Shown here one piece after another: positions 1 through 64,000 of a stretch of 64,000 nucleotides of DNA (position 1 is the first letter of the stretch; each line of letters begins with the position of its first letter). The position numbers and the translations under genes are program-made. Source of the DNA: Tubulanus polymorphus (Eukaryota; Nemertea; Palaeonemertea; Tubulaniformes; Tubulanidae); NCBI RefSeq assembly GCF_964204645.1, contig NC_134035.1, positions 1,938,001 to 2,002,000 of the forward strand, given 5' to 3'. The notes under the pieces were generated by a model. The model was given only the letters and a program-made list of their open reading frames with translations, did not search any database and was not told the DNA's origin.

Positions 1-678
1 AATCCGCGCATGTTCTTCGCGCGACACCTCGATAAGATCGGGCACACGTCTGGACTGGAACAGGTGAGAATAGACGACCAACTGACTGTCTACATAATTC
101 AATTGAAGAAGAAACCAACTATTATGAAGAAAAACCATGAAACTTTGACCTTTCAGCATCAATAAGTTTTGATGATGATGAGTTTCAATGCGTTAGACAG
201 AATTGAGTTCAAAAGTTGGAACAATTCAGCTGAGAATTTTGAACTTGTATATTTCCAATAGTTTCATTTATGACAATCGCCTAAAGTTTAACACATTGAA
301 ATTGACCCGTCATGTTACTCTTAAGGGTAACGGTGTTACTCTTTTCAAAGTAATTCGTTAGGATTTGGTAATTAGCTAGGTTGGCAGGTATGAGATTCAG
401 AGATTTTCAATTTCAGAGTCAAATTTCAACCCGCGTACTCTATGTAGTTTCTGTGTTTATTATTTCGGCAATATTAGTATTTTACATTTCGTTGGTTTCA
501 GGTTGAGATGTTTTTGTTGGCTTACACGCTCGGAGTATCAATCGAAGTCATCCGTCCACACGAATTCGGCCGACAAGATTACGTGACGTTCTATCAGAGC
601 GGGTTCAGCGCGGCGGCGCCACCTGTCATAACGCTCGTTACCGAAGACGATATACATTACGACGTCGTGTTGCCATAG
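1..678 (+). CDS. OTULIN: OTULIN-like linear-ubiquitin deubiquitinase, last two coding exons (partial)
   Basis: Two exons join in frame: 1-63 (donor GTGAGA at 64) and 502-678 (acceptor TTTCAG ending at 501, stop TAG at 676-678). The first ends with the residues IGHTSGLEQ and the second starts VEMFLLAYTLGVSIEV, which I recognise as the C-terminal part of the OTU fold in OTULIN/FAM105 proteins. These hydrolyse Met1-linked (linear) ubiquitin chains in the cytosol and restrain NF-kB signalling. The second exon ends EDDIHYDVVLP: the histidine is the expected catalytic His and the following HxD supplies the third catalytic residue. Vertebrate OTULIN has Asn there, but Asp is normal in other OTU enzymes. 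The catalytic Cys lies upstream, outside the window, so activity cannot be judged. The protein stops right after the fold and lacks the vertebrate C-terminal PDZ-binding tail. Family assignment is from recognition, not a search. Confidence 0.85.
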
Positions 679-3330
679 AGACAGACTACAATCTCTCGCG
701 GCCCGAAAACATTGTCGTTCAGTTCCATAGTTTTGAACGCTGATTTGGATTTTACAGAATCAACTCTTAAACTCGCAATATGGTCAAAACTCTAAGAGTT
801 AATTAATCTGAGAACTGATTCGATTCATTAGGGTCGAATCTAACTCTAATGATATTTTCGAACTCCTAGAGTTAAGCTGAGGAACTAGGTCCACGTTCTG
901 TGTAGCGCGGTCTGTAGCAAGTCTACTGCAAAAAGTACTGCTTTTTGGAGGGAATTTGTTAAGGCCTTGATTTGTGGTTACTTTTCACACAAAAATATCA
1001 TTACAGGGAGGCTGATCCAGGGTAACGTGTGAGACTTGTACAAGTCCATCAAATTTTTAACAAAGAATATTGGCGCATTTCAGTGCGCCTAATATTGCCT
1101 TTTGGGCATCACATTGCCTCTTGGCAAGTTCTTCGAACTTGGCTTCTGGATCCACCCCTGCAATAGGTGCAGAAAACTGCTACTTTTTGACTACCCGGTA
1201 ATGAATCATCTGCTAAATATTTGTTAGATCATTGGTAATTGTGATACTCGGTGTTATCATTCGCTAAAATTCGAAAAGTGCTACTATTTCTGCACCAAAA
1301 GTGATGAAGAGTGCCAACTTTCGTTTTAAACCTTTTCTGCTACAAACAGTGGTGTGGCCTAGTTCCACAGTTGAGAATCTATTGAGTCTACAATGTGGAA
1401 AATGAACTGGTTTTGTCTCTGTAGATTTGAAATGGGTCGACGTTTTTTGATGAAAGGAACATAACAGCGTAAACAGTCGATGGGTTTGGATTCCATGAGC
1501 AATTTTAAATTTAACTACGATTCGACAGGGTAGACTAGAGAAATATATATATATATCGATATGTCTTTTATACGAGAAAATAGTGAAAATCTTGCAACTT
1601 GCTGTCATTGCAGGTGCAGTTGAACCTCGTTAATACAATTATGTCTAAGATGAAATCTGTTTATTGATTTCCAGCATGTCCCAGCTATAGATATTTATAT
1701 CAATCCAGATTTGGATAATACGACAGCTTCACTTTAGCCCACAAGATTCGTATTAAGGAGGTTCCACTGTACTACCCTACTTTAAAGATAAGTATAAATA
1801 ATGGTACTTTTGATTTCTTTCGCAAAAAAAACGTTCAAAATCATGGGTTGAAATTTTCTATTTGGGAATTGATTTTAGCTTCGATCTCTTAAAGGCAGTA
1901 TATGATATATGAAAACAAGGATTGTCCCGATATTTTAATTGTTTTGCGTAATTCGGTTAAACTTTTATCGAAAAGATCGGAGGACTCAGTTCCATCGTTG
2001 TTGAGTCAGATTCTAAGTGATGAACTGAGTCCTGTGATGTTATTGTTCACGCAATGAATACAAAAAATGGTCTTTTATTGAAATTGAAAGGTGCTGTATT
2101 TTGTTTATGACACTTAGCGCGCTGTTTTGTTGATCGCTATGATATATATTTTTCTTTTAATCCGATGCGAATTCTTAATTTATATACTATAAAACACTGC
2201 CAACTATTCTACTTCAATCATGTGTAAATGATGTATACGTTACCTGCGAAATCCTTCACCTCGGTTCCGCAGTGTTTAGTAACAATTTAAATCTACCCTC
2301 GCGAGTTGAAATATTTCTACCGGGTTCTAGATTTTATTTAAACTGGCAACTGTGGAACGCGAGTCCTGTATCTTTTTCATTAAGTTTGTGTTTAACGATT
2401 ATAATCAGAATTAAGAAACCGATTGTACCACCAACTTTTTTCGTTCGTTTTCCGGTTTTATCGAAATTCTTGTCATCTTGCTCAGTGCCACCTCCTGAAT
2501 TGTGTATTCCTAACTATTGGTACTAGCAATGGTCATCTCTCTTATCGCGGAGAGAGGTTCTAAGCTTGTGAACTACCCAGCACTCGGATGTCAGTTACTC
2601 CGAAGTGTGATGAAGGTTAGCAACGACCTAGATTCACACTCAGTTACCTAATCATTTCGATAAGCAGTTCAGATCATGAATTCTAGCACTGTTGATTTGG
2701 TTTTAACTTTGAGTAATCATTCTTTCCAAATCGTTTCTCTAAATGTGTCAATAATGTGGTGCTGTACTAATAAGTGTTTGATTGTCATGTTTATGCGTGT
2801 AAAGCTAGGTGTAGCTCGGCCTTGCAACTGCCGGCAATGCGACTCCGCAACTGCCAGTGACACCTTGACCTATGCGTCCTTGCGACTGCCAGTGAAGCCA
2901 GTCCCTAACGAGTTGCACATGTAACGCGACCGCTTACGAGGCCTACATGCTCTTTGTGACCAGTTGCAAGTGATCGCGTCGCCAGTCGACCTGTGTCCGC
3001 CTTAAAGTTAGCTAGACGTTTAGTCCTTATGTAAAAATCATATAGTAGAAAATTATGAAGTCGAAAAATAGTTGTGTACAAAAGTGTAGTTGTAAAAAAA
3101 CCTGGCGTTCACTGGAAAGCTTTAACTGAGATTGTAAATATAGAAGATATGGCTGTGATAGGTAAAGTCAGTTTTTCGGTGCCTAGAAACTTTACGTCGA
3201 AACTGTGAGAATTTTTGTAGCGAATTCGAATGTGTTTTTATCGTAGTTTCGATGATATGTTTTTGTTAAATTATTATAGGTGAAAAATATACTGTAGAAT
3301 TAGGAGATAAGTTTCGGTAAAAGCGCCCTC
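679..3330. other. 3' flank of the OTULIN-like gene and intergenic DNA
   Basis: No convincing coding region. The 3' UTR of the OTULIN-like gene must begin at 679, but I see no clean AATAAA to mark its end. 700-900 holds GAACT/GAGTT-rich sequence with internal symmetry (a decayed fold-back element). 2,815-3,000 is a GC-richer patch with several degenerate copies of a GCRACTGCCRGTGA-like motif. An 84-codon open frame at 2,272-2,526 starts on GTG and has no protein-like features. It is probably chance. Confidence 0.4.
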
Positions 3331-3338
3331 TTCCTTGG

Positions 3339-3461
3339 CAGGAATTTGAACATGATGGCATCGCCAAACTCTTCCACGGCACAAAACCCTGCCTGCCGAA
3401 TACCTGGGCAGTTTCTTGCTGTGGCTGATGCTCATGGTGTCATCAGGTTCAAAATCTCTTG
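3339..3461. repeat. Short fold-back element with tRNA B-box-like arms
   Basis: The left arm (CAGGAATTTGAACATGATGG...) and the right arm (...GTCATCAGGTTCAAAATC) are inverted copies of each other and of the better preserved pair at 4,368-4,645. The arms contain a GGTTCAAAATC stretch resembling a Pol III B box. It is probably a miniature element or an inverted SINE pair. Boundaries are approximate. Confidence 0.4.
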
Positions 3462-4367
3462 TCGAAAATGGATGCAGTATATGGGACTGAAAATTTCAAC
3501 CAACCAAAAGAGTCCCGGCGATGCTGCTGTGGCGATAGAGGATTCCACTTGCGGCAAGTGAGGATCCACCAGGTGTGCTAGTGTGCGATAGGACGTATAC
3601 CACTGTGGTAAAAGCTGACCTGACTACGGCTACTATTTGGGAGTAGTTCCTACTCAAAAATATCAAAACACTCTAAAAATCAGAATAATTTCTAGTTCAT
3701 TTTCGATGAATTCTACAATTTCTACTATTTTTTATGTCACTTTTGATGTGAAAACTGCTACAAGTAAAGATTTCAGTTAGTCAGGTCTGTAAAAGATGAT
3801 TCCACTTGCAGCAAGTGAGGTTCCACTAGGTTCACTAGTAGTTTGTGGTTCTTCTGCATTACAATTTCTTCTATTTTATTCAATTGAACGTATGAAATGA
3901 TATTTTACGTATATCATTCACTTACAGTTCATTGTGATATGATATTTCAGCGTATGATGTTTTTGTATTAGTAGTTAGTAATGTCAGCACATATGACTGA
4001 AAATAAGTTGTGGTTTGGTTTTGGTGTTTCAACGATCCCATCGGATTTTGTCGAGTATAAAATCCGATTCGATCTTTTTCTGTAAAAGGAGACAAGGTTT
4101 TTCGAATTATCTTTTTTCGTGAAATGTTTCTGTCAATTTACGATAAAGCTGTCCACGTGTGTGTAGTACACTTTGTCCGAGCTCCTTTTAACTCGTCGGT
4201 AACCTCAACGGTGGGTCTTTCACTATCAGTGTTAGTATTTGAATTCGTAGAAGATTTTAGTAGAAGACGTTTCGTTTCTAAAGTATATTTTTTTATGAAG
4301 AACTTCATTATTATTATGACGGTAATCATAAGGTTACTTACATGTACTATGGAACATCCTCACCTGA

Positions 4368-4645
4368 CAGGGATTCGGACCTGATGGCATCGCTACACTC
4401 AGTCACAGCACGAACCCCTGCCACACTAGACCGGGTGGGCAGCTATATGCACAGGTTTGCCGCGCACAAACTTTTGACTCCAATCAAATTGTAAAATCGC
4501 TGAGGCAAATTTCATGGAAGAACTATAATTGGAAAAACCCAGGCTAAAATAAAACAGGATTTCTAATTGCCAAATTATAACATCATCCAAGCTGCACATG
4601 TTTTGTACCACAGCGAGTCTTGATGCCATCAGGTTCGAATCCCTG
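4368..4645. repeat. Fold-back element with B-box-containing inverted ends
   Basis: Left end 4,368-4,391 (CAGGGATTCGGACCTGATGG, then CATC) is the inverted complement of 4,622-4,645 (GATGCCATCAGGTTCGAATC, then CCTG) with one mismatch in 24. The right arm carries a consensus tRNA B box, GGTTCGAATCC. About 230 bp of non-coding DNA separates the arms. The design fits a non-autonomous element made of two opposed tRNA-derived ends. The same family recurs at 3,339-3,461. Confidence 0.5.
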
Positions 4646-5020
4646 CTGGGGGATGATAACTTTTAAACAGCTTACGGAGAGACTTGATAGCGTTGCATTT
4701 CTCCCAACTGCCGAAACTGGTTTCAGGGATGAATTTATTAAAGTCGAAATGGTAGAACTTAAACTAATCAATTGTAAATCCTAGTTAAGCATCTATAACC
4801 CTGTGTACCTCGCCTTAAGGTTTTGTGTTAAATCAAATATCGTAAGTGTACGATTTTATGTACTGGATCAACGGACATACCTAGCCTGCATTTCTATCAG
4901 TATTCATCATCTGTATCGAGTCAAATATGCACTTGTGTAAAAAAAATACCTAACAATCAAATATTGCTCATGACAACCGCAGGTGTCAATCAGCAGCTCG
5001 GGACCACGCCCTTGACAGAC

Positions 5021-5184
5021 ATTCACCATTCATGTGCTTGATGACGCTTGTGGTGTCTATAAAAGTCTGGCGTTCATCGTCCGTTTGTTAGTTCGTTTTC
5101 AATTGAAAATATCTCGGGTGAAGCACGGACGATTGGAAGATGGTGTCGTATGTCTCGTTGAGGGGAGTCGGGTTCAAGCTGTAA
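5021..5184 (+). promoter_or_regulatory. Candidate TATA/Inr core promoter with very short downstream ORF
   Basis: TATAAAAG at 5,058-5,065 is followed 32 bases later by TTAGTTCG (A at 5,090), the spacing and sequence expected of a TATA box plus initiator. An ATG in good context (GAAGATGG, 5,140) opens a 14-codon frame ending at TAA 5,182-5,184; alternatively a GTAAAT donor at 5,180 could end a first exon. A TTCACCATT motif 17-20 bases upstream of the TATA box also resembles a snRNA-type PSE, and CAGGCTTTCGGCCTTTTTT at 5,206-5,224 could be a Pol III hairpin/T-stretch stop. Pol II and Pol III readings are therefore both open. No gene is recognised. Confidence 0.3.
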
Positions 5185-5224
5185 ATTGATACGTCCTGCA
5201 TAAAACAGGCTTTCGGCCTTTTTT

Positions 5225-7357
5225 CAATTCACTCGGCAGGTGTAACGAGTAATAACCTCAGCCACGATCACATGAGCGTTTTTGGGCCTGAACAACTGGT
5301 CCAATGGCCTGTTTGATACGAGCCAAAAACATCAGACCAGGCCTGACCCAAATTTAAGCAGGTGTCAAGTTATTGCGTTTGAATTGCAACTGGTTCTGGA
5401 AGTGACTCACTTCACTTTGTTTAAGCATGGGCCAAATTCGAGTAGGGCCTGATCCGAGTCAATTTGTGATTGTGGCTCTAATCTATCTATTTAGGCGTCT
5501 GCACGTACCTAGTCGTTATATAGATGATATGCTCTATCATAATGATGTTGATAATTGTAACGTAAGCAACTGAAAGTAAGCTTAAAAAAATCATTTATCA
5601 TTTCGCTTCGAATCTCATACTGTGTATCAACATCATCTACTTAGGGAAGGGTTCATAGCAGTCCTTGAAGGTCCTTAAAGATTTTGAAATGACAATGGGT
5701 CGAGTATCATGGAATGGACTCTAGAATCCTTGGTCATTGAATGGAATCAGTCATTAGCTATCAGTCATTAGTTATCATCTGCAGATCCAGGATACAAGTT
5801 CTATGTTACAGCTCTTAAATCTACTGATTACTGAAGAATGCCTGGAGAATGTTAATTTCAGGATTCCTGGCTTAAGCATGTCCTAAGTCTTGGACAGTAT
5901 GAACCCTGCTAGGGCCTGAAATTACATGCCTTCATCCAGTTCCGCGGTTCTGTGTTGGAATTACCGGGGGAACAACTATGGAACTGGCGCTCGGGACCCA
6001 TTTCACTGTACGAATTAACATTTCATAGGTCAAAATGACGCAATTCAGATTGATGAAACTTAATGAAATGTTAATTTATGCGGTGGAACTGGTTCCCGGC
6101 TTCGAACTATCATCGTCTGTCATTAAAATGAAAGAATGACAACTGAATGTTTGTAAATATAATTGTGAGCGATCGCGAAGTCTTTTTATTTATATCAGGG
6201 GATTTAGAAATTCGATTTGTGCATTTTAGTAGTGAGTAGAATGGTATATTTATTATATTTGAAACGACGTTTAGAGAAATAGCGGGAAGAAGTTGTTTCA
6301 TGTAAACTACGCGATGAGCGCTAGATTCATCACTATTCTATCTCTCTCTCTCTATCGCAATCAGTAGGAAAGCAAGAGACTCGCACTCTCTCCGTTCCTT
6401 CTGGTGCTGTTCGTGTCTGTGAAAACATCGACGACAATATTGTGATAAATTTGTCTAATTAAGATCTACGTATAAAGTGAGATTGAAGTGAAATAAAACA
6501 TTAGAATGGTTACAGTTAGATTCCTTGTTTCGTGTCAATGTTATCGTTCGGTATTCATATTGACTTATCAGTCACTTGCCTGGAAATCAGAGATAACTCA
6601 TTCGATTCTAAGCAGATCAAGTCAGGGAAAACAACATGCATGCCAGGGAATAGTCGAGGAAACTGATTTAGAAACGACTGTATTGTTTTCAGATACCGAC
6701 TTTACCGACCGTGATACACTAGAGAAACAGTCGTTTCTAAAATAAGTTCAAATACGTTAGACAAATTAATTACGTAGCCCCAATTAACTAAACTATGGAC
6801 AATGTGAATGAATGTTGGATTCCGGGTACTATTACTAACAAATTCGAGGCTTGATAATTTTTTTTGTGTTGTCGAAAAAGTTTAATAATTCTTTTACAGG
6901 TTTTCATTTATTGCCATCCAACGATTTTTTTCTCATTACTGGATGTACTAATACTGATGACTGAGACGAATTTGTTTGTAACAGTTGAAATGAGTTCATA
7001 CTCATTCATTATTTGGAACTCTCAGATTCAAACTGAATAAAACCAAAAACCATCGTTCGTATCTGGATGACATTGACTCCGGAGCTGCCAAGATACATAG
7101 GTTTTGAAACGGGAATTCGCTACTCGACCATTAAAGACAAATTGGAATTCTCGAATTCATCGTTCACATGTGGATAAACTACAGCAACCAGTGTTAGAAC
7201 TAATGATATCGTAGAATGGATTCTCGATTTCTGACGATGGCTAAGAAATCTGTTAGGAATAAACTGGTGTATTAGACGAGAAGATACACAATATCCGTGT
7301 ATGAAGATGACGAAAGAAATCCCAGTAGCCAAGATTGAAAAATTCTTTATCAGAACG
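5225..7357. other. Intergenic DNA with small palindromes, no recognised gene
   Basis: Nothing recognisable codes for protein. 5,990-6,027 and 6,064-6,102 form an imperfect inverted repeat (GAATTAACATTTCAT against ATGAAATGTTAATTT). A 79-codon frame at 6,506-6,742 starts ATGGTTACAGTTAG after a CT-rich leader. Its last part (ETDLETTVLFSDTDF) looks protein-like, but it also contains a 15-base perfect inverted repeat (TTAGAAACGACTGT at 6,668, complement at 6,727). I do not assign it. Confidence 0.35.
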
Positions 7358-8362
7358 ATTGTATTTGAGAAACTAGGAATATCCCCGATTCAAATTTACT
7401 CTTAAGCCTAATTCTTTCATAGAAAATTGTTTCTTTAATAGTTTCAGAGCATTTTTTTCTGGTTACAGTGTTATTGGTAGTTGAATGCACTATTTTAGAG
7501 AATAAGATTTAATTTGCTTGAAATTCTTCCTTTGGCATGTGAGCCTATCGCTTTACCGGATGCTAATACATTCCGCTGACAAAAGAGTTCTATCAAAAAT
7601 GTTTTGAAATTCCTTTTAAAAAGATGTTCCCCTTCGGAAAACCTTAGACTATTAAAGAATTATTTATATACAATGGAATCGTATTAAACATTGAACGAAA
7701 TTCGGCTAAGAAAATTTCTTTATTACTCGCATGCCACAGTATGATTGCGAGACTGAGTTAGATATCTACCGTACAGTGCTGTCCCTATGAATTACGATAG
7801 CGGAATTTTTGTGAACTAACATAGTAGCGCAAATTTACCGCCGGTATTTAGATGTCCTTATTACGTACAATACGGACCAGTGTGGCGCCTAATTCTGATT
7901 GAATATGATACTACGAACACGTTCTGAATTGTGTATTATATTGCCTTATTTTTTAGGTAGCATATTTAATTCTTTTTAGCTAAAATTCACTTATCAATTA
8001 ATTATAGTAGAATAACTTATTAATTTATATTTTTGAATATTAATTTATCATCTGAATTGACAAAATGTCCACATTTTTTCTTCGATATATTCTAATTGCG
8101 CGCAAATAATCAGGGAACATACAAACACCTGTCGCACTTTCCCAGACCATACTAGAAATACCCCGATTCAAATTTACTCTTTCAAGGCTTATTCTTTTAT
8201 AGAAAAATTGTTTCGTTCAAACGTTTCATAGCAGTTTTCAGAGTTTGAGAATTTTCCTCGGAATCCGGCCCGCAAATCGGTAATTAGTTCATTCACTACG
8301 GCCGTTCGAAGACTCTGGCAAGTGAATATTATGTTAGTTCACGTTTTCCACGCTGCGATTTT
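7358..8362 (+). repeat. Partial upstream copy (unit 0) of the ~3-kb tandem repeat
   Basis: From ACTAGGAATATCCCCGATTC onward this matches the first kilobase of the repeat units at 12,699-25,215: the GAGAATAAAATTTAATTTGC block, the CGCATGCCACAGTATG block, the left fold-back arm (about 7,771) and the CCGTTCGAAGACTCTGGCAA block. It breaks off inside the right fold-back arm after TTTTCCACGCT and joins a different repeat at 8,363. It carries the A-type variant TAAACATTGAACG. Confidence 0.75.
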
Positions 8363-8600
8363 TTTTTCACACCAGGTCCGCCATTTTGCTTCTACATGTG
8401 ACATGCTATCACGTGATCTTAACATGTAAACGCAATAACTACCGGTATACATAAAACACGTAATCCTTATAAAACAGGAATAAGTTGAATAACTACACCC
8501 ACTAAGTAACAAAACGAGAATTGGAGTCTAGAATATAATCCTTAATTATAATGTTAATAAAATTGGGGAATTATATGCTCAATTTTATTAATTATAATTT
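8363..8600 (+). repeat. Dispersed repeat B, copy 1
   Basis: Starts at TTTTTTTTCACACCAGGTCC and is about 90% alike to 12,330-12,560 through CATGTAAACGCAA, CGGTATACATAAAACACG and GGAGTCTAGAATATAATC. Here it follows the truncated unit 0; at 12,330 it lies just before unit 1. Its tail (TTATAATGTTAATAAAATTG against CAATTTTATTAATTATAA) forms a long AT-rich hairpin. It is non-coding, probably a transposon fragment. Confidence 0.6.
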
Positions 8601-8792
8601 ATACTGAAGTAGACACCGCGTGTAGAAGATGCTGTCCTCAATTATGCCAGATCCCAAAGAGCCCCAAGTCTAGACTTTTGTGTCCTTGTAAATAAAAAAT
8701 TATACGGGGGTTTATCCTCTTAGCCTCTGCAGGGAATGAAGTCTACGTCCTTGAGCTCCTTCTGAAGGACCAAAAATAAATACAGGCCTCTC

Positions 8793-9040
8793 CATAGGCG
8801 TTGCTAGGATTTTTTTATGGGGGTCCGAATATCGGAAATTTGGATGAATCTAGTAAGGCAGCCAAGCTGCCTTTGACGAGGACCGAAGGTCCGAGGTCCC
8901 TATGGGGGGTTTGGGGTTCTTCCCCCAAGAAAATTTTGAAAATTAGGAGCGATTCAAAGCGTTTTCCCGCCACCTTGAGTGATTACCTTGTGGAAAAAAC
9001 ACGAGCTTTTATATAGTAAAAAATGAAGAAACCTAGCCGA
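8793..9040 (+). mobile_element. Truncated MITE of the CATAGGCG family
   Basis: Begins CATAGGCGTTGCTAGGATTT and carries the TTTGGGGTTCTTCCCCCAAG segment typical of this group. A complete relative with both ends is at 50,613-50,887. I do not find the matching right end here, so the copy is probably truncated. The 71-codon frame inside it is not a gene. Confidence 0.45.
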
Positions 9041-10838
9041 AAAAGGGGGTTCGTTCACACCTATGCTCTCTGCTGCCACCAGACTTCATCACCACTCATA
9101 AGTCAGAAATTTATCACAACTCAAACATTTATTTGCTAAACAAACAAGCCCAATCCTGGGTTTCCACACAATTTGTCAAAGAAAATATTTATGAAAATGT
9201 AATACAAAATTAATTATTTATTTACAAATACTGGTAGGGATCAGCAGTATGACAGCCTCAGATTGTCACGAAGAGAGACAAATTATTATATTGAAATCTT
9301 TACATATTATACTAATACATAAGAAACTATTTTATATATTTTGATAATACAGCAGAGAGAATGAGACTTAAGAGTGAGACTTAAATGATTATTGCAGTAT
9401 CTATATACGGGGTGCAGCAAGTTTTGTAACTAAAACTAACAGATTTGTCATAATTTGTCTGAATTTGGCGAGCATTTTTTTAACCGATCATCCGCTCTGC
9501 TAGCCATGAGGCTTGCGTCAGGGTGAAAGTATTAATATTCTGACACTCAATACATTTTTTCCTTACACTTTCTAAACTTCCTTCCGCGAAGCGACGTCTA
9601 AGGCTGGCTTCATGTCGACGCCTAGACCAACGCAACCGGCCGGATAATCGCCGATCAGCGCCACATAACCTCAGCGTTTTCAAACTTCCAAGCATTTTCA
9701 AACTTCAAAAGAAAAGATGCCATTGACCGCAATTCAAGAATGGCCAGTGACCTACCTGCAATACCTTTTGAAATCATTCCCCGAAGCTTTTGTTATTGGT
9801 GATGCAACCAATCACCGGCTATGAATTTTAAGGGGTCAGTTAAAAACTGGTGGGCGCTCCTACAAGTTGTCATTACACTTGGAAATTCTACACGGCGAAG
9901 AAGTCTCTGTCGCTGGTTATTGCTCAGATAGGACACATTTTAGAAAAAGAGAATTTTCATTAGATTATAACAAACGCAGCTGAGCTGATAAACTATTTAT
10001 TATTAATACAACTGGATTTTGGCAGCAGGACACGGAATTTAAATATGACTTTAAGATTGACTCTTAAATAAAAGGATTACATTTTCACGGTTGCTGTAAG
10101 GTAGGTGGAACATTTATTTAACATTAGCGGTCGAAATTATGTTTTATAGGTTTAGATTTAGGAAAAAATAGTTGCACTTTAGGTTAGGGTTAGGTTAGGT
10201 TTAATTAACAGGTATCGGTAGCCAGTGTTACAGCTTCATGGAAGATACAACAGACTCGCCTACTGATGAAAGAGCGGTTCGAATTGAATAAGGTAGGACG
10301 TATTTCAGCGTGGACTTATCAACTTCAGTTGATACGTCCATGATTTCAGTGAGAAGAAAAAGACCCCCCGAGCCACAGAAGATCGAACCCGAAGTTGAAT
10401 GATGATGACAGAGTGGCTTGAAAAAATTCAGGTGCGACTTGTATGATATGTCTAATAGTTCTTGTAGATCAATAGAATTGATGTTAGTTCTAACTAGTTA
10501 TTTGACCCCCCAATTAAAACATAATTTCAACCGTTAATTCTTAGGTATTTTGAATATATTTCCAACGCCCCCCACCCTTAAAACGAAGCTTCCACGATTT
10601 TGTGAGTAAAGCGTGACTATGGTAGGATGAGGAATTGACGATTTGGACTTGACAACTTTTTTCTACATAATAGAAACTACATAAACGTTAAGACATGAAG
10701 AGCTAGGGGGGTTGGACTATTAACCCCCCCAAAATACGAACAGAAAACAGTGTGATACAAATATAAAACAATAGACAAATATACACTAATACAATATTAC
10801 ACATTAAATGATAGAATTAAATTTTTCATGTGCCATTT
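9041..10838. other. Intergenic DNA, no recognised gene
   Basis: Mostly featureless AT-rich sequence. Minor structures are an interstitial telomere-like run TTAGGTTAGGGTTAGGTTAG at 10,182-10,201; a hairpin GGACTTATCAACT/AGTTGATACGTCC at 10,310-10,340; and an 8-bp GGGGGGTT/AACCCCCC hairpin at 10,706-10,729. Confidence 0.4.
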
Positions 10839-11085
10839 TATTTTGAAGTAACCTCGCGCCATTTTTTCGAAGTCTCATCTCGCACCATTTTATTTTAAAG
10901 TCTCATCTCGCGCCATTTTATTTCGAAGTCTCATCTCGCGCCAATTTATTTTGAAGTCATCTCGCGCCATTTTATTTTGAAGTCTCATCTCGCGCCATGT
11001 TATTTTTCATCTCGCGCCATTTTATTTTGAGGTTATCTCGCGCCATTTTATTTTTAAGTAATTTCGCGCAATTTTGTCTTTTTGC
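10839..11085 (+). repeat. Minisatellite, ~28-30 bp unit, about 8 copies
   Basis: Degenerate tandem copies of TCTCATCTCGCGCCATTTTA followed by TTTTGAAG, with lengths from about 20 to 31 bases. The CTCGCGCCATTTTATTT core is the most constant part. It is non-coding, and no function is implied. Confidence 0.8.
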
Positions 11086-11149
11086 GCATCCCAGATACAT
11101 CACTTATTTTGTTGTTCTGTAATTAATCATATATCAACTCACTCAGTTA

Positions 11150-11325
11150 TGTATTGTAATATATGTATTGTATTATGTATTGTATTATGTATTGTACCAT
11201 GTATTATATTATGTATTGTATTGTATTATGTATTTTACCATATATTGTAATATGATATGTATTGTACCATGTATTGTATTATGTATTGTAATATGTATTG
11301 TATTATGTATTTGTAATTACTCTTC
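11150..11325 (+). repeat. TATGTATTGTAT-type minisatellite
   Basis: About 14 copies of a 10-13-base unit around TATGTATTGTAT, with ACCATGTATTG variants. It lies directly upstream of the TATA/AATAAA module at 11,355-11,402. Confidence 0.75.
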
Positions 11326-11445
11326 CAACTCGGTTCTCTCTAATTAGTGTCAGTCTGCCTATAAATACTGATTAGTAGCGAAAGCTTGTGCGTCAAATAA
11401 ACCTATATTGTATACTTATACTTGTCTCGTTATAATTATTCTAAA
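11326..11445 (+). mobile_element. LTR-like transcription module (possible solo-LTR fragment)
   Basis: GCCTATAAATACTG (TATA box near 11,360), then AAATAAACC (poly(A) signal at 11,395-11,400) and a T/A-rich end CTTGTCTCGTTATAATTATT. A TATA box only about 35 bases ahead of a poly(A) signal is the compact arrangement seen in the R region of LTR retrotransposons. I found no second LTR, primer-binding site or coding region here, and the 5' boundary is unclear. Confidence 0.35.
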
Positions 11446-11940
11446 CCCGGTTTATACCCCAGGCTCCTCTACGGAATAAGGGAACATCGTGTTTTAATTC
11501 CTGATTCGGACCCACTGTCGCAGCCTTCGTCAGTGGACACAGGACAACTCGGGCTGGATTCGAACCACTGAAAGCAGCAGGCCCATTTCTCTTGGACATT
11601 GAGGAAAACTTCTAAGACAAAGATTCGATTTTCAGCCTTCTTCGACGAAGAGAACTTCAGTGGGACAATACTCAGAATTCGAACTTGTGGAATGAACCTG
11701 TTTCGGAATTTTCTGCGAAGCTTCATTTTTCTAGAGGAAAATAAATCAATTTCATATCGGTAACTATTACGACGAGTAATAGGAAAAATTGTGCCGAAAT
11801 TGAGAGTATTGAAACAAACACAGCTAACCTACACGGCTGTCTGGAATCAGTTGTTTCGGGATGAAAAATTTGCAGAAAATTCCGAAACATTTTCATTCCA
11901 TCACGAGGAGACTGAAATTGACTGGTGACCCGCGTACGCT
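11446..11940. other. Intergenic DNA, no recognised gene
   Basis: Contains an 85-codon minus-strand frame (11,469-11,726) without recognisable motifs. I do not consider it coding. Confidence 0.35.
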
Positions 11941-12106
11941 GGGCGAACTTTGGTTATCGGAGTTAGTCGCGACTATAGTCGAACTAAGTGAAACCGAATA
12001 ATGTCAGTTAGTCGGAACCATAGTCTGGAAATAGTTCGGAAATAAAGCGCATTCGGTTATTAGTTCCGACCACTAGTCGACTAGATACGAGAACTGAATT
12101 TGGCCC
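11941..12106. mobile_element. MITE, GGGCGAACTTTGG family, copy 1
   Basis: Left end GGGCGAACTTTGGTTATCGG...AGTTAGTCG is the inverted complement of the right end GTCGACTAGATACGAGAACTG...TTGGCCC. The interior repeats AGTCG/CGACT motifs. A second, larger member with the same ends lies at 53,116-53,339. Confidence 0.55.
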
Positions 12107-12329
12107 TTACTGAGGAACTAGGATTCTGACCCGGCGGACACGACCATCAGCCAGGAACAAGATAGTCCCGACCAGTCTGACCAGTGTGTGGTCGGCGGAT
12201 GAGAGAGGATTAATGTACAAGGCAAGCAACATCGGAGCCTCGCTTGGAAGGTCTCCACTGAAGGCGCTGCGATGCACTAATCTCGGTAAGTGGACTTTAT
12301 ATGAATAACATGACACTAAACGCAGACGC

Positions 12330-12560
12330 GAATTTCTTTTTCACACCAGGTCCGCCATTTTGTTACTACATGTGAAATGCTATCACGTGATCTCAACATG
12401 TAAACGCAACAACTGCCGGTATACATAAAACACGTGTTCCTTTTAAACAGGAATAAGTTGAATAACGAAACCTACTAAGTAACAAAACGAAAATTGGAGT
12501 CTAGAATATAATCTTTAATTAAAATGTTAATAAAATTGGGGAATTATTTGTTTTATTACA
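12330..12560 (+). repeat. Dispersed repeat B, copy 2
   Basis: Matches 8,363-8,600 from TTTCACACCAGGTCCGCCAT to AAAATTGGGGAATTAT. It sits immediately upstream of the tandem array, while copy 1 sits immediately downstream of unit 0, so repeat B bounds both array segments. Confidence 0.6.
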
Positions 12561-12698
12561 TTTTGTTACATAAATTTGCAGCATTTTGGTTACTCTGTCT
12601 CTACTACGTACGACTCTAACTCTTAGGCCATTTAGACCGAAGAGCATTCGAGATTGATCGTCACGTTTGCACGACTGCTCTGTTCAACTGAATCGATT

Positions 12699-15640
12699 TT
12701 AGAGAATAAAATTTAATTTGCTTGAAATTCTTCCTTTGGCATGTGAGCCTATCGCTTTACCGGATACTAATACATTCCGCTGACAAAAGAGTTCTATCAA
12801 AAATGGTTTGAAATTCATTTTAAAAGGATGATCCCCTTCGAAAAACCTTAAACGATAGTAGAATTATTCATATACAATGGAATCGTATTAAACATTGAAC
12901 GAAATTCGACTAAGAAAAATATCTTTATTACTCGCATGCCACAGTATGGTAGCGAGGCTGTGTTAGATATCTACCGTACAGTGCTGCCCCTATGAATTAC
13001 GACAGCGGAATTTCTGTGAACTAAAATAGTGGCGCATATTTACCGCCGGAATTTAAATTTCCTTATTACGTACAATACGGACCAGTGTGACGCCTAATTC
13101 TGATTGACTATGATACTATGGATACGTTCTGAATTTTGTATGATATTGCCTTATTTTTTAGGTAACATATTTAATTCCTTTCAGCTAAAATTCACTTACT
13201 TATCAATTAATATAGTATTTATATACAGAATAACTTATTTGTTTACATTTTTGAATGATAATTTATCATCTGAATCGACAAAATGTCCATATTTTTTCTT
13301 CGATATATTCTAAATGCGCGCAAATAATCAGGGAACATACAAACACCTGTCGCTCTCTCCCAGACCATACTAGAAATACCCCGATTCAAATTTACTCTTT
13401 CAAACTCTTATTCTTTTATAGAAAAATTGTTTGCTTCAAACGTTTCAGAGCAGTTTTCAGAGTTTGAGAATTTTTCTCGGAATCCGGCCCGCAAATCGGT
13501 AATTAGTTCGTCCACTACGGCCGTTCGAAGACTCTGGCAAGCGAATATTATGTTAGTTCACGTTTTCCACGCTATCGTTATACATAGGGGCAGCACTAGA
13601 CGGTCGAGATTGAATTGATCGCGCTATTTTTACTGTGGAGCGGGCTCAATTCAATCGCTAATTCTTTATTTACAGTGAACTATTCCTTCAATTGGTAAAG
13701 ACTTTAAAGCCACGATGATTTTAAATGTACGAATTTTGATATTGGGTAAAAATATAAGAATTCATGATATTTCATGTCCTCAGGGACGCACAGGGGGACC
13801 TCACTCCAGTTTTCGCAGACATGTCACGACACAGTGAAGCCGTGACTCGACCAGTTAGTTACAATGGCTTTCTCCTCCCACTGCCACAGGCTGGGCTCTT
13901 GTGTAAAACGAGAATCTGTTAATCCAGTGCCGTACTGAAAACTGCTGAAAACTTTTGCTTAAGCCTTTACTATGTCAGAGTTATTGTGCTGTTTTGCTTC
14001 CTTTTCACCCATCCTCCCCCAACCTCTCATCCCAACCTCTCACCCCATCCTCCCTCAACCTCTCACCCCATTGTCCCTCAATCTCTCACTCCATCCTCCC
14101 CAACCTCTCAGTCAGTCTCGCTGTTAATGTGATTTCAATTTTATATTTCAGGTTTTCTTCAGGCTGTCGTGTAAACTTCATCACAAATACTGGATGTGGT
14201 GGACTTCAACTGAAATTTATCACAGTTTTACTTCTTCAGTCAACTTCTTCTGGACTACTAGTGAACTAACTGGACTACTAGTGAACTAACCGGACTATTA
14301 GTGAACTAACTGGACTACTAGTGAACTAACCAGACTATATGTGAACTAACTGGACTATTTAGTCAACTAACCGGACTTAGTGATTGATATTCATAAAAAA
14401 ACAGTCATTGGTGGACTCCAGGAGGTGTGGAACTCTGTATGTGGATTTGTGGAACTCGGTGGACTACCATTACTGCTAGACAAGAGCTGGTGAGTGTGTG
14501 AGTAGAATTTCTTATAAGTTTCCCAAACAATTATGAGAAAGCAGTTTATCTGTAAACACTGTTTACTGCATTTCATGAGAATTGTCAATGGGGTTATTTG
14601 AAGCAGCCTGTAATTGTGTTGCAGAAATTATAATTCAGGGTTTTAGTAAGAGCATCAATTTCTGCCTTAAGAATTAATTGAATATTTGACATCATTGAAT
14701 AAAATTCGTTTTTGGGCCGAATTTCCCAGGCAAATTTCATTAAAATTTGTGACGAAATTAAGGGGGTCAAAACACGAAATCCTGAATATCTCATTTTAGG
14801 TGCTTCGGATCCAAAATCTAACCCCATATTCGCAATCAGCACCCCAAAAAACACGTCTGCACAAAATTTCATTAAAATTGGGCCAAAAAAATATTTTTAC
14901 TTTGTACCCCATTTTGGGGTGCATATTTTGGGCATGAAAACCCTTATTTGCCCATGCAGATGAATTCCGATTCAAAATCTGATTTCGGATCCGGAATCTA
15001 CACCTCAGAATACATATTCCTACCAAATTTCGAAGGAATCAGAGAAAAAAAAGTTTTCGCCGAAAAAAAACTCCTGACCTTAGATTTTTGCCATTTTTGG
15101 CCAAAAAACCGAATCTCTTCGATTTGCTTGAAATTTGAGTCCTTTATATTTTCAGGGGTGCTGATTCCAAATCTGCAATCAGATTTTGAATATCTTGAAA
15201 ACTCTGGGATCCAAGGCCTTTTGAAAAATTAGGGGTCCCCCAAAAAATTCGAATTTCTCATTTTCTGGGCAGCGGATCCGAAAAATTCGTTCAGATTTGC
15301 GATCAGCACCCTTTACTACATGTCTGAACGGAATTTCATCAAAATCGGAGACAAAAAATATTTTACCCCTGACACCCATTTTGGGGAGTAGCCTACCTTA
15401 GATTGCCATTTCTCTGATACACCGGTAACTAGACTTAACTCTAACTGTGTATAACTGATTGGTGGCATCAAATTTATTAACTTTCATTTATATCTTTTAG
15501 GATGTTTGTCATCATTAGGATGGAATTATTGACTTTTTGAGTTTGATGATCAGGATCAGATGAACTGGATAAATATGTGTGGGCAGTGTTAGAACTCACC
15601 GGGAGGATAAACAAACAAACGAACACATATTGGGAGAACT
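12699..15640 (+). repeat. 3-kb tandem array, unit 1 (type A)
   Basis: Non-coding unit. In order: a fold-back segment with arms at 12,973-13,035 and 13,541-13,604; a spacer; a CCTCAACCTCTCACCCCATC minisatellite (13,997-14,110); an exon-like block bounded by ATTTCAG (about 14,150) and CTGGTGAGTG (about 14,488); a GGACTACTAGTGAACTAACC minisatellite (14,250-14,380); and a degenerate block (14,590-15,470) of about three ~230-bp copies around CAGCACCCCAAAAAACA. Type A markers: TAAACATTGAACG near 12,889 and AGGGGCAGCAC near 13,587. Confidence 0.85.
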
Positions 15641-18627
15641 TGACTTCAAATTTACTCTTAAGCATTATTCTTTAATAGTTTCTGAGCATTATTTCTGGTT
15701 ACAGCGTTAGTTGTAGTTGAATGCACTAATTTAGAGAATAAAATTAAATTTGCTTGAAGTTCTTCCTTTGGCATGTGAGCCTACCGCTTTACCGTATGCT
15801 AATACATTCCGCAGACAAAAGAGTTCTATCAAAAATGGTTTGAAATTCGTTTTAAAAGGATGATCCCCTTCGAGAAACCTTAAACGATAGTAGAATTAGT
15901 CATATACAATGGAATCGTATTAGATAATCAACGAAATTCGGCTAAGAAAAATATCTGTATTGCTCGCATGCCACAGTAAGATCGCAAGGCTGAGTTAGAT
16001 ATTTACCGTACAGTGCTGCCCCTATGAATAACGATAGCGGAATTTCTGCGAACTAAAATAGCGCATATTTACCGCCGGAATTTAAATGTCCTTATTACGT
16101 ACAATACCGACCAGTGTGTCGTCTAATTCTGATTTAATATGATACTATGAATACGTTCTGAATTTTGAATATTTTTTAGGTATCATATTTAATCATTTTT
16201 AGCTAAAATTTACTTACTTATCAATTAATATAGTATTTGTATACTGAATAAATTATTCATTTTCATTTTTTGATGATAATCTATAATCAGAATTGACAAA
16301 ATGTCCATATTTTTTCTTCGATAAAGTCTATTTGCGCGCAAATAAACAGGGAACATACAAACACCTATCGCTCTCTCCCAGACCATACTAGAAATACCCC
16401 GATTCATCTTAACTCTTTTAAGGCTAATCTTTTATAGACAAATTGTTTGGTTCGAACGTTTCAGAGCAGTTTTCAGAGTTTGAGAATTTTCCTCGGAATC
16501 CGGCCCGCAAATCGGTAATTAGTTCGTCCACTCCTGCCGTTCGAAGACTCTGGCAAGCGAGTATTATGTTAGTTCACATTTTCCACGCTATCGTTATACC
16601 TAGCGGCAGCACTAGACGGTCGAGATTGAATTAATCGCGCTATTTTACTGTGGAGCGGGCTCAATTCAATCGCTAATTCTTTATTTACAGTGAACTATTC
16701 CCTCAATTGATAAAGACTTTAAAGCCGCGATGATTCTAAATGTACGAATTTTGTTATTGGTAAAAAAGATAAGAATTCATTCACGATGTTTCATTTTCAG
16801 TCCTCAGGTACACACACTTTAGGGGGACCTCACTCACTCCAGACCCACGGGCCACAGTGACTTTGCAGACACTTCGACAGTCAGTGACTAGTGAGGCCGG
16901 GACCTACTCAAATTTAGTCTGAATCAGTCAGTCGTTTTTACTACGGGTTCTGGGTTGTTTAGGGAACGACGGTTAGGTGCTAGACTAACAGGGACCTCAC
17001 TCGGTGTCAAAAACCACTTTCTAGCCTACACGGGCCGCACTACCCTAGCCGCTTGCATTGCACATGGTGCAGCAGGCGATAGTTTCACAAATCTTGATGA
17101 ACTGTTCTTCAACTTCCTCCGGCACCACATCTTGTTCAGCAGGTTAAGACCAGCTGACTCGACCATTTAGTTACACCAGCTTTCTCCCACTGCCACAGGC
17201 TGGGCTCTTGTGTAAAACGAGAATCTGTTAATCCAGTGTGACTGAAAACTGCTGAAAACTTTTGTTTAAGCCTTTACTTTGTCAGAGTAATTGTACTGTT
17301 TTGCTCTCTTTTCACCCATCCTCCCTCAACCTCTCACCCGACCCTCCCTCAACCTCACAAACCACCCTCTTCAACCTCTCACCCCATCCTCCCCAACCTC
17401 TCACCCCATCCTCCCTCAACCTCTCAGTCAGTCTTCCTGTTAATGTGATTTCAATTTTATATTTCAGGTTTTCCTCTGTCGGGCTGTGGTGTAGTACTCG
17501 ACGTGGTGGACTTCAACTGAAATTTATCACAGTTTTACTTCTTCAGTCAACTTCTTCCGGACTACTAGTGAACTAACTGGACTACTAGTCAACTAACCGG
17601 ACTATTAGTGAACTAACTGGACTATTTGTGAACTAACCAGACTATATGTGAACTAACTGGACTATTTAGTCAACTAACCGGACTATAAGTGGAGTGATAC
17701 TCATAAAAATACAGTGTGGAACTCTGTATGTGGATTTGTGGAACTCGGTGGACTACCATTACTGCTAGACAAGGGCTAGTGAATGTGTGAGTAGAATTTC
17801 TTATAAGTTTCCAAAACAATTATAAGAATATGTATTCATCAATTTTAATTTGTGAAAATAAATTATATTATGTTCATTTCTTGTATTTTGTTTGTTGAAT
17901 TGCATAGAGTTTTGCATTTAAGATTTTGATTTTATTCGGGCAGTTCCTACGGACCGGTCATACCGGAATATAAGGAGTTTTAAAGGGAGAACTTTTCATA
18001 TTTCGAGCAAGTGTCTGCTTCGCTTGCCCAATAACTGTAGACTCTCCTACAGTCGTTTCGTAAGCAAATTTTTAGAATCGACTGAATTCATGAATTTGCA
18101 AGTAAGACTTGCAAATTCATGACCATGACCGAATGTTTTCATCTATTACTACATCATATTTTTCAGGTTGGAGGCGCAAGGCGTTGGAGGTGCATATATT
18201 TGAAACAATATATCTCGTCGCGCTCGACTAACTGGAGCCACAAGCCTTTTTCCTGTTTGGCGTAACAGTATTTCTCAGCCGAGGGCTATCACCATTCACT
18301 TCTTACTCTTCACCATCAGAATACATTACCACATATTTCCTGAAGATGAAAATTTGGCCAAAATGACTGTCATGTCTGTTTTTAGGATGTTTGTCATCAT
18401 TAGGAACTATAGTACCGGTATTTATTGACATTTTTGTTTGTTGATCAGGACTACATCGAACTGGATGTTGGCAAGCGTTAGAACTCACTGAGAGGATAAA
18501 CAAACAATCGAACACATATTGGGAGAACTTGACTTCAGTTATAGTGAACTTTACGAGGACTAAATATGTGACACTACCGATTTGCTTTTGAACTAAAAAC
18601 AGGGCAACTGAAAAAAAACTGTGTGGC
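15641..18627 (+). repeat. 3-kb tandem array, unit 2 (type B)
   Basis: Same plan as unit 1 but with B-type markers (TAGATAATCAACG near 15,921, AGCGGCAGCAC near 16,604, CCACTCCTGCCG). It has an extra segment at about 16,905-17,165 (ACTACGGGTTCTGGGTTG...) shared only with unit 4. The degenerate CAGCACCCC block is missing, replaced by about 500 unrelated bases (17,822-18,330) that contain a 35-base palindrome. Minisatellites at 17,309-17,430 and 17,558-17,690. Confidence 0.85.
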
Positions 18628-21600
18628 ATCTAGAACCTGTCGTTCTCTCCCAGATGAAACTAGGAATATCCCCAATTCAAATTTACTCTTAAGCCTAATT
18701 CTTTCATAGAAAATTGTTCCTTTAATAGTTTCAGAGCATTTTTTCTGGTTACAGTGTTAATGGTAGTTGAATGCACTATTTTAGAGAATAAAATTTAATT
18801 TGCTCAGAATTCTTCCTTTGGCATGTGAGCCTATCTCTTTACCGGATGCTAATACATTCCGCTGACAAAAGAGTTCTATCAAAAATGGTTTGAAATTCGT
18901 TTTAAAAGGATGATCCCCTTCAAAAAACCTTAAACGATAGTAGAATTATTCATATACAATGGAATCGTATTAAACATTGAACGAAATTCGGCTAAGAAAA
19001 ATATCTTTATTACTCGCATTCCACAGTAAGATAGCCAGGCCGAGTTAGATATCTACCGTACAGTGCTGCCTCTATGAATTACGATAGCGGAATTTCTGTG
19101 AACTAAAATAGTAGCGCATATTTACCGCCGGAATTTAAATTTCCTTATTACGTACAATACGGACCAGTGTGGCGCCTAATTCTGATTGGATATGATACTA
19201 TGAAAACGTTCTGAATTTTGTATGATATTTCCTAATTTTTTAGGTAACATATTTCATTCTTTTTAGCTAAAATTCACTTACCTATCAATTAATGTAGTAT
19301 TCATATACAGAATAACTTATTCGTTTACATTTTTGAATGATAAAATTGACAAAATGTCCATATTTTTTCTTCGATATATTCTAATTGCGCGCAAATAATC
19401 AGGGAACATACAAACACCTGTCGCTCTCTCCCCGACCATACTAGAAATACCCCGAGTCAAATTTACTCTTTCAAGGCTTATTCTTTTATAGAAAAATTGT
19501 TTGGCCAGACGTTTCAGAGCAGTTTTCAGAGTTTGAGAAATTTCCTCGGAATCCGGCCCGCAAATCGGTAATTAGTTCGAAGACTCTGGCAAGCGAGTAT
19601 TATGTTAGTTCAAATTTTCCACGCTATCGTTATACATAGGGGCAGCACTAGATGGTCAAGATTAGATCGCACTATTTTTACTGTGGAGCGGGCTCAATTC
19701 AATCGCTAATTCTTTATTTACAGTGAACTATTCTCTCAATTGATAAAGACTTTAAAGCCACGATGATTTTAAATGTACGACTTTTGAATTGGGTAAAATG
19801 GATAAGAATTCATCATATTTTATGTCCTCAGGGCCCGGGACGCACAGGGAGACCTCACTCCAATTGACTTCGCAAGCACGTCACGACACACTAGTGAGGC
19901 CGGCCAGGCCCTGACTCGACCAGTTAGTTACAATGGCTTTCTCCCTGCCACAGGCTGGGCTCTTGTGAAAAACGAGAATCTGTTAAACCAGTGTGACCAG
20001 GGGACTGAAAACTGCTGAAAACCTTTGCTGAAGCCTTTAGGCTACTATGTTAGAGTAATTGTACTGTTTTGCTCCCCTTTTCACCCATCCTCCCTCAACC
20101 TCTCACCCCATCCTCCCTCAACCTCTCACCCCATCCTCCCTCAACCTCACCCAACCTCATCATCCCATCGTCCCCAACCTCTCACCCCATCCTCCCTCAA
20201 CCTCTCACTCCATCCTCCCCCAACCTCTCACCCCATCCTCCCCCAACTTCTCGCAGTCAGTCTCCCTGTTAATGTGATTTCAATTTTATTTTTCAGGTTT
20301 TCCTCTGTCGGGCTGTGGTGTTAACTTCATCACGAATACTGGACGTGGTGGACATCAACTGAAATTTATCACAGTTTTACTTCTTCAGTCAACTTCTTCC
20401 GGACTACTAGTGAACTAACCCGACTATATGTGAACTAACCGGACCATTTAGTCCATTTAGGACCATTTAGATTGATACTCATAAAAAACAGTCAGTGGTG
20501 GACTCCAGGAGGTGTTGAACTCTGTATGTGGATTTGTGGGACTCGGTGGACTACCATTACTGCTAGACAAGGGCTGGTGAGTGTGAGTAGAATTTCTTAT
20601 AAGTTTCCCAAACAATTATGAGAAAGCAGTTTATCTGTAAACACTGTTCACTGCATTTCATAAGAATTGTCAATGTGGTTATTTGAAGCAGCCTGTAATT
20701 GTGTTGCAGGAATTATAATTCAGGGTTTTTAGTAAGAGCATCAATTTCTACCTTAAAAATTAATTAAATATTAAAAATTAATTGAATATTTGACATCATT
20801 GAATAAAAATCGTTTTTGGACCGAATTTCGAGGGCGAATTTCATCAAAATTTGTGACGAAATTAAGGGGGTCAAAACACGAAATCCTGAATATCTCATTT
20901 TAGGAGCCTCGGATCCTAAATCTAACCTCATATTTGTACCCAGCACCCCAAAAAACATGTCTGCACTAAATTTTATTAAAATTGGGCCAAAAAAATATTT
21001 TGACTTTGTACCCCATTTTTGGGGTGCATATTTTGGGCATTAAAACCCTTATTTGCCCATGAAGATGAATTCCGATTCAAAATCTGATTGCGGATCCGGA
21101 ATCTACACCTCAGAATACATATTCCTACCAAATTTCGAAGGCCTTAGATATTTGCCATTTTTGGCCAAAAAATCGAATCTCTTCGATTTGCTTGAAATTT
21201 CAGTCATTTATATTGTCAGGGGTGCTGATTCCAAATCTGCAATCAGATTTTGAATATCTCGAAAACTCTGGGGTCCAAAGCCTTTTGAAAATTTAGGGGT
21301 CCCCCAAAAAATTCGAATTTCTCATTTTCTGGGCCTCAGATCCTAAAAATTCGTTCAGATTTGTGATCAGCACCCCAGAATACATGTCTAACCGGAATTT
21401 CATCAAAATCGGAGACAAAAAATATTTGACCCCTGACACTCATTTTGGGGAGTAGCCTACCTTAGATTACCATTTCTCTGATATACCGGTAACTAGACTT
21501 AACTCTTACACTGTGTATAACTGTTTGGTGGCCTCAAATCTATTAAGTTTCATTTATATCTTTTAGGATGTTTCTCATCATTAGGATGGAATTATAGACT

Positions 21601-21705
21601 TTTTGAGTTTGATGATCAGGATCAGATGAACTGGATAAATATGTGTTGGCAGTGTTAGAACTCACCGGGAGGATAAACAAACAAACGAACAAATATTGGG
21701 AGAAC
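18628..21705 (+). repeat. 3-kb tandem array, unit 3 (type A)
   Basis: A-type markers (TAAACATTGAACG near 18,970, AGGGGCAGCAC near 19,640). The start GAAACTAGGAATATCCCC matches unit 0. The CT minisatellite at 20,081-20,255 is longer than in units 1-2, the GGACTACT minisatellite (20,400-20,465) is shrunken, and the CAGCACCCC degenerate block is present at 20,690-21,460. Offset to unit 1 is about 6,082 bases. Confidence 0.85.
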
Positions 21706-24700
21706 TTGACTTCAAATTTACTCTTCTTTAATAGTTTCCGAGCATTATTTCTGGTTACAGTGTTAGTGGTAGTTGAATGCACTATTTTAGAGAATAAAAT
21801 TAAATTTGCTTGAAGTTCTTCCTTTGGCATGTGAGCCTACCGCTTTACCGGATGCTAATACATTCCGCAGACAAAAGAGTTCTATCACAAACGGTTTGAA
21901 ATTCGTTTTAAAAAGAGAATCCCCTTCTAAAAACCTTAAACGATAGTCAAATTATTCATATACAATGGAATCGTATTAGATAATCAACGAAATTCGGCTA
22001 AGAAAAATATCTGTATTACTCGCATGCCACAGTAAGATAGCGAGGCTGAGTTAGATATTTACCGTACAGTACTGCCCCTATGAATAACGATAGCGGAATT
22101 TCTGTGAACTAAAATAGTAGCGCATATTTACCGCCGGAATTTAAATTTCCTTATTACGTACAGTACCGACCAGTGTGTCGTCTAATTCTGATTAAATATG
22201 ATACTATGGATACGTTCTGAATTTTGTATGATATTTCCTTATTTTTAGGTAACATATTTGATTTTTTTAGCTAAAATTCACTTACTTATCAATTAATATA
22301 GTATTTGTATACAGAATAAATTATTCATTTTCATTTTTTAATGATAATTTATCATCAGAATTGACAAAATGTTCATATTTTTTCTTCGATTATAGTCTAT
22401 TTGCGCGCAAATAAACAGGGAACTTACAAACACCTGTCGCTCTCTCCCAGACCATACTAGAAATACCCCGATTCAAATTAACTCTTTTAAGGCTCATTCT
22501 CTTATAGAAAAACTGTTTGGTTCGAACGTTTGAGAGCAGTTTTCAGAGTTTGAGAATTTTCCTCGGAATCCGGCCCGCAAATCGGTAATTAGTTCGTCCA
22601 CTCCTGCCGTTCGAAGACTCTGGCAAGCGAGTATTATGTTAGTTCAAATTTTCCACGCTATCGTTATACATAGCGGCAGCACTAGACGGTCGAGATTGAA
22701 TTAATCGCGCTATTTTACTGTGGAGCGGGCTCAATTCAATCGCTAATTCTTTATTTACAGTGAACTATTCCCTCAATTGATAAAGACTTTAAAGCCGCGA
22801 TGATTCTAAATGTACGAATTTTGATATTGGTAAAAAAGATAAAAATTCATACATGATATTTCATTTTCATGTCCTCAGGTACACACACAGTTTAGGGGGA
22901 CCTCACTCCAGTGACTTCGCAGACACTTCACGACAGTCAGTGGAGGCCGGGACCTACTCAAATTTAGTCTGAATCAGTCAGTCGTTGTTACTACGGGTTC
23001 CGGGTTGTTTGGGTAACGACGGCTAGGTGCTAGGCTAACAGGGACCTCACTCGGTGTCAAAAACCACTTTCTAGCCTATACGGGCCGCACTACCCTAGCC
23101 GCTTGAATTGCACATGGTGCAGCAGGCGATAGTTTCACAAATCTTGATGAACTGTTCTTCAACTTCCTCCAGCACCACATCTTGTTCAGCAAGTTACACC
23201 AGCTTTCTCCCACTGCCACAGGCTGGGCTCTTGTGTAAAACGAGAATCTGTTAATCCAGTGCCGTACTGAAAACTGCTGAAAACTTTTGCTTAAGCCTGA
23301 GTTATTGTGTTTGCTTCTCTTTTCACCCATCCTCCCCAACCTCTCACCCCACCCTCCCTCAACCTCTCAACCCACCCTCCCCAACCTCTCACCCCATCCT
23401 CCTTAAACCTCTCACCCCATCCTCCCCAACCTCTCACCCCATCCTCCCTCAACCTCTCACCCCATCCTCCCCAACCTCTCATCCCATTGTCCCTCAACCT
23501 CTCACCCCATCCTCCCCAACCTCTCATCCCATTGTCCCTCAACCTCTCACCACATCCTCCCCCAACCTCTCATCCCATCCTCCCCCAACCTCTCACCCCA
23601 TCCTCCCCCAACCTCTCATCCCATACTCCCTCAACCTCTCACCCCATCCTCCCCAACCTCTCACCCCATCCTCCCTCAACCTCTGACCCCATCCTCCCCA
23701 ACCTCTCACCCCATCCTCCCTCAACCTCTCAGTCAGTCTCCCTGTCAATTTTATATTTCAGGTTTTCTTCGGGCTGTTGTGTAAACTTCATCACAAATAC
23801 TGGACGTGGTGGACTTCAACTGAAATTTGTCACAGTTTTACTTCTTCCGGACTACTAATGAACTAACTGGACTATAAGTGGATAAAAAAACAGTCAGTGG
23901 TGGACTCCAGGAGGTGTGGAACTCTGTATGTGGATTTGTGGAACTCGGTGGACTACCATTTCTGCTAGACAAGGGCTAGTGAGTGTGTGAGTAGAATTTC
24001 TTATAAGTTTCCAAAACAATTATGAGAAAGCAGTTTATCTGTAAACACTGATTTCTGCATTTCATAATAATTGTCAATGTGGCTATTTGAGGCAGCCTGT
24101 AATTGTGTTGCAGGAATTATAATACAGGGTTTTTAGTAAGAGCATCAATTTCTACCTTAAAAATTGATTGAATATTTGATCATTGAATAAAATTCGATTT
24201 TGGGCCGAATTTCCCAGGCAAATTTCATCAAAATTTGTGACGAAATTAAGGGGGTCAAAACACGAAATCCTGAATATCTCATTTTAGTTGCCTCGGATCC
24301 AAAATCTAACCCCATATTCGTAATCAGCACCCCAAAAAACATGTCTGCACTAAGTTTCATTAAAATTGGGCCAAAAAAATATTTTGACTTTGTACCCCAT
24401 TTTTGGGGTGCATATTTTGGGCATTAAAACCCTTATTTGCCCATGAAGTTGAATTCCGATTCAAAATCTGATTGCGGATCCAGAATCTACACCTCAGAAT
24501 ACATATTCCTACCAATTTTAGAAGGAATCAGAGAAAAAAAAGTTTTCGCCGAAAAAAAACTCCTGGACACCTTAGATTTTTGCCATTTTTGGCCAAAAAA
24601 ACCGAATCTCTTCGATTTGCTTGAAATTTTAATCCTTTATATTTTCAGGGGTGCTGATTCCAAATCTGCAATCAGATTTTGAATATCTCGAAAACTCTGG

Positions 24701-25215
24701 GGTCCAAGGCCTTTTGAAAATTTAGGGGGGTCCCCCAATAATTCAAATTTCTCATTTTCTGGGCCTCAGATCCGAAAAATTCGTTCAGATTTGTGATCAG
24801 CACCCAAGAATACATGTTTATACTGAATTTCATCAAAATCGGAGACAAAAAATATTTGACTTCTGACACTCATTTTGGGGAGTAGCCTACCTTAGATTGC
24901 CATTTCTCTGATACACCGGTAACTAGACTTAACTCAAACTGTGTATAACTGATTGGTTGCCTCAAATCTATAAAGTTTCATTTATATCTTTTAGGATGTT
25001 TGTCATCATTAGGATGGAATTATTGACGTTTGTGTTTGATGATCAGGACTACATCAGATGAACTGGATAAAATATGTGTTGGCAGCGTTAGAACTCACCG
25101 GGAGGATAAACAAACAAACGAACAAATATTGGGAGAACTTGACTTCAGTTATAGTGAACTTTATGTCCACGAGGACTAACTATGTGATGACTTTGCTGCT
25201 GATGGGATAAATATC
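21706..25215 (+). repeat. 3-kb tandem array, unit 4 (type B)
   Basis: B-type markers (TAGATAATCAACG near 21,977, AGCGGCAGCAC near 22,673) and the B-specific extra segment at about 22,985-23,200. The unit is longest because the CT minisatellite expanded to about 410 bases (23,322-23,735, about 18 copies), giving long open frames on both strands that are repeat artefacts. The GGACTACT minisatellite is almost gone (23,846-23,882). The CAGCACCCC block is at 24,090-24,880. Confidence 0.85.
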
Positions 25216-25312
25216 TGTTTGAACTAAAAACTGTAAAACTAAAACTACTGACGGCATCTAGAATCTACCGGATAGAAAACAACGAGGAACATAGAAGTTC
25301 AGGTGATATACA

Positions 25313-25800
25313 ATCCCCTCTCTGTCTCTTTCTATCATCTCTCATCTCTCATCCTCATCTCTCATACTCATCTCCCATACTCATCTCTCATACACATCCT
25401 CATCTCACTCTTTCATCCTCATCTCATACTCATCTCTCATACTCATCTCATTCTCATCTCTCATACTCATCTCTCATACTCATCCTCATCTCACTCTTTC
25501 TCATTCTCATCTCATACTCATCTCTCATACTCATCTCTCATACACATCCTCATCTCACTCTTTCATCCTCATCTCATACTCATCTCTCATACTCATCTCA
25601 TTCTCATTTCTCATACTCATCTCTCATACTCATCCTCATCTCACTCTTTCTCATTCTCATCTCATACTCATCTCTCATACTCATCTCTCATACTCATCCT
25701 CATCTCACTCTTTCATCCTCATCTCTCATACTCATCTCATTCTCATCCTCATCTCATTCTCATCTCTCATCCTCATCTCTCATCCTCATCTCTCATTCTG
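25313..25800 (+). repeat. CT-rich TCTCATACTCATC minisatellite
   Basis: About 490 bases of interleaved TCTCATACTCATC, CTCATCCTCATC and CTCACTCTTTC units with a higher-order repeat of about 130 bases. The 184-codon plus-strand frame (HTHLSYSSL-type repeats) is an artefact of a repeat without stops. Confidence 0.9.
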
Positions 25801-25810
25801 GTCTCATTCA

Positions 25811-25861
25811 CCATCTACCGGGTTGTGATAGGAACTAGTTCCTGTCTCGCCCGGTAGATGG
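25811..25861. repeat. Nested palindrome ending the CT minisatellite
   Basis: CCATCTACCGGG (25,811-25,822) and CCCGGTAGATGG (25,850-25,861) are perfect inverted complements. Between them is the perfect 14-base palindrome AGGAACTAGTTCCT (25,830-25,843). A related ATCTACCGG also stands just left of the minisatellite (about 25,264). Confidence 0.8.
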
Positions 25862-25927
25862 CATTATTTTTTTGATAAAATTTGTTTAAGCAATGGATAA
25901 ATATGAGTTCCCCTGCAGCCTGTCAGT

Positions 25928-25992
25928 ACGTCCCTATAGCGTAGTGGGTAGGGTGCTGGACTGCTAGACCAGTGGTTGGTGGTTCAAATCCC
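25928..25992 (+). mobile_element. tRNA-like head (SINE or tRNA pseudogene)
   Basis: TAGCGTAGTGG fits a Pol III A box and GGTTCAAATCC, about 40 bases later, fits a B box. CTGGACTGCTAGACCAG between them resembles an anticodon arm with GCT in the loop. The acceptor stem does not pair and there is no long variable arm, so this is not a functional tRNA-Ser. It is followed by AT-rich DNA with two copies of AATAAAATGTTGAATTTT. Most likely a SINE head. Confidence 0.55.
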
Positions 25993-26333
25993 AAAATAAT
26001 ATTTTATTGATGATTAAATAAAATGTTGAATTTTGATTTTTGTTCGTTTCAATAAAATGTTGAATTTTACTTTTGCAAACAAGCTGTAACAAATTCCTAC
26101 TTTGAATTTGGAATAAATCCTTTGATTTGTACTTTCCTTTTTGACTTTTCCTTGAACGTGAGAAGTTGTAAGAGAGTCCTTTCCGGGGCAAGTGGAAGTC
26201 GTGAGAGGGGAGAGTCCTTTCCGGGGCAAAGTGCCCGAGACAAAGAGATTTTATTAAAGAGATCATTTTATATATAGACGTTTATTTATTTACGTTACTT
26301 TTTATAACATGCGGCAAAACGAAATAATGACGA

Positions 26334-26580
26334 GTAGAGTCTGCGTCTCGAGGTTTGAAGATGGTTCTGTAGTCGGAGTAGAGTCTGCGTCTCGAGGTTT
26401 GAGGATGGTACTGTAGTCGGAGTCTGCGTCTCGAGGTTTGAGGATGGTACTGCAGTCGGAGTAGAGTCTGCTTCTCGAGGTTTGAAGATGGTTCTGTAGT
26501 CGGAGTAGGGTCTGCGTCTCGAGGTTTGAAGATGGTTCTGTAGTCGGGGTAGAGTCTGCGTCTCGAGGTTTGAAGATGTT
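26334..26580 (+). repeat. 44-bp minisatellite, about 6 copies
   Basis: Tandem copies of GTAGAGTCTGCGTCTCGAGG followed by TTTGAAGATGGTTCTGTAGTCGGA, starting at 26,334, 26,378, 26,422 (short copy), 26,461, 26,505 and 26,549. Two overlapping minus-strand frames of about 100 codons translate the repeat (SSNLETQT-type) and are not genes. Confidence 0.85.
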
Positions 26581-26735
26581 GCCGTCACTCAAATATTGCC
26601 AGCTGAAAAACAAATCGGATAATCGTCAAGCTAATGAAGATGCAAAATGTACGGATGGGTATAGTTTAATATAATTACCTTATCTTAATGTAAAGATACC
26701 GAAACAGCAAAATGTGAGTTGATGCGGTTCCCAAT

Positions 26736-26743
26736 GCAGCAGC

Positions 26744-26777
<34 letters not shown>

Positions 26778-26778
26778 G
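26736..26778 (+). repeat. CAG trinucleotide run
   Basis: About 14 CAG triplets with one TAG interruption. A second, shorter CAG-rich stretch is at 26,980-27,020. Neither lies in a frame I can support as coding. Confidence 0.85.
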
Positions 26779-26999
26779 ACTAGTTCAGGACGTTGCGACA
26801 AACGAATTGTGTGTACATGTAGTTGTCAGTAGTAGCGAACTGGTTTCGGTTTAACCCTAAAAAGACACAATATTCATAATGTATGAATGTGCGCGAAATA
26901 GAACATCGGAAATCAGCGACAACAGCAACTCGTCTTCATCAGCAAATTAGCCGTCATCTGTTTGTAGTTGAAATCCGACATCAACAGCAGCAGCAACAC

Positions 27000-27430
27000 C
27001 AGTAACAGCAGCAGCAGTATCGGGATCTCCTCCGCGATCATCTGCACAATCAGCCGCCAGTCTCATCTTGCGTTCTCAATCGCTAGGCGTCACAAATTCC
27101 TTCACGTTCCAGTCTCTCCTAACATCATCAGCCGCTTATTAGTTGGTTGTTCGCTTGAAGCCACACTTTCTTCACGCCTTGTTGCAGAGCTCTTATGGGT
27201 TGACCTTCATCGCTGGACATCAGTTCTCGGACTGGCATCGGGCGGCTCGAACCGCGCTTCTAATACCTACGTCAACCAATCAGCGACGGTGCATCATCGA
27301 TGCGACCGGATTGGATCAATCAGAAAGCTCGATCGCGCATTCCTGTCACAGACCCGAGTCCGTGACGCTAATCCGCAAGAACCATTCAATTCGTGCCAAA
27401 CATTTTCAATGGGGCCTACAGGTCATCGAG
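27000..27430. promoter_or_regulatory. CpG-richer block with clustered CCAAT boxes, possible promoter
   Basis: Compared with its surroundings this block is rich in CG dinucleotides. It contains AACCAATCAG (27,274-27,283, a strong NF-Y site), an inverted ATTGG (27,310) and CAATCAG (27,317) within 50 bases. Two overlapping plus-strand frames (26,968-27,435 and 27,143-27,466) cross it, but neither shows domains or codon usage I would trust. It could be the promoter or first exon of an unrecognised gene. Confidence 0.3.
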
Positions 27431-27569
27431 TTTAATTCGACTATTCATAGAGGCACATATTGTTAAAGATAGAAATATCGAATGCTACGATTTTAGCCTA
27501 AAATTGTATGCTGAAATTTTATCTAATGGTTTAGATAAACTCCAACAAACTTTAGTGTAGATTTCCCTT

Positions 27570-27860
27570 CTATTTAAGTCCGGTTTTGAACTGTAATACC
27601 GGCTCAATTTTACTTTTTTCGAGTTTTGCTTTAGGATATTGAAGTTTGCTTAAGGGTTTGTGCAGTGACGCGGCACTATTGTGTAGTAGAGCGTATGGCA
27701 GGTCTCCAGAGAGTGATTCTCTATTGGATAGAGTCGTTTTGAAGCCGAATTTATACACAAGTTCACCAGACATCGCCGCGTACACATCTTCTTTAACTGA
27801 AATCTGGTGAAAAATTATGGAAGTTTTATCATCAGTTGAGAAAGAACTGTGATTGATCAC
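27570..27860 (-). CDS. Unassigned 96-codon ORF
   Basis: The minus-strand frame opens with ATG at 27,860 and reads MINHSSFSTDDKTSIIFHQI, later VYAAMSGELVYKFGF, and ends ...QFKTGLK. Composition is protein-like, without low complexity. I recognise no family. It could be a single-exon gene, an exon, or chance. Just beyond its 5' end (27,865-27,926) lies an inverted copy of the GPCR 3' flank. Confidence 0.2.
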   Translation of the reverse strand: MINHSSFSTDDKTSIIFHQISVKEDVYAAMSGELVYKFGFKTTLSNRESLSGDLPYALLHNSAASLHKPLSKLQYPKAKLEKSKIEPVLQFKTGLK

Positions 27861-27864
27861 CGCG

Positions 27865-27926
27865 CGCTGCTTGTACCGAATAGTCGCTTGGATTTCTTCA
27901 GTTCGAGGAATTAAATAAATATAAAA
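27865..27926 (+). repeat. Inverted copy of the GPCR gene's 3' flank
   Basis: 62 bases (CGCTGCTTGTACCGAATAGT ... AAATAAATATAAAA) match the minus strand of 29,970-29,909 with two mismatches. The latter is the segment just downstream of the GPCR stop codon and includes its AATAAA signal. The two copies lie in opposite orientation about 2 kb apart. Confidence 0.75.
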
Positions 27927-27969
27927 TGACCCAAACCCTCACCACTCAACTTAATATAACAAACTAATA

Positions 27970-28265
27970 TTGTAAAAAAGTCGAAGGTCCCTGGGGGAAT
28001 TACTCCGCTGCCGGGACCGGTATTGTGGGATAAATAAATAATTCAGCCAGAAACGACTGAATTAAACATAATTTACCCCACACCAGTTATTTTGTAGGAC
28101 TCACGCATTAGCAACCTCATTCCAGGGAGGACAGTACTCTCGACTCGCCCGCTTACCGGAGATCACTTGCCACATCCTGACCCGCCTCCTCCGAGACTCG
28201 AACCTGGGCCACAGCGGTGACACGCTAGTCGCCGACCGACTAAGCCATCCGGTCCGCCCGATTGT
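27970..28265 (-). mobile_element. tRNA-derived SINE
   Basis: On the minus strand, from about 28,265, the head reads GGACCGGATGGCTTAGTCGG: TGGCTTAGTCGG is a near-consensus A box. The B box GGTTCGAGTCTC follows about 35 bases later. The body continues through GGATGTGGCAAGTGATC and CCCTGGAATGAGGTTGC, then a 3' part around CCGGTCCCGGCAGCGGAG. The head-body layout is that of a tRNA-derived SINE. The 70-codon frame across the body is not a gene. Confidence 0.75.
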
Positions 28266-29908
28266 GACAGGAAAACATTCGAACATATTCCACGGCCATT
28301 CACATTCGGACAAAAGACCATGACGTCACAATGGTCAACGCCGTGACGATGTCGACTCAGACTGAAATCGCCCGTTTCTGACCAAACTTGCAGCTCCAGA
28401 GTCTATATCTTGAATCTCTACAAATATATACTGATCGTTGCAGCATATTAGTCCTAGATACGACGGGTGGTTTTTGAATTTGAGAGTTCTAAATAGCGTA
28501 TTTCCGTTTCAAAAATCCAATATCCTAAATCCCCACAAAACTGTACGTGCGTCTCGTATGACAGCCGATCTGACTCATGTACAGAATGTATAAAGACTAA
28601 TCACGTCCCGGTCACGGCCATGGTTCCAGTTAAGTCGTGCGCGACACATTTTGTTCAAATACGTACGCAACTTGCGCCTCTTAACCCTTAAAAAACTGCG
28701 ATTATAGTTAAGGAATGATTATTTTACTTTTAATATCACTATCATCAACGGCCAAAACCATTCCTTGGCCATTCATTGTCGAACGAAAGTTGGGCTCGGC
28801 TGATAATGGTTTTCGCCCCACATACCCAAACTAACTTTTGAAATAATCAAACCTTTAGAAAGAGGGTCATCCCGGTACAGGTATGCCAGTACATCCGAGC
28901 CGAATATAGAAGGAAATCCCCCACCAGTTTGGTTCTCTTTCTCCAGGCGAAAAAGTCCAGAAAATCCCTTGTTTTATCATCAATCTGTCTCTCAGGACCA
29001 ATGGATTTGGGGTCCCTCTTCATTACAATTATGGTCTGATGCCTGACTGGATAAATGGATGACTGGTGACCGAATGACCGAGCGACTGATTGATGAGATA
29101 TTCTTAACAATACAATCTAGGAATGCAGAAATCACAGAGGACCCTTAAGGCGGGGATCTGAGACATAGACTTCTGGACCCCGTCAATAACTGTGCAAAAT
29201 GAATGAAGCGAATTCGAAGGAGAAAAGGTGGCACCAGACTGAATCATACGTATTACTTATTCAGTAATCCAATACGCACTAAGCCTCAGAAATGGTGATC
29301 GATGGTGGTTTTAATTCCGGGAAGCAGTATTTTCTTATGGGGGCAGGAGAAATTCTCCGCTTCATTCTCCGGAGTAAATGGATAGATGATTGATATCGTA
29401 GCCAGGCCTGTAATGTGGCCGATTTTATAGGCAGTTTGCTTTCCCTATAAATAAAAGTTTCCTTAAAATGTGGAATTTTAAGTGGACCTTTTTGAAAAGT
29501 CGCTCGAAGGTAAAAAAGGAGCCTAGTGACAACGGCATTATGTGTTAGCAATGCAAGGCTCCCTACGGAGTCCAACGCTAGTCCTAGGTATCTGTAGCAC
29601 TATAAGATCGGGTAGGACATACGACAAGCCTAGGATGTTATTCATTTCCAGCAAATTCATTTTTCAGAGCGAACCGTTTTGGGATTTCCGGCGGTTTGTC
29701 GTAAACCACCTGAACTATACCCCACCCCCCCACCCCCCAGTCCGCTGCAGGCCCGGTTGTTCGGAAGTTACTACTCCCCAGTCACTACACAGATTATAGG
29801 CTAGAGATAAAATGTTAATACCAGTCTATGAGTGTCACTGGTCAGTATATAGCCGCAGTGTATAGATTTTAAAAAAGAGCAAAAAACAACCCTCTAAATT
29901 TGGGAAAC
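28266..29908. other. Intergenic DNA, no recognised gene
   Basis: Two minus-strand frames (28,847-29,110, 87 codons; 29,279-29,575, 98 codons) lack recognisable motifs. A C-rich run lies at 29,720-29,740. I see no RNA gene. Confidence 0.35.
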
Positions 29909-29995
29909 TTTTATATTTATTTAATTCCTCGAACTGAAGAAATCCGAGCGACTATTCGGTGCAAGCAGCGTCGGATAACCTCATGTCGATCTTAA

Positions 29996-30932
29996 TCAGC
30001 ATTTCAACAACTGAACGAACTTTTCTCTAAATTGCTTGTTCACAATTATATAAAGAATAAGATTTATACAAGAATTGATGATCGATGTAACCAGATAGAA
30101 TGTTAATACGTTTAAACCGCGCCCGAGGACGTAGCGTCCACCGATTTTACCGAGCAAACCTGGAAATTCTAAAATCGTGAAAATGATACTCATTGTAAGC
30201 ACCATTTTCGTGGCTTTTGCCATGCCCTTTTGCGGTTTCGGATCGCTAGTTGTGGCGGTCAGATCTTGCCTACGCGTCGTTTTAACGTGTAATACAATTA
30301 GAAGAGCTATATTCGCTACGAAAACTAATAGATTCGGTATGAAAATACGGAAGATCGGGTCGATGTATCGGTTCATTAGTAGAAAGACACTGTCACGCGC
30401 AAATGATGCTTTGTAATGAGGACCGAGCTTCGATGTGGGCTGATAGATTACACGCATCGTGATCGGGTAATACGAACACATAGCCACAGAAAAGACACAC
30501 GCGAATAAAATAAGAAAATTTATCCTATATCGTACCTTCAGTAGAAAAATGATAGTCACTAATCGTTCGCATTGAATAATTACAGTTAAATAGTTACGAA
30601 ACATTTGAAATCCGTTATTCAACATTGTCAGCCATATGTAAATGTACGGGGAAATTCGCGGCGCTACGAAATAAATGATCATATCACCGTACGTGGCATA
30701 GTGAATATAAAACCGCACCGGGTCCTGAATGAGTTTCGTCACCAGAAATATGATATCGACAACAGCGAGACATTTCAGTAAATAGATGCAGCGATTTTTA
30801 GTTTTCAGTTTGACAAATACGACGATGATCATCGCGTTTAAACCAACACCGACCGGGATTTAGAGGCGGCAATACATATGCGGCCAAAATCCATTTGTCG
30901 ACGTACGACCTCTTGAAAATCGTTGCGTTCAT
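29996..30932 (-). CDS. Intronless class A (rhodopsin-like) GPCR with an N-terminal 1-base frameshift
   Basis: The long frame (278 codons, 30,832-29,996) covers the end of TM1 to a short cytoplasmic tail. Landmarks: LAVVD in TM2 (the conserved sodium-site Asp), CERL in place of DRY after TM3, a proline in TM5 (FIPNLL), FTILEFPG in TM6 for the FxxCWxP motif, and NLILY for NPxxY in TM7. The usual TM3/ECL2 disulphide cysteines are absent. The pattern fits invertebrate peptide (FMRFamide-type) receptors; the ligand is unknown. The true start is probably ATG at 30,932 (MNATIFKRSYVDKW, with an N-glycosylation site at N2). The two frames meet at CTAAATC (30,863-30,857), where one extra A disrupts TM1. 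This is either a sequencing error or a recent inactivation. AATAAA lies about 75 bases past the stop. Confidence 0.8.
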
Positions 30933-30964
30933 CCTCGTTCTATATGATAGAACTGATGAATTAA

Positions 30965-31045
30965 ACTAAACATTTCATCAATAGATAAATGCAGCAGTTT
31001 CTTGTATTCAGTTTTACAAATACAATTACGACCATAACGGGGAAG
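30965..31045 (-). pseudogene. Remnant of a tandem GPCR paralogue (TM1-TM2 region)
   Basis: Read on the minus strand, this stretch gives VMVVIVFVKLNTRNCCIYLL and then MKCL, closely parallel to MIIVVFVKLKTKNRCIYLL and KCL of the neighbouring receptor. Sequence similarity stops on both sides, so only about 27 codons survive. It is a decayed tandem duplicate just upstream of the intact-length receptor gene. Confidence 0.75.
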
Positions 31046-31099
31046 GCCTCTTAGTGTTTGATATCATGATGTTTTTGTGAGTTGTAATTATTTGTAATT

Positions 31100-31180
31100 A
31101 TTCCGGCGTGAGTGAGGACGTTTTGACCGACGAAAGCGAGGACGTTTTGACCGGGTCTGCGAGGACGTGTTGACCCGACA
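31100..31180 (+). repeat. Short GAGGACGTTTTGACC repeat
   Basis: Three degenerate copies of GCGAGGACGTTTTGACCG separated by 20-25 bases. No role is known. Confidence 0.6.
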
Positions 31181-31260
31181 CCACTTATAACATCTATAAC
31201 CCCTAACGTAACCATAAGTATAAGCCCATCCGATTGTAAAAGCTTACCACCAACGATTAT

Positions 31261-31319
31261 GATAGATAGACAGATAGATAGATAGATATATAGATAGATA
31301 GATAGATAGATAGACAGAC

Positions 31320-31390
<71 letters not shown>

Positions 31391-31403
31391 TAGACAGACA
31401 GAC

Positions 31404-31462
<59 letters not shown>

Positions 31463-31475
31463 TAGATAGACAGAC

Positions 31476-31522
<47 letters not shown>

Positions 31523-31534
31523 TAGATAGATAGA
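31261..31534 (+). repeat. GATA/GACA compound microsatellite
   Basis: About 270 bases of alternating (GATA)n and (GACA)n blocks. The 100-codon minus-strand frame of SVCLSVYLSIYLS type comes from this repeat and is not a gene. It directly precedes the 5'-truncated Penelope-like element. Confidence 0.95.
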
Positions 31535-31601
31535 TTTATTGTTCACAAATTGGCGAAGAGCAACTAACTACTACTAGATAACTAACTACTATGACCCCTA
31601 A

Positions 31602-32432
31602 CTAAAACTTAAAGTACTCAAAGGTCGTGGCTACAAAGACCGCGAACTGCGACACATCAAAAGCCAAGCTCTACGGCACCACGCCGAACGAGATCTACGA
31701 GAACAACAACGGGCCAACGAACCGCCGAAAAAGCGTTTACCGCTTATCTTACCTCACTCCGAAGCCAGCCGAACCCTAGCCCGTAACATCCGAACCAGAT
31801 TTACGGAACTGGCTACGGCCACCGGCCGGTCGGACGAGGTAACCACGGTCACCGCCTACACCAAGCACAAGAGTCTCAAAGATCTCCTAACTTCGTCGCA
31901 GCTCAAACCCACGGAGCCACCCCCTCCCCGAGTCCCCTCTTCACCGCATCGTAACAGAAATACTTCCGTTGGTTCCAATTCTTCTATTTCCAGGTCTACT
32001 CAAAGAACTCCGTCAACCCGACGTCGAGGCACCAAGAAATGCAGAACACCGAGATGTCGTACGTGTCCACTCGTCCGAGAAACAACCGTTTGCCGCAGCC
32101 ACAACAAAATGCACGCGATCGGCAGCACAATTAATTGCGCGACCCGTGAAATTGTATACTGCATCGAATGCACCAAGTGCAACATGCTGTACGTCGGCCA
32201 AACCGGAATGTCGCTACGAGAACGCGTCACTCATCACGTCTCATCCATCAGAACGAAGAATTCGACTCCAGTCTCGGACCACTTCAACCAAGTCGACCAC
32301 ACCCGCGAACACTTTCGGGTGTACGGTCTCCAACACCTACCAGGCTCCACGAGACCGATCCGCGAAGCAGCCGAACAACACTGGATACGACGACTCGACA
32401 CGAACACGCCCCGAGGCATGAACGTCCCGTAG
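31602..32432 (+). mobile_element. Penelope-like retroelement, 5'-truncated, GIY-YIG endonuclease end
   Basis: One open frame of 276 codons without an upstream start. It begins in the RT-to-endonuclease linker (GRGYKDRELRHIKSQALRHH). It then has a Cys cluster KCRTPRCRTCPLV and the GIY-YIG core IVYCIECTKCNMLYVGQTGM, followed by SLRERVTHH and REAAEQHWIRRL with the expected Arg, His and Glu. This order (linker, Cys knuckle, GIY-YIG) is diagnostic of Penelope-like elements, whose reverse transcriptase is here cut off at about 31,600, as is usual for 5'-truncated insertions. Shadow frames of 125-150 codons in other phases are not genes. The 3' flank to about 32,660 (CCCGGCGATTATGAGTTTTC...) may be its 3' UTR. 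Confidence 0.85.
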
Positions 32433-33361
32433 ACCGCCTCACTACAACAATTAACTCTTACTACTTTTTTACAGGGATAACCCGCTGCCCGTGCACTAGT
32501 GGGGTCTCCATACCTTCGGTTTGGTCCCCTAACCTCTATCTCTAAACCTAACCCCGCCCCGATTCCCGGCGATTATGAGTTTTCCGGGTAGTCTAGAGAG
32601 ACCGATGAAAACTCCGGTTTGCTGAACTATCCCTCTTTGCGGGGATGCGGTATGATGTTTGATCTGACAGTTTCAAGTGGTTAATGGCTGTTTCAAGTGC
32701 TTAAACGATGCTTATTACTTCGTGGTACCGTGGTTTAAAAAAAAGATTTCATAATAATACGCTCACCGCGTGGGCTTCGTAGAAAGGCCACTACCTGTTA
32801 CCGCGTTACGGTGTCAAACTAGAAAGGATTCGCCATTGAAAATTCATAAATTGACCACCACTGACCACCACTACCCTAGTGAAACTTCTCGAATATCGTG
32901 GTCGGATTCGAAAGTGCTTGTCGTCGTATTGTTATTTCTAGAGAGATATAACGGATTTGCATACATGTAAAATTATTATTTTCAAAATACTCAATTTTCT
33001 CCGCCGATTTTGAAGAAATTCTGTCATCTCCACTCGACACATGATTTCACTTCGGTGCCTTTTAAGGGAGTGCCCCTTAAAGTTGAGTTCATACTTAGTC
33101 AAACAAGGAGATATGCCTGATTCCTTTTTAAAATTTAAATTCGACATATTTCATCAAATTACTAGAAAGGGACAGCAACTTTCGGTCATCCGCGAAAAGA
33201 TACCTAAAATGCGATAGGGTTATGGAAAAACAGGACACGAAACATACAGAAAAACCCTTTGTTTGGTAGACTGAAATTATTGAACTCTTAAATAGCAACA
33301 TTCACAGAAACAAAAACATAAGAACATATTCTCGCCCAGCCTTTAAAAAAACATAACGTAA

Positions 33362-33435
33362 TGATATGAGGCCACGGGTCATCTTTAATTGAAATCACAT
33401 GATTTCAATTAAAGATGACACGTAGCCTCATATCA
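33362..33435. repeat. Palindrome, 36-base arms, 2-base loop
   Basis: 33,362-33,397 (TGATATGAGGCCACGGGTC...) pairs with 33,400-33,435 (...GACACGTAGCCTCATATCA) with two mismatches; the loop is CA. Such a hairpin could be a small inverted-repeat element or the template of a hairpin RNA. Confidence 0.9.
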
Positions 33436-35388
33436 AATGACAGAGCCTATATATTCATTCTCTTACGAGGATAGGTTTTCGCATTCATAGGATAAGGAGA
33501 ATTGTGGGTTCGAATGATGAATACAACTTATAAAGCCCCAATTTCAATGGTTCTTGCATGTTCAAAGGCGCTTTAGAGTAATCGAATTAACAGGTGTGTT
33601 CATTTCGACTATAATTGAGCATTCTAGGGCTGGGGCAAGAAACGTGTGAGATCGTTCGCCAAGGTATCGCTAAGGAGATAATAAGGAGCCAGTCCGTGGT
33701 GGCTATTGAAAGCGACGACCGCATATGAATGCATTGATTGAATGACATCTCAAAAGTCAGATTATATAAAATCAAAAATGATATATGGATAAGTTATTCC
33801 ATATATACTGGTAAAAATGATGCCCAATATGTGATATAAATGTTCAATCAAAAAGTAGAAACTGAAACCATAATTCAGTATGGTATTGTAACAACATAAA
33901 ACACACAAATTCAATCCTTTGTTAAATTGGTAGCCAGTGTAGATGAGCAAGTATCGTGGTCCCTAATTTTAGCTATCGCAATAATTCAAGCCACGCGATT
34001 TTGAACGGTTCAACAAGTTGGAGTTTGTGTAAAGATGAATGAGTTTGAAATGGAGTGGAATTCAGATATTACTGTTTGCATGTTTATGTTTATTACCGGT
34101 ACTCAATCTTTTTACTAATCATAGAAAATTGTGGTAAAATATTTGACTACGTTTTAGATTGTATCTCTCCACGCCAGAGGTAATCACGGATATCGGACTA
34201 CAAAAGCATTCCTTGTGTAAAGCTCAACTTTGTAAATTCCTGGAAAAGCTCGCCTCGGATATTTCAATAATGATTAAACATTAATTATCACAACGAAAAA
34301 CCTAAACAAACCAATGTACGCTTGCTTTAAGTTTGCCAATGCACTATCGTTGCTTTTTCTGGCTATTTGTACTGTTTGCCACAAAAAGATTGCATCCTCT
34401 ATTACAGGAATTAAGGAAACAACTCTGGGACCAGTTAGTTTAGATTAACCATTATACAATATGATACATGGCCAAATACACTGTTAATATGAAAAAGATC
34501 CACTATACAGATTTCAAATTTCAAACCAAGTTTTATCATTAGAACATTACGACACAACGTTCAATTTCTCACTAGAGGTCATCTGTTTGTACACAGTGAG
34601 TTTTCGTATCGTATTATCGTATTATCGATTCTCCGCATTTGAGTGTGACTATTCTACAAGTACAAAGTTATTTTAGCAATGAAGTTTCAATTGTCATTGT
34701 TAATGTTAACTATCCACTGGAAAACTTACAAACTTTTGGCAACTGACCTTAGATCGTGGAATAGTCTCAGGTGGCCTGCAGATCCACTCTTGATTTGTAC
34801 TACTAAAGAAATAGACATTATAAGACTTAACGAGTATATTAAAGTACCATTTATCTTTATAACGCGATAATTCGCGTACGTATGATTGAAAAACGATATT
34901 CTATCGAATCTCATGGTATTTATGATTATTGTGTATAGAATCAATAATTAGCAACCTTCCACGGATACGAAGTGGCCTAAGTTTACATCCTACCATAATT
35001 TTCCTCGAAACTCTCAGCATTATTTCAAGGGTCGGTCTTATATGAAGAAAATATATGAAGGACATGTTCACAGGTTAGGCCAAAAATCTTCCCCGAAAAC
35101 TTCAAATTTTTACAAGCAAATATAATATACTTCATGCTTTTCGTGCAGAAAAAATGCATGTCCACAAATTGTAAATTGTGTTTTCAAAGTAAACGATTGA
35201 GTGTGGAATTGTTTTGAATTCAGGGTTCTCCAATTAACTCTCCGGTATTTTACAATTGCTTCAATAAGACAAGTCACACTATTGTTGTGATCAGATGGCC
35301 AATTGAATACTTCTTCATTATATTGAAAGATACGTTATACTTAATGCATCTTTTCTTAGGCCTTACAGCTTTCTCTATTGGTCAGCGT

Positions 35389-35436
35389 AAACTTATGGGT
35401 AATTTTGAGTGATCACTCAGAATTACCCATAAGTTT
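35389..35436. repeat. Palindrome, 24-base arms, no loop
   Basis: AAACTTATGGGTAATTTTG then AGTGA (35,389-35,412) is followed at once by its inverted complement (35,413-35,436), with one mismatch. The centre is GTGATCAC. Confidence 0.9.
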
Positions 35437-35744
35437 GAATTCTCGCTGAACTACTACATCCCTATAACACATTAATATATACTTCATATCAGGCGATTAA
35501 CTTTGATCTGTGGTCAGTGGACAGCAGCTACGAAACTACTACATTATCATTCCTTCTATATTCATATATATGATATGATATAATATCTTATTTAATGTTC
35601 AGTTTATACGTCTTGAACAAGTCTCGCATATTGATACCGATACGCACGTTCACGCGAGTGAAATGTGCACGTTACAGGCTCAAATGCACACGTTACAAAG
35701 CGCAACATAGTTCGTTCAAAACCCCACGAGATAAATCTTTGGAA

Positions 35745-36405
35745 TTTAGTAGGAAATTCCAAAGTTAGCTCGCTACCTACTATAAAAATCTGACAAGACT
35801 TTTCAAGCGACAAATTTAAATATAAGAGCTAGTAGTTCTAACGAAGGGTTCAGGCAAAACCCCGTGTCATTTCTAAAAACATTTAACCGGTAATTAGAGA
35901 GAACTTGTGTAGCTTACATGTAGAAGAGATGTTATATTTACGTTCAAGCCAAATGAAATCATTTGATACCAGACACGACTAAGTTGTTTCTGAAACAGAT
36001 AAATATAGCTATGTGGTCAGTATTGGTCAAGATTTGGTCAGTTGGAATAGTGTTGTTAGATGAAAGCCCACACAATATCTAATTATTAGACACCAAACAC
36101 GACTGCGTTGCTTCTAAAATAGACAAATTACTTAAAGTATTAGTCGGTATTGGTAATAAAATAGGTCAGCTAAATAGTTGTTAGATCATAGCACGCGCCA
36201 TATTTAGTCGCTCGACGCCCAAACACGATTTTATGGCTTTACTATAAAACATATAAATTACTTATGGGGGGTTATGGTTAGCACTGATAACTGGTCAGTA
36301 CTGGTCAAGTATTGGTCAGTTAAACAATTTTTAGATTAATGCCCTCATCATTTCTAGTTATTTGACACCAAACAACTTAATTGTTTGCAAAACAAATAAT
36401 TTACT
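35745..36405 (+). repeat. Duplicated block, copy 1, with ~125-bp degenerate tandem repeat
   Basis: Nearly identical to 37,316-37,927 from TTTAGTAGGAAATTCC to AAATAATTTACT. From about 35,965 it is built of degenerate units of 110-145 bases, each with ACACCAAACACGACT, an AAATTACTTA-type stretch and GGTCAGTATTGGTCA. Further decayed units continue to about 36,600. It is non-coding. Confidence 0.85.
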
Positions 36406-37315
36406 ATATATGGTACTGGTCATGCAGTGGTCAGTTAATAGACCATGGTCCGAGCCACGAGTTATTTGATACCAAACATGATTGGATTGTGTCGTTTCGA
36501 AAATTTATCTGTTGGGCAATTTGTGGTCAGCCCTGGTTCGTTAGGTTCTTATTTTGCGGGCATTTTATCTCGAAGCACCGAATGACTGAATTACTAATTA
36601 ATTCAACAGATCATTAATTGCTGAAAATGTCATGAAGATTATGTTTAACTAATAGTCCTTGTCTGAATAAAATGTCTCTAGTATGGGTGCTATGGAATCA
36701 TGTCCTTAACTGTACACCGTACTGTATCTTTGTACTGTATCTTTTTATTTTCACTATTACCGTAATTGACTATGATGTTTTCAAGTGGTCTTAAGTACCG
36801 CTAATAGCCGAAAGTCGTTGATTTATGTGAAATTTACATACAGCGCCACCCGTTGGTAGTAAAACTAACCCGAGCAATACGGGTGTTAAAGAGATACGCT
36901 AGCAAACCGGCATTCTCATAATGGCAAAAAAATGTACCGGTACGATACCGGTACAGATGTTTCACTTTTCCAGTGTTCTTAAAGTCATTCATAAAAAGAA
37001 ATTGCTTATTGACCTAGCTTCATGTTTCATGTTTCAATAATTTCTGATAAGTAGAAGCCTGGACCTGACTGGAGTCCACACGTTTTCACTGCTATTTGGC
37101 AGCACTTTTGAGAATATACAAGAAAAAACCAAATCTAGAGGAATAAAGAGAAGTGAATGACCAGGATGGGAAAACTTTAGTGTTATTCACTCTTGAATGT
37201 AGCAGTTGTCTGACCTCAGTTACTTGTAGGGTTGAGCACATAGAAACCACAGGGTTCCAGATCTGCGATGATATGAACTGTTTGATGCACCGCGATCATA
37301 ACCACTGGGATAGAC

Positions 37316-37927
37316 TTTAGTAGGAAATTCCAAAGTTAGCTCGCTACCTACTATAAAAATCTGACAAGACTTTTCAAGCGACAAATTTAAATATAAGAGC
37401 TAGTAGTACTAACGAAGGGTTCAGGCAAAACCCCGTGTCATTTCTAAAAACATTTAACCGGTAATTAGAGAGAACTTGTGTAGCTTACATGTAAAAGAGA
37501 TGTTATATTTACGTTCAAGCCAAATGAAATCATTTGATACCAGACACGACTAAGTTGTTTCTGAAACAGATAGATATAGCTATGTGGTCAGTATTGGTCA
37601 AGATTTGGTAATTATTAGACACCAAACACGACTGTGTTGCTTCTAAAATAGACAAATTACTTAAAGGTCAGTATTGGTAAAAAAATTGGTCAGTTAAATA
37701 GTTGTTAGATCATAGCCCGCGCCATATTTAGTCACTCGACGCCCAAACATGATTTTATGGCTTTACTAAACATATAAATTACTTATGGGGGGGTTATGGT
37801 TATCACTGATAACTGGTCAGTACTGGTCAAGTATTGGTCAGTTAAACAATTTTTAGATTAATGCCCACATCATTTCTAGTTATTTGACACCAATCAACTT
37901 AATTGTTTGCAAAACAAATAATTTACT
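37316..37927 (+). repeat. Duplicated block, copy 2
   Basis: Same block as 35,745-36,405, about 50 bases shorter because of a deletion between AGATTTGGT and AATTATTAGACACC. High identity through non-coding sequence implies a recent direct duplication; the insert between the copies is about 910 bases. Confidence 0.85.
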
Positions 37928-38333
37928 TGCCTCTTCCATGTTCTCCCCCATGTTCTCCCCCATGGTCCGCAGGCACTAAAGAGAGTCTCTCCCTCAGGAG
38001 GTAGCTAGCAATTCACTCATTGTTACACAAGGAAAATCAATAGAATTATCCGAAACATTAAACAGAAATTTATTCAAAAAGAACAAAATTATTACGATGA
38101 CGATTGAAAATCGATTAATTTATTAAAATCGATTACAAGTATATAAAAACAATACACCATGTAAATGTTTTAGCCGAAATATCAAGAGACTTCGTCTGGG
38201 ACTTACATGAACATTTTTACTAATAAAACATGAGCTAACAAGAGTAATTAAAGCCGGGGATGAAATCTTAATCGCAATTATTTCTAAATAAGGTTTCAAG
38301 TTATTTTTGAAAGTGTTTGGTTGGTATCGGTTC

Positions 38334-39112
38334 CAGGGACGGATCTAGGCCCAAATTCAAGGGGTAGCACTCATTCAAGAGGGCACCTGTCCGGATTTGT
38401 ATTATCACGACGAGGCGAGCACCGAAGGTACGAAGCCACCAAGGGGTTTAGAATCAGTTAAAAATTTGAAGCCCAGCTATCAGAGCATCTGAGGCATCAA
38501 AATAGCAAAAATACCCTTGTCTGAATTTTAGGCAATAACAAACCACTCTTAGTATTTATTGCAATTTGAATGTGCCCCTTTTAGAATGTGATAGTTATTA
38601 GTCATTTTTTTGAGCCAACTATTTTTTAGCCCTTTTCTGAATTTTTATGAACGTGCCCTTTTGGCAATACAATGTGCCTTTAGGATTTTTTTGGCAATTT
38701 GAACGTGCCGATAGTCACAGAGTTGTGCCCTGTCAGAGCACATCAGTACGGTAATATGATTGAACACATGCGCCCTCATTTTGGAGATTAATCGTGCCCA
38801 TAGCAGGATTTTTCAAACTATTTTTGGAGCCCTTTTCTTAATTTTTTTGCAAATGAACGTGCCCTTTTTCGCAATATATGTGCCCTTCTTGACAATATAA
38901 CGTGCCTTTTGGCAATTGATTCAATGAACCGTGCCATTTTTTGCAATATAAAGTGCCCTTTTCCGCAATAATTCAAATTCTAATTAATTTCATAGGTCCG
39001 GACGTCGGATTTTGCAGGCGCTGTATTTTCTTGAGAATCTTTTTGAAAAAGGCACTTCACAAATTCAAGGGGTCGCACGTGCCGCAGGTGCGACCCCCTG
39101 TATCCACCCCTG
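38334..39112. mobile_element. hAT-like non-autonomous element with 5-bp flanking repeat
   Basis: Left end CAGGGACGGATCTAGG and right end TGTATCCACCCCTG are inverted complements of the CAGGGGCGGATCCAGG type common in hAT-derived elements. GGTTC stands immediately on both sides (38,329-38,333 and 39,113-39,117) as a likely target-site duplication. The interior is a degenerate repeat of GTGCCCTTTTNGCAATA, and a subterminal hairpin (GGGGTCGCAC / GTGCGACCCC) lies at 39,068-39,098. No transposase is present. Confidence 0.7.
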
Positions 39113-39227
39113 GGTTCATAGCCTAGATAGTGCCGATGGCCGATACGCAGTCCGCGTTCAACGTTTCATCCGGCCCCTGGCAATCGAGGATGATGTGAGT
39201 TGTTTGGTCGTCGGGCGTCCGTAAAAT

Positions 39228-39950
39228 CTAAAAAAAATCCGATACTGATATTAAAAGATCTACGATATAATCATTTCTATTTCTATCGATAGTCGAATTG
39301 ATATTTCGATACATCAATTGAAATTGATAATGATATATCATTTCGACGGTTCGGTTATAGAATCCGTATCCGAGTGCCGCCGATTCAAACACACCACGTG
39401 GTCCGGCATCCGATAGTATCCGTTCCGTTGATTGGATCCTATTGTTTCCGTCACGGTGATTGGCTCGCCCGTTGCGCGCATTATCATTCATGCTAAATCG
39501 AGCGATGTAAGTAAACGTGTTGGTGATTTTTTTCGATTTAAATCTCTTTACATCCGTTAAATCGGATCGTTTTGCGGTAGATTTTACGGCCAATATCACA
39601 GAAGAGGTCGTTTGGACGGCGTAGAAATAGTTTTTGACGATCATCTATTGATGTAAACTGATATTTCAGACGATGTTTTAATTCGATATTCCGTCGTCTG
39701 AAATGGCGCCACTTTCCGCACCCATCCCGCTCCTCAATCCTGATCGCCGCCGATATTCTTGAGGCCGACCTTTTTGAGATCACAAATTTCTGCAGGAGAA
39801 TATCATCACAGCAGCGACTGGTTGAAAAAATGAGATGGTCGAACGAACGGCAGAAGAAAACTGAAGAAACAAAGCCCCGTCGGCGGCGATCCCTCTCCCT
39901 CCTACCTCTTCAGCCCGGTGGCCATTTTTTGTAAACTAGGCCTAAGTTTT
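39228..39950. promoter_or_regulatory. CpG-richer block with two CCAAT boxes; 138-codon minus-strand ORF
   Basis: Inverted CCAAT boxes (GATTGG) lie at 39,430 and 39,458, 28 bases apart, amid CG-rich sequence down to the GTCGGCGGCGATCC stretch near 39,880. A minus-strand frame (39,644-39,228, 138 codons, MIVKNYFYAVQTTSSVILAV...) crosses the block but has no motif I recognise. A short plus-strand frame MRWSNERQKK starts at 39,829. The block could be the promoter or leader of the micro-exon gene 2.8 kb downstream or of an unknown minus-strand gene. Confidence 0.25.
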
Positions 39951-40449
39951 TGAAGTGAAGTTTTGATTTTAGACCCGAGCTTTATACGTAGCTAAGGGTA
40001 GAAAATAAACAAAGCTTCCAGGTTGGGGTAGAGCTAGCTGAGTTCATTTTTGTCCAGTGTTAAGGGGTGTGAAATTAGTCCTAAAGATCAGAAATTATTT
40101 TGATAAGAATTATTCTGAATTGAGAGTTGCATCTGAAAATCAGCATTCGATCTCGGTTTCATCTTTGGTTTACTTTGAGTTAAAATTAGTTCATTTCAAT
40201 TTGCTTTAAACCTGAACTCTAAATCTGAGTTCAAAATTGATTGTAGTTAAAACATTGAAAATGAACTCAGTTAGCTCTAACTTACAACTGTGGAACTGGG
40301 TCCAGAACTGTAGAACTGGATCCTGATAGCTGCCTATATGAAATATACGACCCTGGGTACATTTTCCATAAACGAAATTAATCCTAAATCGATTCAATAT
40401 GCACCCGTGTTGAAGTAATTTAAAAGCGATTTTAGAGTAAGATTTTCTT

Positions 40450-41610
40450 CACGTAGGGCCTAGTCTAATTAGGTCCAGGGGTCAGTTTCACAAAAAATTT
40501 ATTGGTGAGATAAACTGAATTAAATGTAAATATTTTTAGAATCGATTTGAAAAACTTTCTTGCCAAGCTCATCTGCCAGCTGACAATTTAATCCGATAGA
40601 CACTCATAATTCATAGTATCCACTAGATGGCGAACTAGTCAAACCCTGGCTGCTCAATATTGAACGGCATGTCTTACAGTTGTTTGAATAATATACAACT
40701 CACTGAGACCTTAGATCACTATTAGCTGTGGATGATGTTGATACAAATCAACAAATAATAGGCAAAATATTATTATATTCTAGAATTATCTATTCTCATA
40801 AAATACTGAGCCATGAAATAGATTTTGGTGTCAAATTCATGTGATGAAATTGCTTCCCCGATTTTAGTTGGCCCTGGTTTTACAAGATTTTTGTATCCAT
40901 TAGTGTTGGTAAAGAATATTGTTTTCGATTAATTTCTATTTCAACTAGATTTGGCCGCACATCAGGTGGCCTAGCTCAGTCAGTTTTGGTAGTACGTAAC
41001 CTGTTATAAAGGTCTCAAATGAGATGGCACAGATAGGCGGCCAACCTTAAACTTTGATATTTAATCCATTTTACGTTGTATTGAAGATCATTTGAGTTAA
41101 AGAAGATTTAGGTTATCCCTCAATGCAGTTTAAATGGAACCGATGCTTTTAGATCAGCTGCCCATCTGTGCTTACCCTTTTGACCCGTTTCTTTAATATC
41201 AGGTATATACTACCTAAACTTACTGAGGGGCAGTCGTTTTTTAATCCATTGCACACTGTATCAAATGATTACAAAAAAGCCTTAGCAACTGAAGTTTGCT
41301 ATGTAGGCATGGAAATAAATTGTTAGAATTTAATGTTGGAATCATAGAGCCAATTTTCTTTATTTTAACTGATTTCAATGAAGACTTTTTTGCAATCCTT
41401 AAATACAGTGTAGAATGGATCAGAAAACAATGTTTTTCGTCAACTGCCAGTCCTTTCTGGTCCTAATAAGACTTCTATCAGGTATATACCACTAAAACTG
41501 ACTGAGCTAGGCCACCTGATGTGCAAGTCAAGTCGAAATAGAAAATAGCTGTACAATTTTCGAGAAACTGACTCTTTGACCCAATTAGACTTGGACCCAC
41601 TTAGATGAAG
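40450..41610. mobile_element. Nested fold-back elements
   Basis: The outer arm at 40,455-40,550 (CCTAGTCTAATTAGGTCC, GTCAGTTTCAC...TTATTGGTGAGATAAACT) is inverted at 41,560-41,605 and again at 41,860-41,920. An inner pair, CATCAGGTGGCCTAGCTCAG followed by TCAGTTTT, lies at about 40,962 and inverted at about 41,500. TAGCTCAGTCAG resembles a tRNA A box. The arrangement points to elements inserted into one another; exact borders are uncertain. Confidence 0.5.
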
Positions 41611-41619
41611 AATATCTTA

Positions 41620-41815
41620 GGGTAAAAAAAATTGATACCTTGTTTCTCCGGCCGGCCGCCTATCTACCCTATACATTACTTTTTTTTAAAATCGTGATCA
41701 ATTTTACCATAACAGACCCGGCCGCTATAGAAATGAACTGTTTATAAATTTTATCATATTTTACAAAAATGACCCGGCCGCTGTGGAGAAACAAGGTATC
41801 ATTTTTGTTTAGCCT
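41620..41815. mobile_element. MITE with TGATACCTTGTTTCTCC ends
   Basis: Left end GGTAAAAAAAATTGATACCT then TGTTTCTCC, and the inverted complement at 41,785-41,815 with few mismatches. Both ends are followed inward by GGCCG-rich sequence. About 195 bases, non-coding. Confidence 0.65.
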
Positions 41816-42094
41816 TACACTTAGAATCGATTATAAAATTTCATCATTAACTAAAGTTTATCTCGCCAATAAAATTTTCGTGAAACTGACTGTTAGACCC
41901 AATTAGACTAGGACCCACTTAGACAAAAAATATCTTACACTTAAAATCGATTTTAAATTTCTTCATTAATGCAGGTGAATTTAGTGAATGTTGAATTGAT
42001 TTACAGGGTTTTATTTTTACGTTCATGAAACGGAATGGACCAATGTCTTCATAATTTTTGCATTACATCCGTTACTTTGTGATATTTCTCTTAA

Positions 42095-42382
42095 CCCTTT
42101 CAGTGCTGACTGATCAATAGCTTATAGTGCTGGAGATAATTTTAAAATTTTGAAAAATTCTGCCATAGTTTGTTGAATAACGGGAATACCACTATAGCGC
42201 GTCTACACCGCGGCACGGTGTATCATTAGCTACTTGTATTTCGCTATGTTTGACAGGTGCTGCCATCTTTCAATAGAGATAAAAACTAATTACTTATTAC
42301 ATCAAGACACCACAGTGCGGTGTACTAGCAAAATCCATCACCGATTTATATACCACACTGTGCTGTAGACACACTGAAGGGG
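42095..42382. mobile_element. piggyBac-like MITE in a TTAA site
   Basis: TTAA (42,091-42,094) then CCCTTTCAGTGCTG; the right end CACACTGAAGGGG is followed by TTAA (42,383-42,386). CCCTTT-type ends with a TTAA duplication are the hallmark of piggyBac elements. No transposase is present. An inverted partial copy is at 63,045-63,207. Confidence 0.75.
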
Positions 42383-42386
42383 TTAA

Positions 42387-42743
42387 ACTTTTGAACACAC
42401 CTCAATTTGGTCTCGATACGACCAGAGTGAAAATGTGCAGTCTGAATAAACAGTTGTATTTACATCCACTTTACACCATATTGAAGAATTGCCAAAAAGT
42501 CTTCATTTTCTCATGTTGCAATTACAAAAGATCAGCCATTTTTGAAATTCTAAGATGTTGGGCCAGATGTTAATGTGTTGTCTCTGAAATTGTTTCTATT
42601 AAAACCCAAGGGCTACCCTCCATAGCCCTGACTGATTACAGATCTGTCATCTGGCGGATTTGTTTACAATCGATATGCCAATTTTCAAATGATGATAAGT
42701 GTCGTCGCTTAAATGTTTATGATGTCTCTATTTTGTTTTCTAG
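42387..42743. other. Repeat fragment and intron upstream of the first micro-exon
   Basis: 42,390-42,560 resembles 63,475-63,600 (GTCTGAATAAAC...CCAAAAAGTCTTC), a dispersed repeat. The sequence then runs to the acceptor TTGTTTTCTAG at 42,743. Upstream non-coding exon(s) of the micro-exon gene must exist but are not identified. Confidence 0.4.
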
Positions 42744-42747
42744 AAAT

Positions 42748-42771
42748 ATGGCTCCAAAACGAAAGCAGATA
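42748..42771 (+). CDS. Micro-exon gene, first coding exon (MAPKRKQI)
   Basis: The exon proper begins at 42,744 after TTTTCTAG; ATG at 42,748 has A at -3 and G at +4. It encodes MAPKRKQI, then donor GTAAGT at 42,772. The basic KRK right after the start fits a nuclear protein. The start is inferred: the acceptor just upstream means the transcript has at least one earlier exon, presumably 5' UTR. Confidence 0.7.
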
Positions 42772-45716
42772 GTAAGTATTCATTTTTTTTTGTTCCAATA
42801 ATATGTCTGTATCTACATTGATACCTAGTATACTTACCTGAGTAGATGTGCACTACGTCATTGATATATCGGAGCTAGATTTAAATCCCCCGCCCCCACT
42901 CCCCCTGGTGTTGGCGTTCATACCAACCCATCAAAGATACCGTCCACTACACCTCACTAACCATCCAGGATACAGATGGAATAATGAATTAAATGTGGAA
43001 TTGAACCCGGGACCGGTTATCATTTGATGTTACAATCAATATTCAAAACTGAAACATTTTCTGGGGCCGGTTCCATAGTCAGGGCTTTAGACTTAAGATC
43101 AGTCTGAGACCAACTTGGTTCTATAGCCAATCTAACAACTTAAGACGAGTCTTAAGATTTAAGACCACTTTCGGACTTAAGTCTCGATTGACGTGCAACC
43201 GCCCCCAGATGCTTATTTTTCAAATAATTCTAATGAATGTGAATGTTATTGTTCTTTTTTAACAGCCAGAAGTCCTGGAGGAAATTCCGCCGCCAGTAAG
43301 TTTAGATTTTATGATATCATTTTATATAAACCTGTTTTGTTTAACCTGGTCCTCTGAAGCCGGTTAGACTGGTATTATGTTTAACCCGTGCTCAGTTAAC
43401 TGAATTCACTTTTAATCAAGTTAACCCAGATTTATTAAAGTAAACATTGGTCTCCATAAAACTGGCGCTTAGATTCATTGATCATTTAATGAATGATTTT
43501 TATAGATATGAATGTTAATTCTCTTTTCTAGATAACAGTAGAAGCGGAAATTCATTTTGTAAGTTTTCTATTAATCTCCTCGGTGGAATATGATATCTAC
43601 CATTTTCGCTGAGAGTCATTGAAACTTCATAACTCTTTAAGCAAGTTGTAACTGATTTCGTCTTCAGTTTGTGCGCGCGCTCACTTACACATACGCTTAT
43701 ATTTGCGCATGTAGTTCATAATTATCATCAAACTCGTAGTAATAACGATAATAGTAATGATAATAATTACAATTGTCATTTTTAAAGTGCAAATATCCCG
43801 ATAAAAGGAATTATCAAACTGATTTATCGCATGGTGTTTTTGGTTTTCTCTCATTGTAACAAGTTTACTCTGATGAAATCTTTTTCCAGATATTAAACCT
43901 GTCTGGTATTCGTTTTAATCATGATCTCTGTTAAATGTGTGCTACTCAATATGAAATAACAATGCAATTAATTACTATTCTTTCATCGCGACAGTTTGCT
44001 GCTGCTGCAGCAGCAGCAGCAACGACAACAGAAGTTTGAATTTTTCTGTTTAATGGACTCTATATCGTTTGAATCAAACTGTAAAACAAACAAATACAGA
44101 AATATCAAAGTTACAGAGATCAGAGTTTTAATGCAAGAAATTAATGAATTCTCTTTTCTTTTATTGCAACAGAACAGACAAACAGCGACGAATACAGTAA
44201 GTTTGAATTTTTCTGTTTAATGGACTTTATATTGTTTAAATAAAACCCTAAAACAAACGAATACAGAAATATCAGGGTTTTTCCAAATACAGATATAAAA
44301 CTTGTCTCTTGTTTTAATTATAATATGATCTCCTGTGTTTAATGTTTGCTACTGAATATGAAATAATGCAAGAAATTCATGAATTCTCTTCTTTTTTTTT
44401 ATTGCGACAGAATTCAGCGACGATGACGACAACAACAACAGCACCAGAAGTAAGTGAGAAGTTTTCTGTATCATGGAATATCTAGTCGTGTTTATTTCTT
44501 TCTTACAGACGATGATTTGTTTGTGATTTTCATCTTATATTTCATACCGGGAACAAAGTCATGAAAATAATCCTGCTTTCAATGAAATAAATTCCCGTCA
44601 CTTAGAATTATTTTATAATCAAGTTTTTTTTTATATAATATTAGCGCACACAGTCAAATCTGGAAACATTTGCTCACGGATATATGTGCATATATTTTAT
44701 GTATCTCTTTTATTGATGTATTAATGTTTACTGTATTTAACGTGTGAACGTGAAATAACAAAACTAAAATGAATTCTCTTTTTTTCTTTCATGTCATCAG
44801 CGTAAACAAACAGCAGCAAAGGCAGTAAGTATTAATTCTTCTGTTACCTTGAAACAACCGATTCTTATGAGTTTTTCGTCAGAATTATCATCAAAGTTAC
44901 AGAATTTAATCGGAGTTCGATTCCCTTCATAACTTATCGTTTTTGACCTGAATGTGAATGTTATTGTTCTTTTCTAACAGCCAGAAGTCCTGGAGGAAAT
45001 TCCGCCGCCAGTAAGTTTAGATTTTATGATATCATTTTATGTAAACCTGTTTTGTTTAACCTGGTCCTCTGAAGCCGGTTAGACTGGTATTATGTTTAAC
45101 CCGTGCTCAGTTAACTGAATTCACTTTTAATCAAGTTAACCCAGATTTATTAAAGTAAACATTGGTCTCCATAAAACTGGCGCTTAGATTCATTGATCAT
45201 TTAATGAATGATTTTTATAGATATGAATGTTAATTCTCTTTTCTAGATAACAGTAGAAGCGGAAATTCATTTTGTAAGTTTTCTATTAATCTCCTCGGTG
45301 GAATATGATATCTACCATTTTTGCTGAGTCATTGAAACTTCATAACTCTTTAAGCAAGTTGTAACTGATTTCGTCTTCAGTTTGTGCGCGCGCTCACTTA
45401 CACATACGCTTATATTTGCGCATGTAGTTCATAATTATCATCAAACTCGTAGTAATAACGATAATAGTAATGATAATAATTACAATTGTCATTTTTAAAG
45501 TGCAAATATCCCGATAAAAGGAATTATCAAACTGATTTATCGCGTGGTGTTTTTGGTTTTCTCTCATTGTAACAAGTTTACTCTGATGAAATCTTTTTCC
45601 AGATATTAAACCTGTCTGGTATTCGTTTTAATAATGATCTCTGTTAAATGTGTGCTACTCAATATGAAATAACGCAATTAATTACTATTCTTTCATCGCG
45701 ACAGTTTGCTGCTGCT

Positions 45717-45760
<44 letters not shown>

Positions 45761-46151
45761 GACAACAGAAGTTTGAATTTTTCTGTTTAATGGACTCTAT
45801 ATCGTTTGAATCAAACTGTAAAACAAACGAATACAGAAATATCAAAGTTACAGAGATCAGAGTTTTAATGCAAGAAATTAATGAATTCTCTTTTCTTTTA
45901 TTGCAACAGAACAGACAAACAGCGACGAATACAGTAAGTTTGAATTTTTCTGTTTAATGGACTTTATATTGTTTAAATAAAACCCTAAAACAAACGAATA
46001 CAGAAATTTCAGGGTTTTTCCAAATACAGATATAAAACTTGTCTCTTGTTTTAATTATAATATGATCTCCTGTGTTTAATGTTTGCTACTGAATATGAAA
46101 TAATGCAAGAAATTCATGAATTCTCTTCTTTTTTTATTGCGACAGAATTCA

Positions 46152-46183
<32 letters not shown>

Positions 46184-49100
46184 AAAAACGACAGCACCAG
46201 AAGTAAGTGAGAAGTTTTCTGTATCATGGAATTTCTAGTCGTGTTTATTTCTTTCTGACAGACGATGATTTGTTTGTGATTTTCATCGTATATTTCATAC
46301 CGGGAACAAAGTCATGAAAATAATCCTGCTTTTAATGAAATAAATGCCCGTCACTTAGAATTATTTTATAATCAAGTTTTTTTTATATAATATTAGCGCA
46401 CACAGTAAAATCTGGAAGCATTTGCTCACGGATATATGTGCATATATTTTATGTATCTCTTTTATTGATGTATTTATATTTACTGTATTTAATGTGTGAA
46501 CGTGAAATAACAAAACTAAAATGAATTCTCTTTTTTTCTTTCATGTCATCAGCGTAAACAAACAGCAGCAAAGGCAGTAAGTATTAATTCTTCTGTTACC
46601 TTGAAACAACCGATTCTTATGAGTTTTTCAACAGAATTATCATCAAAATTACAGAATTTAATCGGAGTTTGATTCCCTTCGTAACTTATCGTTTTTGACC
46701 TGAATGTGAATGTTATTGTTCTTTTCTAACAGCCAGAAGTCCTGGAGGAAATTCCGCCGCCAGTAAGTTTAGATTTTATGATATCATTTTATATAAACCT
46801 GTTTTGTTTAACCTGGTCCTCTGAAGCCGGTTAGACTGGTATTATGTTTAACCCGTGCTCAGTTAACTGAATTCACTTTTAATCAAGTTAACCCAGATTT
46901 ATTAAAGTAAACATTGGTCTCCATAAAACTGGCGCTTAGATTCATTGATCATTTAATGAATGATTTTTATAGATATGAATGTTAATTCTCTTTTCTAGAT
47001 AACAGTAGAAGCGGAAATTCATTTTGTAAGTTTTCTATTAATCTCCTCGGTGGAATATGATATCTACCATTTTTGCTGAGAGTCATTGAAACTTCATAAC
47101 TCTTTAAGCAAGTTGTAACTGATTTCGTCTTCAGTTTGTGCGCGCGCTCACTTACACATACACTTATATTTGCGCATGTAGTTCATAATTATCATCAAAC
47201 TCGTAGTAACAACGATAATAGTAATGATGATAATTACAATTGTCATTTTTAAAGTGCAAATATCCCGATGAAAGGAATTATCAAACTGATTTATCACGTG
47301 GTGTTTTTGGTTTTCTCTCATTGTAACAAGTTTACTCTGATGAAATCTTTTTCCAGATATTAAACCTGTCTGGTATTCGTTTTAATAATGATCTCTGTTA
47401 AATGTGTGCTACTCAATATGAAATAACAACGCAATTAATTACTATTCTTTCATCGCGACAGTTTGCTGCTGCTGCAGCAGCAGCAGCAGCAGCAACGACA
47501 ACAGAAGTTTGAATTTTTCTGTTTCATGGACTCTATATCGTTTGAATCAAACTGTAAAACAAACGAATACAGAAATATCAAAGTTACAGAGATCAGAGTT
47601 TTAATGCAAGAAATTAATGAATTCTCTTTTCTTTTATTGCAACAGAACAGACAAACAGCGACGAATACAGTAAGTTTGAATTTTTCTGTTTAATGGACTT
47701 TATATTGTTTAAATAAAACCCTAAAACAAACGAATACTGAAATATCGAGGTTTTTCCGAATACAGATATAAAACTTGTCTTTTGTTTTAATTATAATATG
47801 ATCTCCTGTGTTTATTAATGTTTGCTACTGAATATGGAATAATGCAAGAAATTAATGAATTCTCTTTTCTTTTATTGCAACAGAACAGACAAACAGCGAC
47901 GAATACAGTAAGTTTGAATTTTTCTGTTTAATGGACTTTATATTGTTTAAATAAAACCCTAAAACAAACGAATACAGAAATTTCAGGGTTTTTCCAAATA
48001 CAGATATAAAACTTGTCTCTTGTTTTAATTATAATATGATCTCCTGTGTTTATTAATGTTTGCTACTGAATATGGAATAATGCAAGAAATTCATGAATTC
48101 TCTCTTTTTTTTATTGCGACAGAATTCGACGACGACAAGAACAACAGCACCAGAAGTAAGTGAGAAGTTTTCTGTATCATGGAATTTCTGTGGTGTTTAT
48201 TTCTTTCTGACAGACGATGATTTGTTTCTGATTTTCATCGTATATTTCATACCAGGAACAAAGTCATGAAAATAATCCTGCTTTCAATGAAATAAATTCC
48301 CGTCACTTAGAATTATTTTATATATCAAGTTTCTTTTATATAACATTAGCACACACAGTAAAATCTGGAAGCATTTGCTCACGGATATATGTGCATATAT
48401 TTTATGTATCTCTTATTGATGTATTTATATTTACTGTATTTAACGTGTGAACGTGAAATAACAAAACTAAAAGGAATTCTCTTTTTTTCTTTCATGTCAT
48501 CAGCGTAAACAAACAGCAGCAAAGGCAGTAAGTATTAATTCTTCTGTTACCTTGAAACTACCGATTCTTATGAGTTTTTCGTCAGAATTATCATCAAAGT
48601 TACAGAATTTAATCGGAGTTCGATTCCCTTTGTAACTTATCGTTTTTGACCTGAAAAAAGGCGGCTCTAAATCCAATTCGGTTACAGATATCAAACCTGT
48701 CTATTTTTGGTTTATTTGTATTGGTCATCAAATTCAATTCTTGGCGCACATTTTTATGCCCATAAACTGGTGCTGATTTTCATAAGCGCAACGATTGAAT
48801 AGATTCCGACTCGTTTTTTTCTTTCGCCTGGTAGATTTTCTGCAAAACAAGATGATGTTTTCCATGGTCGATTTACCAATTCCTAGGCTTTGTATTAATG
48901 AATTTTATTCTTTTACAGCATCACACTGGAACGAGGTCCACGTTGGCGTCCCCAGACATCGAAGTAAGTTTAGATGTATCCGTTCTGTTGGCTGGTTATC
49001 AATTGTAATATGTTGAGACTTGAGATGAAAATGATTTGTATTGTGTTAGTACATGAGGTTAAAGCCTGTTTTTTGTTATGCCGTGTGCGGGGAAGGCAAA

Positions 49101-52100
49101 ACACAAAACGCCGAACATGTCGTGTCCGTTGAACATTTTATTGTTTGTGGGCAAAACGTGTTCTGAAAAGTGTGTTTTCTGTTTTGGCGAAACAAATGTT
49201 ATGCCGGTGCGGCGGGCTTAAGGCGAGTGAATAATTAGGGTATATGAGAAAAAAAGCGGGAATATAAATGAAGAACATTCGTAACTCTTTGCCTGCCACG
49301 CCTATTTTTCAGGCAATGCTGCGTTTTGCCAGGATTTCCGTGTTTTTCAGAGATTCATAAAACAAAAACAAGAAGAGATATCTTCTCGTCAAATTTGTTT
49401 TATATCTTTGATCTGGTCTTGCATTTTCATGTAAAATAAGCGGCATTTCTTCTAAGAGTGATAAAATCTGTAGCGATAACCAGTGCAGAGGGAGTATTTT
49501 GCAGAATATATGCTCGTTCATGCGTGTTCAGCCCCCATTTCAATAGATGATGTCACTCGCACACTGTATAGAACAACTGATGAGTTTGTTTAGTAGTAAA
49601 AGGCATTAAACTAACTGGTGTTGTGCGATGAATTCGCCATCTATCGTTAGAGTTAAGAACCAAGCCAACCGTATCGGTACGGTTTTGAGTTAAGAATCAA
49701 GCCAACCGTATCGGTACGGTTTTGAGTTAAGAATCAAGCAAACCGTATCGGTACGGTTTTGAGTTAAGAAACAAGCCAACCGTATCGGTACGGTTTTGAG
49801 TTAAGAAACAAGCCAACCATTTTGCCAGTACGGTTTTGGCAGGAATGTGATGGGAGATAACTAACATACGAGTACGTGTTTGGGTGGAAATGAGTTAAGG
49901 AGCCACGTCGGATCAACCCACCTCCCAGTATATATCATCCAAGGGCATAACTCTTTCAGCACTCACGGGTGATTTGATAAAAAAAAACACTCAGAGTGCC
50001 CATCATTGGTAACATAAAAGTAGGAAAATCGATAGAAACTTTCGAGCTCCATAGAGTGAAAACTGTAAGAGATGAGCTTAATGTTAATTGAAAGGTTTCT
50101 AGGGTATGACTGACCCTTAGAAAAGATTGGTAACAATTTTTTGAAAAATGATCTAATTTGCACGAATTATAGCTCTTTTTAAGAGCCTCAAAACGCTAAG
50201 CGTTGTTTAAGAGACCAGAGAAAAACATTCGACTAAGAAACTCTGTCGTCACAAGGGTTTGAACCTATAAACCTTGGATTGACGAGACCAGTGACCGGCG
50301 GCTTAGTCCACTTGGCCACTGCGCCTCTCCAATTAATTATAGCTCAGCGACCAGTTTATTTGCTAACTCCTTAAATTTCAGGTATAGGATAAACAACCCA
50401 AGGGCTTAACGACAATTTATTGAAATGTCGTTTTTGAGATGCTCTCACGATTCAATCTTTTGATGCAATTTTTTGGTAATTCGACTGTATTATTTAACGG
50501 GAGGGAGTGTTAATAGCGAAGCAAATATCGCAACTTTTTTGATGCCGTAAAAACCGGAATTACAACGATGTTCATATACATTCATACCTAAGCGTTATTT
50601 AAAACAGGTTCTCATAGGCGTCCCCAGGAATTTTCATACGGGGTTCGAATAAGCATCAATCCAGCATCCAAGCACAATGTCTGGTGTTTGGGGGGCCTCC
50701 CCCAAAAAACTTTTTTTTAAATTTGAGGCTTTAGAGACGTTTTCCAGGCTCTAAATGAATCACTTAGAGTTAAAGGACTTAAGTCAAATTGGCAAGAAAA
50801 ATCTTGAACATTGATTACATGTTAACTTGAGAAGTTAGCTATCTTGAAAAGGGTCCGCTACCCCTGCACCCCTCGGGGACGCCTATGGTTTTGTGTGAGT
50901 CAATGTGCGCTACGTCATCAACATTGGAGCATTTCAAAATAACAATTACAATTGTGAATGTTCGCTTATCCATTTTGTAATATAACGCTTGCCAGTGGTC
51001 CGGTATCACTCCCGAACTCGCTTCCACCAGCCCCCTGGCCTCATGAAGCGTGATTTCATTACTGGCGCTGTTGCGCGTGACGTCATATATCGATTTGCGA
51101 AATACTTCCTTGTTCGGTAAAACGTTCGCTGATTGGTCTATTTAACGGGAAAACCAACATAAGTCTACTGACGGTTTGTTACAAGCGCTGTGATTGGTAC
51201 GACCGGATTCTGGTCGGCTAGTAACGACTCCAACGACTCGTGAGGTCAGGGGGTTCGGGGAACAGCTTTAGCGTAGTGGGTTCGAATCCCTTGACAGGTG
51301 AAGATTTCAATATTGAAGCATTTCAAAATAACAATTACAATTGTGAATGTTCGCTTATCCATTTTGTAATATACAGTGTTGCCACTTCTCCAGATTTCTC
51401 CGGAATTCCGGATTTAAAAAAAATCCAATTTCATTTCCGGATTTTCGGGAGAAGTCAAATAACCACAAAAGAAAACATCGCGAAAAAAATAAAATCAATT
51501 CGGGATTCGACCCTAAACATCAAAACGTGACGGCTCCGTAGAGGGTTCGAAAAAGCCGTATTGTGCTGCCACGTAGTGGCAACAACCCCGCGCGCAGTAC
51601 ACGATTAAACCAAGATGACGCGACGATCGAAATCGACTGACGCTTCGTTTGTTTTTTGGCTCTGGTTTATATATGAGGTGTATTTGCCGGAGCCAATTGC
51701 TATTTGAAAAAAAGATCTATAGGCGGTAATGAAAGTGAGGCCTATAACGCGTATTGCGCCAGAACGCATCTCCTGGCGTTCTAATTTAAAAAATTTTTTT
51801 GGGGGAGGGCCCCAGACCCCCGACTTATTTTCCGGATTTTTAGCTTCACATAAGTGGCAACTCTGAATATAACATATTTCATTCTGTATGTTTTCTGTTC
51901 GATAAATTTTATATATGTCTTATTGGCAATAGACATTTGTGTACCGGTATTACCTCGTTGATATATCGGGGCTAGAGACTAGAGATTTTGCCGGTCAGTT
52001 CAATTCAATCATCGATATATTCAAATTCAACATATATTTATTGATCCTGCTAGTAGTCACACTGATTGACTACCCCGACTCATCGGACGGAACAGGAACA

Positions 52101-55100
52101 CGGAGAACTTGAAGAATAAAGATGTAACTGACATACGACAACACTGCTTTCGTAACTTTCATTCCTATGAAAGGAAAATACAGAATTCGACCCCGATTAA
52201 TTCATATATCGTCAATCGTTGACAAGCAATTCATGTGTCATTCAAGGTGTCAATAAACACCTCTTTCAGTTTTCCTCTAATTGATATTTATGGAGATGTA
52301 AAATTTTTCATTTATATTTCAGGAAATCGAAACAGTTTTCGAATTAAAGTTGGGGACGTCGCTCAGGGCCTCGTTCCAGAAGACGCTGACGCGAAAACAT
52401 CCGGTAATGTGAAAAAGATTGATTTCAAAGGAAGTGCAGCTTACCCTAGGGGGAGCCACTTTGATTACATAAATTAAACAGTCAAAGGGTGAAAATGCTC
52501 TATACATTTTGTATTCAATTCATTACTTTCACGTTAAAATGACTTTGGATATAACGACTTATCTAGCTATTTGTTAGTTTTATTATAAACCTGAGAATTC
52601 CGTCCAAAATAAAACATTTTAATAATTTCATATCGATTATAAACGAACAGATTACTGAAATTCATTGTTGTATATAACGAGCTTTCAGTGAATGACGTTT
52701 ATTTCTCATCACTTTCAAACTGCTACTGATTTAAAATGCTCATACAGTCTCTTTTGTTCTCTATTTACAGCAAGTGATCGTAGATACGCCGAGAGTTCAT
52801 GCCATTGTGGTAGTTCGTGGGCCGAAAGTAGCAGTTGACAACTGCTACGAGTACGCCCACGAACTACGCGACCGGCTCGTCGCGCAGGAGGTAAGAATAA
52901 TAGTGTTAATAATATCCATACTTGATTATGACAACTATAATATGAGAGTATATTAATGTTTCTTCGGTTGTGGGGGCCATCTAATCTTACTCAGTGTGTG
53001 CAGTCCCAGCATCATCCAGCCTGCAATCCTCGGTGCGATATAGGGCACACGTTAACCCCTATTGAAGGATGTCATCGGCGGCCATCTTGAATTTATTTTT
53101 AGCGCGACAAAGCCTGGACGAACTTTGGTTATCGCAGTTAGTCGACTATTTGTGAACTAAGTGCAACAGAATGTCAGTTATGACTATAGTCAGAAATGAT
53201 CGACTGTGGTATTGAGCACGGTCGCTGTAGTTCGGACTTCATGATTCCAAGATGGCTGGAATATGTTTCGACTGAGCTATCGCGCGTTCAGTGATTTCCA
53301 ACCATTGGTCGACTAGCTACGAAAAACCAAAGTTTGCCCTGTATTTCTCGATGGATTCCCGTGAAACTTCGCTTTAAGACGGCTAAGCTTAATTCTTTCG
53401 AAGTCAATAACAAATTAAGTAAACTCTGTCGTTTTTTACGAAGACTGCAACATTCTTTACCTGTCTTCCAGTTGTTGCCACTTTGCTAAGTTTTAGTTTC
53501 TCCTCATTTTAACAGCTCAGCTGATACCAAACAATCACACAATAATTTCTAGTTTATCGTCGCCGAAATTTCTATTGTTGATTACTCTCATCACTCTTGA
53601 AAATAGAAAAAGAATTTAATTGAATCGTTTTTATTTAATAGACTCTGAAAGAGAAGAGAAAAATGGAAGTAAGTAAATTCTTTCGAATAATTACAGGCGG
53701 ATTTAGGTCACACAGTTACTGAGTCTGTAATAACAAAACTAAATAAATTAATTCTCTTTTCTTTCCAGAGGGAAAGGAAAAAAAAAGCATTAGAAGTAAG
53801 TTTGAATTTGTCTGTTTAATGGACTTTATATCTTTTAAACCGTAAAGCAAACGAATACAGAAATATCAATTTCAAAGTTACATAAATATCAGAGTTTTTC
53901 CAAACATAGATAAAAAACTTGTTTTTTGTTTCTTTTGTTTTAATCAAGATATGATCTATGTTTAATGTTTGCAACTGAATACGAAATAACGCAAGAAATT
54001 CATGAATTCTCTTTTCTTTTATAGCAGACGAAAGCAGCAGCAGCAGCAGCAGCAAAAACAGCAGCAGCATTTGTAAGTTTGAAGTTTTCTGTATCATGGA
54101 CTTTTTTGTCCGTCTGTTCATCTCTCCATCTGTTCACTTGCGACATTTTCTATGATAGTGACGAGTTTCAAGGTCAACGGTTTTTGTATATTTTCACCAG
54201 GGGGCGTTGAATATCAAATAAGTCTGATTATCAAGCGTCCAAATCATTTTTCGCGTGGGATTGGCGACTGGACCACAAGTTCATTGATAATATTAACCAA
54301 CAGATATATGTAAACCAATGATCATCAAATAATATAACAATCGATTCTTAAAGAGCTTTTCATCAGAATTTTGTCAAAAGTTACAGAATTTAATCTGAGT
54401 TCGATTCCCTTCAAAATGATTTACCATGTGGCATGTTTGATTTTAACTTAATGTAAGAAATTTATGCTAATGACATCAAAATCATTTTTCAGATACAGAC
54501 ATCTATATAAACCTGTCCAGTTTTTATGTCTACTGTGTTTATTAACGTTTGCTGCTGAATATGAAATTTAAAACAAAACTGAATTTTCTTTCTTTTATTG
54601 CAGCAGAAACCAAAAACAACAGCTGCAGTAGCAGCGGCCGTTCCTGCACGAGTAAGTTTCTATTTTATAATTACGATTTTATGATTACGTTCATTTCTCT
54701 AACCGAGACCGAAACTTCTCGCACCTTACACTTTACATCCCTATTTCGTTATCTGGTATAAGCATTTCATAAGGCTGTGGTAAACCTCTTGGCCTATGGG
54801 CAATTATTTTTTGCGATTTTCATCGATTTCCAGACACAGATATTAAACCTGCCCAGTTTTTGTGTCTACTGTGTTTATTAACGTTTGCTGCTGAATATGA
54901 AATATAAAAAAAAAACTTACTGAATTTTCTTTCTTTTATTGCAGACGAAACCAACAGCGGCAGCAACAGCGGCAGCGGCCATTCCTGCACGAGTAAGTTT
55001 CAATTTTATAATTAAGTGTCATTCGTTTCCCGTGTATTCCCTCGTAGATGATCCTGTCTTAACATCAACTTTAATCCATTAGCACTCAGGAATTGCACTT

Positions 55101-58100
55101 AACTTAATGTAATATATTTATGCTAATGACATCAAAATCATTTTTCAGATACAGATATCTATATAAACCTGTCCAGTTTTTATGTCTACTGTGTTTATTA
55201 ACGTTTGCTGCTGAATATGAAATATAAAACAAAACTGAATTTTCTTTCTTTTATTGCAGCAGAAACCAACAACAACAGCGGCCATTCCTGCACGAGTAAG
55301 TTTCTATTTTATAATTACGATTTTATGATTACGTTCATTTCTCTAACCGAGACCGAAACTTCTCGCACCTTACACTTTACATCCCTATTTCGTTATCTGA
55401 TATAAGCATTTCATAAGGCTGTGGTAAACCTCTTGGCCTATGGGCAATTATTTTTTGTGATTTTCATCGATTTCCAGACAGATATTAAACCTGCCCAGTT
55501 TTTGTGTCTACTGTGTTTATTAACGTTTGCTGCTGAATATGAAATATAAAAACAAAAACTTACTGAATTTTCTTTCTTTTATTGCAGACGAAACCAACAG
55601 CGGCAGCGGCCATTCCTGCACGAGTAAGTTTCAATTTTATAATTAAGCGTCATTCGTTTCCCGTGTATTCCCTCGTAGATGATCCTGTCTTAACATCAAC
55701 TTTAATCCATTAGCACTCAGGAATTGCACTTAATTTAATGTAAGATATTTATGCTAATGACATCAAAATCATTTTTCAGATACAGATATCTATATAAACC
55801 TGTCCAGTTTTTATGTCTACTGTGTTTATTAACGTTTGCTGCTGTATATGAAATATAAAAAAAAAAACTTACTGAATTTTCTTTCTTTTATTGCAACAGA
55901 AACCAACAGCAGCAGCACCGAAGGAAGTAAGTCAGCATTTTTCTGTTGTATCATGGATTTTCTGTCGTGTTCATTTCTATCTGACAGCCAATGTATTTCA
56001 TACCGGGAACAAAGTCATAAAAATTCTCCTGTTCGTTTTATTAAATAACGATACAGAATCAAAACAATATCTATAACGAGGCATCCGTCGCTTAGAACTC
56101 ATTTATTACGTATATTGATACCTACGTGTGCTACTGAACATAAAATAACAAAACTAAAATAATTCTCTTTTTTTCTTTCATGGCATCAGTGCAAACAAAC
56201 AACAATAACAACAACGAAAGAAGTAAGTTTTGGCCATGTTTTTAGTTTTCGCTCATCACTGACATTACTGATATCTTTCCTCGCAGTCTTAAATCGGCTC
56301 CACTCAATTTCTCTCATGAAATGCTTTCCATGATCGAACTACACGTGATCATGAACTTGAAAATGAAAAATGATTAAATCTAAATGTTGCTCGTTTATTT
56401 TATAGGTCACCAGAAAGCGACGCCGATCCGTCGACGAGGTCAGTTTGAATTCTATCGAATCGTTCTCCCGTTATTACTTTCAATCTGTCTTTTCGTCCAT
56501 AGATAGGATCTCACAATCGCCAGTGGTATAGGCATTGTTCAGCAATTCAAGGGTGCTAATGTCCTAGAAAACCTGGCAATCTCATTGAATCAGAAAGATT
56601 GGGGAATTTGATAGATTTTTACCAAAATCCTGGTCCGTCGGTCGGTCCGTCGGTCGGTCCGTCGGTCGGTGATGTTCACGTCTCTGCACCCACAGCTTAT
56701 GGTTATTCATGAAGACTTGACCATTATTTCCTGTTTTAAGTCGTGTAGATTATTATCATTGTGGTTCAATATAGATTACGACTATCTGAAAGTTGAGATT
56801 TACTAAAGAAATGTGTATCAAAATTCTGAATGTTGATTTCAACTTTTTTTAAAATATTTTACAGCAACCCGTAAGCCCGCCTAAATGTCGGCGAGAGGAG
56901 GTAAGTTTCAATTTCATTAAATCATTTTCGATATCGATGTTAAATATTGATAACCTTAGCCCTGTTTCATAGACTGTATATCAATAATACCCTAGAGGTA
57001 TTTCTTCAACCTGAGCCCGATTTTGTAAACCGGATATCAATGTTACCCAGAGTTGCCAACCGTTCCTGATTTTCGGTATTTGTTACTCTTTTATGACAAG
57101 AAATACTGATTTGATTTGTTCGATGCATATGAGAAGTATGAAAGATCTAACTGAGGGTCTTACTGTTGATTACTGATTGATTTGAACATTTATTTTCATA
57201 TTACAATTTGTTACTGATAGCACTTTTCAGAGGTTGGCAGCCCTGTTGGTTGCCGATAGGTAAATCTTCAACATAGGTGACAACTTCATAATGAAAACCT
57301 TGGTAATGACTGAAAAATTTCGAAATGATCCCAGCTGGTATTATTTTTTCCCAACATCTATGAAACTTGGCTCTGGTGAACGCCTAGCCTCACTGGCAAG
57401 CAATTGTGATACTATCGTGACCATATGTCACTTGTGATCAGTAAGTGTCATTTACCAAAAACATACGTACATTTTATCGTAATAAATTTTTTGTATTCTT
57501 TTTTATAGGACATCAATTTATTCGACGACCTTTGGGTAAATATCCTTTTGATCGCCTACTCGTTCTCAGTGAATTTGGAGCCATCCCTTTCATTAGTGGG
57601 TGGCTCCATATATACTCGCTTTTAGGGTTAGCTAGAATTTTTCATGATATTTCATGTTATTTTGATTACTAGAATGATGATTTCCCAGAGCCGCCGCCGC
57701 CGGAGCCCGAGGCTCCTACCATTATCGTAAGTTGTAAAAGATAATTATTTTCGTAGTTCACCAGATTATTATAATCTGATATTGATTTTCCTGCTGAAAT
57801 ATCCATGTTCTAAGAGATCCCATAGCATATCTCCACCAAGGTCAAACTTGGCTAAAGCTACGACCAATTTTGCTCGTAGGCTAAAGGCACCTAGTTTTTG
57901 CTAGCTTATTTGTTGTTGGAAAACATAAACACTGGTAATTGTGACCGATCTGTTTGCAGCGCTGCAGCCGCTATACGGTATCATGGGTTCAATTCTAAAA
58001 TGTCATTACTTAGGGGCAGTTCCGTGGGGGGCTGGTGAATTTGGCTATATTCCTTAAAGATATTTTTTGCCTGACCGCTGCAGCTGCCGCAGTTTAGGGG

Positions 58101-61100
58101 TCCTAACCAATAAAAATTTTGAAATATGTTCTAATTTCCTTGTATCTGGGACATTCTGTTGGATCGAGTTACTTTAAAAAAAAAATGTTATTCTGACTAT
58201 ATTCCGGAATACAATGGAATCTAGTTTGGATCGGCTACTGATTAAGCTATATAGAGTAGTATCTTCGGTCCTAAATTAATCACAGCTGAAGCCAGTTATA
58301 TCTAAAGAGTGTTTGAAAGTAGTCGCACTCGGTCACAGTTTGTATCGATGCGAATATTCATCTTACCGAGTTCATATTATTCGTAAAATTGGCATTGATA
58401 ATAGCGTGAAGCAATGTTTTTAAGTGAAACTAAGAATGTTTAAAAGTTGCGGCTCGGTCACAGTTTTGTATCGATGTGAATATTCTTCAGACTGAGTTAG
58501 TAGAATATTGAAATCATGTCACGCAGCATCCATCGGTTCAATTATCCTCAAAATAGTCTCTAAATTGAGGGTCAACTAAGAATTTCGATCATGGAATCTT
58601 TCATCCGTGGTATAGTTATTCAAAACTTGATTTCAGAATTTTTTTTCTTTACATTTCTAGGAATCGGAAATCGCGCGTATTGTGCAAATTGACGTAAGTT
58701 TACAATAGACAATTTCAGTTACACATGTTGACACCCAGTGACTTTATAAATACCACCTGCCTGCCATCTACTGACAAAAACTTGAACTTTATTCCATAAT
58801 GTACACTATACCGTTGTGGTTCTCATAAATCCGATCATTAGTAACAACCTATAACGTAATAATAACTATTTTTGATGGTTCACCAGATGAGGCTTTTTCT
58901 TAAATAGCTTGGTTTACGGGAACCGCCTCCCGAAATTTGAAGAAAAGTCAAACAAAAGTAGAATTTTTTTTTTACTCCCATCTGTGGAACAAATTCAGTG
59001 GAAAACGAGCAAAAAAGTTTTTCACCTTCGCCGAATGAGAATCCCGGCTTGAATGATGAAAAAATTGAAAAACGCACGTTTATTCTTTTTTTGATCACAT
59101 TTGTGTGCAGAATTCGAACTTTCCAAGGATCATTGTTTTGGACATATGTATATTGCCCTATCGATCGTTCCCTCTTCCTTCAAAAACTGTGTTTATCGCG
59201 CTGAGCGAGTTCTTTTTTTTTAAATTTTCCGAAATGATATTTCAATAGTCTACCCTGTCAACCAAGCTATTAAAAAAATGCGAGATTTGAGATAATTTAT
59301 TCTGATTTTCATAAATGCTAAATTGAGCTCTTGTTTTTCTTTTTATGTAGAGAAATGAATTCCACACGTGCGTGAATGTGCCGGTAAATATTGTGAACAT
59401 TTCTATTGAATTTACAGTTGAACACAAACGACTGCAGATGAAATATGTCTGAATTTTTGTTGACGTCGTTAAACTAAAGTTGATTTTTTATTTTATAGAA
59501 GAGGAAGCTCGAGGTACCGGCATCGGTGAGTTTGAATTTCATCAAATCATTTTACAGTCCGTTCGTCTGTGTGCCTGTCTCTCCGTCTGTCCGCCTGTCT
59601 CTCCGTCTGTGTGCCTGTCTCTCCGTCTGTCCGCCTGTCTCTCCGTCTGTCCGCCTGCCGACGGGATCTTGTGAAAGTTTAAGCTTACGACAAGTATGAT
59701 TTGTGATTGCGACGAGAGTTTGTCGATGCGAAAAAAAGGCACAAGATTTTCGCGATGGTAGTACGTGCCTCTTGTGATTGTGGAGAGCTTGTTGAAGCCC
59801 TTTTTGCAAGTGGTGTTGTCGTTTTTGCACCCGCAGTTCATGGTTATTCATTTCCATTTTTTAGTTGTGTAGATTATCATTTTCGTGGCTCACCAAAGAT
59901 TATTAAGATAATCTGAAATTGAGATTTCCTTCAGAAATATGTTTGAAAATTCTGGATGTTGATTTCAACTTGTTTTTATTTTATAGGACCCCGTTAGCCC
60001 TAAACGGGCACGCGTCGGACCGGTTAAAGTAAGTTTGATTTGAGTCAAATCATTTTAAGTGAAGCTAATTTCAAATAAGTTTATTGATAATCTGGGCAGG
60101 GTTTTATAGACCATAGATCATTATCTCCTAGGGGTAAATCCTCAACCATGGCCCGATTTCATAGACCGGGTTTCAATATTGCCCCTAGCGGTAAATCCTC
60201 AACATAGGTGACAACCACCATTGTAACAATGATAAACTATGGTAAAAACTGACAAATTTTTAAATGTTTCCAGTTGTCCGAGCGTTCAAACCACTTTTCA
60301 AGTGATTTTCGCGTCTCTGCACCCACAGTTCATGGTTATTCATGAAGACTTGACCATTATTTCCTGTTTTAAGTCATGTAGATTATTATCATTGTGGTTC
60401 ACCAATGATTATGAGGATATTTTATTGTTTTCAAAATCTGCATCGGAAAAAGAATTAAAATAGTGTAGAATTCTTCTGCTTTGGATCTCGTGGCACCAAA
60501 AAATCGAAACCAAAAAAATAAAAATACCTAATTCTGGGGCGGCGGGACAGGGAGAGATCTAGAAATTGATGACAATCGGCTTGATGACCATCGCACGGAA
60601 CTAACTTAATATCATTGGCTGGAAAACTAGGATCCAGCATCGGTATCTCTTTACTAGATCATAACTTCAAACTGTGGAACTGGGTCCAGAACTGCGGAGC
60701 CAGGTTCTGTAACTGTGGGACTGGGTCCAGAACTGCGGAGCCAGGTTCTGTAACTGTGGGACTGGGTCCTGAACTGTGGAACCAAGTTTTATTATATTAA
60801 ATTGAAATGAATCATTTTCATGTTTTTATAACCAATGGAAATATCGTTTTTTTACTTTTTAGACTGAAACACCTGCGACGCCGCCGCCGCCGCCGCAAGC
60901 TGATGTAAGTTTGAACTATAAGTGAAAATAATTATAATGCATCAAATACACTGAATGTGTTGATCATTACTGACACGTCAATGAACAGGAAGACATACAG
61001 AATCCCTGAATCTCTCTGGTCCTACTGAGCTATTCACATGTAGAATCCCTGAATCTCTGGTCCTACCGAGCTATTCACATATAGAATCCCTGAATCTCTG

Positions 61101-62564
61101 GTCCTACCGAGCTATTCACATATAGAATCCCTGAATCTCTCTGGTCCTACCGAGCTATTCTGATACCGAATTCTCCAATCAGTAAGAAATCATTTAATGT
61201 TTCGATGATTTAATCAATGTTGATTGTTTTGTTTTTTCCAGAGAGACGAGATACCGCCGCTGAGGCGATCGCCGCGGCTGAGACGCCGAAGAGTAAGTTA
61301 TTAGAGCCCTTGCGCTGTCATATATTCAGGTGAAAACTACTCAAATTAGAGATATCAAATAGTCCGGTATTTTTAACCGTAATGATATGATCCAGTGCTC
61401 ACTATTAATACAATAAGAGATGCGCGAAAAAATATCGATGCTCTAATTTGACGACGACTTGTCGCACTTCTTGTTCACTTTCTGTCCCATTAGATTGTCT
61501 CACATACCTAAGCGGTGCCATCTGAAGGGATAGCTGGCGTGCCAGTTCCCTACTGTTCAAATTTCATTAAAGCGATGATGAAAGGATTATCCAATGGACC
61601 GGAACTGCTATACATAAACGCCGAATGTACTATAAAGAGAAATCAAGAAAAACTTTGAAATTGTGATTTCTTGGTTTGTTTGGAAACTTTGCGCTGCATT
61701 AGTTGAGCTCTTGAAATGCTCTTGTTTGCAGGCTCTCTTTCAGCTTTTGATTTCATATAGGGAATTGGCCCCATTATCTCTCTAATTACGATTCGTGTTA
61801 TCGAAACGCTAGTAAAAACTGCGTGAATTTTGACAAATTTTGTTGTTGTTTTCTTAAACCTTAACATCATGATTGTTATTATATTATAGGCAGAAAATGC
61901 AGCTGCCGCCCCCGCCGCCCCCGTCGATGCGACGGAAAATGGTAAGTCTACACATATTCATGATCCTATTTAGATATGTCCGTTTGTAGCCAGACATTTT
62001 TAGCAGAGCTGCCCAAACTGTTACTGATTTTCGGTATTTGTTACTATTTTATGACAAGAAATACTGAATTTGTCTCTGATTTGAACAGAAATATGAAAGA
62101 TGTTACTGAGCGCCTTACTGTTGATAACTGATGATTAATTTAGTTAACTGTAACTCACAACTGTGGAACTGGGTCCTGGATCCCGAGTTCAGAGTTAACT
62201 TTAACTCGTAACTGTAGAACTGGATCCTGAGTTCAGAGTTAAATCTAACTCATGTGTGGAACTGGATCCTGAGTTCAGAGTTAACTCTCGCAAATGTAGA
62301 ACTAGATTCTGAGTTCAGAGTTAACTCATTTGTGGAACTGGATCCAGCACGTTAAAATTCCCATAATCATGTCACTCCTGATGGAGTATGGCGGCAGTAT
62401 AACGGACTTTGACTGTATTGTCCACGTCGTAAAACTCCTATTGATCGTCCATGATTTAATGAAATACTAATAATTTTTCTCATTTATTTATTTTACAGTC
62501 ATCGAAGAGATAAGGCGGAATATCGCCGCGGATCCGCGGTACTTACTTAATTTTTTGACGCGAT
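42748..62564 (+). CDS. Micro-exon gene: at least 44 tiny in-frame exons, nuclear-type low-complexity protein (3' partial)
   Basis: I can chain 44 exons with GT-AG borders into one open frame of about 568 codons across 19.8 kb; exon borders are in the entries below. All exons but the last two are multiples of three in phase 0, so any of them can be skipped or repeated without frameshift. Typical size is 24-54 nt. The start is ATG 42,748 (context AAATATGG). The product has basic clusters like nuclear localisation signals (MAPKRKQ, TRKRRRS, KRKLE, SPKRARV, RRSPRLRRRR), Ala/Thr/Pro/Gln-rich linkers, an acidic/Pro patch, and one globular-looking module (52,323-52,890). Introns share long homologous stretches, so the gene grew by serial tandem duplication. 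It resembles schistosome micro-exon genes in layout but has no signal peptide. No family is recognised. It continues past the window. Confidence 0.8.
43266..44824 (+). CDS. Micro-exon cassette 1 (six exons)
   Basis: Exons: 43,266-43,295 PEVLEEIPPP; 43,532-43,558 ITVEAEIHF; 43,995-44,033 FAAA(A)5TTTE; 44,173-44,196 NRQTATNT; 44,411-44,449 NSATMTTTTTAPE; 44,801-44,824 RKQTAAKA. Five have GTAAG donors. The Ala exon's donor reads GTTTGA in all three cassettes, as if four bases of the usual GTAAGTTTGA were lost; read through, it meets TGA at once, so it may be a poison or dead exon. PEVLEEIPPP recalls PEVK-type elastic motifs, but the context does not support a titin-like protein. Confidence 0.75.
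44981..46576 (+). CDS. Micro-exon cassette 2 (six exons, expanded Ala and Thr runs)
   Basis: Exons: 44,981-45,010 PEVLEEIPPP; 45,247-45,273 ITVEAEIHF; 45,705-45,770 Ala exon with 14 GCA codons; 45,910-45,933 NRQTATNT; 46,146-46,202 NSA then a Thr run of ACG codons, ending APE; 46,553-46,576 RKQTAAKA. Introns and exons are almost identical to cassette 1; the main differences are triplet-repeat lengths and small indels. Offset to cassette 1 is 1,715 bases. Confidence 0.75.
46733..48527 (+). CDS. Micro-exon cassette 3 (seven exons, one internal duplication)
   Basis: Exons: 46,733-46,762 PEVLEEIPPP; 46,999-47,025 ITVEAEIHF; 47,462-47,506 Ala exon with 7 GCA codons; 47,646-47,669 and 47,884-47,907, two identical NRQTATNT exons 238 bases apart (a further local duplication with its intron); 48,123-48,155 NSTTTRTTAPE; 48,504-48,527 RKQTAAKA. 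Offset to cassette 2 is 1,752 bases. Confidence 0.75.
48919..48963 (+). CDS. Micro-exon HHTGTRSTLASPDIE
   Basis: 45 nt between TTTTACAG and GTAAGTTT, phase 0 at both ends. Single-copy in the window. It is followed by the longest intron (48,964-52,322), which is filled with transposable elements and a CCAAT-box pair. Confidence 0.7.
49650..49845 (+). repeat. 37-bp minisatellite with dyad-symmetric core
   Basis: Five copies of GAGTTAAGAATCAAGCCAAC followed by CGTATCGGTACGGTTTT, period exactly 37, nearly uniform except in the last copy. Each contains ACCGTATCGGTACGGT, an almost perfect 16-base palindrome. Confidence 0.9.
50240..50335 (-). mobile_element. tRNA-derived SINE head
   Basis: On the minus strand: GGCGCAGTGGCCAAGTGGAC (A-box region of Leu/Ser type), TAAGCCGCCGGTCACTGGTC, then the B box GGTTCAAACCC. 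Acceptor stems do not pair convincingly, so it is a SINE or tRNA relic rather than a working tRNA gene. Confidence 0.65.
50613..50887. mobile_element. MITE with CATAGGCGTCCCC ends
   Basis: CATAGGCGTCCCC at 50,613-50,625 and its exact inverted complement GGGGACGCCTATG at 50,875-50,887. The interior has TTTGGGGGGCCTCCCCCAAA and no coding region. It is related to the truncated copy at 8,793. Confidence 0.75.
51374..51865. mobile_element. hAT-like element with proven 6-bp target duplication
   Basis: Left end CAGTGTTGCCACTT and right end AAGTGGCAACTCTG are inverted complements with one mismatch. AATATA stands directly on both sides (51,368-51,373 and 51,866-51,871). The uninterrupted copy of the host repeat at 50,931-50,987 reads GTAATATAAC, exactly the empty site. 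The interior is non-coding (TCCGGATTT motifs, a GGGGGAGGGCCCC stretch). Confidence 0.8.
52323..52890 (+). CDS. Two larger exons encoding a globular-looking module
   Basis: Exon 52,323-52,403 (27 codons, EIETVFELKLGTSLR...LTRKHP, donor GTAATG) and exon 52,771-52,890 (40 codons, QVIVDTPRVHAIVVVRGPKV, then AVDNCYEYAHEL...VAQE, donor GTAAGA). Together they read as alternating amphipathic helix and beta strands, ending in a beta-strand/GP turn/helix that could be a KH-like alpha/beta fold. That is inference from pattern only. They are the only exons with ordinary protein composition and the likeliest handle for homology detection. Donor of the first is weak. Confidence 0.65.
53116..53339. mobile_element. 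MITE, GGGCGAACTTTGG family, copy 2
   Basis: GGACGAACTTTGGTTATCGC at the left and, inverted, GAAAAACCAAAGTTTGCCC at the right, lying in an intron of the micro-exon gene. Related to 11,941-12,106, with a longer interior. Confidence 0.55.
53642..53795 (+). CDS. Two Lys/Arg/Glu-rich micro-exons
   Basis: 53,642-53,668 TLKEKRKME and 53,769-53,795 RERKKKALE, each 27 nt with GTAAGT donors, separated by a 100-base intron. They continue the helix-like charged stretch after the globular module, possibly a short coiled coil or basic linker. Confidence 0.7.
54028..55926 (+). CDS. Ala/Thr/Pro-rich micro-exon series with NAGNAG acceptors
   Basis: Exons: 54,028-54,072 TKAAAAAAAKTAAAF; 54,607-54,651 KPKTTAAVAAAVPAR; 54,945-54,992 TKPTAAATAAAAIPAR; 55,263-55,295 KPTTTAAIPAR; 55,588-55,623 TKPTAAAAIPAR; 55,900-55,926 KPTAAAPKE. 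The pair around 54,607/54,945 is duplicated as 55,263/55,588 with introns (period about 650). Three exons (54,028, 54,607, 55,263) have tandem acceptors (TAGCAG or CAGCAG) that would add or omit one Gln. The common ending IPAR/VPAR shows descent from one exon. Confidence 0.75.
56190..56900 (+). CDS. Micro-exons CKQTTITTTKE, VTRKRRRSVDE, QPVSPPKCRREE
   Basis: 56,190-56,222, 56,406-56,438 (donor GTCAGT) and 56,865-56,900. RKRRR is a strong nuclear-localisation-type cluster. QPVSPPKCRREE is paralogous to DPVSPKRARVGPVK at 59,987: the exons, the upstream introns (TTCTGAATGTTGATTTCAAC) and the downstream introns (AACATAGGTGACAAC) all align, so a segment of several hundred bases was duplicated. A GGTCCGTC microsatellite lies in the intron at 56,625-56,670. 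Confidence 0.75.
57048..57245. mobile_element. hAT-like MITE, CAGAGTTGCCAACC ends
   Basis: CAGAGTTGCCAACC at the left and GGTTGGCAGCCCTG at the right, inverted with few mismatches, in an intron. A partial relative lies at 62,004-62,140 (CAGAGCTGCCCAAACTG, TGATTTTCGGTATTTGTTAC). No clear target duplication is seen. Confidence 0.6.
57509..57726 (+). CDS. Acidic and proline-rich micro-exons
   Basis: 57,509-57,535 DINLFDDLW (donor GTAAAT) and 57,673-57,726 NDDFPEPPPPEPEAPTII, separated by a 137-base intron. The acidic-aromatic DINLFDDLW followed by NDDF resembles short transactivation or adaptor-binding peptides. That is only a composition-based suggestion. Confidence 0.7.
58661..59383 (+). CDS. 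Micro-exons ESEIARIVQID and RNEFHTCVNVP
   Basis: 58,661-58,693 (GTAAGT donor) and 59,351-59,383 (GTAAAT donor), each 33 nt, phase 0. Composition is ordinary rather than repetitive. The preceding intron 57,727-58,660 and the one between show nothing recognisable. Confidence 0.65.
59499..60028 (+). CDS. Micro-exons KRKLEVPAS and DPVSPKRARVGPVK
   Basis: 59,499-59,525 (donor GTGAGT) and 59,987-60,028 (donor GTAAGT). Both hold basic clusters; PKRARV is close to the classical SV40-type nuclear signal pattern. The intron between contains a TCTCCGTCTGTCCGCCTG minisatellite (59,560-59,665). Confidence 0.75.
60650..60790 (+). repeat. GAACTGGGTCCAG minisatellite in intron
   Basis: Two and a half copies of a 54-base unit with AACTGTGGGACTGGGTCCAG and AACTGCGGAGCCAGGTTCTG. 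Related to 62,155-62,350 and 40,270-40,325. Confidence 0.75.
60863..61292 (+). CDS. Micro-exons TETPATPPPPPQAD and RDEIPPLRRSPRLRRRR
   Basis: 60,863-60,904 and 61,242-61,292, both with GTAAGT donors and phase 0. The first is a Pro run encoded by five CCG codons; the second is Arg-rich and DNA-binding-like. Their intron contains a 41-43-bp minisatellite (60,999-61,160, four copies of AGAATCCCTGAATCTCTGGT followed by CCTACCGAGCTATTCACATAT). Confidence 0.75.
61890..62564 (+). CDS. Last two visible exons, with a phase change
   Basis: 61,890-61,941 AENAAAAPAAPVDATEN plus one base (52 nt), donor GTAAGT, then 62,499-62,564, which completes Val and reads IEEIRRNIAADPRYLLNFLTR plus one base, donor GTAAGT. 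These are the only exons that break the phase-0 rule. The IEEIRRNIAADPRYLLNF stretch looks helical. If the last donor is not used, the frame stops about 20 codons on. The strong donor suggests the gene continues beyond 64,000. Confidence 0.65.
62155..62350 (+). repeat. ~58-bp minisatellite in intron
   Basis: Four to five degenerate copies of GGAACTGGATCCTGAGTTCA followed by GAGTTAACTCTAACTC. The same vocabulary occurs at 40,195-40,325 and 60,650-60,790. Confidence 0.75.
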
Positions 62565-64000
62565 GTAAGTACAACTTTTTGCATTTATACTCTCTCTTTC
62601 CACTGATCACATCATTTTTCACATAATTCACACATAATTCCTGATTATTCCTGAAGATGACTATTAGGATATAGTCGAAACGTTGAAATAAACTACTATC
62701 TCGAAGTTTCATTTTCGGACTTTTTATTATCATTGTGGGATTCTCTCCTCATCGCGTCAACACGGATAAAGTGTTCTACCAATCGTGAACTTTCGCGTAT
62801 TGATAAAGCGATGAGTCGGCTACAGTTCAATCGGGAAGTGTCGACGAAATTGAAGCACGGTTATTGAGGAGTAACCACTAGCTGATCCTCGCTTGCCACA
62901 GTAACGCAGCCACTGCCTCATCAAGCCCCGGGTCTTATTGACGGTACATCCTAGAAATAATTGAAATCGAAAAACGAGATCATTGTTCCCCTTACAGAAT
63001 TCTGTATAACAAAAGCCTATTTATTTTCGTGCGGCGTCAACCATTTTCAGACACATCGTGAAATATCAGTAACTAATGATACACCGCGCCGTGGTGTAGA
63101 CGCACTGTAGTGCTATTCCCGTTATTCAACACACTTGGGTGGAATTTTTCAAAATTTTCAAATTATCTCCAGCACTATAGGGTATTGATCAGTCAGCACT
63201 GAAAGGGTTAATAAGATAAAAAACCAACTTTATTTACAAATTAAAAGAATTCTAAAATCGAGAATTTATTTATGGAAACAATCTAAAACATAAGAACACG
63301 ACGTTTCGATCTCACCCTAGAGATCATCGTCAGGTGTGAGATATTGACTAAAAACGGATTAATTATATATATAATTAGTAAGTAATTAGTGTTTGGCAAG
63401 GCATGAAGTAATATACTCCATATACCATATGTCGCTCATTGTTTTAAACACATACCGCATCAAATTTGGTTTAAATACGACCAGTGAAACCGCGCGGTCT
63501 GAATAAACCATCGTTTTTGCATCCATTTTACGCTGTTAATTGAAGCATTGCCAAAAAAGTCTTCTTGAACTGATTTGAATCAGAGAAAATAGACTGCATT
63601 TTATGAACTAGATCAATTTTAACAAGTTTCCATGCCTACCATTTAGAATTATTTTCAAATCATCATGAATCATGGTTTGCGGTTATGGCAGGGGTTCACC
63701 TGATGGTTAAGTGATGGTTCGCTGATGGTATAACACCTATTTATTTGTTCATGTGACTGAACAATACAATGATACAATGTTTAGTTACTTCTGTGCTGTA
63801 CTGTAGTAACCCTGTCCCGACAACCCCTAAACTCTCAACCAGCCCATCAATGTCACTCATCGAGACTGATATTGTATTCTTTCCGCATCCCACATTCTGC
63901 TGCATGATGATGTCACAAATTATTGGCAACCAATCACGCTTCAAGTGGAAAGTCAACCATTTTGTATTAATGAGATTACTAGCTACACTGGGTTCACTGT
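62565..64000. other. Right flank: inverted hairpin pair and repeat fragments
   Basis: CTGAAGATGACTATTAGGAT ... AGTCGAAACGTTG at 62,652-62,690 and a similar element inverted at 63,305-63,343 (listed as a finding). 63,045-63,207 is a partial inverted copy of the piggyBac-like MITE, bounded by TTAA at 63,208. 63,475-63,640 repeats 42,390-42,560. The last 350 bases show nothing recognisable; the 71-codon minus-strand frame there is unsupported. Confidence 0.5.

Follow-up and report, generated by a model that had tools for sequence, protein, structure and literature searches.

A predicted micro-exon gene family of Tubulanus polymorphus with duplicated exons and putative conserved RNA hairpins

Comparison of genomic copies indicates that a 64,000-nt stretch of Tubulanus polymorphus DNA (the window) carries a coding micro-exon gene, one member of a family that is present here in multiple copies. 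The gene model comprises 46 exons on the + strand, with a median exon length of 33 nt over all 46. Exons 1–42 (42748–61292) have lengths that are multiples of 3, stand in phase 0 and form a single open frame; AG and GT borders flank exons 2–42, and exon 1 is counted from its ATG at 42748. Exons 43 and 44 shift the frame to phase 1. A sequence-only reading of this DNA had claimed 42 consecutive phase-0 exons in one frame, and we count the same number in series. Its figure of at least 44 exons holds for the window, where exons 1–44 (1714 nt) sum to ∼571 codons against the ∼568 it gave. The gene continues past 62564: its last two exons, 45 and 46, and then the stop codon lie 0.3–1.3 kb beyond the window end (window numbering), bringing the whole model to 805 codons. 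These two terminal exons, the multi-copy family, the intragenic block duplication and the RNA hairpins lie beyond that reading. The features are as follows.

42748–42771, + strand: exon 1 (MAPKRKQI), its ATG 4 nt 3′ of a 3′ splice-site-like sequence
43266–44824, + strand: repeat block 1, exons 2–7 (43266–43295, 43532–43558, 43995–44033, 44173–44196, 44411–44449, 44801–44824)
44981–46576, + strand: repeat block 2, exons 8–13 (44981–45010, 45247–45273, 45705–45770, 45910–45933, 46146–46202, 46553–46576)
46733–48527, + strand: repeat block 3, exons 14–20 (46733–46762, 46999–47025, 47462–47506, 47646–47669, 47884–47907, 48123–48155, 48504–48527)
47884–47907, + strand: within block 3, additional copy of the NRQTATNT exon
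48919–48963, + strand: exon 21, HHTGTRSTLASPDIE
52323–52403, + strand: exon 22
52771–52890, + strand: exon 23
52810–52867, + strand: predicted hairpin H1, within exon 23
53642–53668 and 53769–53795, + strand: exons 24 and 25 (TLKEKRKME, RERKKKALE)
54025–55926, + strand: exons 26–31, Ala/Thr/Lys/Pro repeats (54025–54072, 54604–54651, 54945–54992, 55260–55295, 55588–55623, 55900–55926)
56190–56222, 56406–56438, 56865–56900, 57509–57535 and 57673–57726, + strand: exons 32–36
58661–58693, 59351–59383, 59499–59525, 59987–60028, 60863–60904 and 61242–61292, + strand: exons 37–42
61890–61941, + strand: exon 43, phase 0 to 1
62499–62564, + strand: exon 44, phase 1 to 1
64306–64541, + strand: exon 45 (window numbering, beyond the window; locus L025)
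64874–65338, + strand: exon 46, stop codon at 65339–65341 (beyond the window; locus L025)

The signal of this exon chain far exceeds chance. On the + strand of 42741–62570, potential exons flanked by strong donor and acceptor sites have lengths of 0, 1 and 2 modulo 3 in the ratio 35:2:3. Donors with an open in-frame exon number 31 on this strand versus 1 on the opposite strand; the two strands of window positions 1–42740 have 0 and 2, and 200 order-2 Markov simulations average 0.3, with 2 as the maximum. The + strand contains GTAAGT 36 times, the – strand 8 times. Exons 4, 10 and 16 (poly-Ala) have a weak donor, GTTTGA, and for several acceptors, that of exon 26 among them, a second possible AG lies at a distance of 3 nt.

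Exons 2–20 derive from tandem duplication of a six-exon block, present in three copies of ∼1.7 kb each, and exons 27–31 from duplication of a single exon. The phase-0 symmetry of the repeat units means that gain or loss of a unit leaves the frame intact. The segment containing exons 22 and 23 (52323–52890) has 10 full-length matches in the genome, its own site counted. In an array on contig C8, exon 22 is joined directly to exon 23, which supports this one junction only; intron sequence is kept upstream in the array, and the frame is broken in some units. No spliced retrocopies of exons 32–45 were seen among 80 matches (scored candidates: 40 of 65). In three copies, exons 28–30 seemed at first to break the frame, but this proved to be an artefact of pairing the duplicated exons wrongly, and these exons are in frame.

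The window gene was read alongside four other near-identical copies, all of which lack frameshifts and stops and retain intact splice sites. The AG/GT borders (or the ATG or stop side) are intact in 84/84 exon instances (exons 1, 21–25 and 32–46; four copies), and the length changes in these exons are all of 3 or 6 nt (10/10). Repeat exons of variable length are multiples of 3 in 39/39 cases found (5 copies), although triplet repeats slip by 3 without selection, which limits the weight of such counts. There is 1 change among 696 splice-site letters, versus ∼5.8 expected at the intron rate by simple arithmetic. Protein-altering changes make up 12 of the 27 exonic ones, versus 70–75% expected (P = 0.0008–0.005), an excess of synonymous change; the exonic changes are concentrated in few exons, perhaps through gene conversion, and hence are not independent. 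Exons vary about as much as introns (27/1528 versus 270/12554 variable sites, P = 0.40), so constraint is visible only in the kind of change. Some family places contain stops, and truncated inverted copies lie downstream. Elsewhere in the window, 26900–27600 is highly repeated (the best 40 of 73 candidates lie on contigs C11, C9, C12, C8 and C22), and no relative was found for the open reading frame at 29996–30859. The genome was also negative for the COX1 family.

These comparisons point to at least two, and probably three, branches of the family, in arrays mostly near contig ends. Near-identical versions of the last exon are listed at nine places, the window included, on C11, C9 and C8. Divergent places, 34 of them listed on C6, C3 and C8, show 43–57% amino-acid identity over the last two exons, and a weaker set lies on C12. 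Apart from the C12 set, all places listed are within ∼3 Mb of a contig end. Near-terminal arrays are a frequent hunting ground for conflict genes. Branch B, the exons of which are identified in part, shares the order of terminal exon phases with the window gene, ending with a 76-nt exon (0 to 1, in a model for C6 alone), a 66-nt exon (1 to 1), a 1-to-0 exon and the stop exon. Two branch B copies diverge faster in three exons (44%, 44% and 21%) than in the aligned intron flanks of these exons (11%, 8.5% and 3.7%, respectively); for exons 45 and 46, the values are 20% versus 12% and 7% versus 10%, a difference that is not significant. Start exons are basic and hydrophilic in all three branches (MAPKRKQI, MPKANKK and MPKAKKK), and those of branches B and C have a splice-site-like sequence close upstream, as exon 1 does.

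The product looks nuclear and disordered. The basic nuclear-localisation-like clusters previously described from the letters are borne out in the peptides, and the joined product also contains Ala/Lys/Pro stretches resembling linker histones and acidic PE repeats. Exons 26–32 encode Ala/Lys/Pro/Thr repeats with a pI of 11.2, and there are 5 Cys in all. By eye, no secretory signal is present in the start exons of the three branches. Pfam searches with the joined protein, a 91-residue middle piece and the terminal exons gave nothing convincing (best E values 0.93 and 0.043), and no match to a globular histone domain at E values up to 1. A likeness to cohesin Rad21/Rec8 found no support in Pfam. 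Matches in the PDB were weak, two of them between the PE repeats and cyclin B1 (E values 0.007 and 0.009) and another at 0.12. Among 5.8 billion proteins, no relative reached an E value of 0.001, either for region 220–805 of the joined protein (best 8000 candidates scored) or for the final pair of exons (7994 scored), and exon 45 had none among viral contigs.

Parts of exons 23, 45 and 46, together with the stop codon, fall within strong predicted RNA hairpins. Predicted folding is far stronger there than in synonymous recodings, for the three exons, or in shuffled sequence, for the stop/3′UTR. The stretches were chosen after being noticed, and the following z values are thus post hoc: −3.2 for exon 23, −5.8 (branch A) and −3.2 (B) for hairpin alpha and −6.3 (A) and −6.6 (B) for hairpin beta of exon 46, all relative to synonymous recodings, and −5.8 for 52800–52870 and −11.8 (A) and −9.7 (B) for hairpin gamma of the stop/3′UTR, relative to dinucleotide shuffles. 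Beta and gamma are predicted to form long hairpins in transcripts of both branches A and B, to which the hairpin analysis was confined, with gamma spanning 102 nt and having arms of 36 nt. Comparison of one A and one B sequence shows that the predicted beta hairpin is conserved with compensatory changes between two distant branches: the inner helix is centred at the same point in A and B, the best of the 130 positions possible, and of 14 pairs common to the two, 6 are compensatory. The outer beta stems have unlike centres (48.5 versus 51.5). A genome search with one 21-nt gamma arm, allowing up to 2 mismatches, found a single site outside the family, with two mismatches, so that no trans target is in sight. 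Within the window, no Rfam family reached its gathering score, and at six further loci all matches stayed below theirs. Collectively, gene structure and mRNA shape both appear to be under selection.

We see about an even chance that this is a coding multi-copy micro-exon family with duplicated exons, a disordered nuclear product and hairpins that act in cis on their own mRNA. The product would be a disordered patchwork of nuclear-localisation-like clusters, linker-histone-like stretches and acidic PE repeats. Exon turnover and, probably, the choice of exons would bring rapid change to its middle, and skipping might yield the combinatorial protein set proposed from the letters. Alternative splicing of the central exons is typical of Schistosoma micro-exon genes (MEGs). 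Such change may be that of an arms race, for example in germline chromosome conflict or immunity. The hairpins might influence processing, stability, translation or Dicer/Drosha cleavage of the mRNA, and this would hold the many near-identical copies in check. A dual code, in which a swappable-exon nuclear protein is coupled to conserved hairpins, within coding exons and across the stop codon, that feed RNA silencing or decay of its own family, is possible, though doubtful.

Alternatively, the hairpins could be the product, as an hpRNA or miRNA-like precursor in which the coding frame is incidental or secondary, comparable to the Drosophila hairpin-RNA loci that silence selfish genes. The length of gamma and its arms, the covariation of beta between branches and the multi-copy amplification would all fit, but protein-level constraint, the conserved peptide of exons 45–46 and the single site outside the family for the one gamma arm tested make this unlikely. 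It is quite unlikely that the locus is an amplified relic, a formerly real gene that now travels passively with a duplicating chromosome arm rich in repeats. Four copies that read without frameshift or stop, with splice sites kept and a synonymous excess, argue against decay, as does the persistence of the terminal exon-phase pattern and the covarying hairpin in a branch whose identity has dropped to about half. A relic would nevertheless account for the repeated DNA nearby (26900–27600), the equal variability of exons and introns among near-identical copies, the truncated inverted copies and the stops in some family places.

Small symmetric exons, fast exon divergence and many paralogues are also what a secreted effector family of schistosome-MEG-like or bicycle-like layout would display (PMC10526429, PMC9168663). 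The basic first exon with no secretory signal by inspection, the nuclear-localisation-like clusters and the mere 5 Cys render this very unlikely. Finally, it is extremely improbable that a giant TTAA-type DNA transposon, with inverted repeats at 42091–42249 and 63053–63211 as its ends, carries the gene as cargo. These 159-nt arms are 89% complementary and each begins TTAACCC, but the copies differ in sequence immediately inside the left arm, which resembles part of a short separate element. A piggyBac-type element was rejected, as homology to other copies continues far past both arms (33279–42553 and 62703–64000 in copy cB).

The preferred reading, a coding family with a nuclear product, can be set beside several known systems. 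Linker-histone and sperm basic protein tails resemble the Ala/Lys/Pro/Thr repeats, but the Pfam searches gave neither a histone match nor any other convincing one here. Collagen, elastin and titin PEVK are structural proteins with runs of short symmetric exons grown by duplication; we know of no relation between them and the present gene. In Drosophila hpRNA systems, driver and hairpin occupy separate loci, and the Dox-type driver product is protamine-like and basic. Hairpin transcripts there are reported to be tied to amplified, conflict-prone genes (PMC10292708, PMC10317233). In contrast, the hairpins here lie inside the coding exons themselves, and no target was found for the one gamma arm tested.

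The sequence-only reading knew the micro-exon layout from schistosome-type genes alone, but aphid bicycle genes and the megacycle gene share it, in another phase (PMC9168663). Schistosoma MEGs are multi-gene and fast-evolving, with coding sequence mostly in tiny exons, mainly multiples of three, and long introns (PMC10526429, PMC4350168); their products are secreted, with a signal peptide, from 10–20 exons of 6–81 nt, mostly 15 nt (PMC10526429). Like these, the present coding region consists mostly of small symmetric exons, 42 of them phase 0 in series. Unlike these as so described, it has a nuclear-looking start, 46 exons, a larger typical exon and RNA hairpins, and the typical signal peptide is absent, by eye, from the start exons of three branches. 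Bicycle genes have many micro-exons of a single phase, phase 2, and many sequence-divergent paralogues, many of their products bear signal sequences and CYC motifs, and megacycle has >100 micro-exons (PMC9168663). Here, by comparison, internal exons are phase 0, there is no signal by inspection, and the Cys are few. Titles and abstract openings of the micro-exon literature (schistosome, rice and others) disclosed no comparable nuclear family.

The micro-exon layout would extend to a nuclear-looking family, set apart from the secreted ones of schistosomes and aphids as described in these reports. Block duplication of symmetric exons illustrates a route by which micro-exon genes may grow, and the layout is here paired with a putative covarying RNA hairpin within a coding exon. 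Confirmation would mean that amino acids, exon modularity and RNA shape are selected at once in a single gene of near-terminal arrays. Were the dual code true, a self-amplifying, possibly selfish family would carry its own brake.

The sequence-only reading had proposed 42 consecutive phase-0 exons, and we could trace this chain on the + strand from 42748 to 61292, after which come two phase-1 exons. Thirty-one donors with an open in-frame exon lie on that strand, compared to one on the opposite strand and a chance expectation of 0.3 (maximum 2 in 200 simulations). Exon candidate lengths are distributed 35:2:3 among the residues 0:1:2 modulo 3. The gene extends beyond the window, its last two exons (45 and 46) and stop codon lying at a downstream locus (L025), and a six-frame search of the genome (267.8 Mb, 77 contigs) with the exon 45–46 peptides recovers those same places. 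The full model comprises 46 exons and 805 codons, with a median exon of 33 nt; 43 of the 46 listed lengths are divisible by 3, the last exon as listed including 2 nt of the stop codon.

The same exon layout is described for Schistosoma micro-exon genes (MEGs; PMC10526429, PMC4350168) and for aphid bicycle genes (PMC9168663). It is thus not restricted to schistosome-type genes, the only ones named with it at the outset. Both groups differ from the window gene in signal peptide or phase. The likeness to MEGs is one of modularity, drawn from exon layout, and MEG membership is putative.

Much of the gene consists of duplicates. Exons 2–20 comprise a six-exon block in three copies, one every ~1.7 kb, mostly 97–100% alike with some lower stretches (ungapped repeat tables), and exons 27–31 are duplicates of single exons. 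Because a symmetric phase-0 unit can be freely duplicated or lost, the layout can be explained without alternative splicing.

The module at 52323–52890 has 10 full-length matches at 96–100%, window counted. We read 40 kb at each of four of the nine non-window copies, which lie on contigs C11 (the window itself being C11:1938001–2002000) and C9. They match 26–31 kb of the window, well past the gene, in blocks mostly 92–99.9% alike. Splice dinucleotides are intact in 84 exon instances (exons 1, 21–25 and 32–46), the 10 length differences among these are each 3 or 6 nt, and exon 46 stays open up to an identical stop in all four copies. In the zone of exons 26–31, the number of in-frame exons differs between copies. 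All 39 variable-length repeat exons found with three patterns in five copies have lengths divisible by 3; NRQTATNT exons (loose pattern) number four in the window versus three in each other copy, and the PAR-type pattern overlooked exons in copies cC, cD and cE. Leaving aside exons 1–20 and 26–31, variable sites number 27 of 1528 in exons and 270 of 12554 in introns (P = 0.40), so the two rates do not differ. Twelve of the 27 exonic changes alter the protein versus 70–75% expected (P = 0.0008–0.005, for changes that are clustered and not independent), none creates a stop, and splice sites differ at 1 of 696 letters.

Downstream of several window-type genes sit truncated copies of exon 45, inverted and tail to tail (C11:2010076–2010207 and similar places on C9 and C11). 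On C8 (13995582–13997164; L041:5583–7165), a tandem array carries exons 22 and 23 fused without an intron, with a frame break in some units.

The surrounding DNA and the introns hold further elements:

7492–24870: repeat units ~3 kb apart, each repeat family having three to five copies and containing 22–23 bp tandem repeats
26900–27600: sequence with matches 87–100% alike (40 scored of 73 candidates), those scored lying at 0.1–5.5 Mb of C11, C9 and C12, and singly on C8 and C22
29996–30859, - strand: 287-codon frame, by eye resembling a seven-helix receptor, for which neither a convincing Pfam match nor a relative in the databases was found
31602–32432: open frame in which a GIY-YIG domain scores above its cut-off, probably a Penelope-like element
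32944–33400: dispersed element, ~89% copies on C1–C8, C10 and C11 (40 scored of 397 candidates)
33362–33435 and 35389–35436: near-perfect palindromes outside the gene, scores 31 and 22
42091–42249 and 63053–63211: inverted repeats starting TTAACCCTTTCAGTGC, 89% complementary
49667–49796, in long intron 21: tandem palindromes AACCGTATCGGTACGGTT

The contigs matched by 26900–27600 seem to be built of amplicons over long stretches. We rejected the inverted repeats as borders of a gene unit; they look like pieces of short TTAA-type elements.

Searching with exon 45 returned 79 places with E ≤ 10: 25 of the window kind (branch A; 67–99% identity, many truncated, a few with stops), 36 of greater divergence on C6, C3 and C8 (branch B; 46–57%, E ≤ 2.0e-4), 10 weak hits on C12 (branch C; E 0.07–0.22) and 8 other weak hits. 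The exon 46 tail gave 62 places, nine at 98–100% and 34 at 43–44% (18 on C6, 10 on C3, 6 on C8). All listed family places lie within ~3 Mb of a contig end, not necessarily a chromosome end, save C12 (~3.3 Mb). Branch B, read at one C6 and one C8 locus, starts with MPKANKKTRG, followed by short phase-0 exon candidates. Its terminal exons of 76 nt (0 to 1; C6 model), 66 nt (1 to 1) and 230 nt (1 to 0) and a stop exon share their phase order with the window gene. Five exons were compared between the C6 and C8 copies. Three differ by 44%, 44% and 21% versus 11%, 8.5% and 3.7% in aligned flanks (P = 7e-6, 2e-5 and 0.001), a contrast somewhat flattered since flanks were limited to BLAST-alignable ones; for exons 45 and 46 the differences are 20% and 7% versus 12% and 10% (not significant). 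In branch C, an MPKAKKKTKN start exon recurs, as does the exon 45 motif RQPHPAASR.

Strong RNA hairpins are predicted in parts of exon 23 (H1) and the terminal coding exons 45 and 46 (alpha and beta, beta in exon 46), and at the stop codon together with the start of the 3'UTR (gamma). For these stretches, which were selected after being seen, z against synonymous recodings with the gene's own codons was -3.2 for the H1 exon, -5.8 (A) and -3.2 (B) for alpha and -6.3 (A) and -6.6 (B) for beta, and z against dinucleotide shuffles was -11.8 (A) and -9.7 (B) for gamma. Covariation provided an independent test, for which one A and one B sequence were aligned by codons starting at a shared WEE (49% identical letters). 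The centre of the inner beta helix lies at 42.5 in both. Both letters have changed in 6 of the 14 common beta pairs, the highest count among 130 possible centres (mean 1.0, SD 1.1, runner-up 4); the outer beta stems lack a common centre (48.5 and 51.5). A 73-kb scan found 13 hairpins of comparable score, four wholly or partly exonic (two of them in simple repeats) and nine elsewhere, and hence such hairpins are not rare here. What is unusual is to have two non-simple ones, one of which covaries in the other branch, within 300 bases of the last exon. In both branches, gamma's 5' arm includes the stop codon.

Searches of protein (best candidates scored, E up to 0.001), Pfam, PDB and viral-contig collections (the last with exon 45) found no relative, so the function of the product has to be read from composition. 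The nuclear-type basic clusters noted at the outset are present as NLS-like KRK, PKRAR and RRSPRLRRRR. The joined product has a pI of 8.7 (804 of 805 residues) and its Ala/Lys/Pro/Thr block one of 11.2; acidic PE repeats also occur, and no secretory start is seen by eye. From this composition, we infer a disordered nuclear protein. In the genome, one 21-nt gamma arm matched the hairpins of the family and, with two mismatches, just one further site, and silencing in trans is thus not supported. The hairpins may act in cis, controlling the gene's own message, while turnover of exons would change the nuclear protein fast. A use in the germline or in genome conflict would fit the arrays near contig ends.
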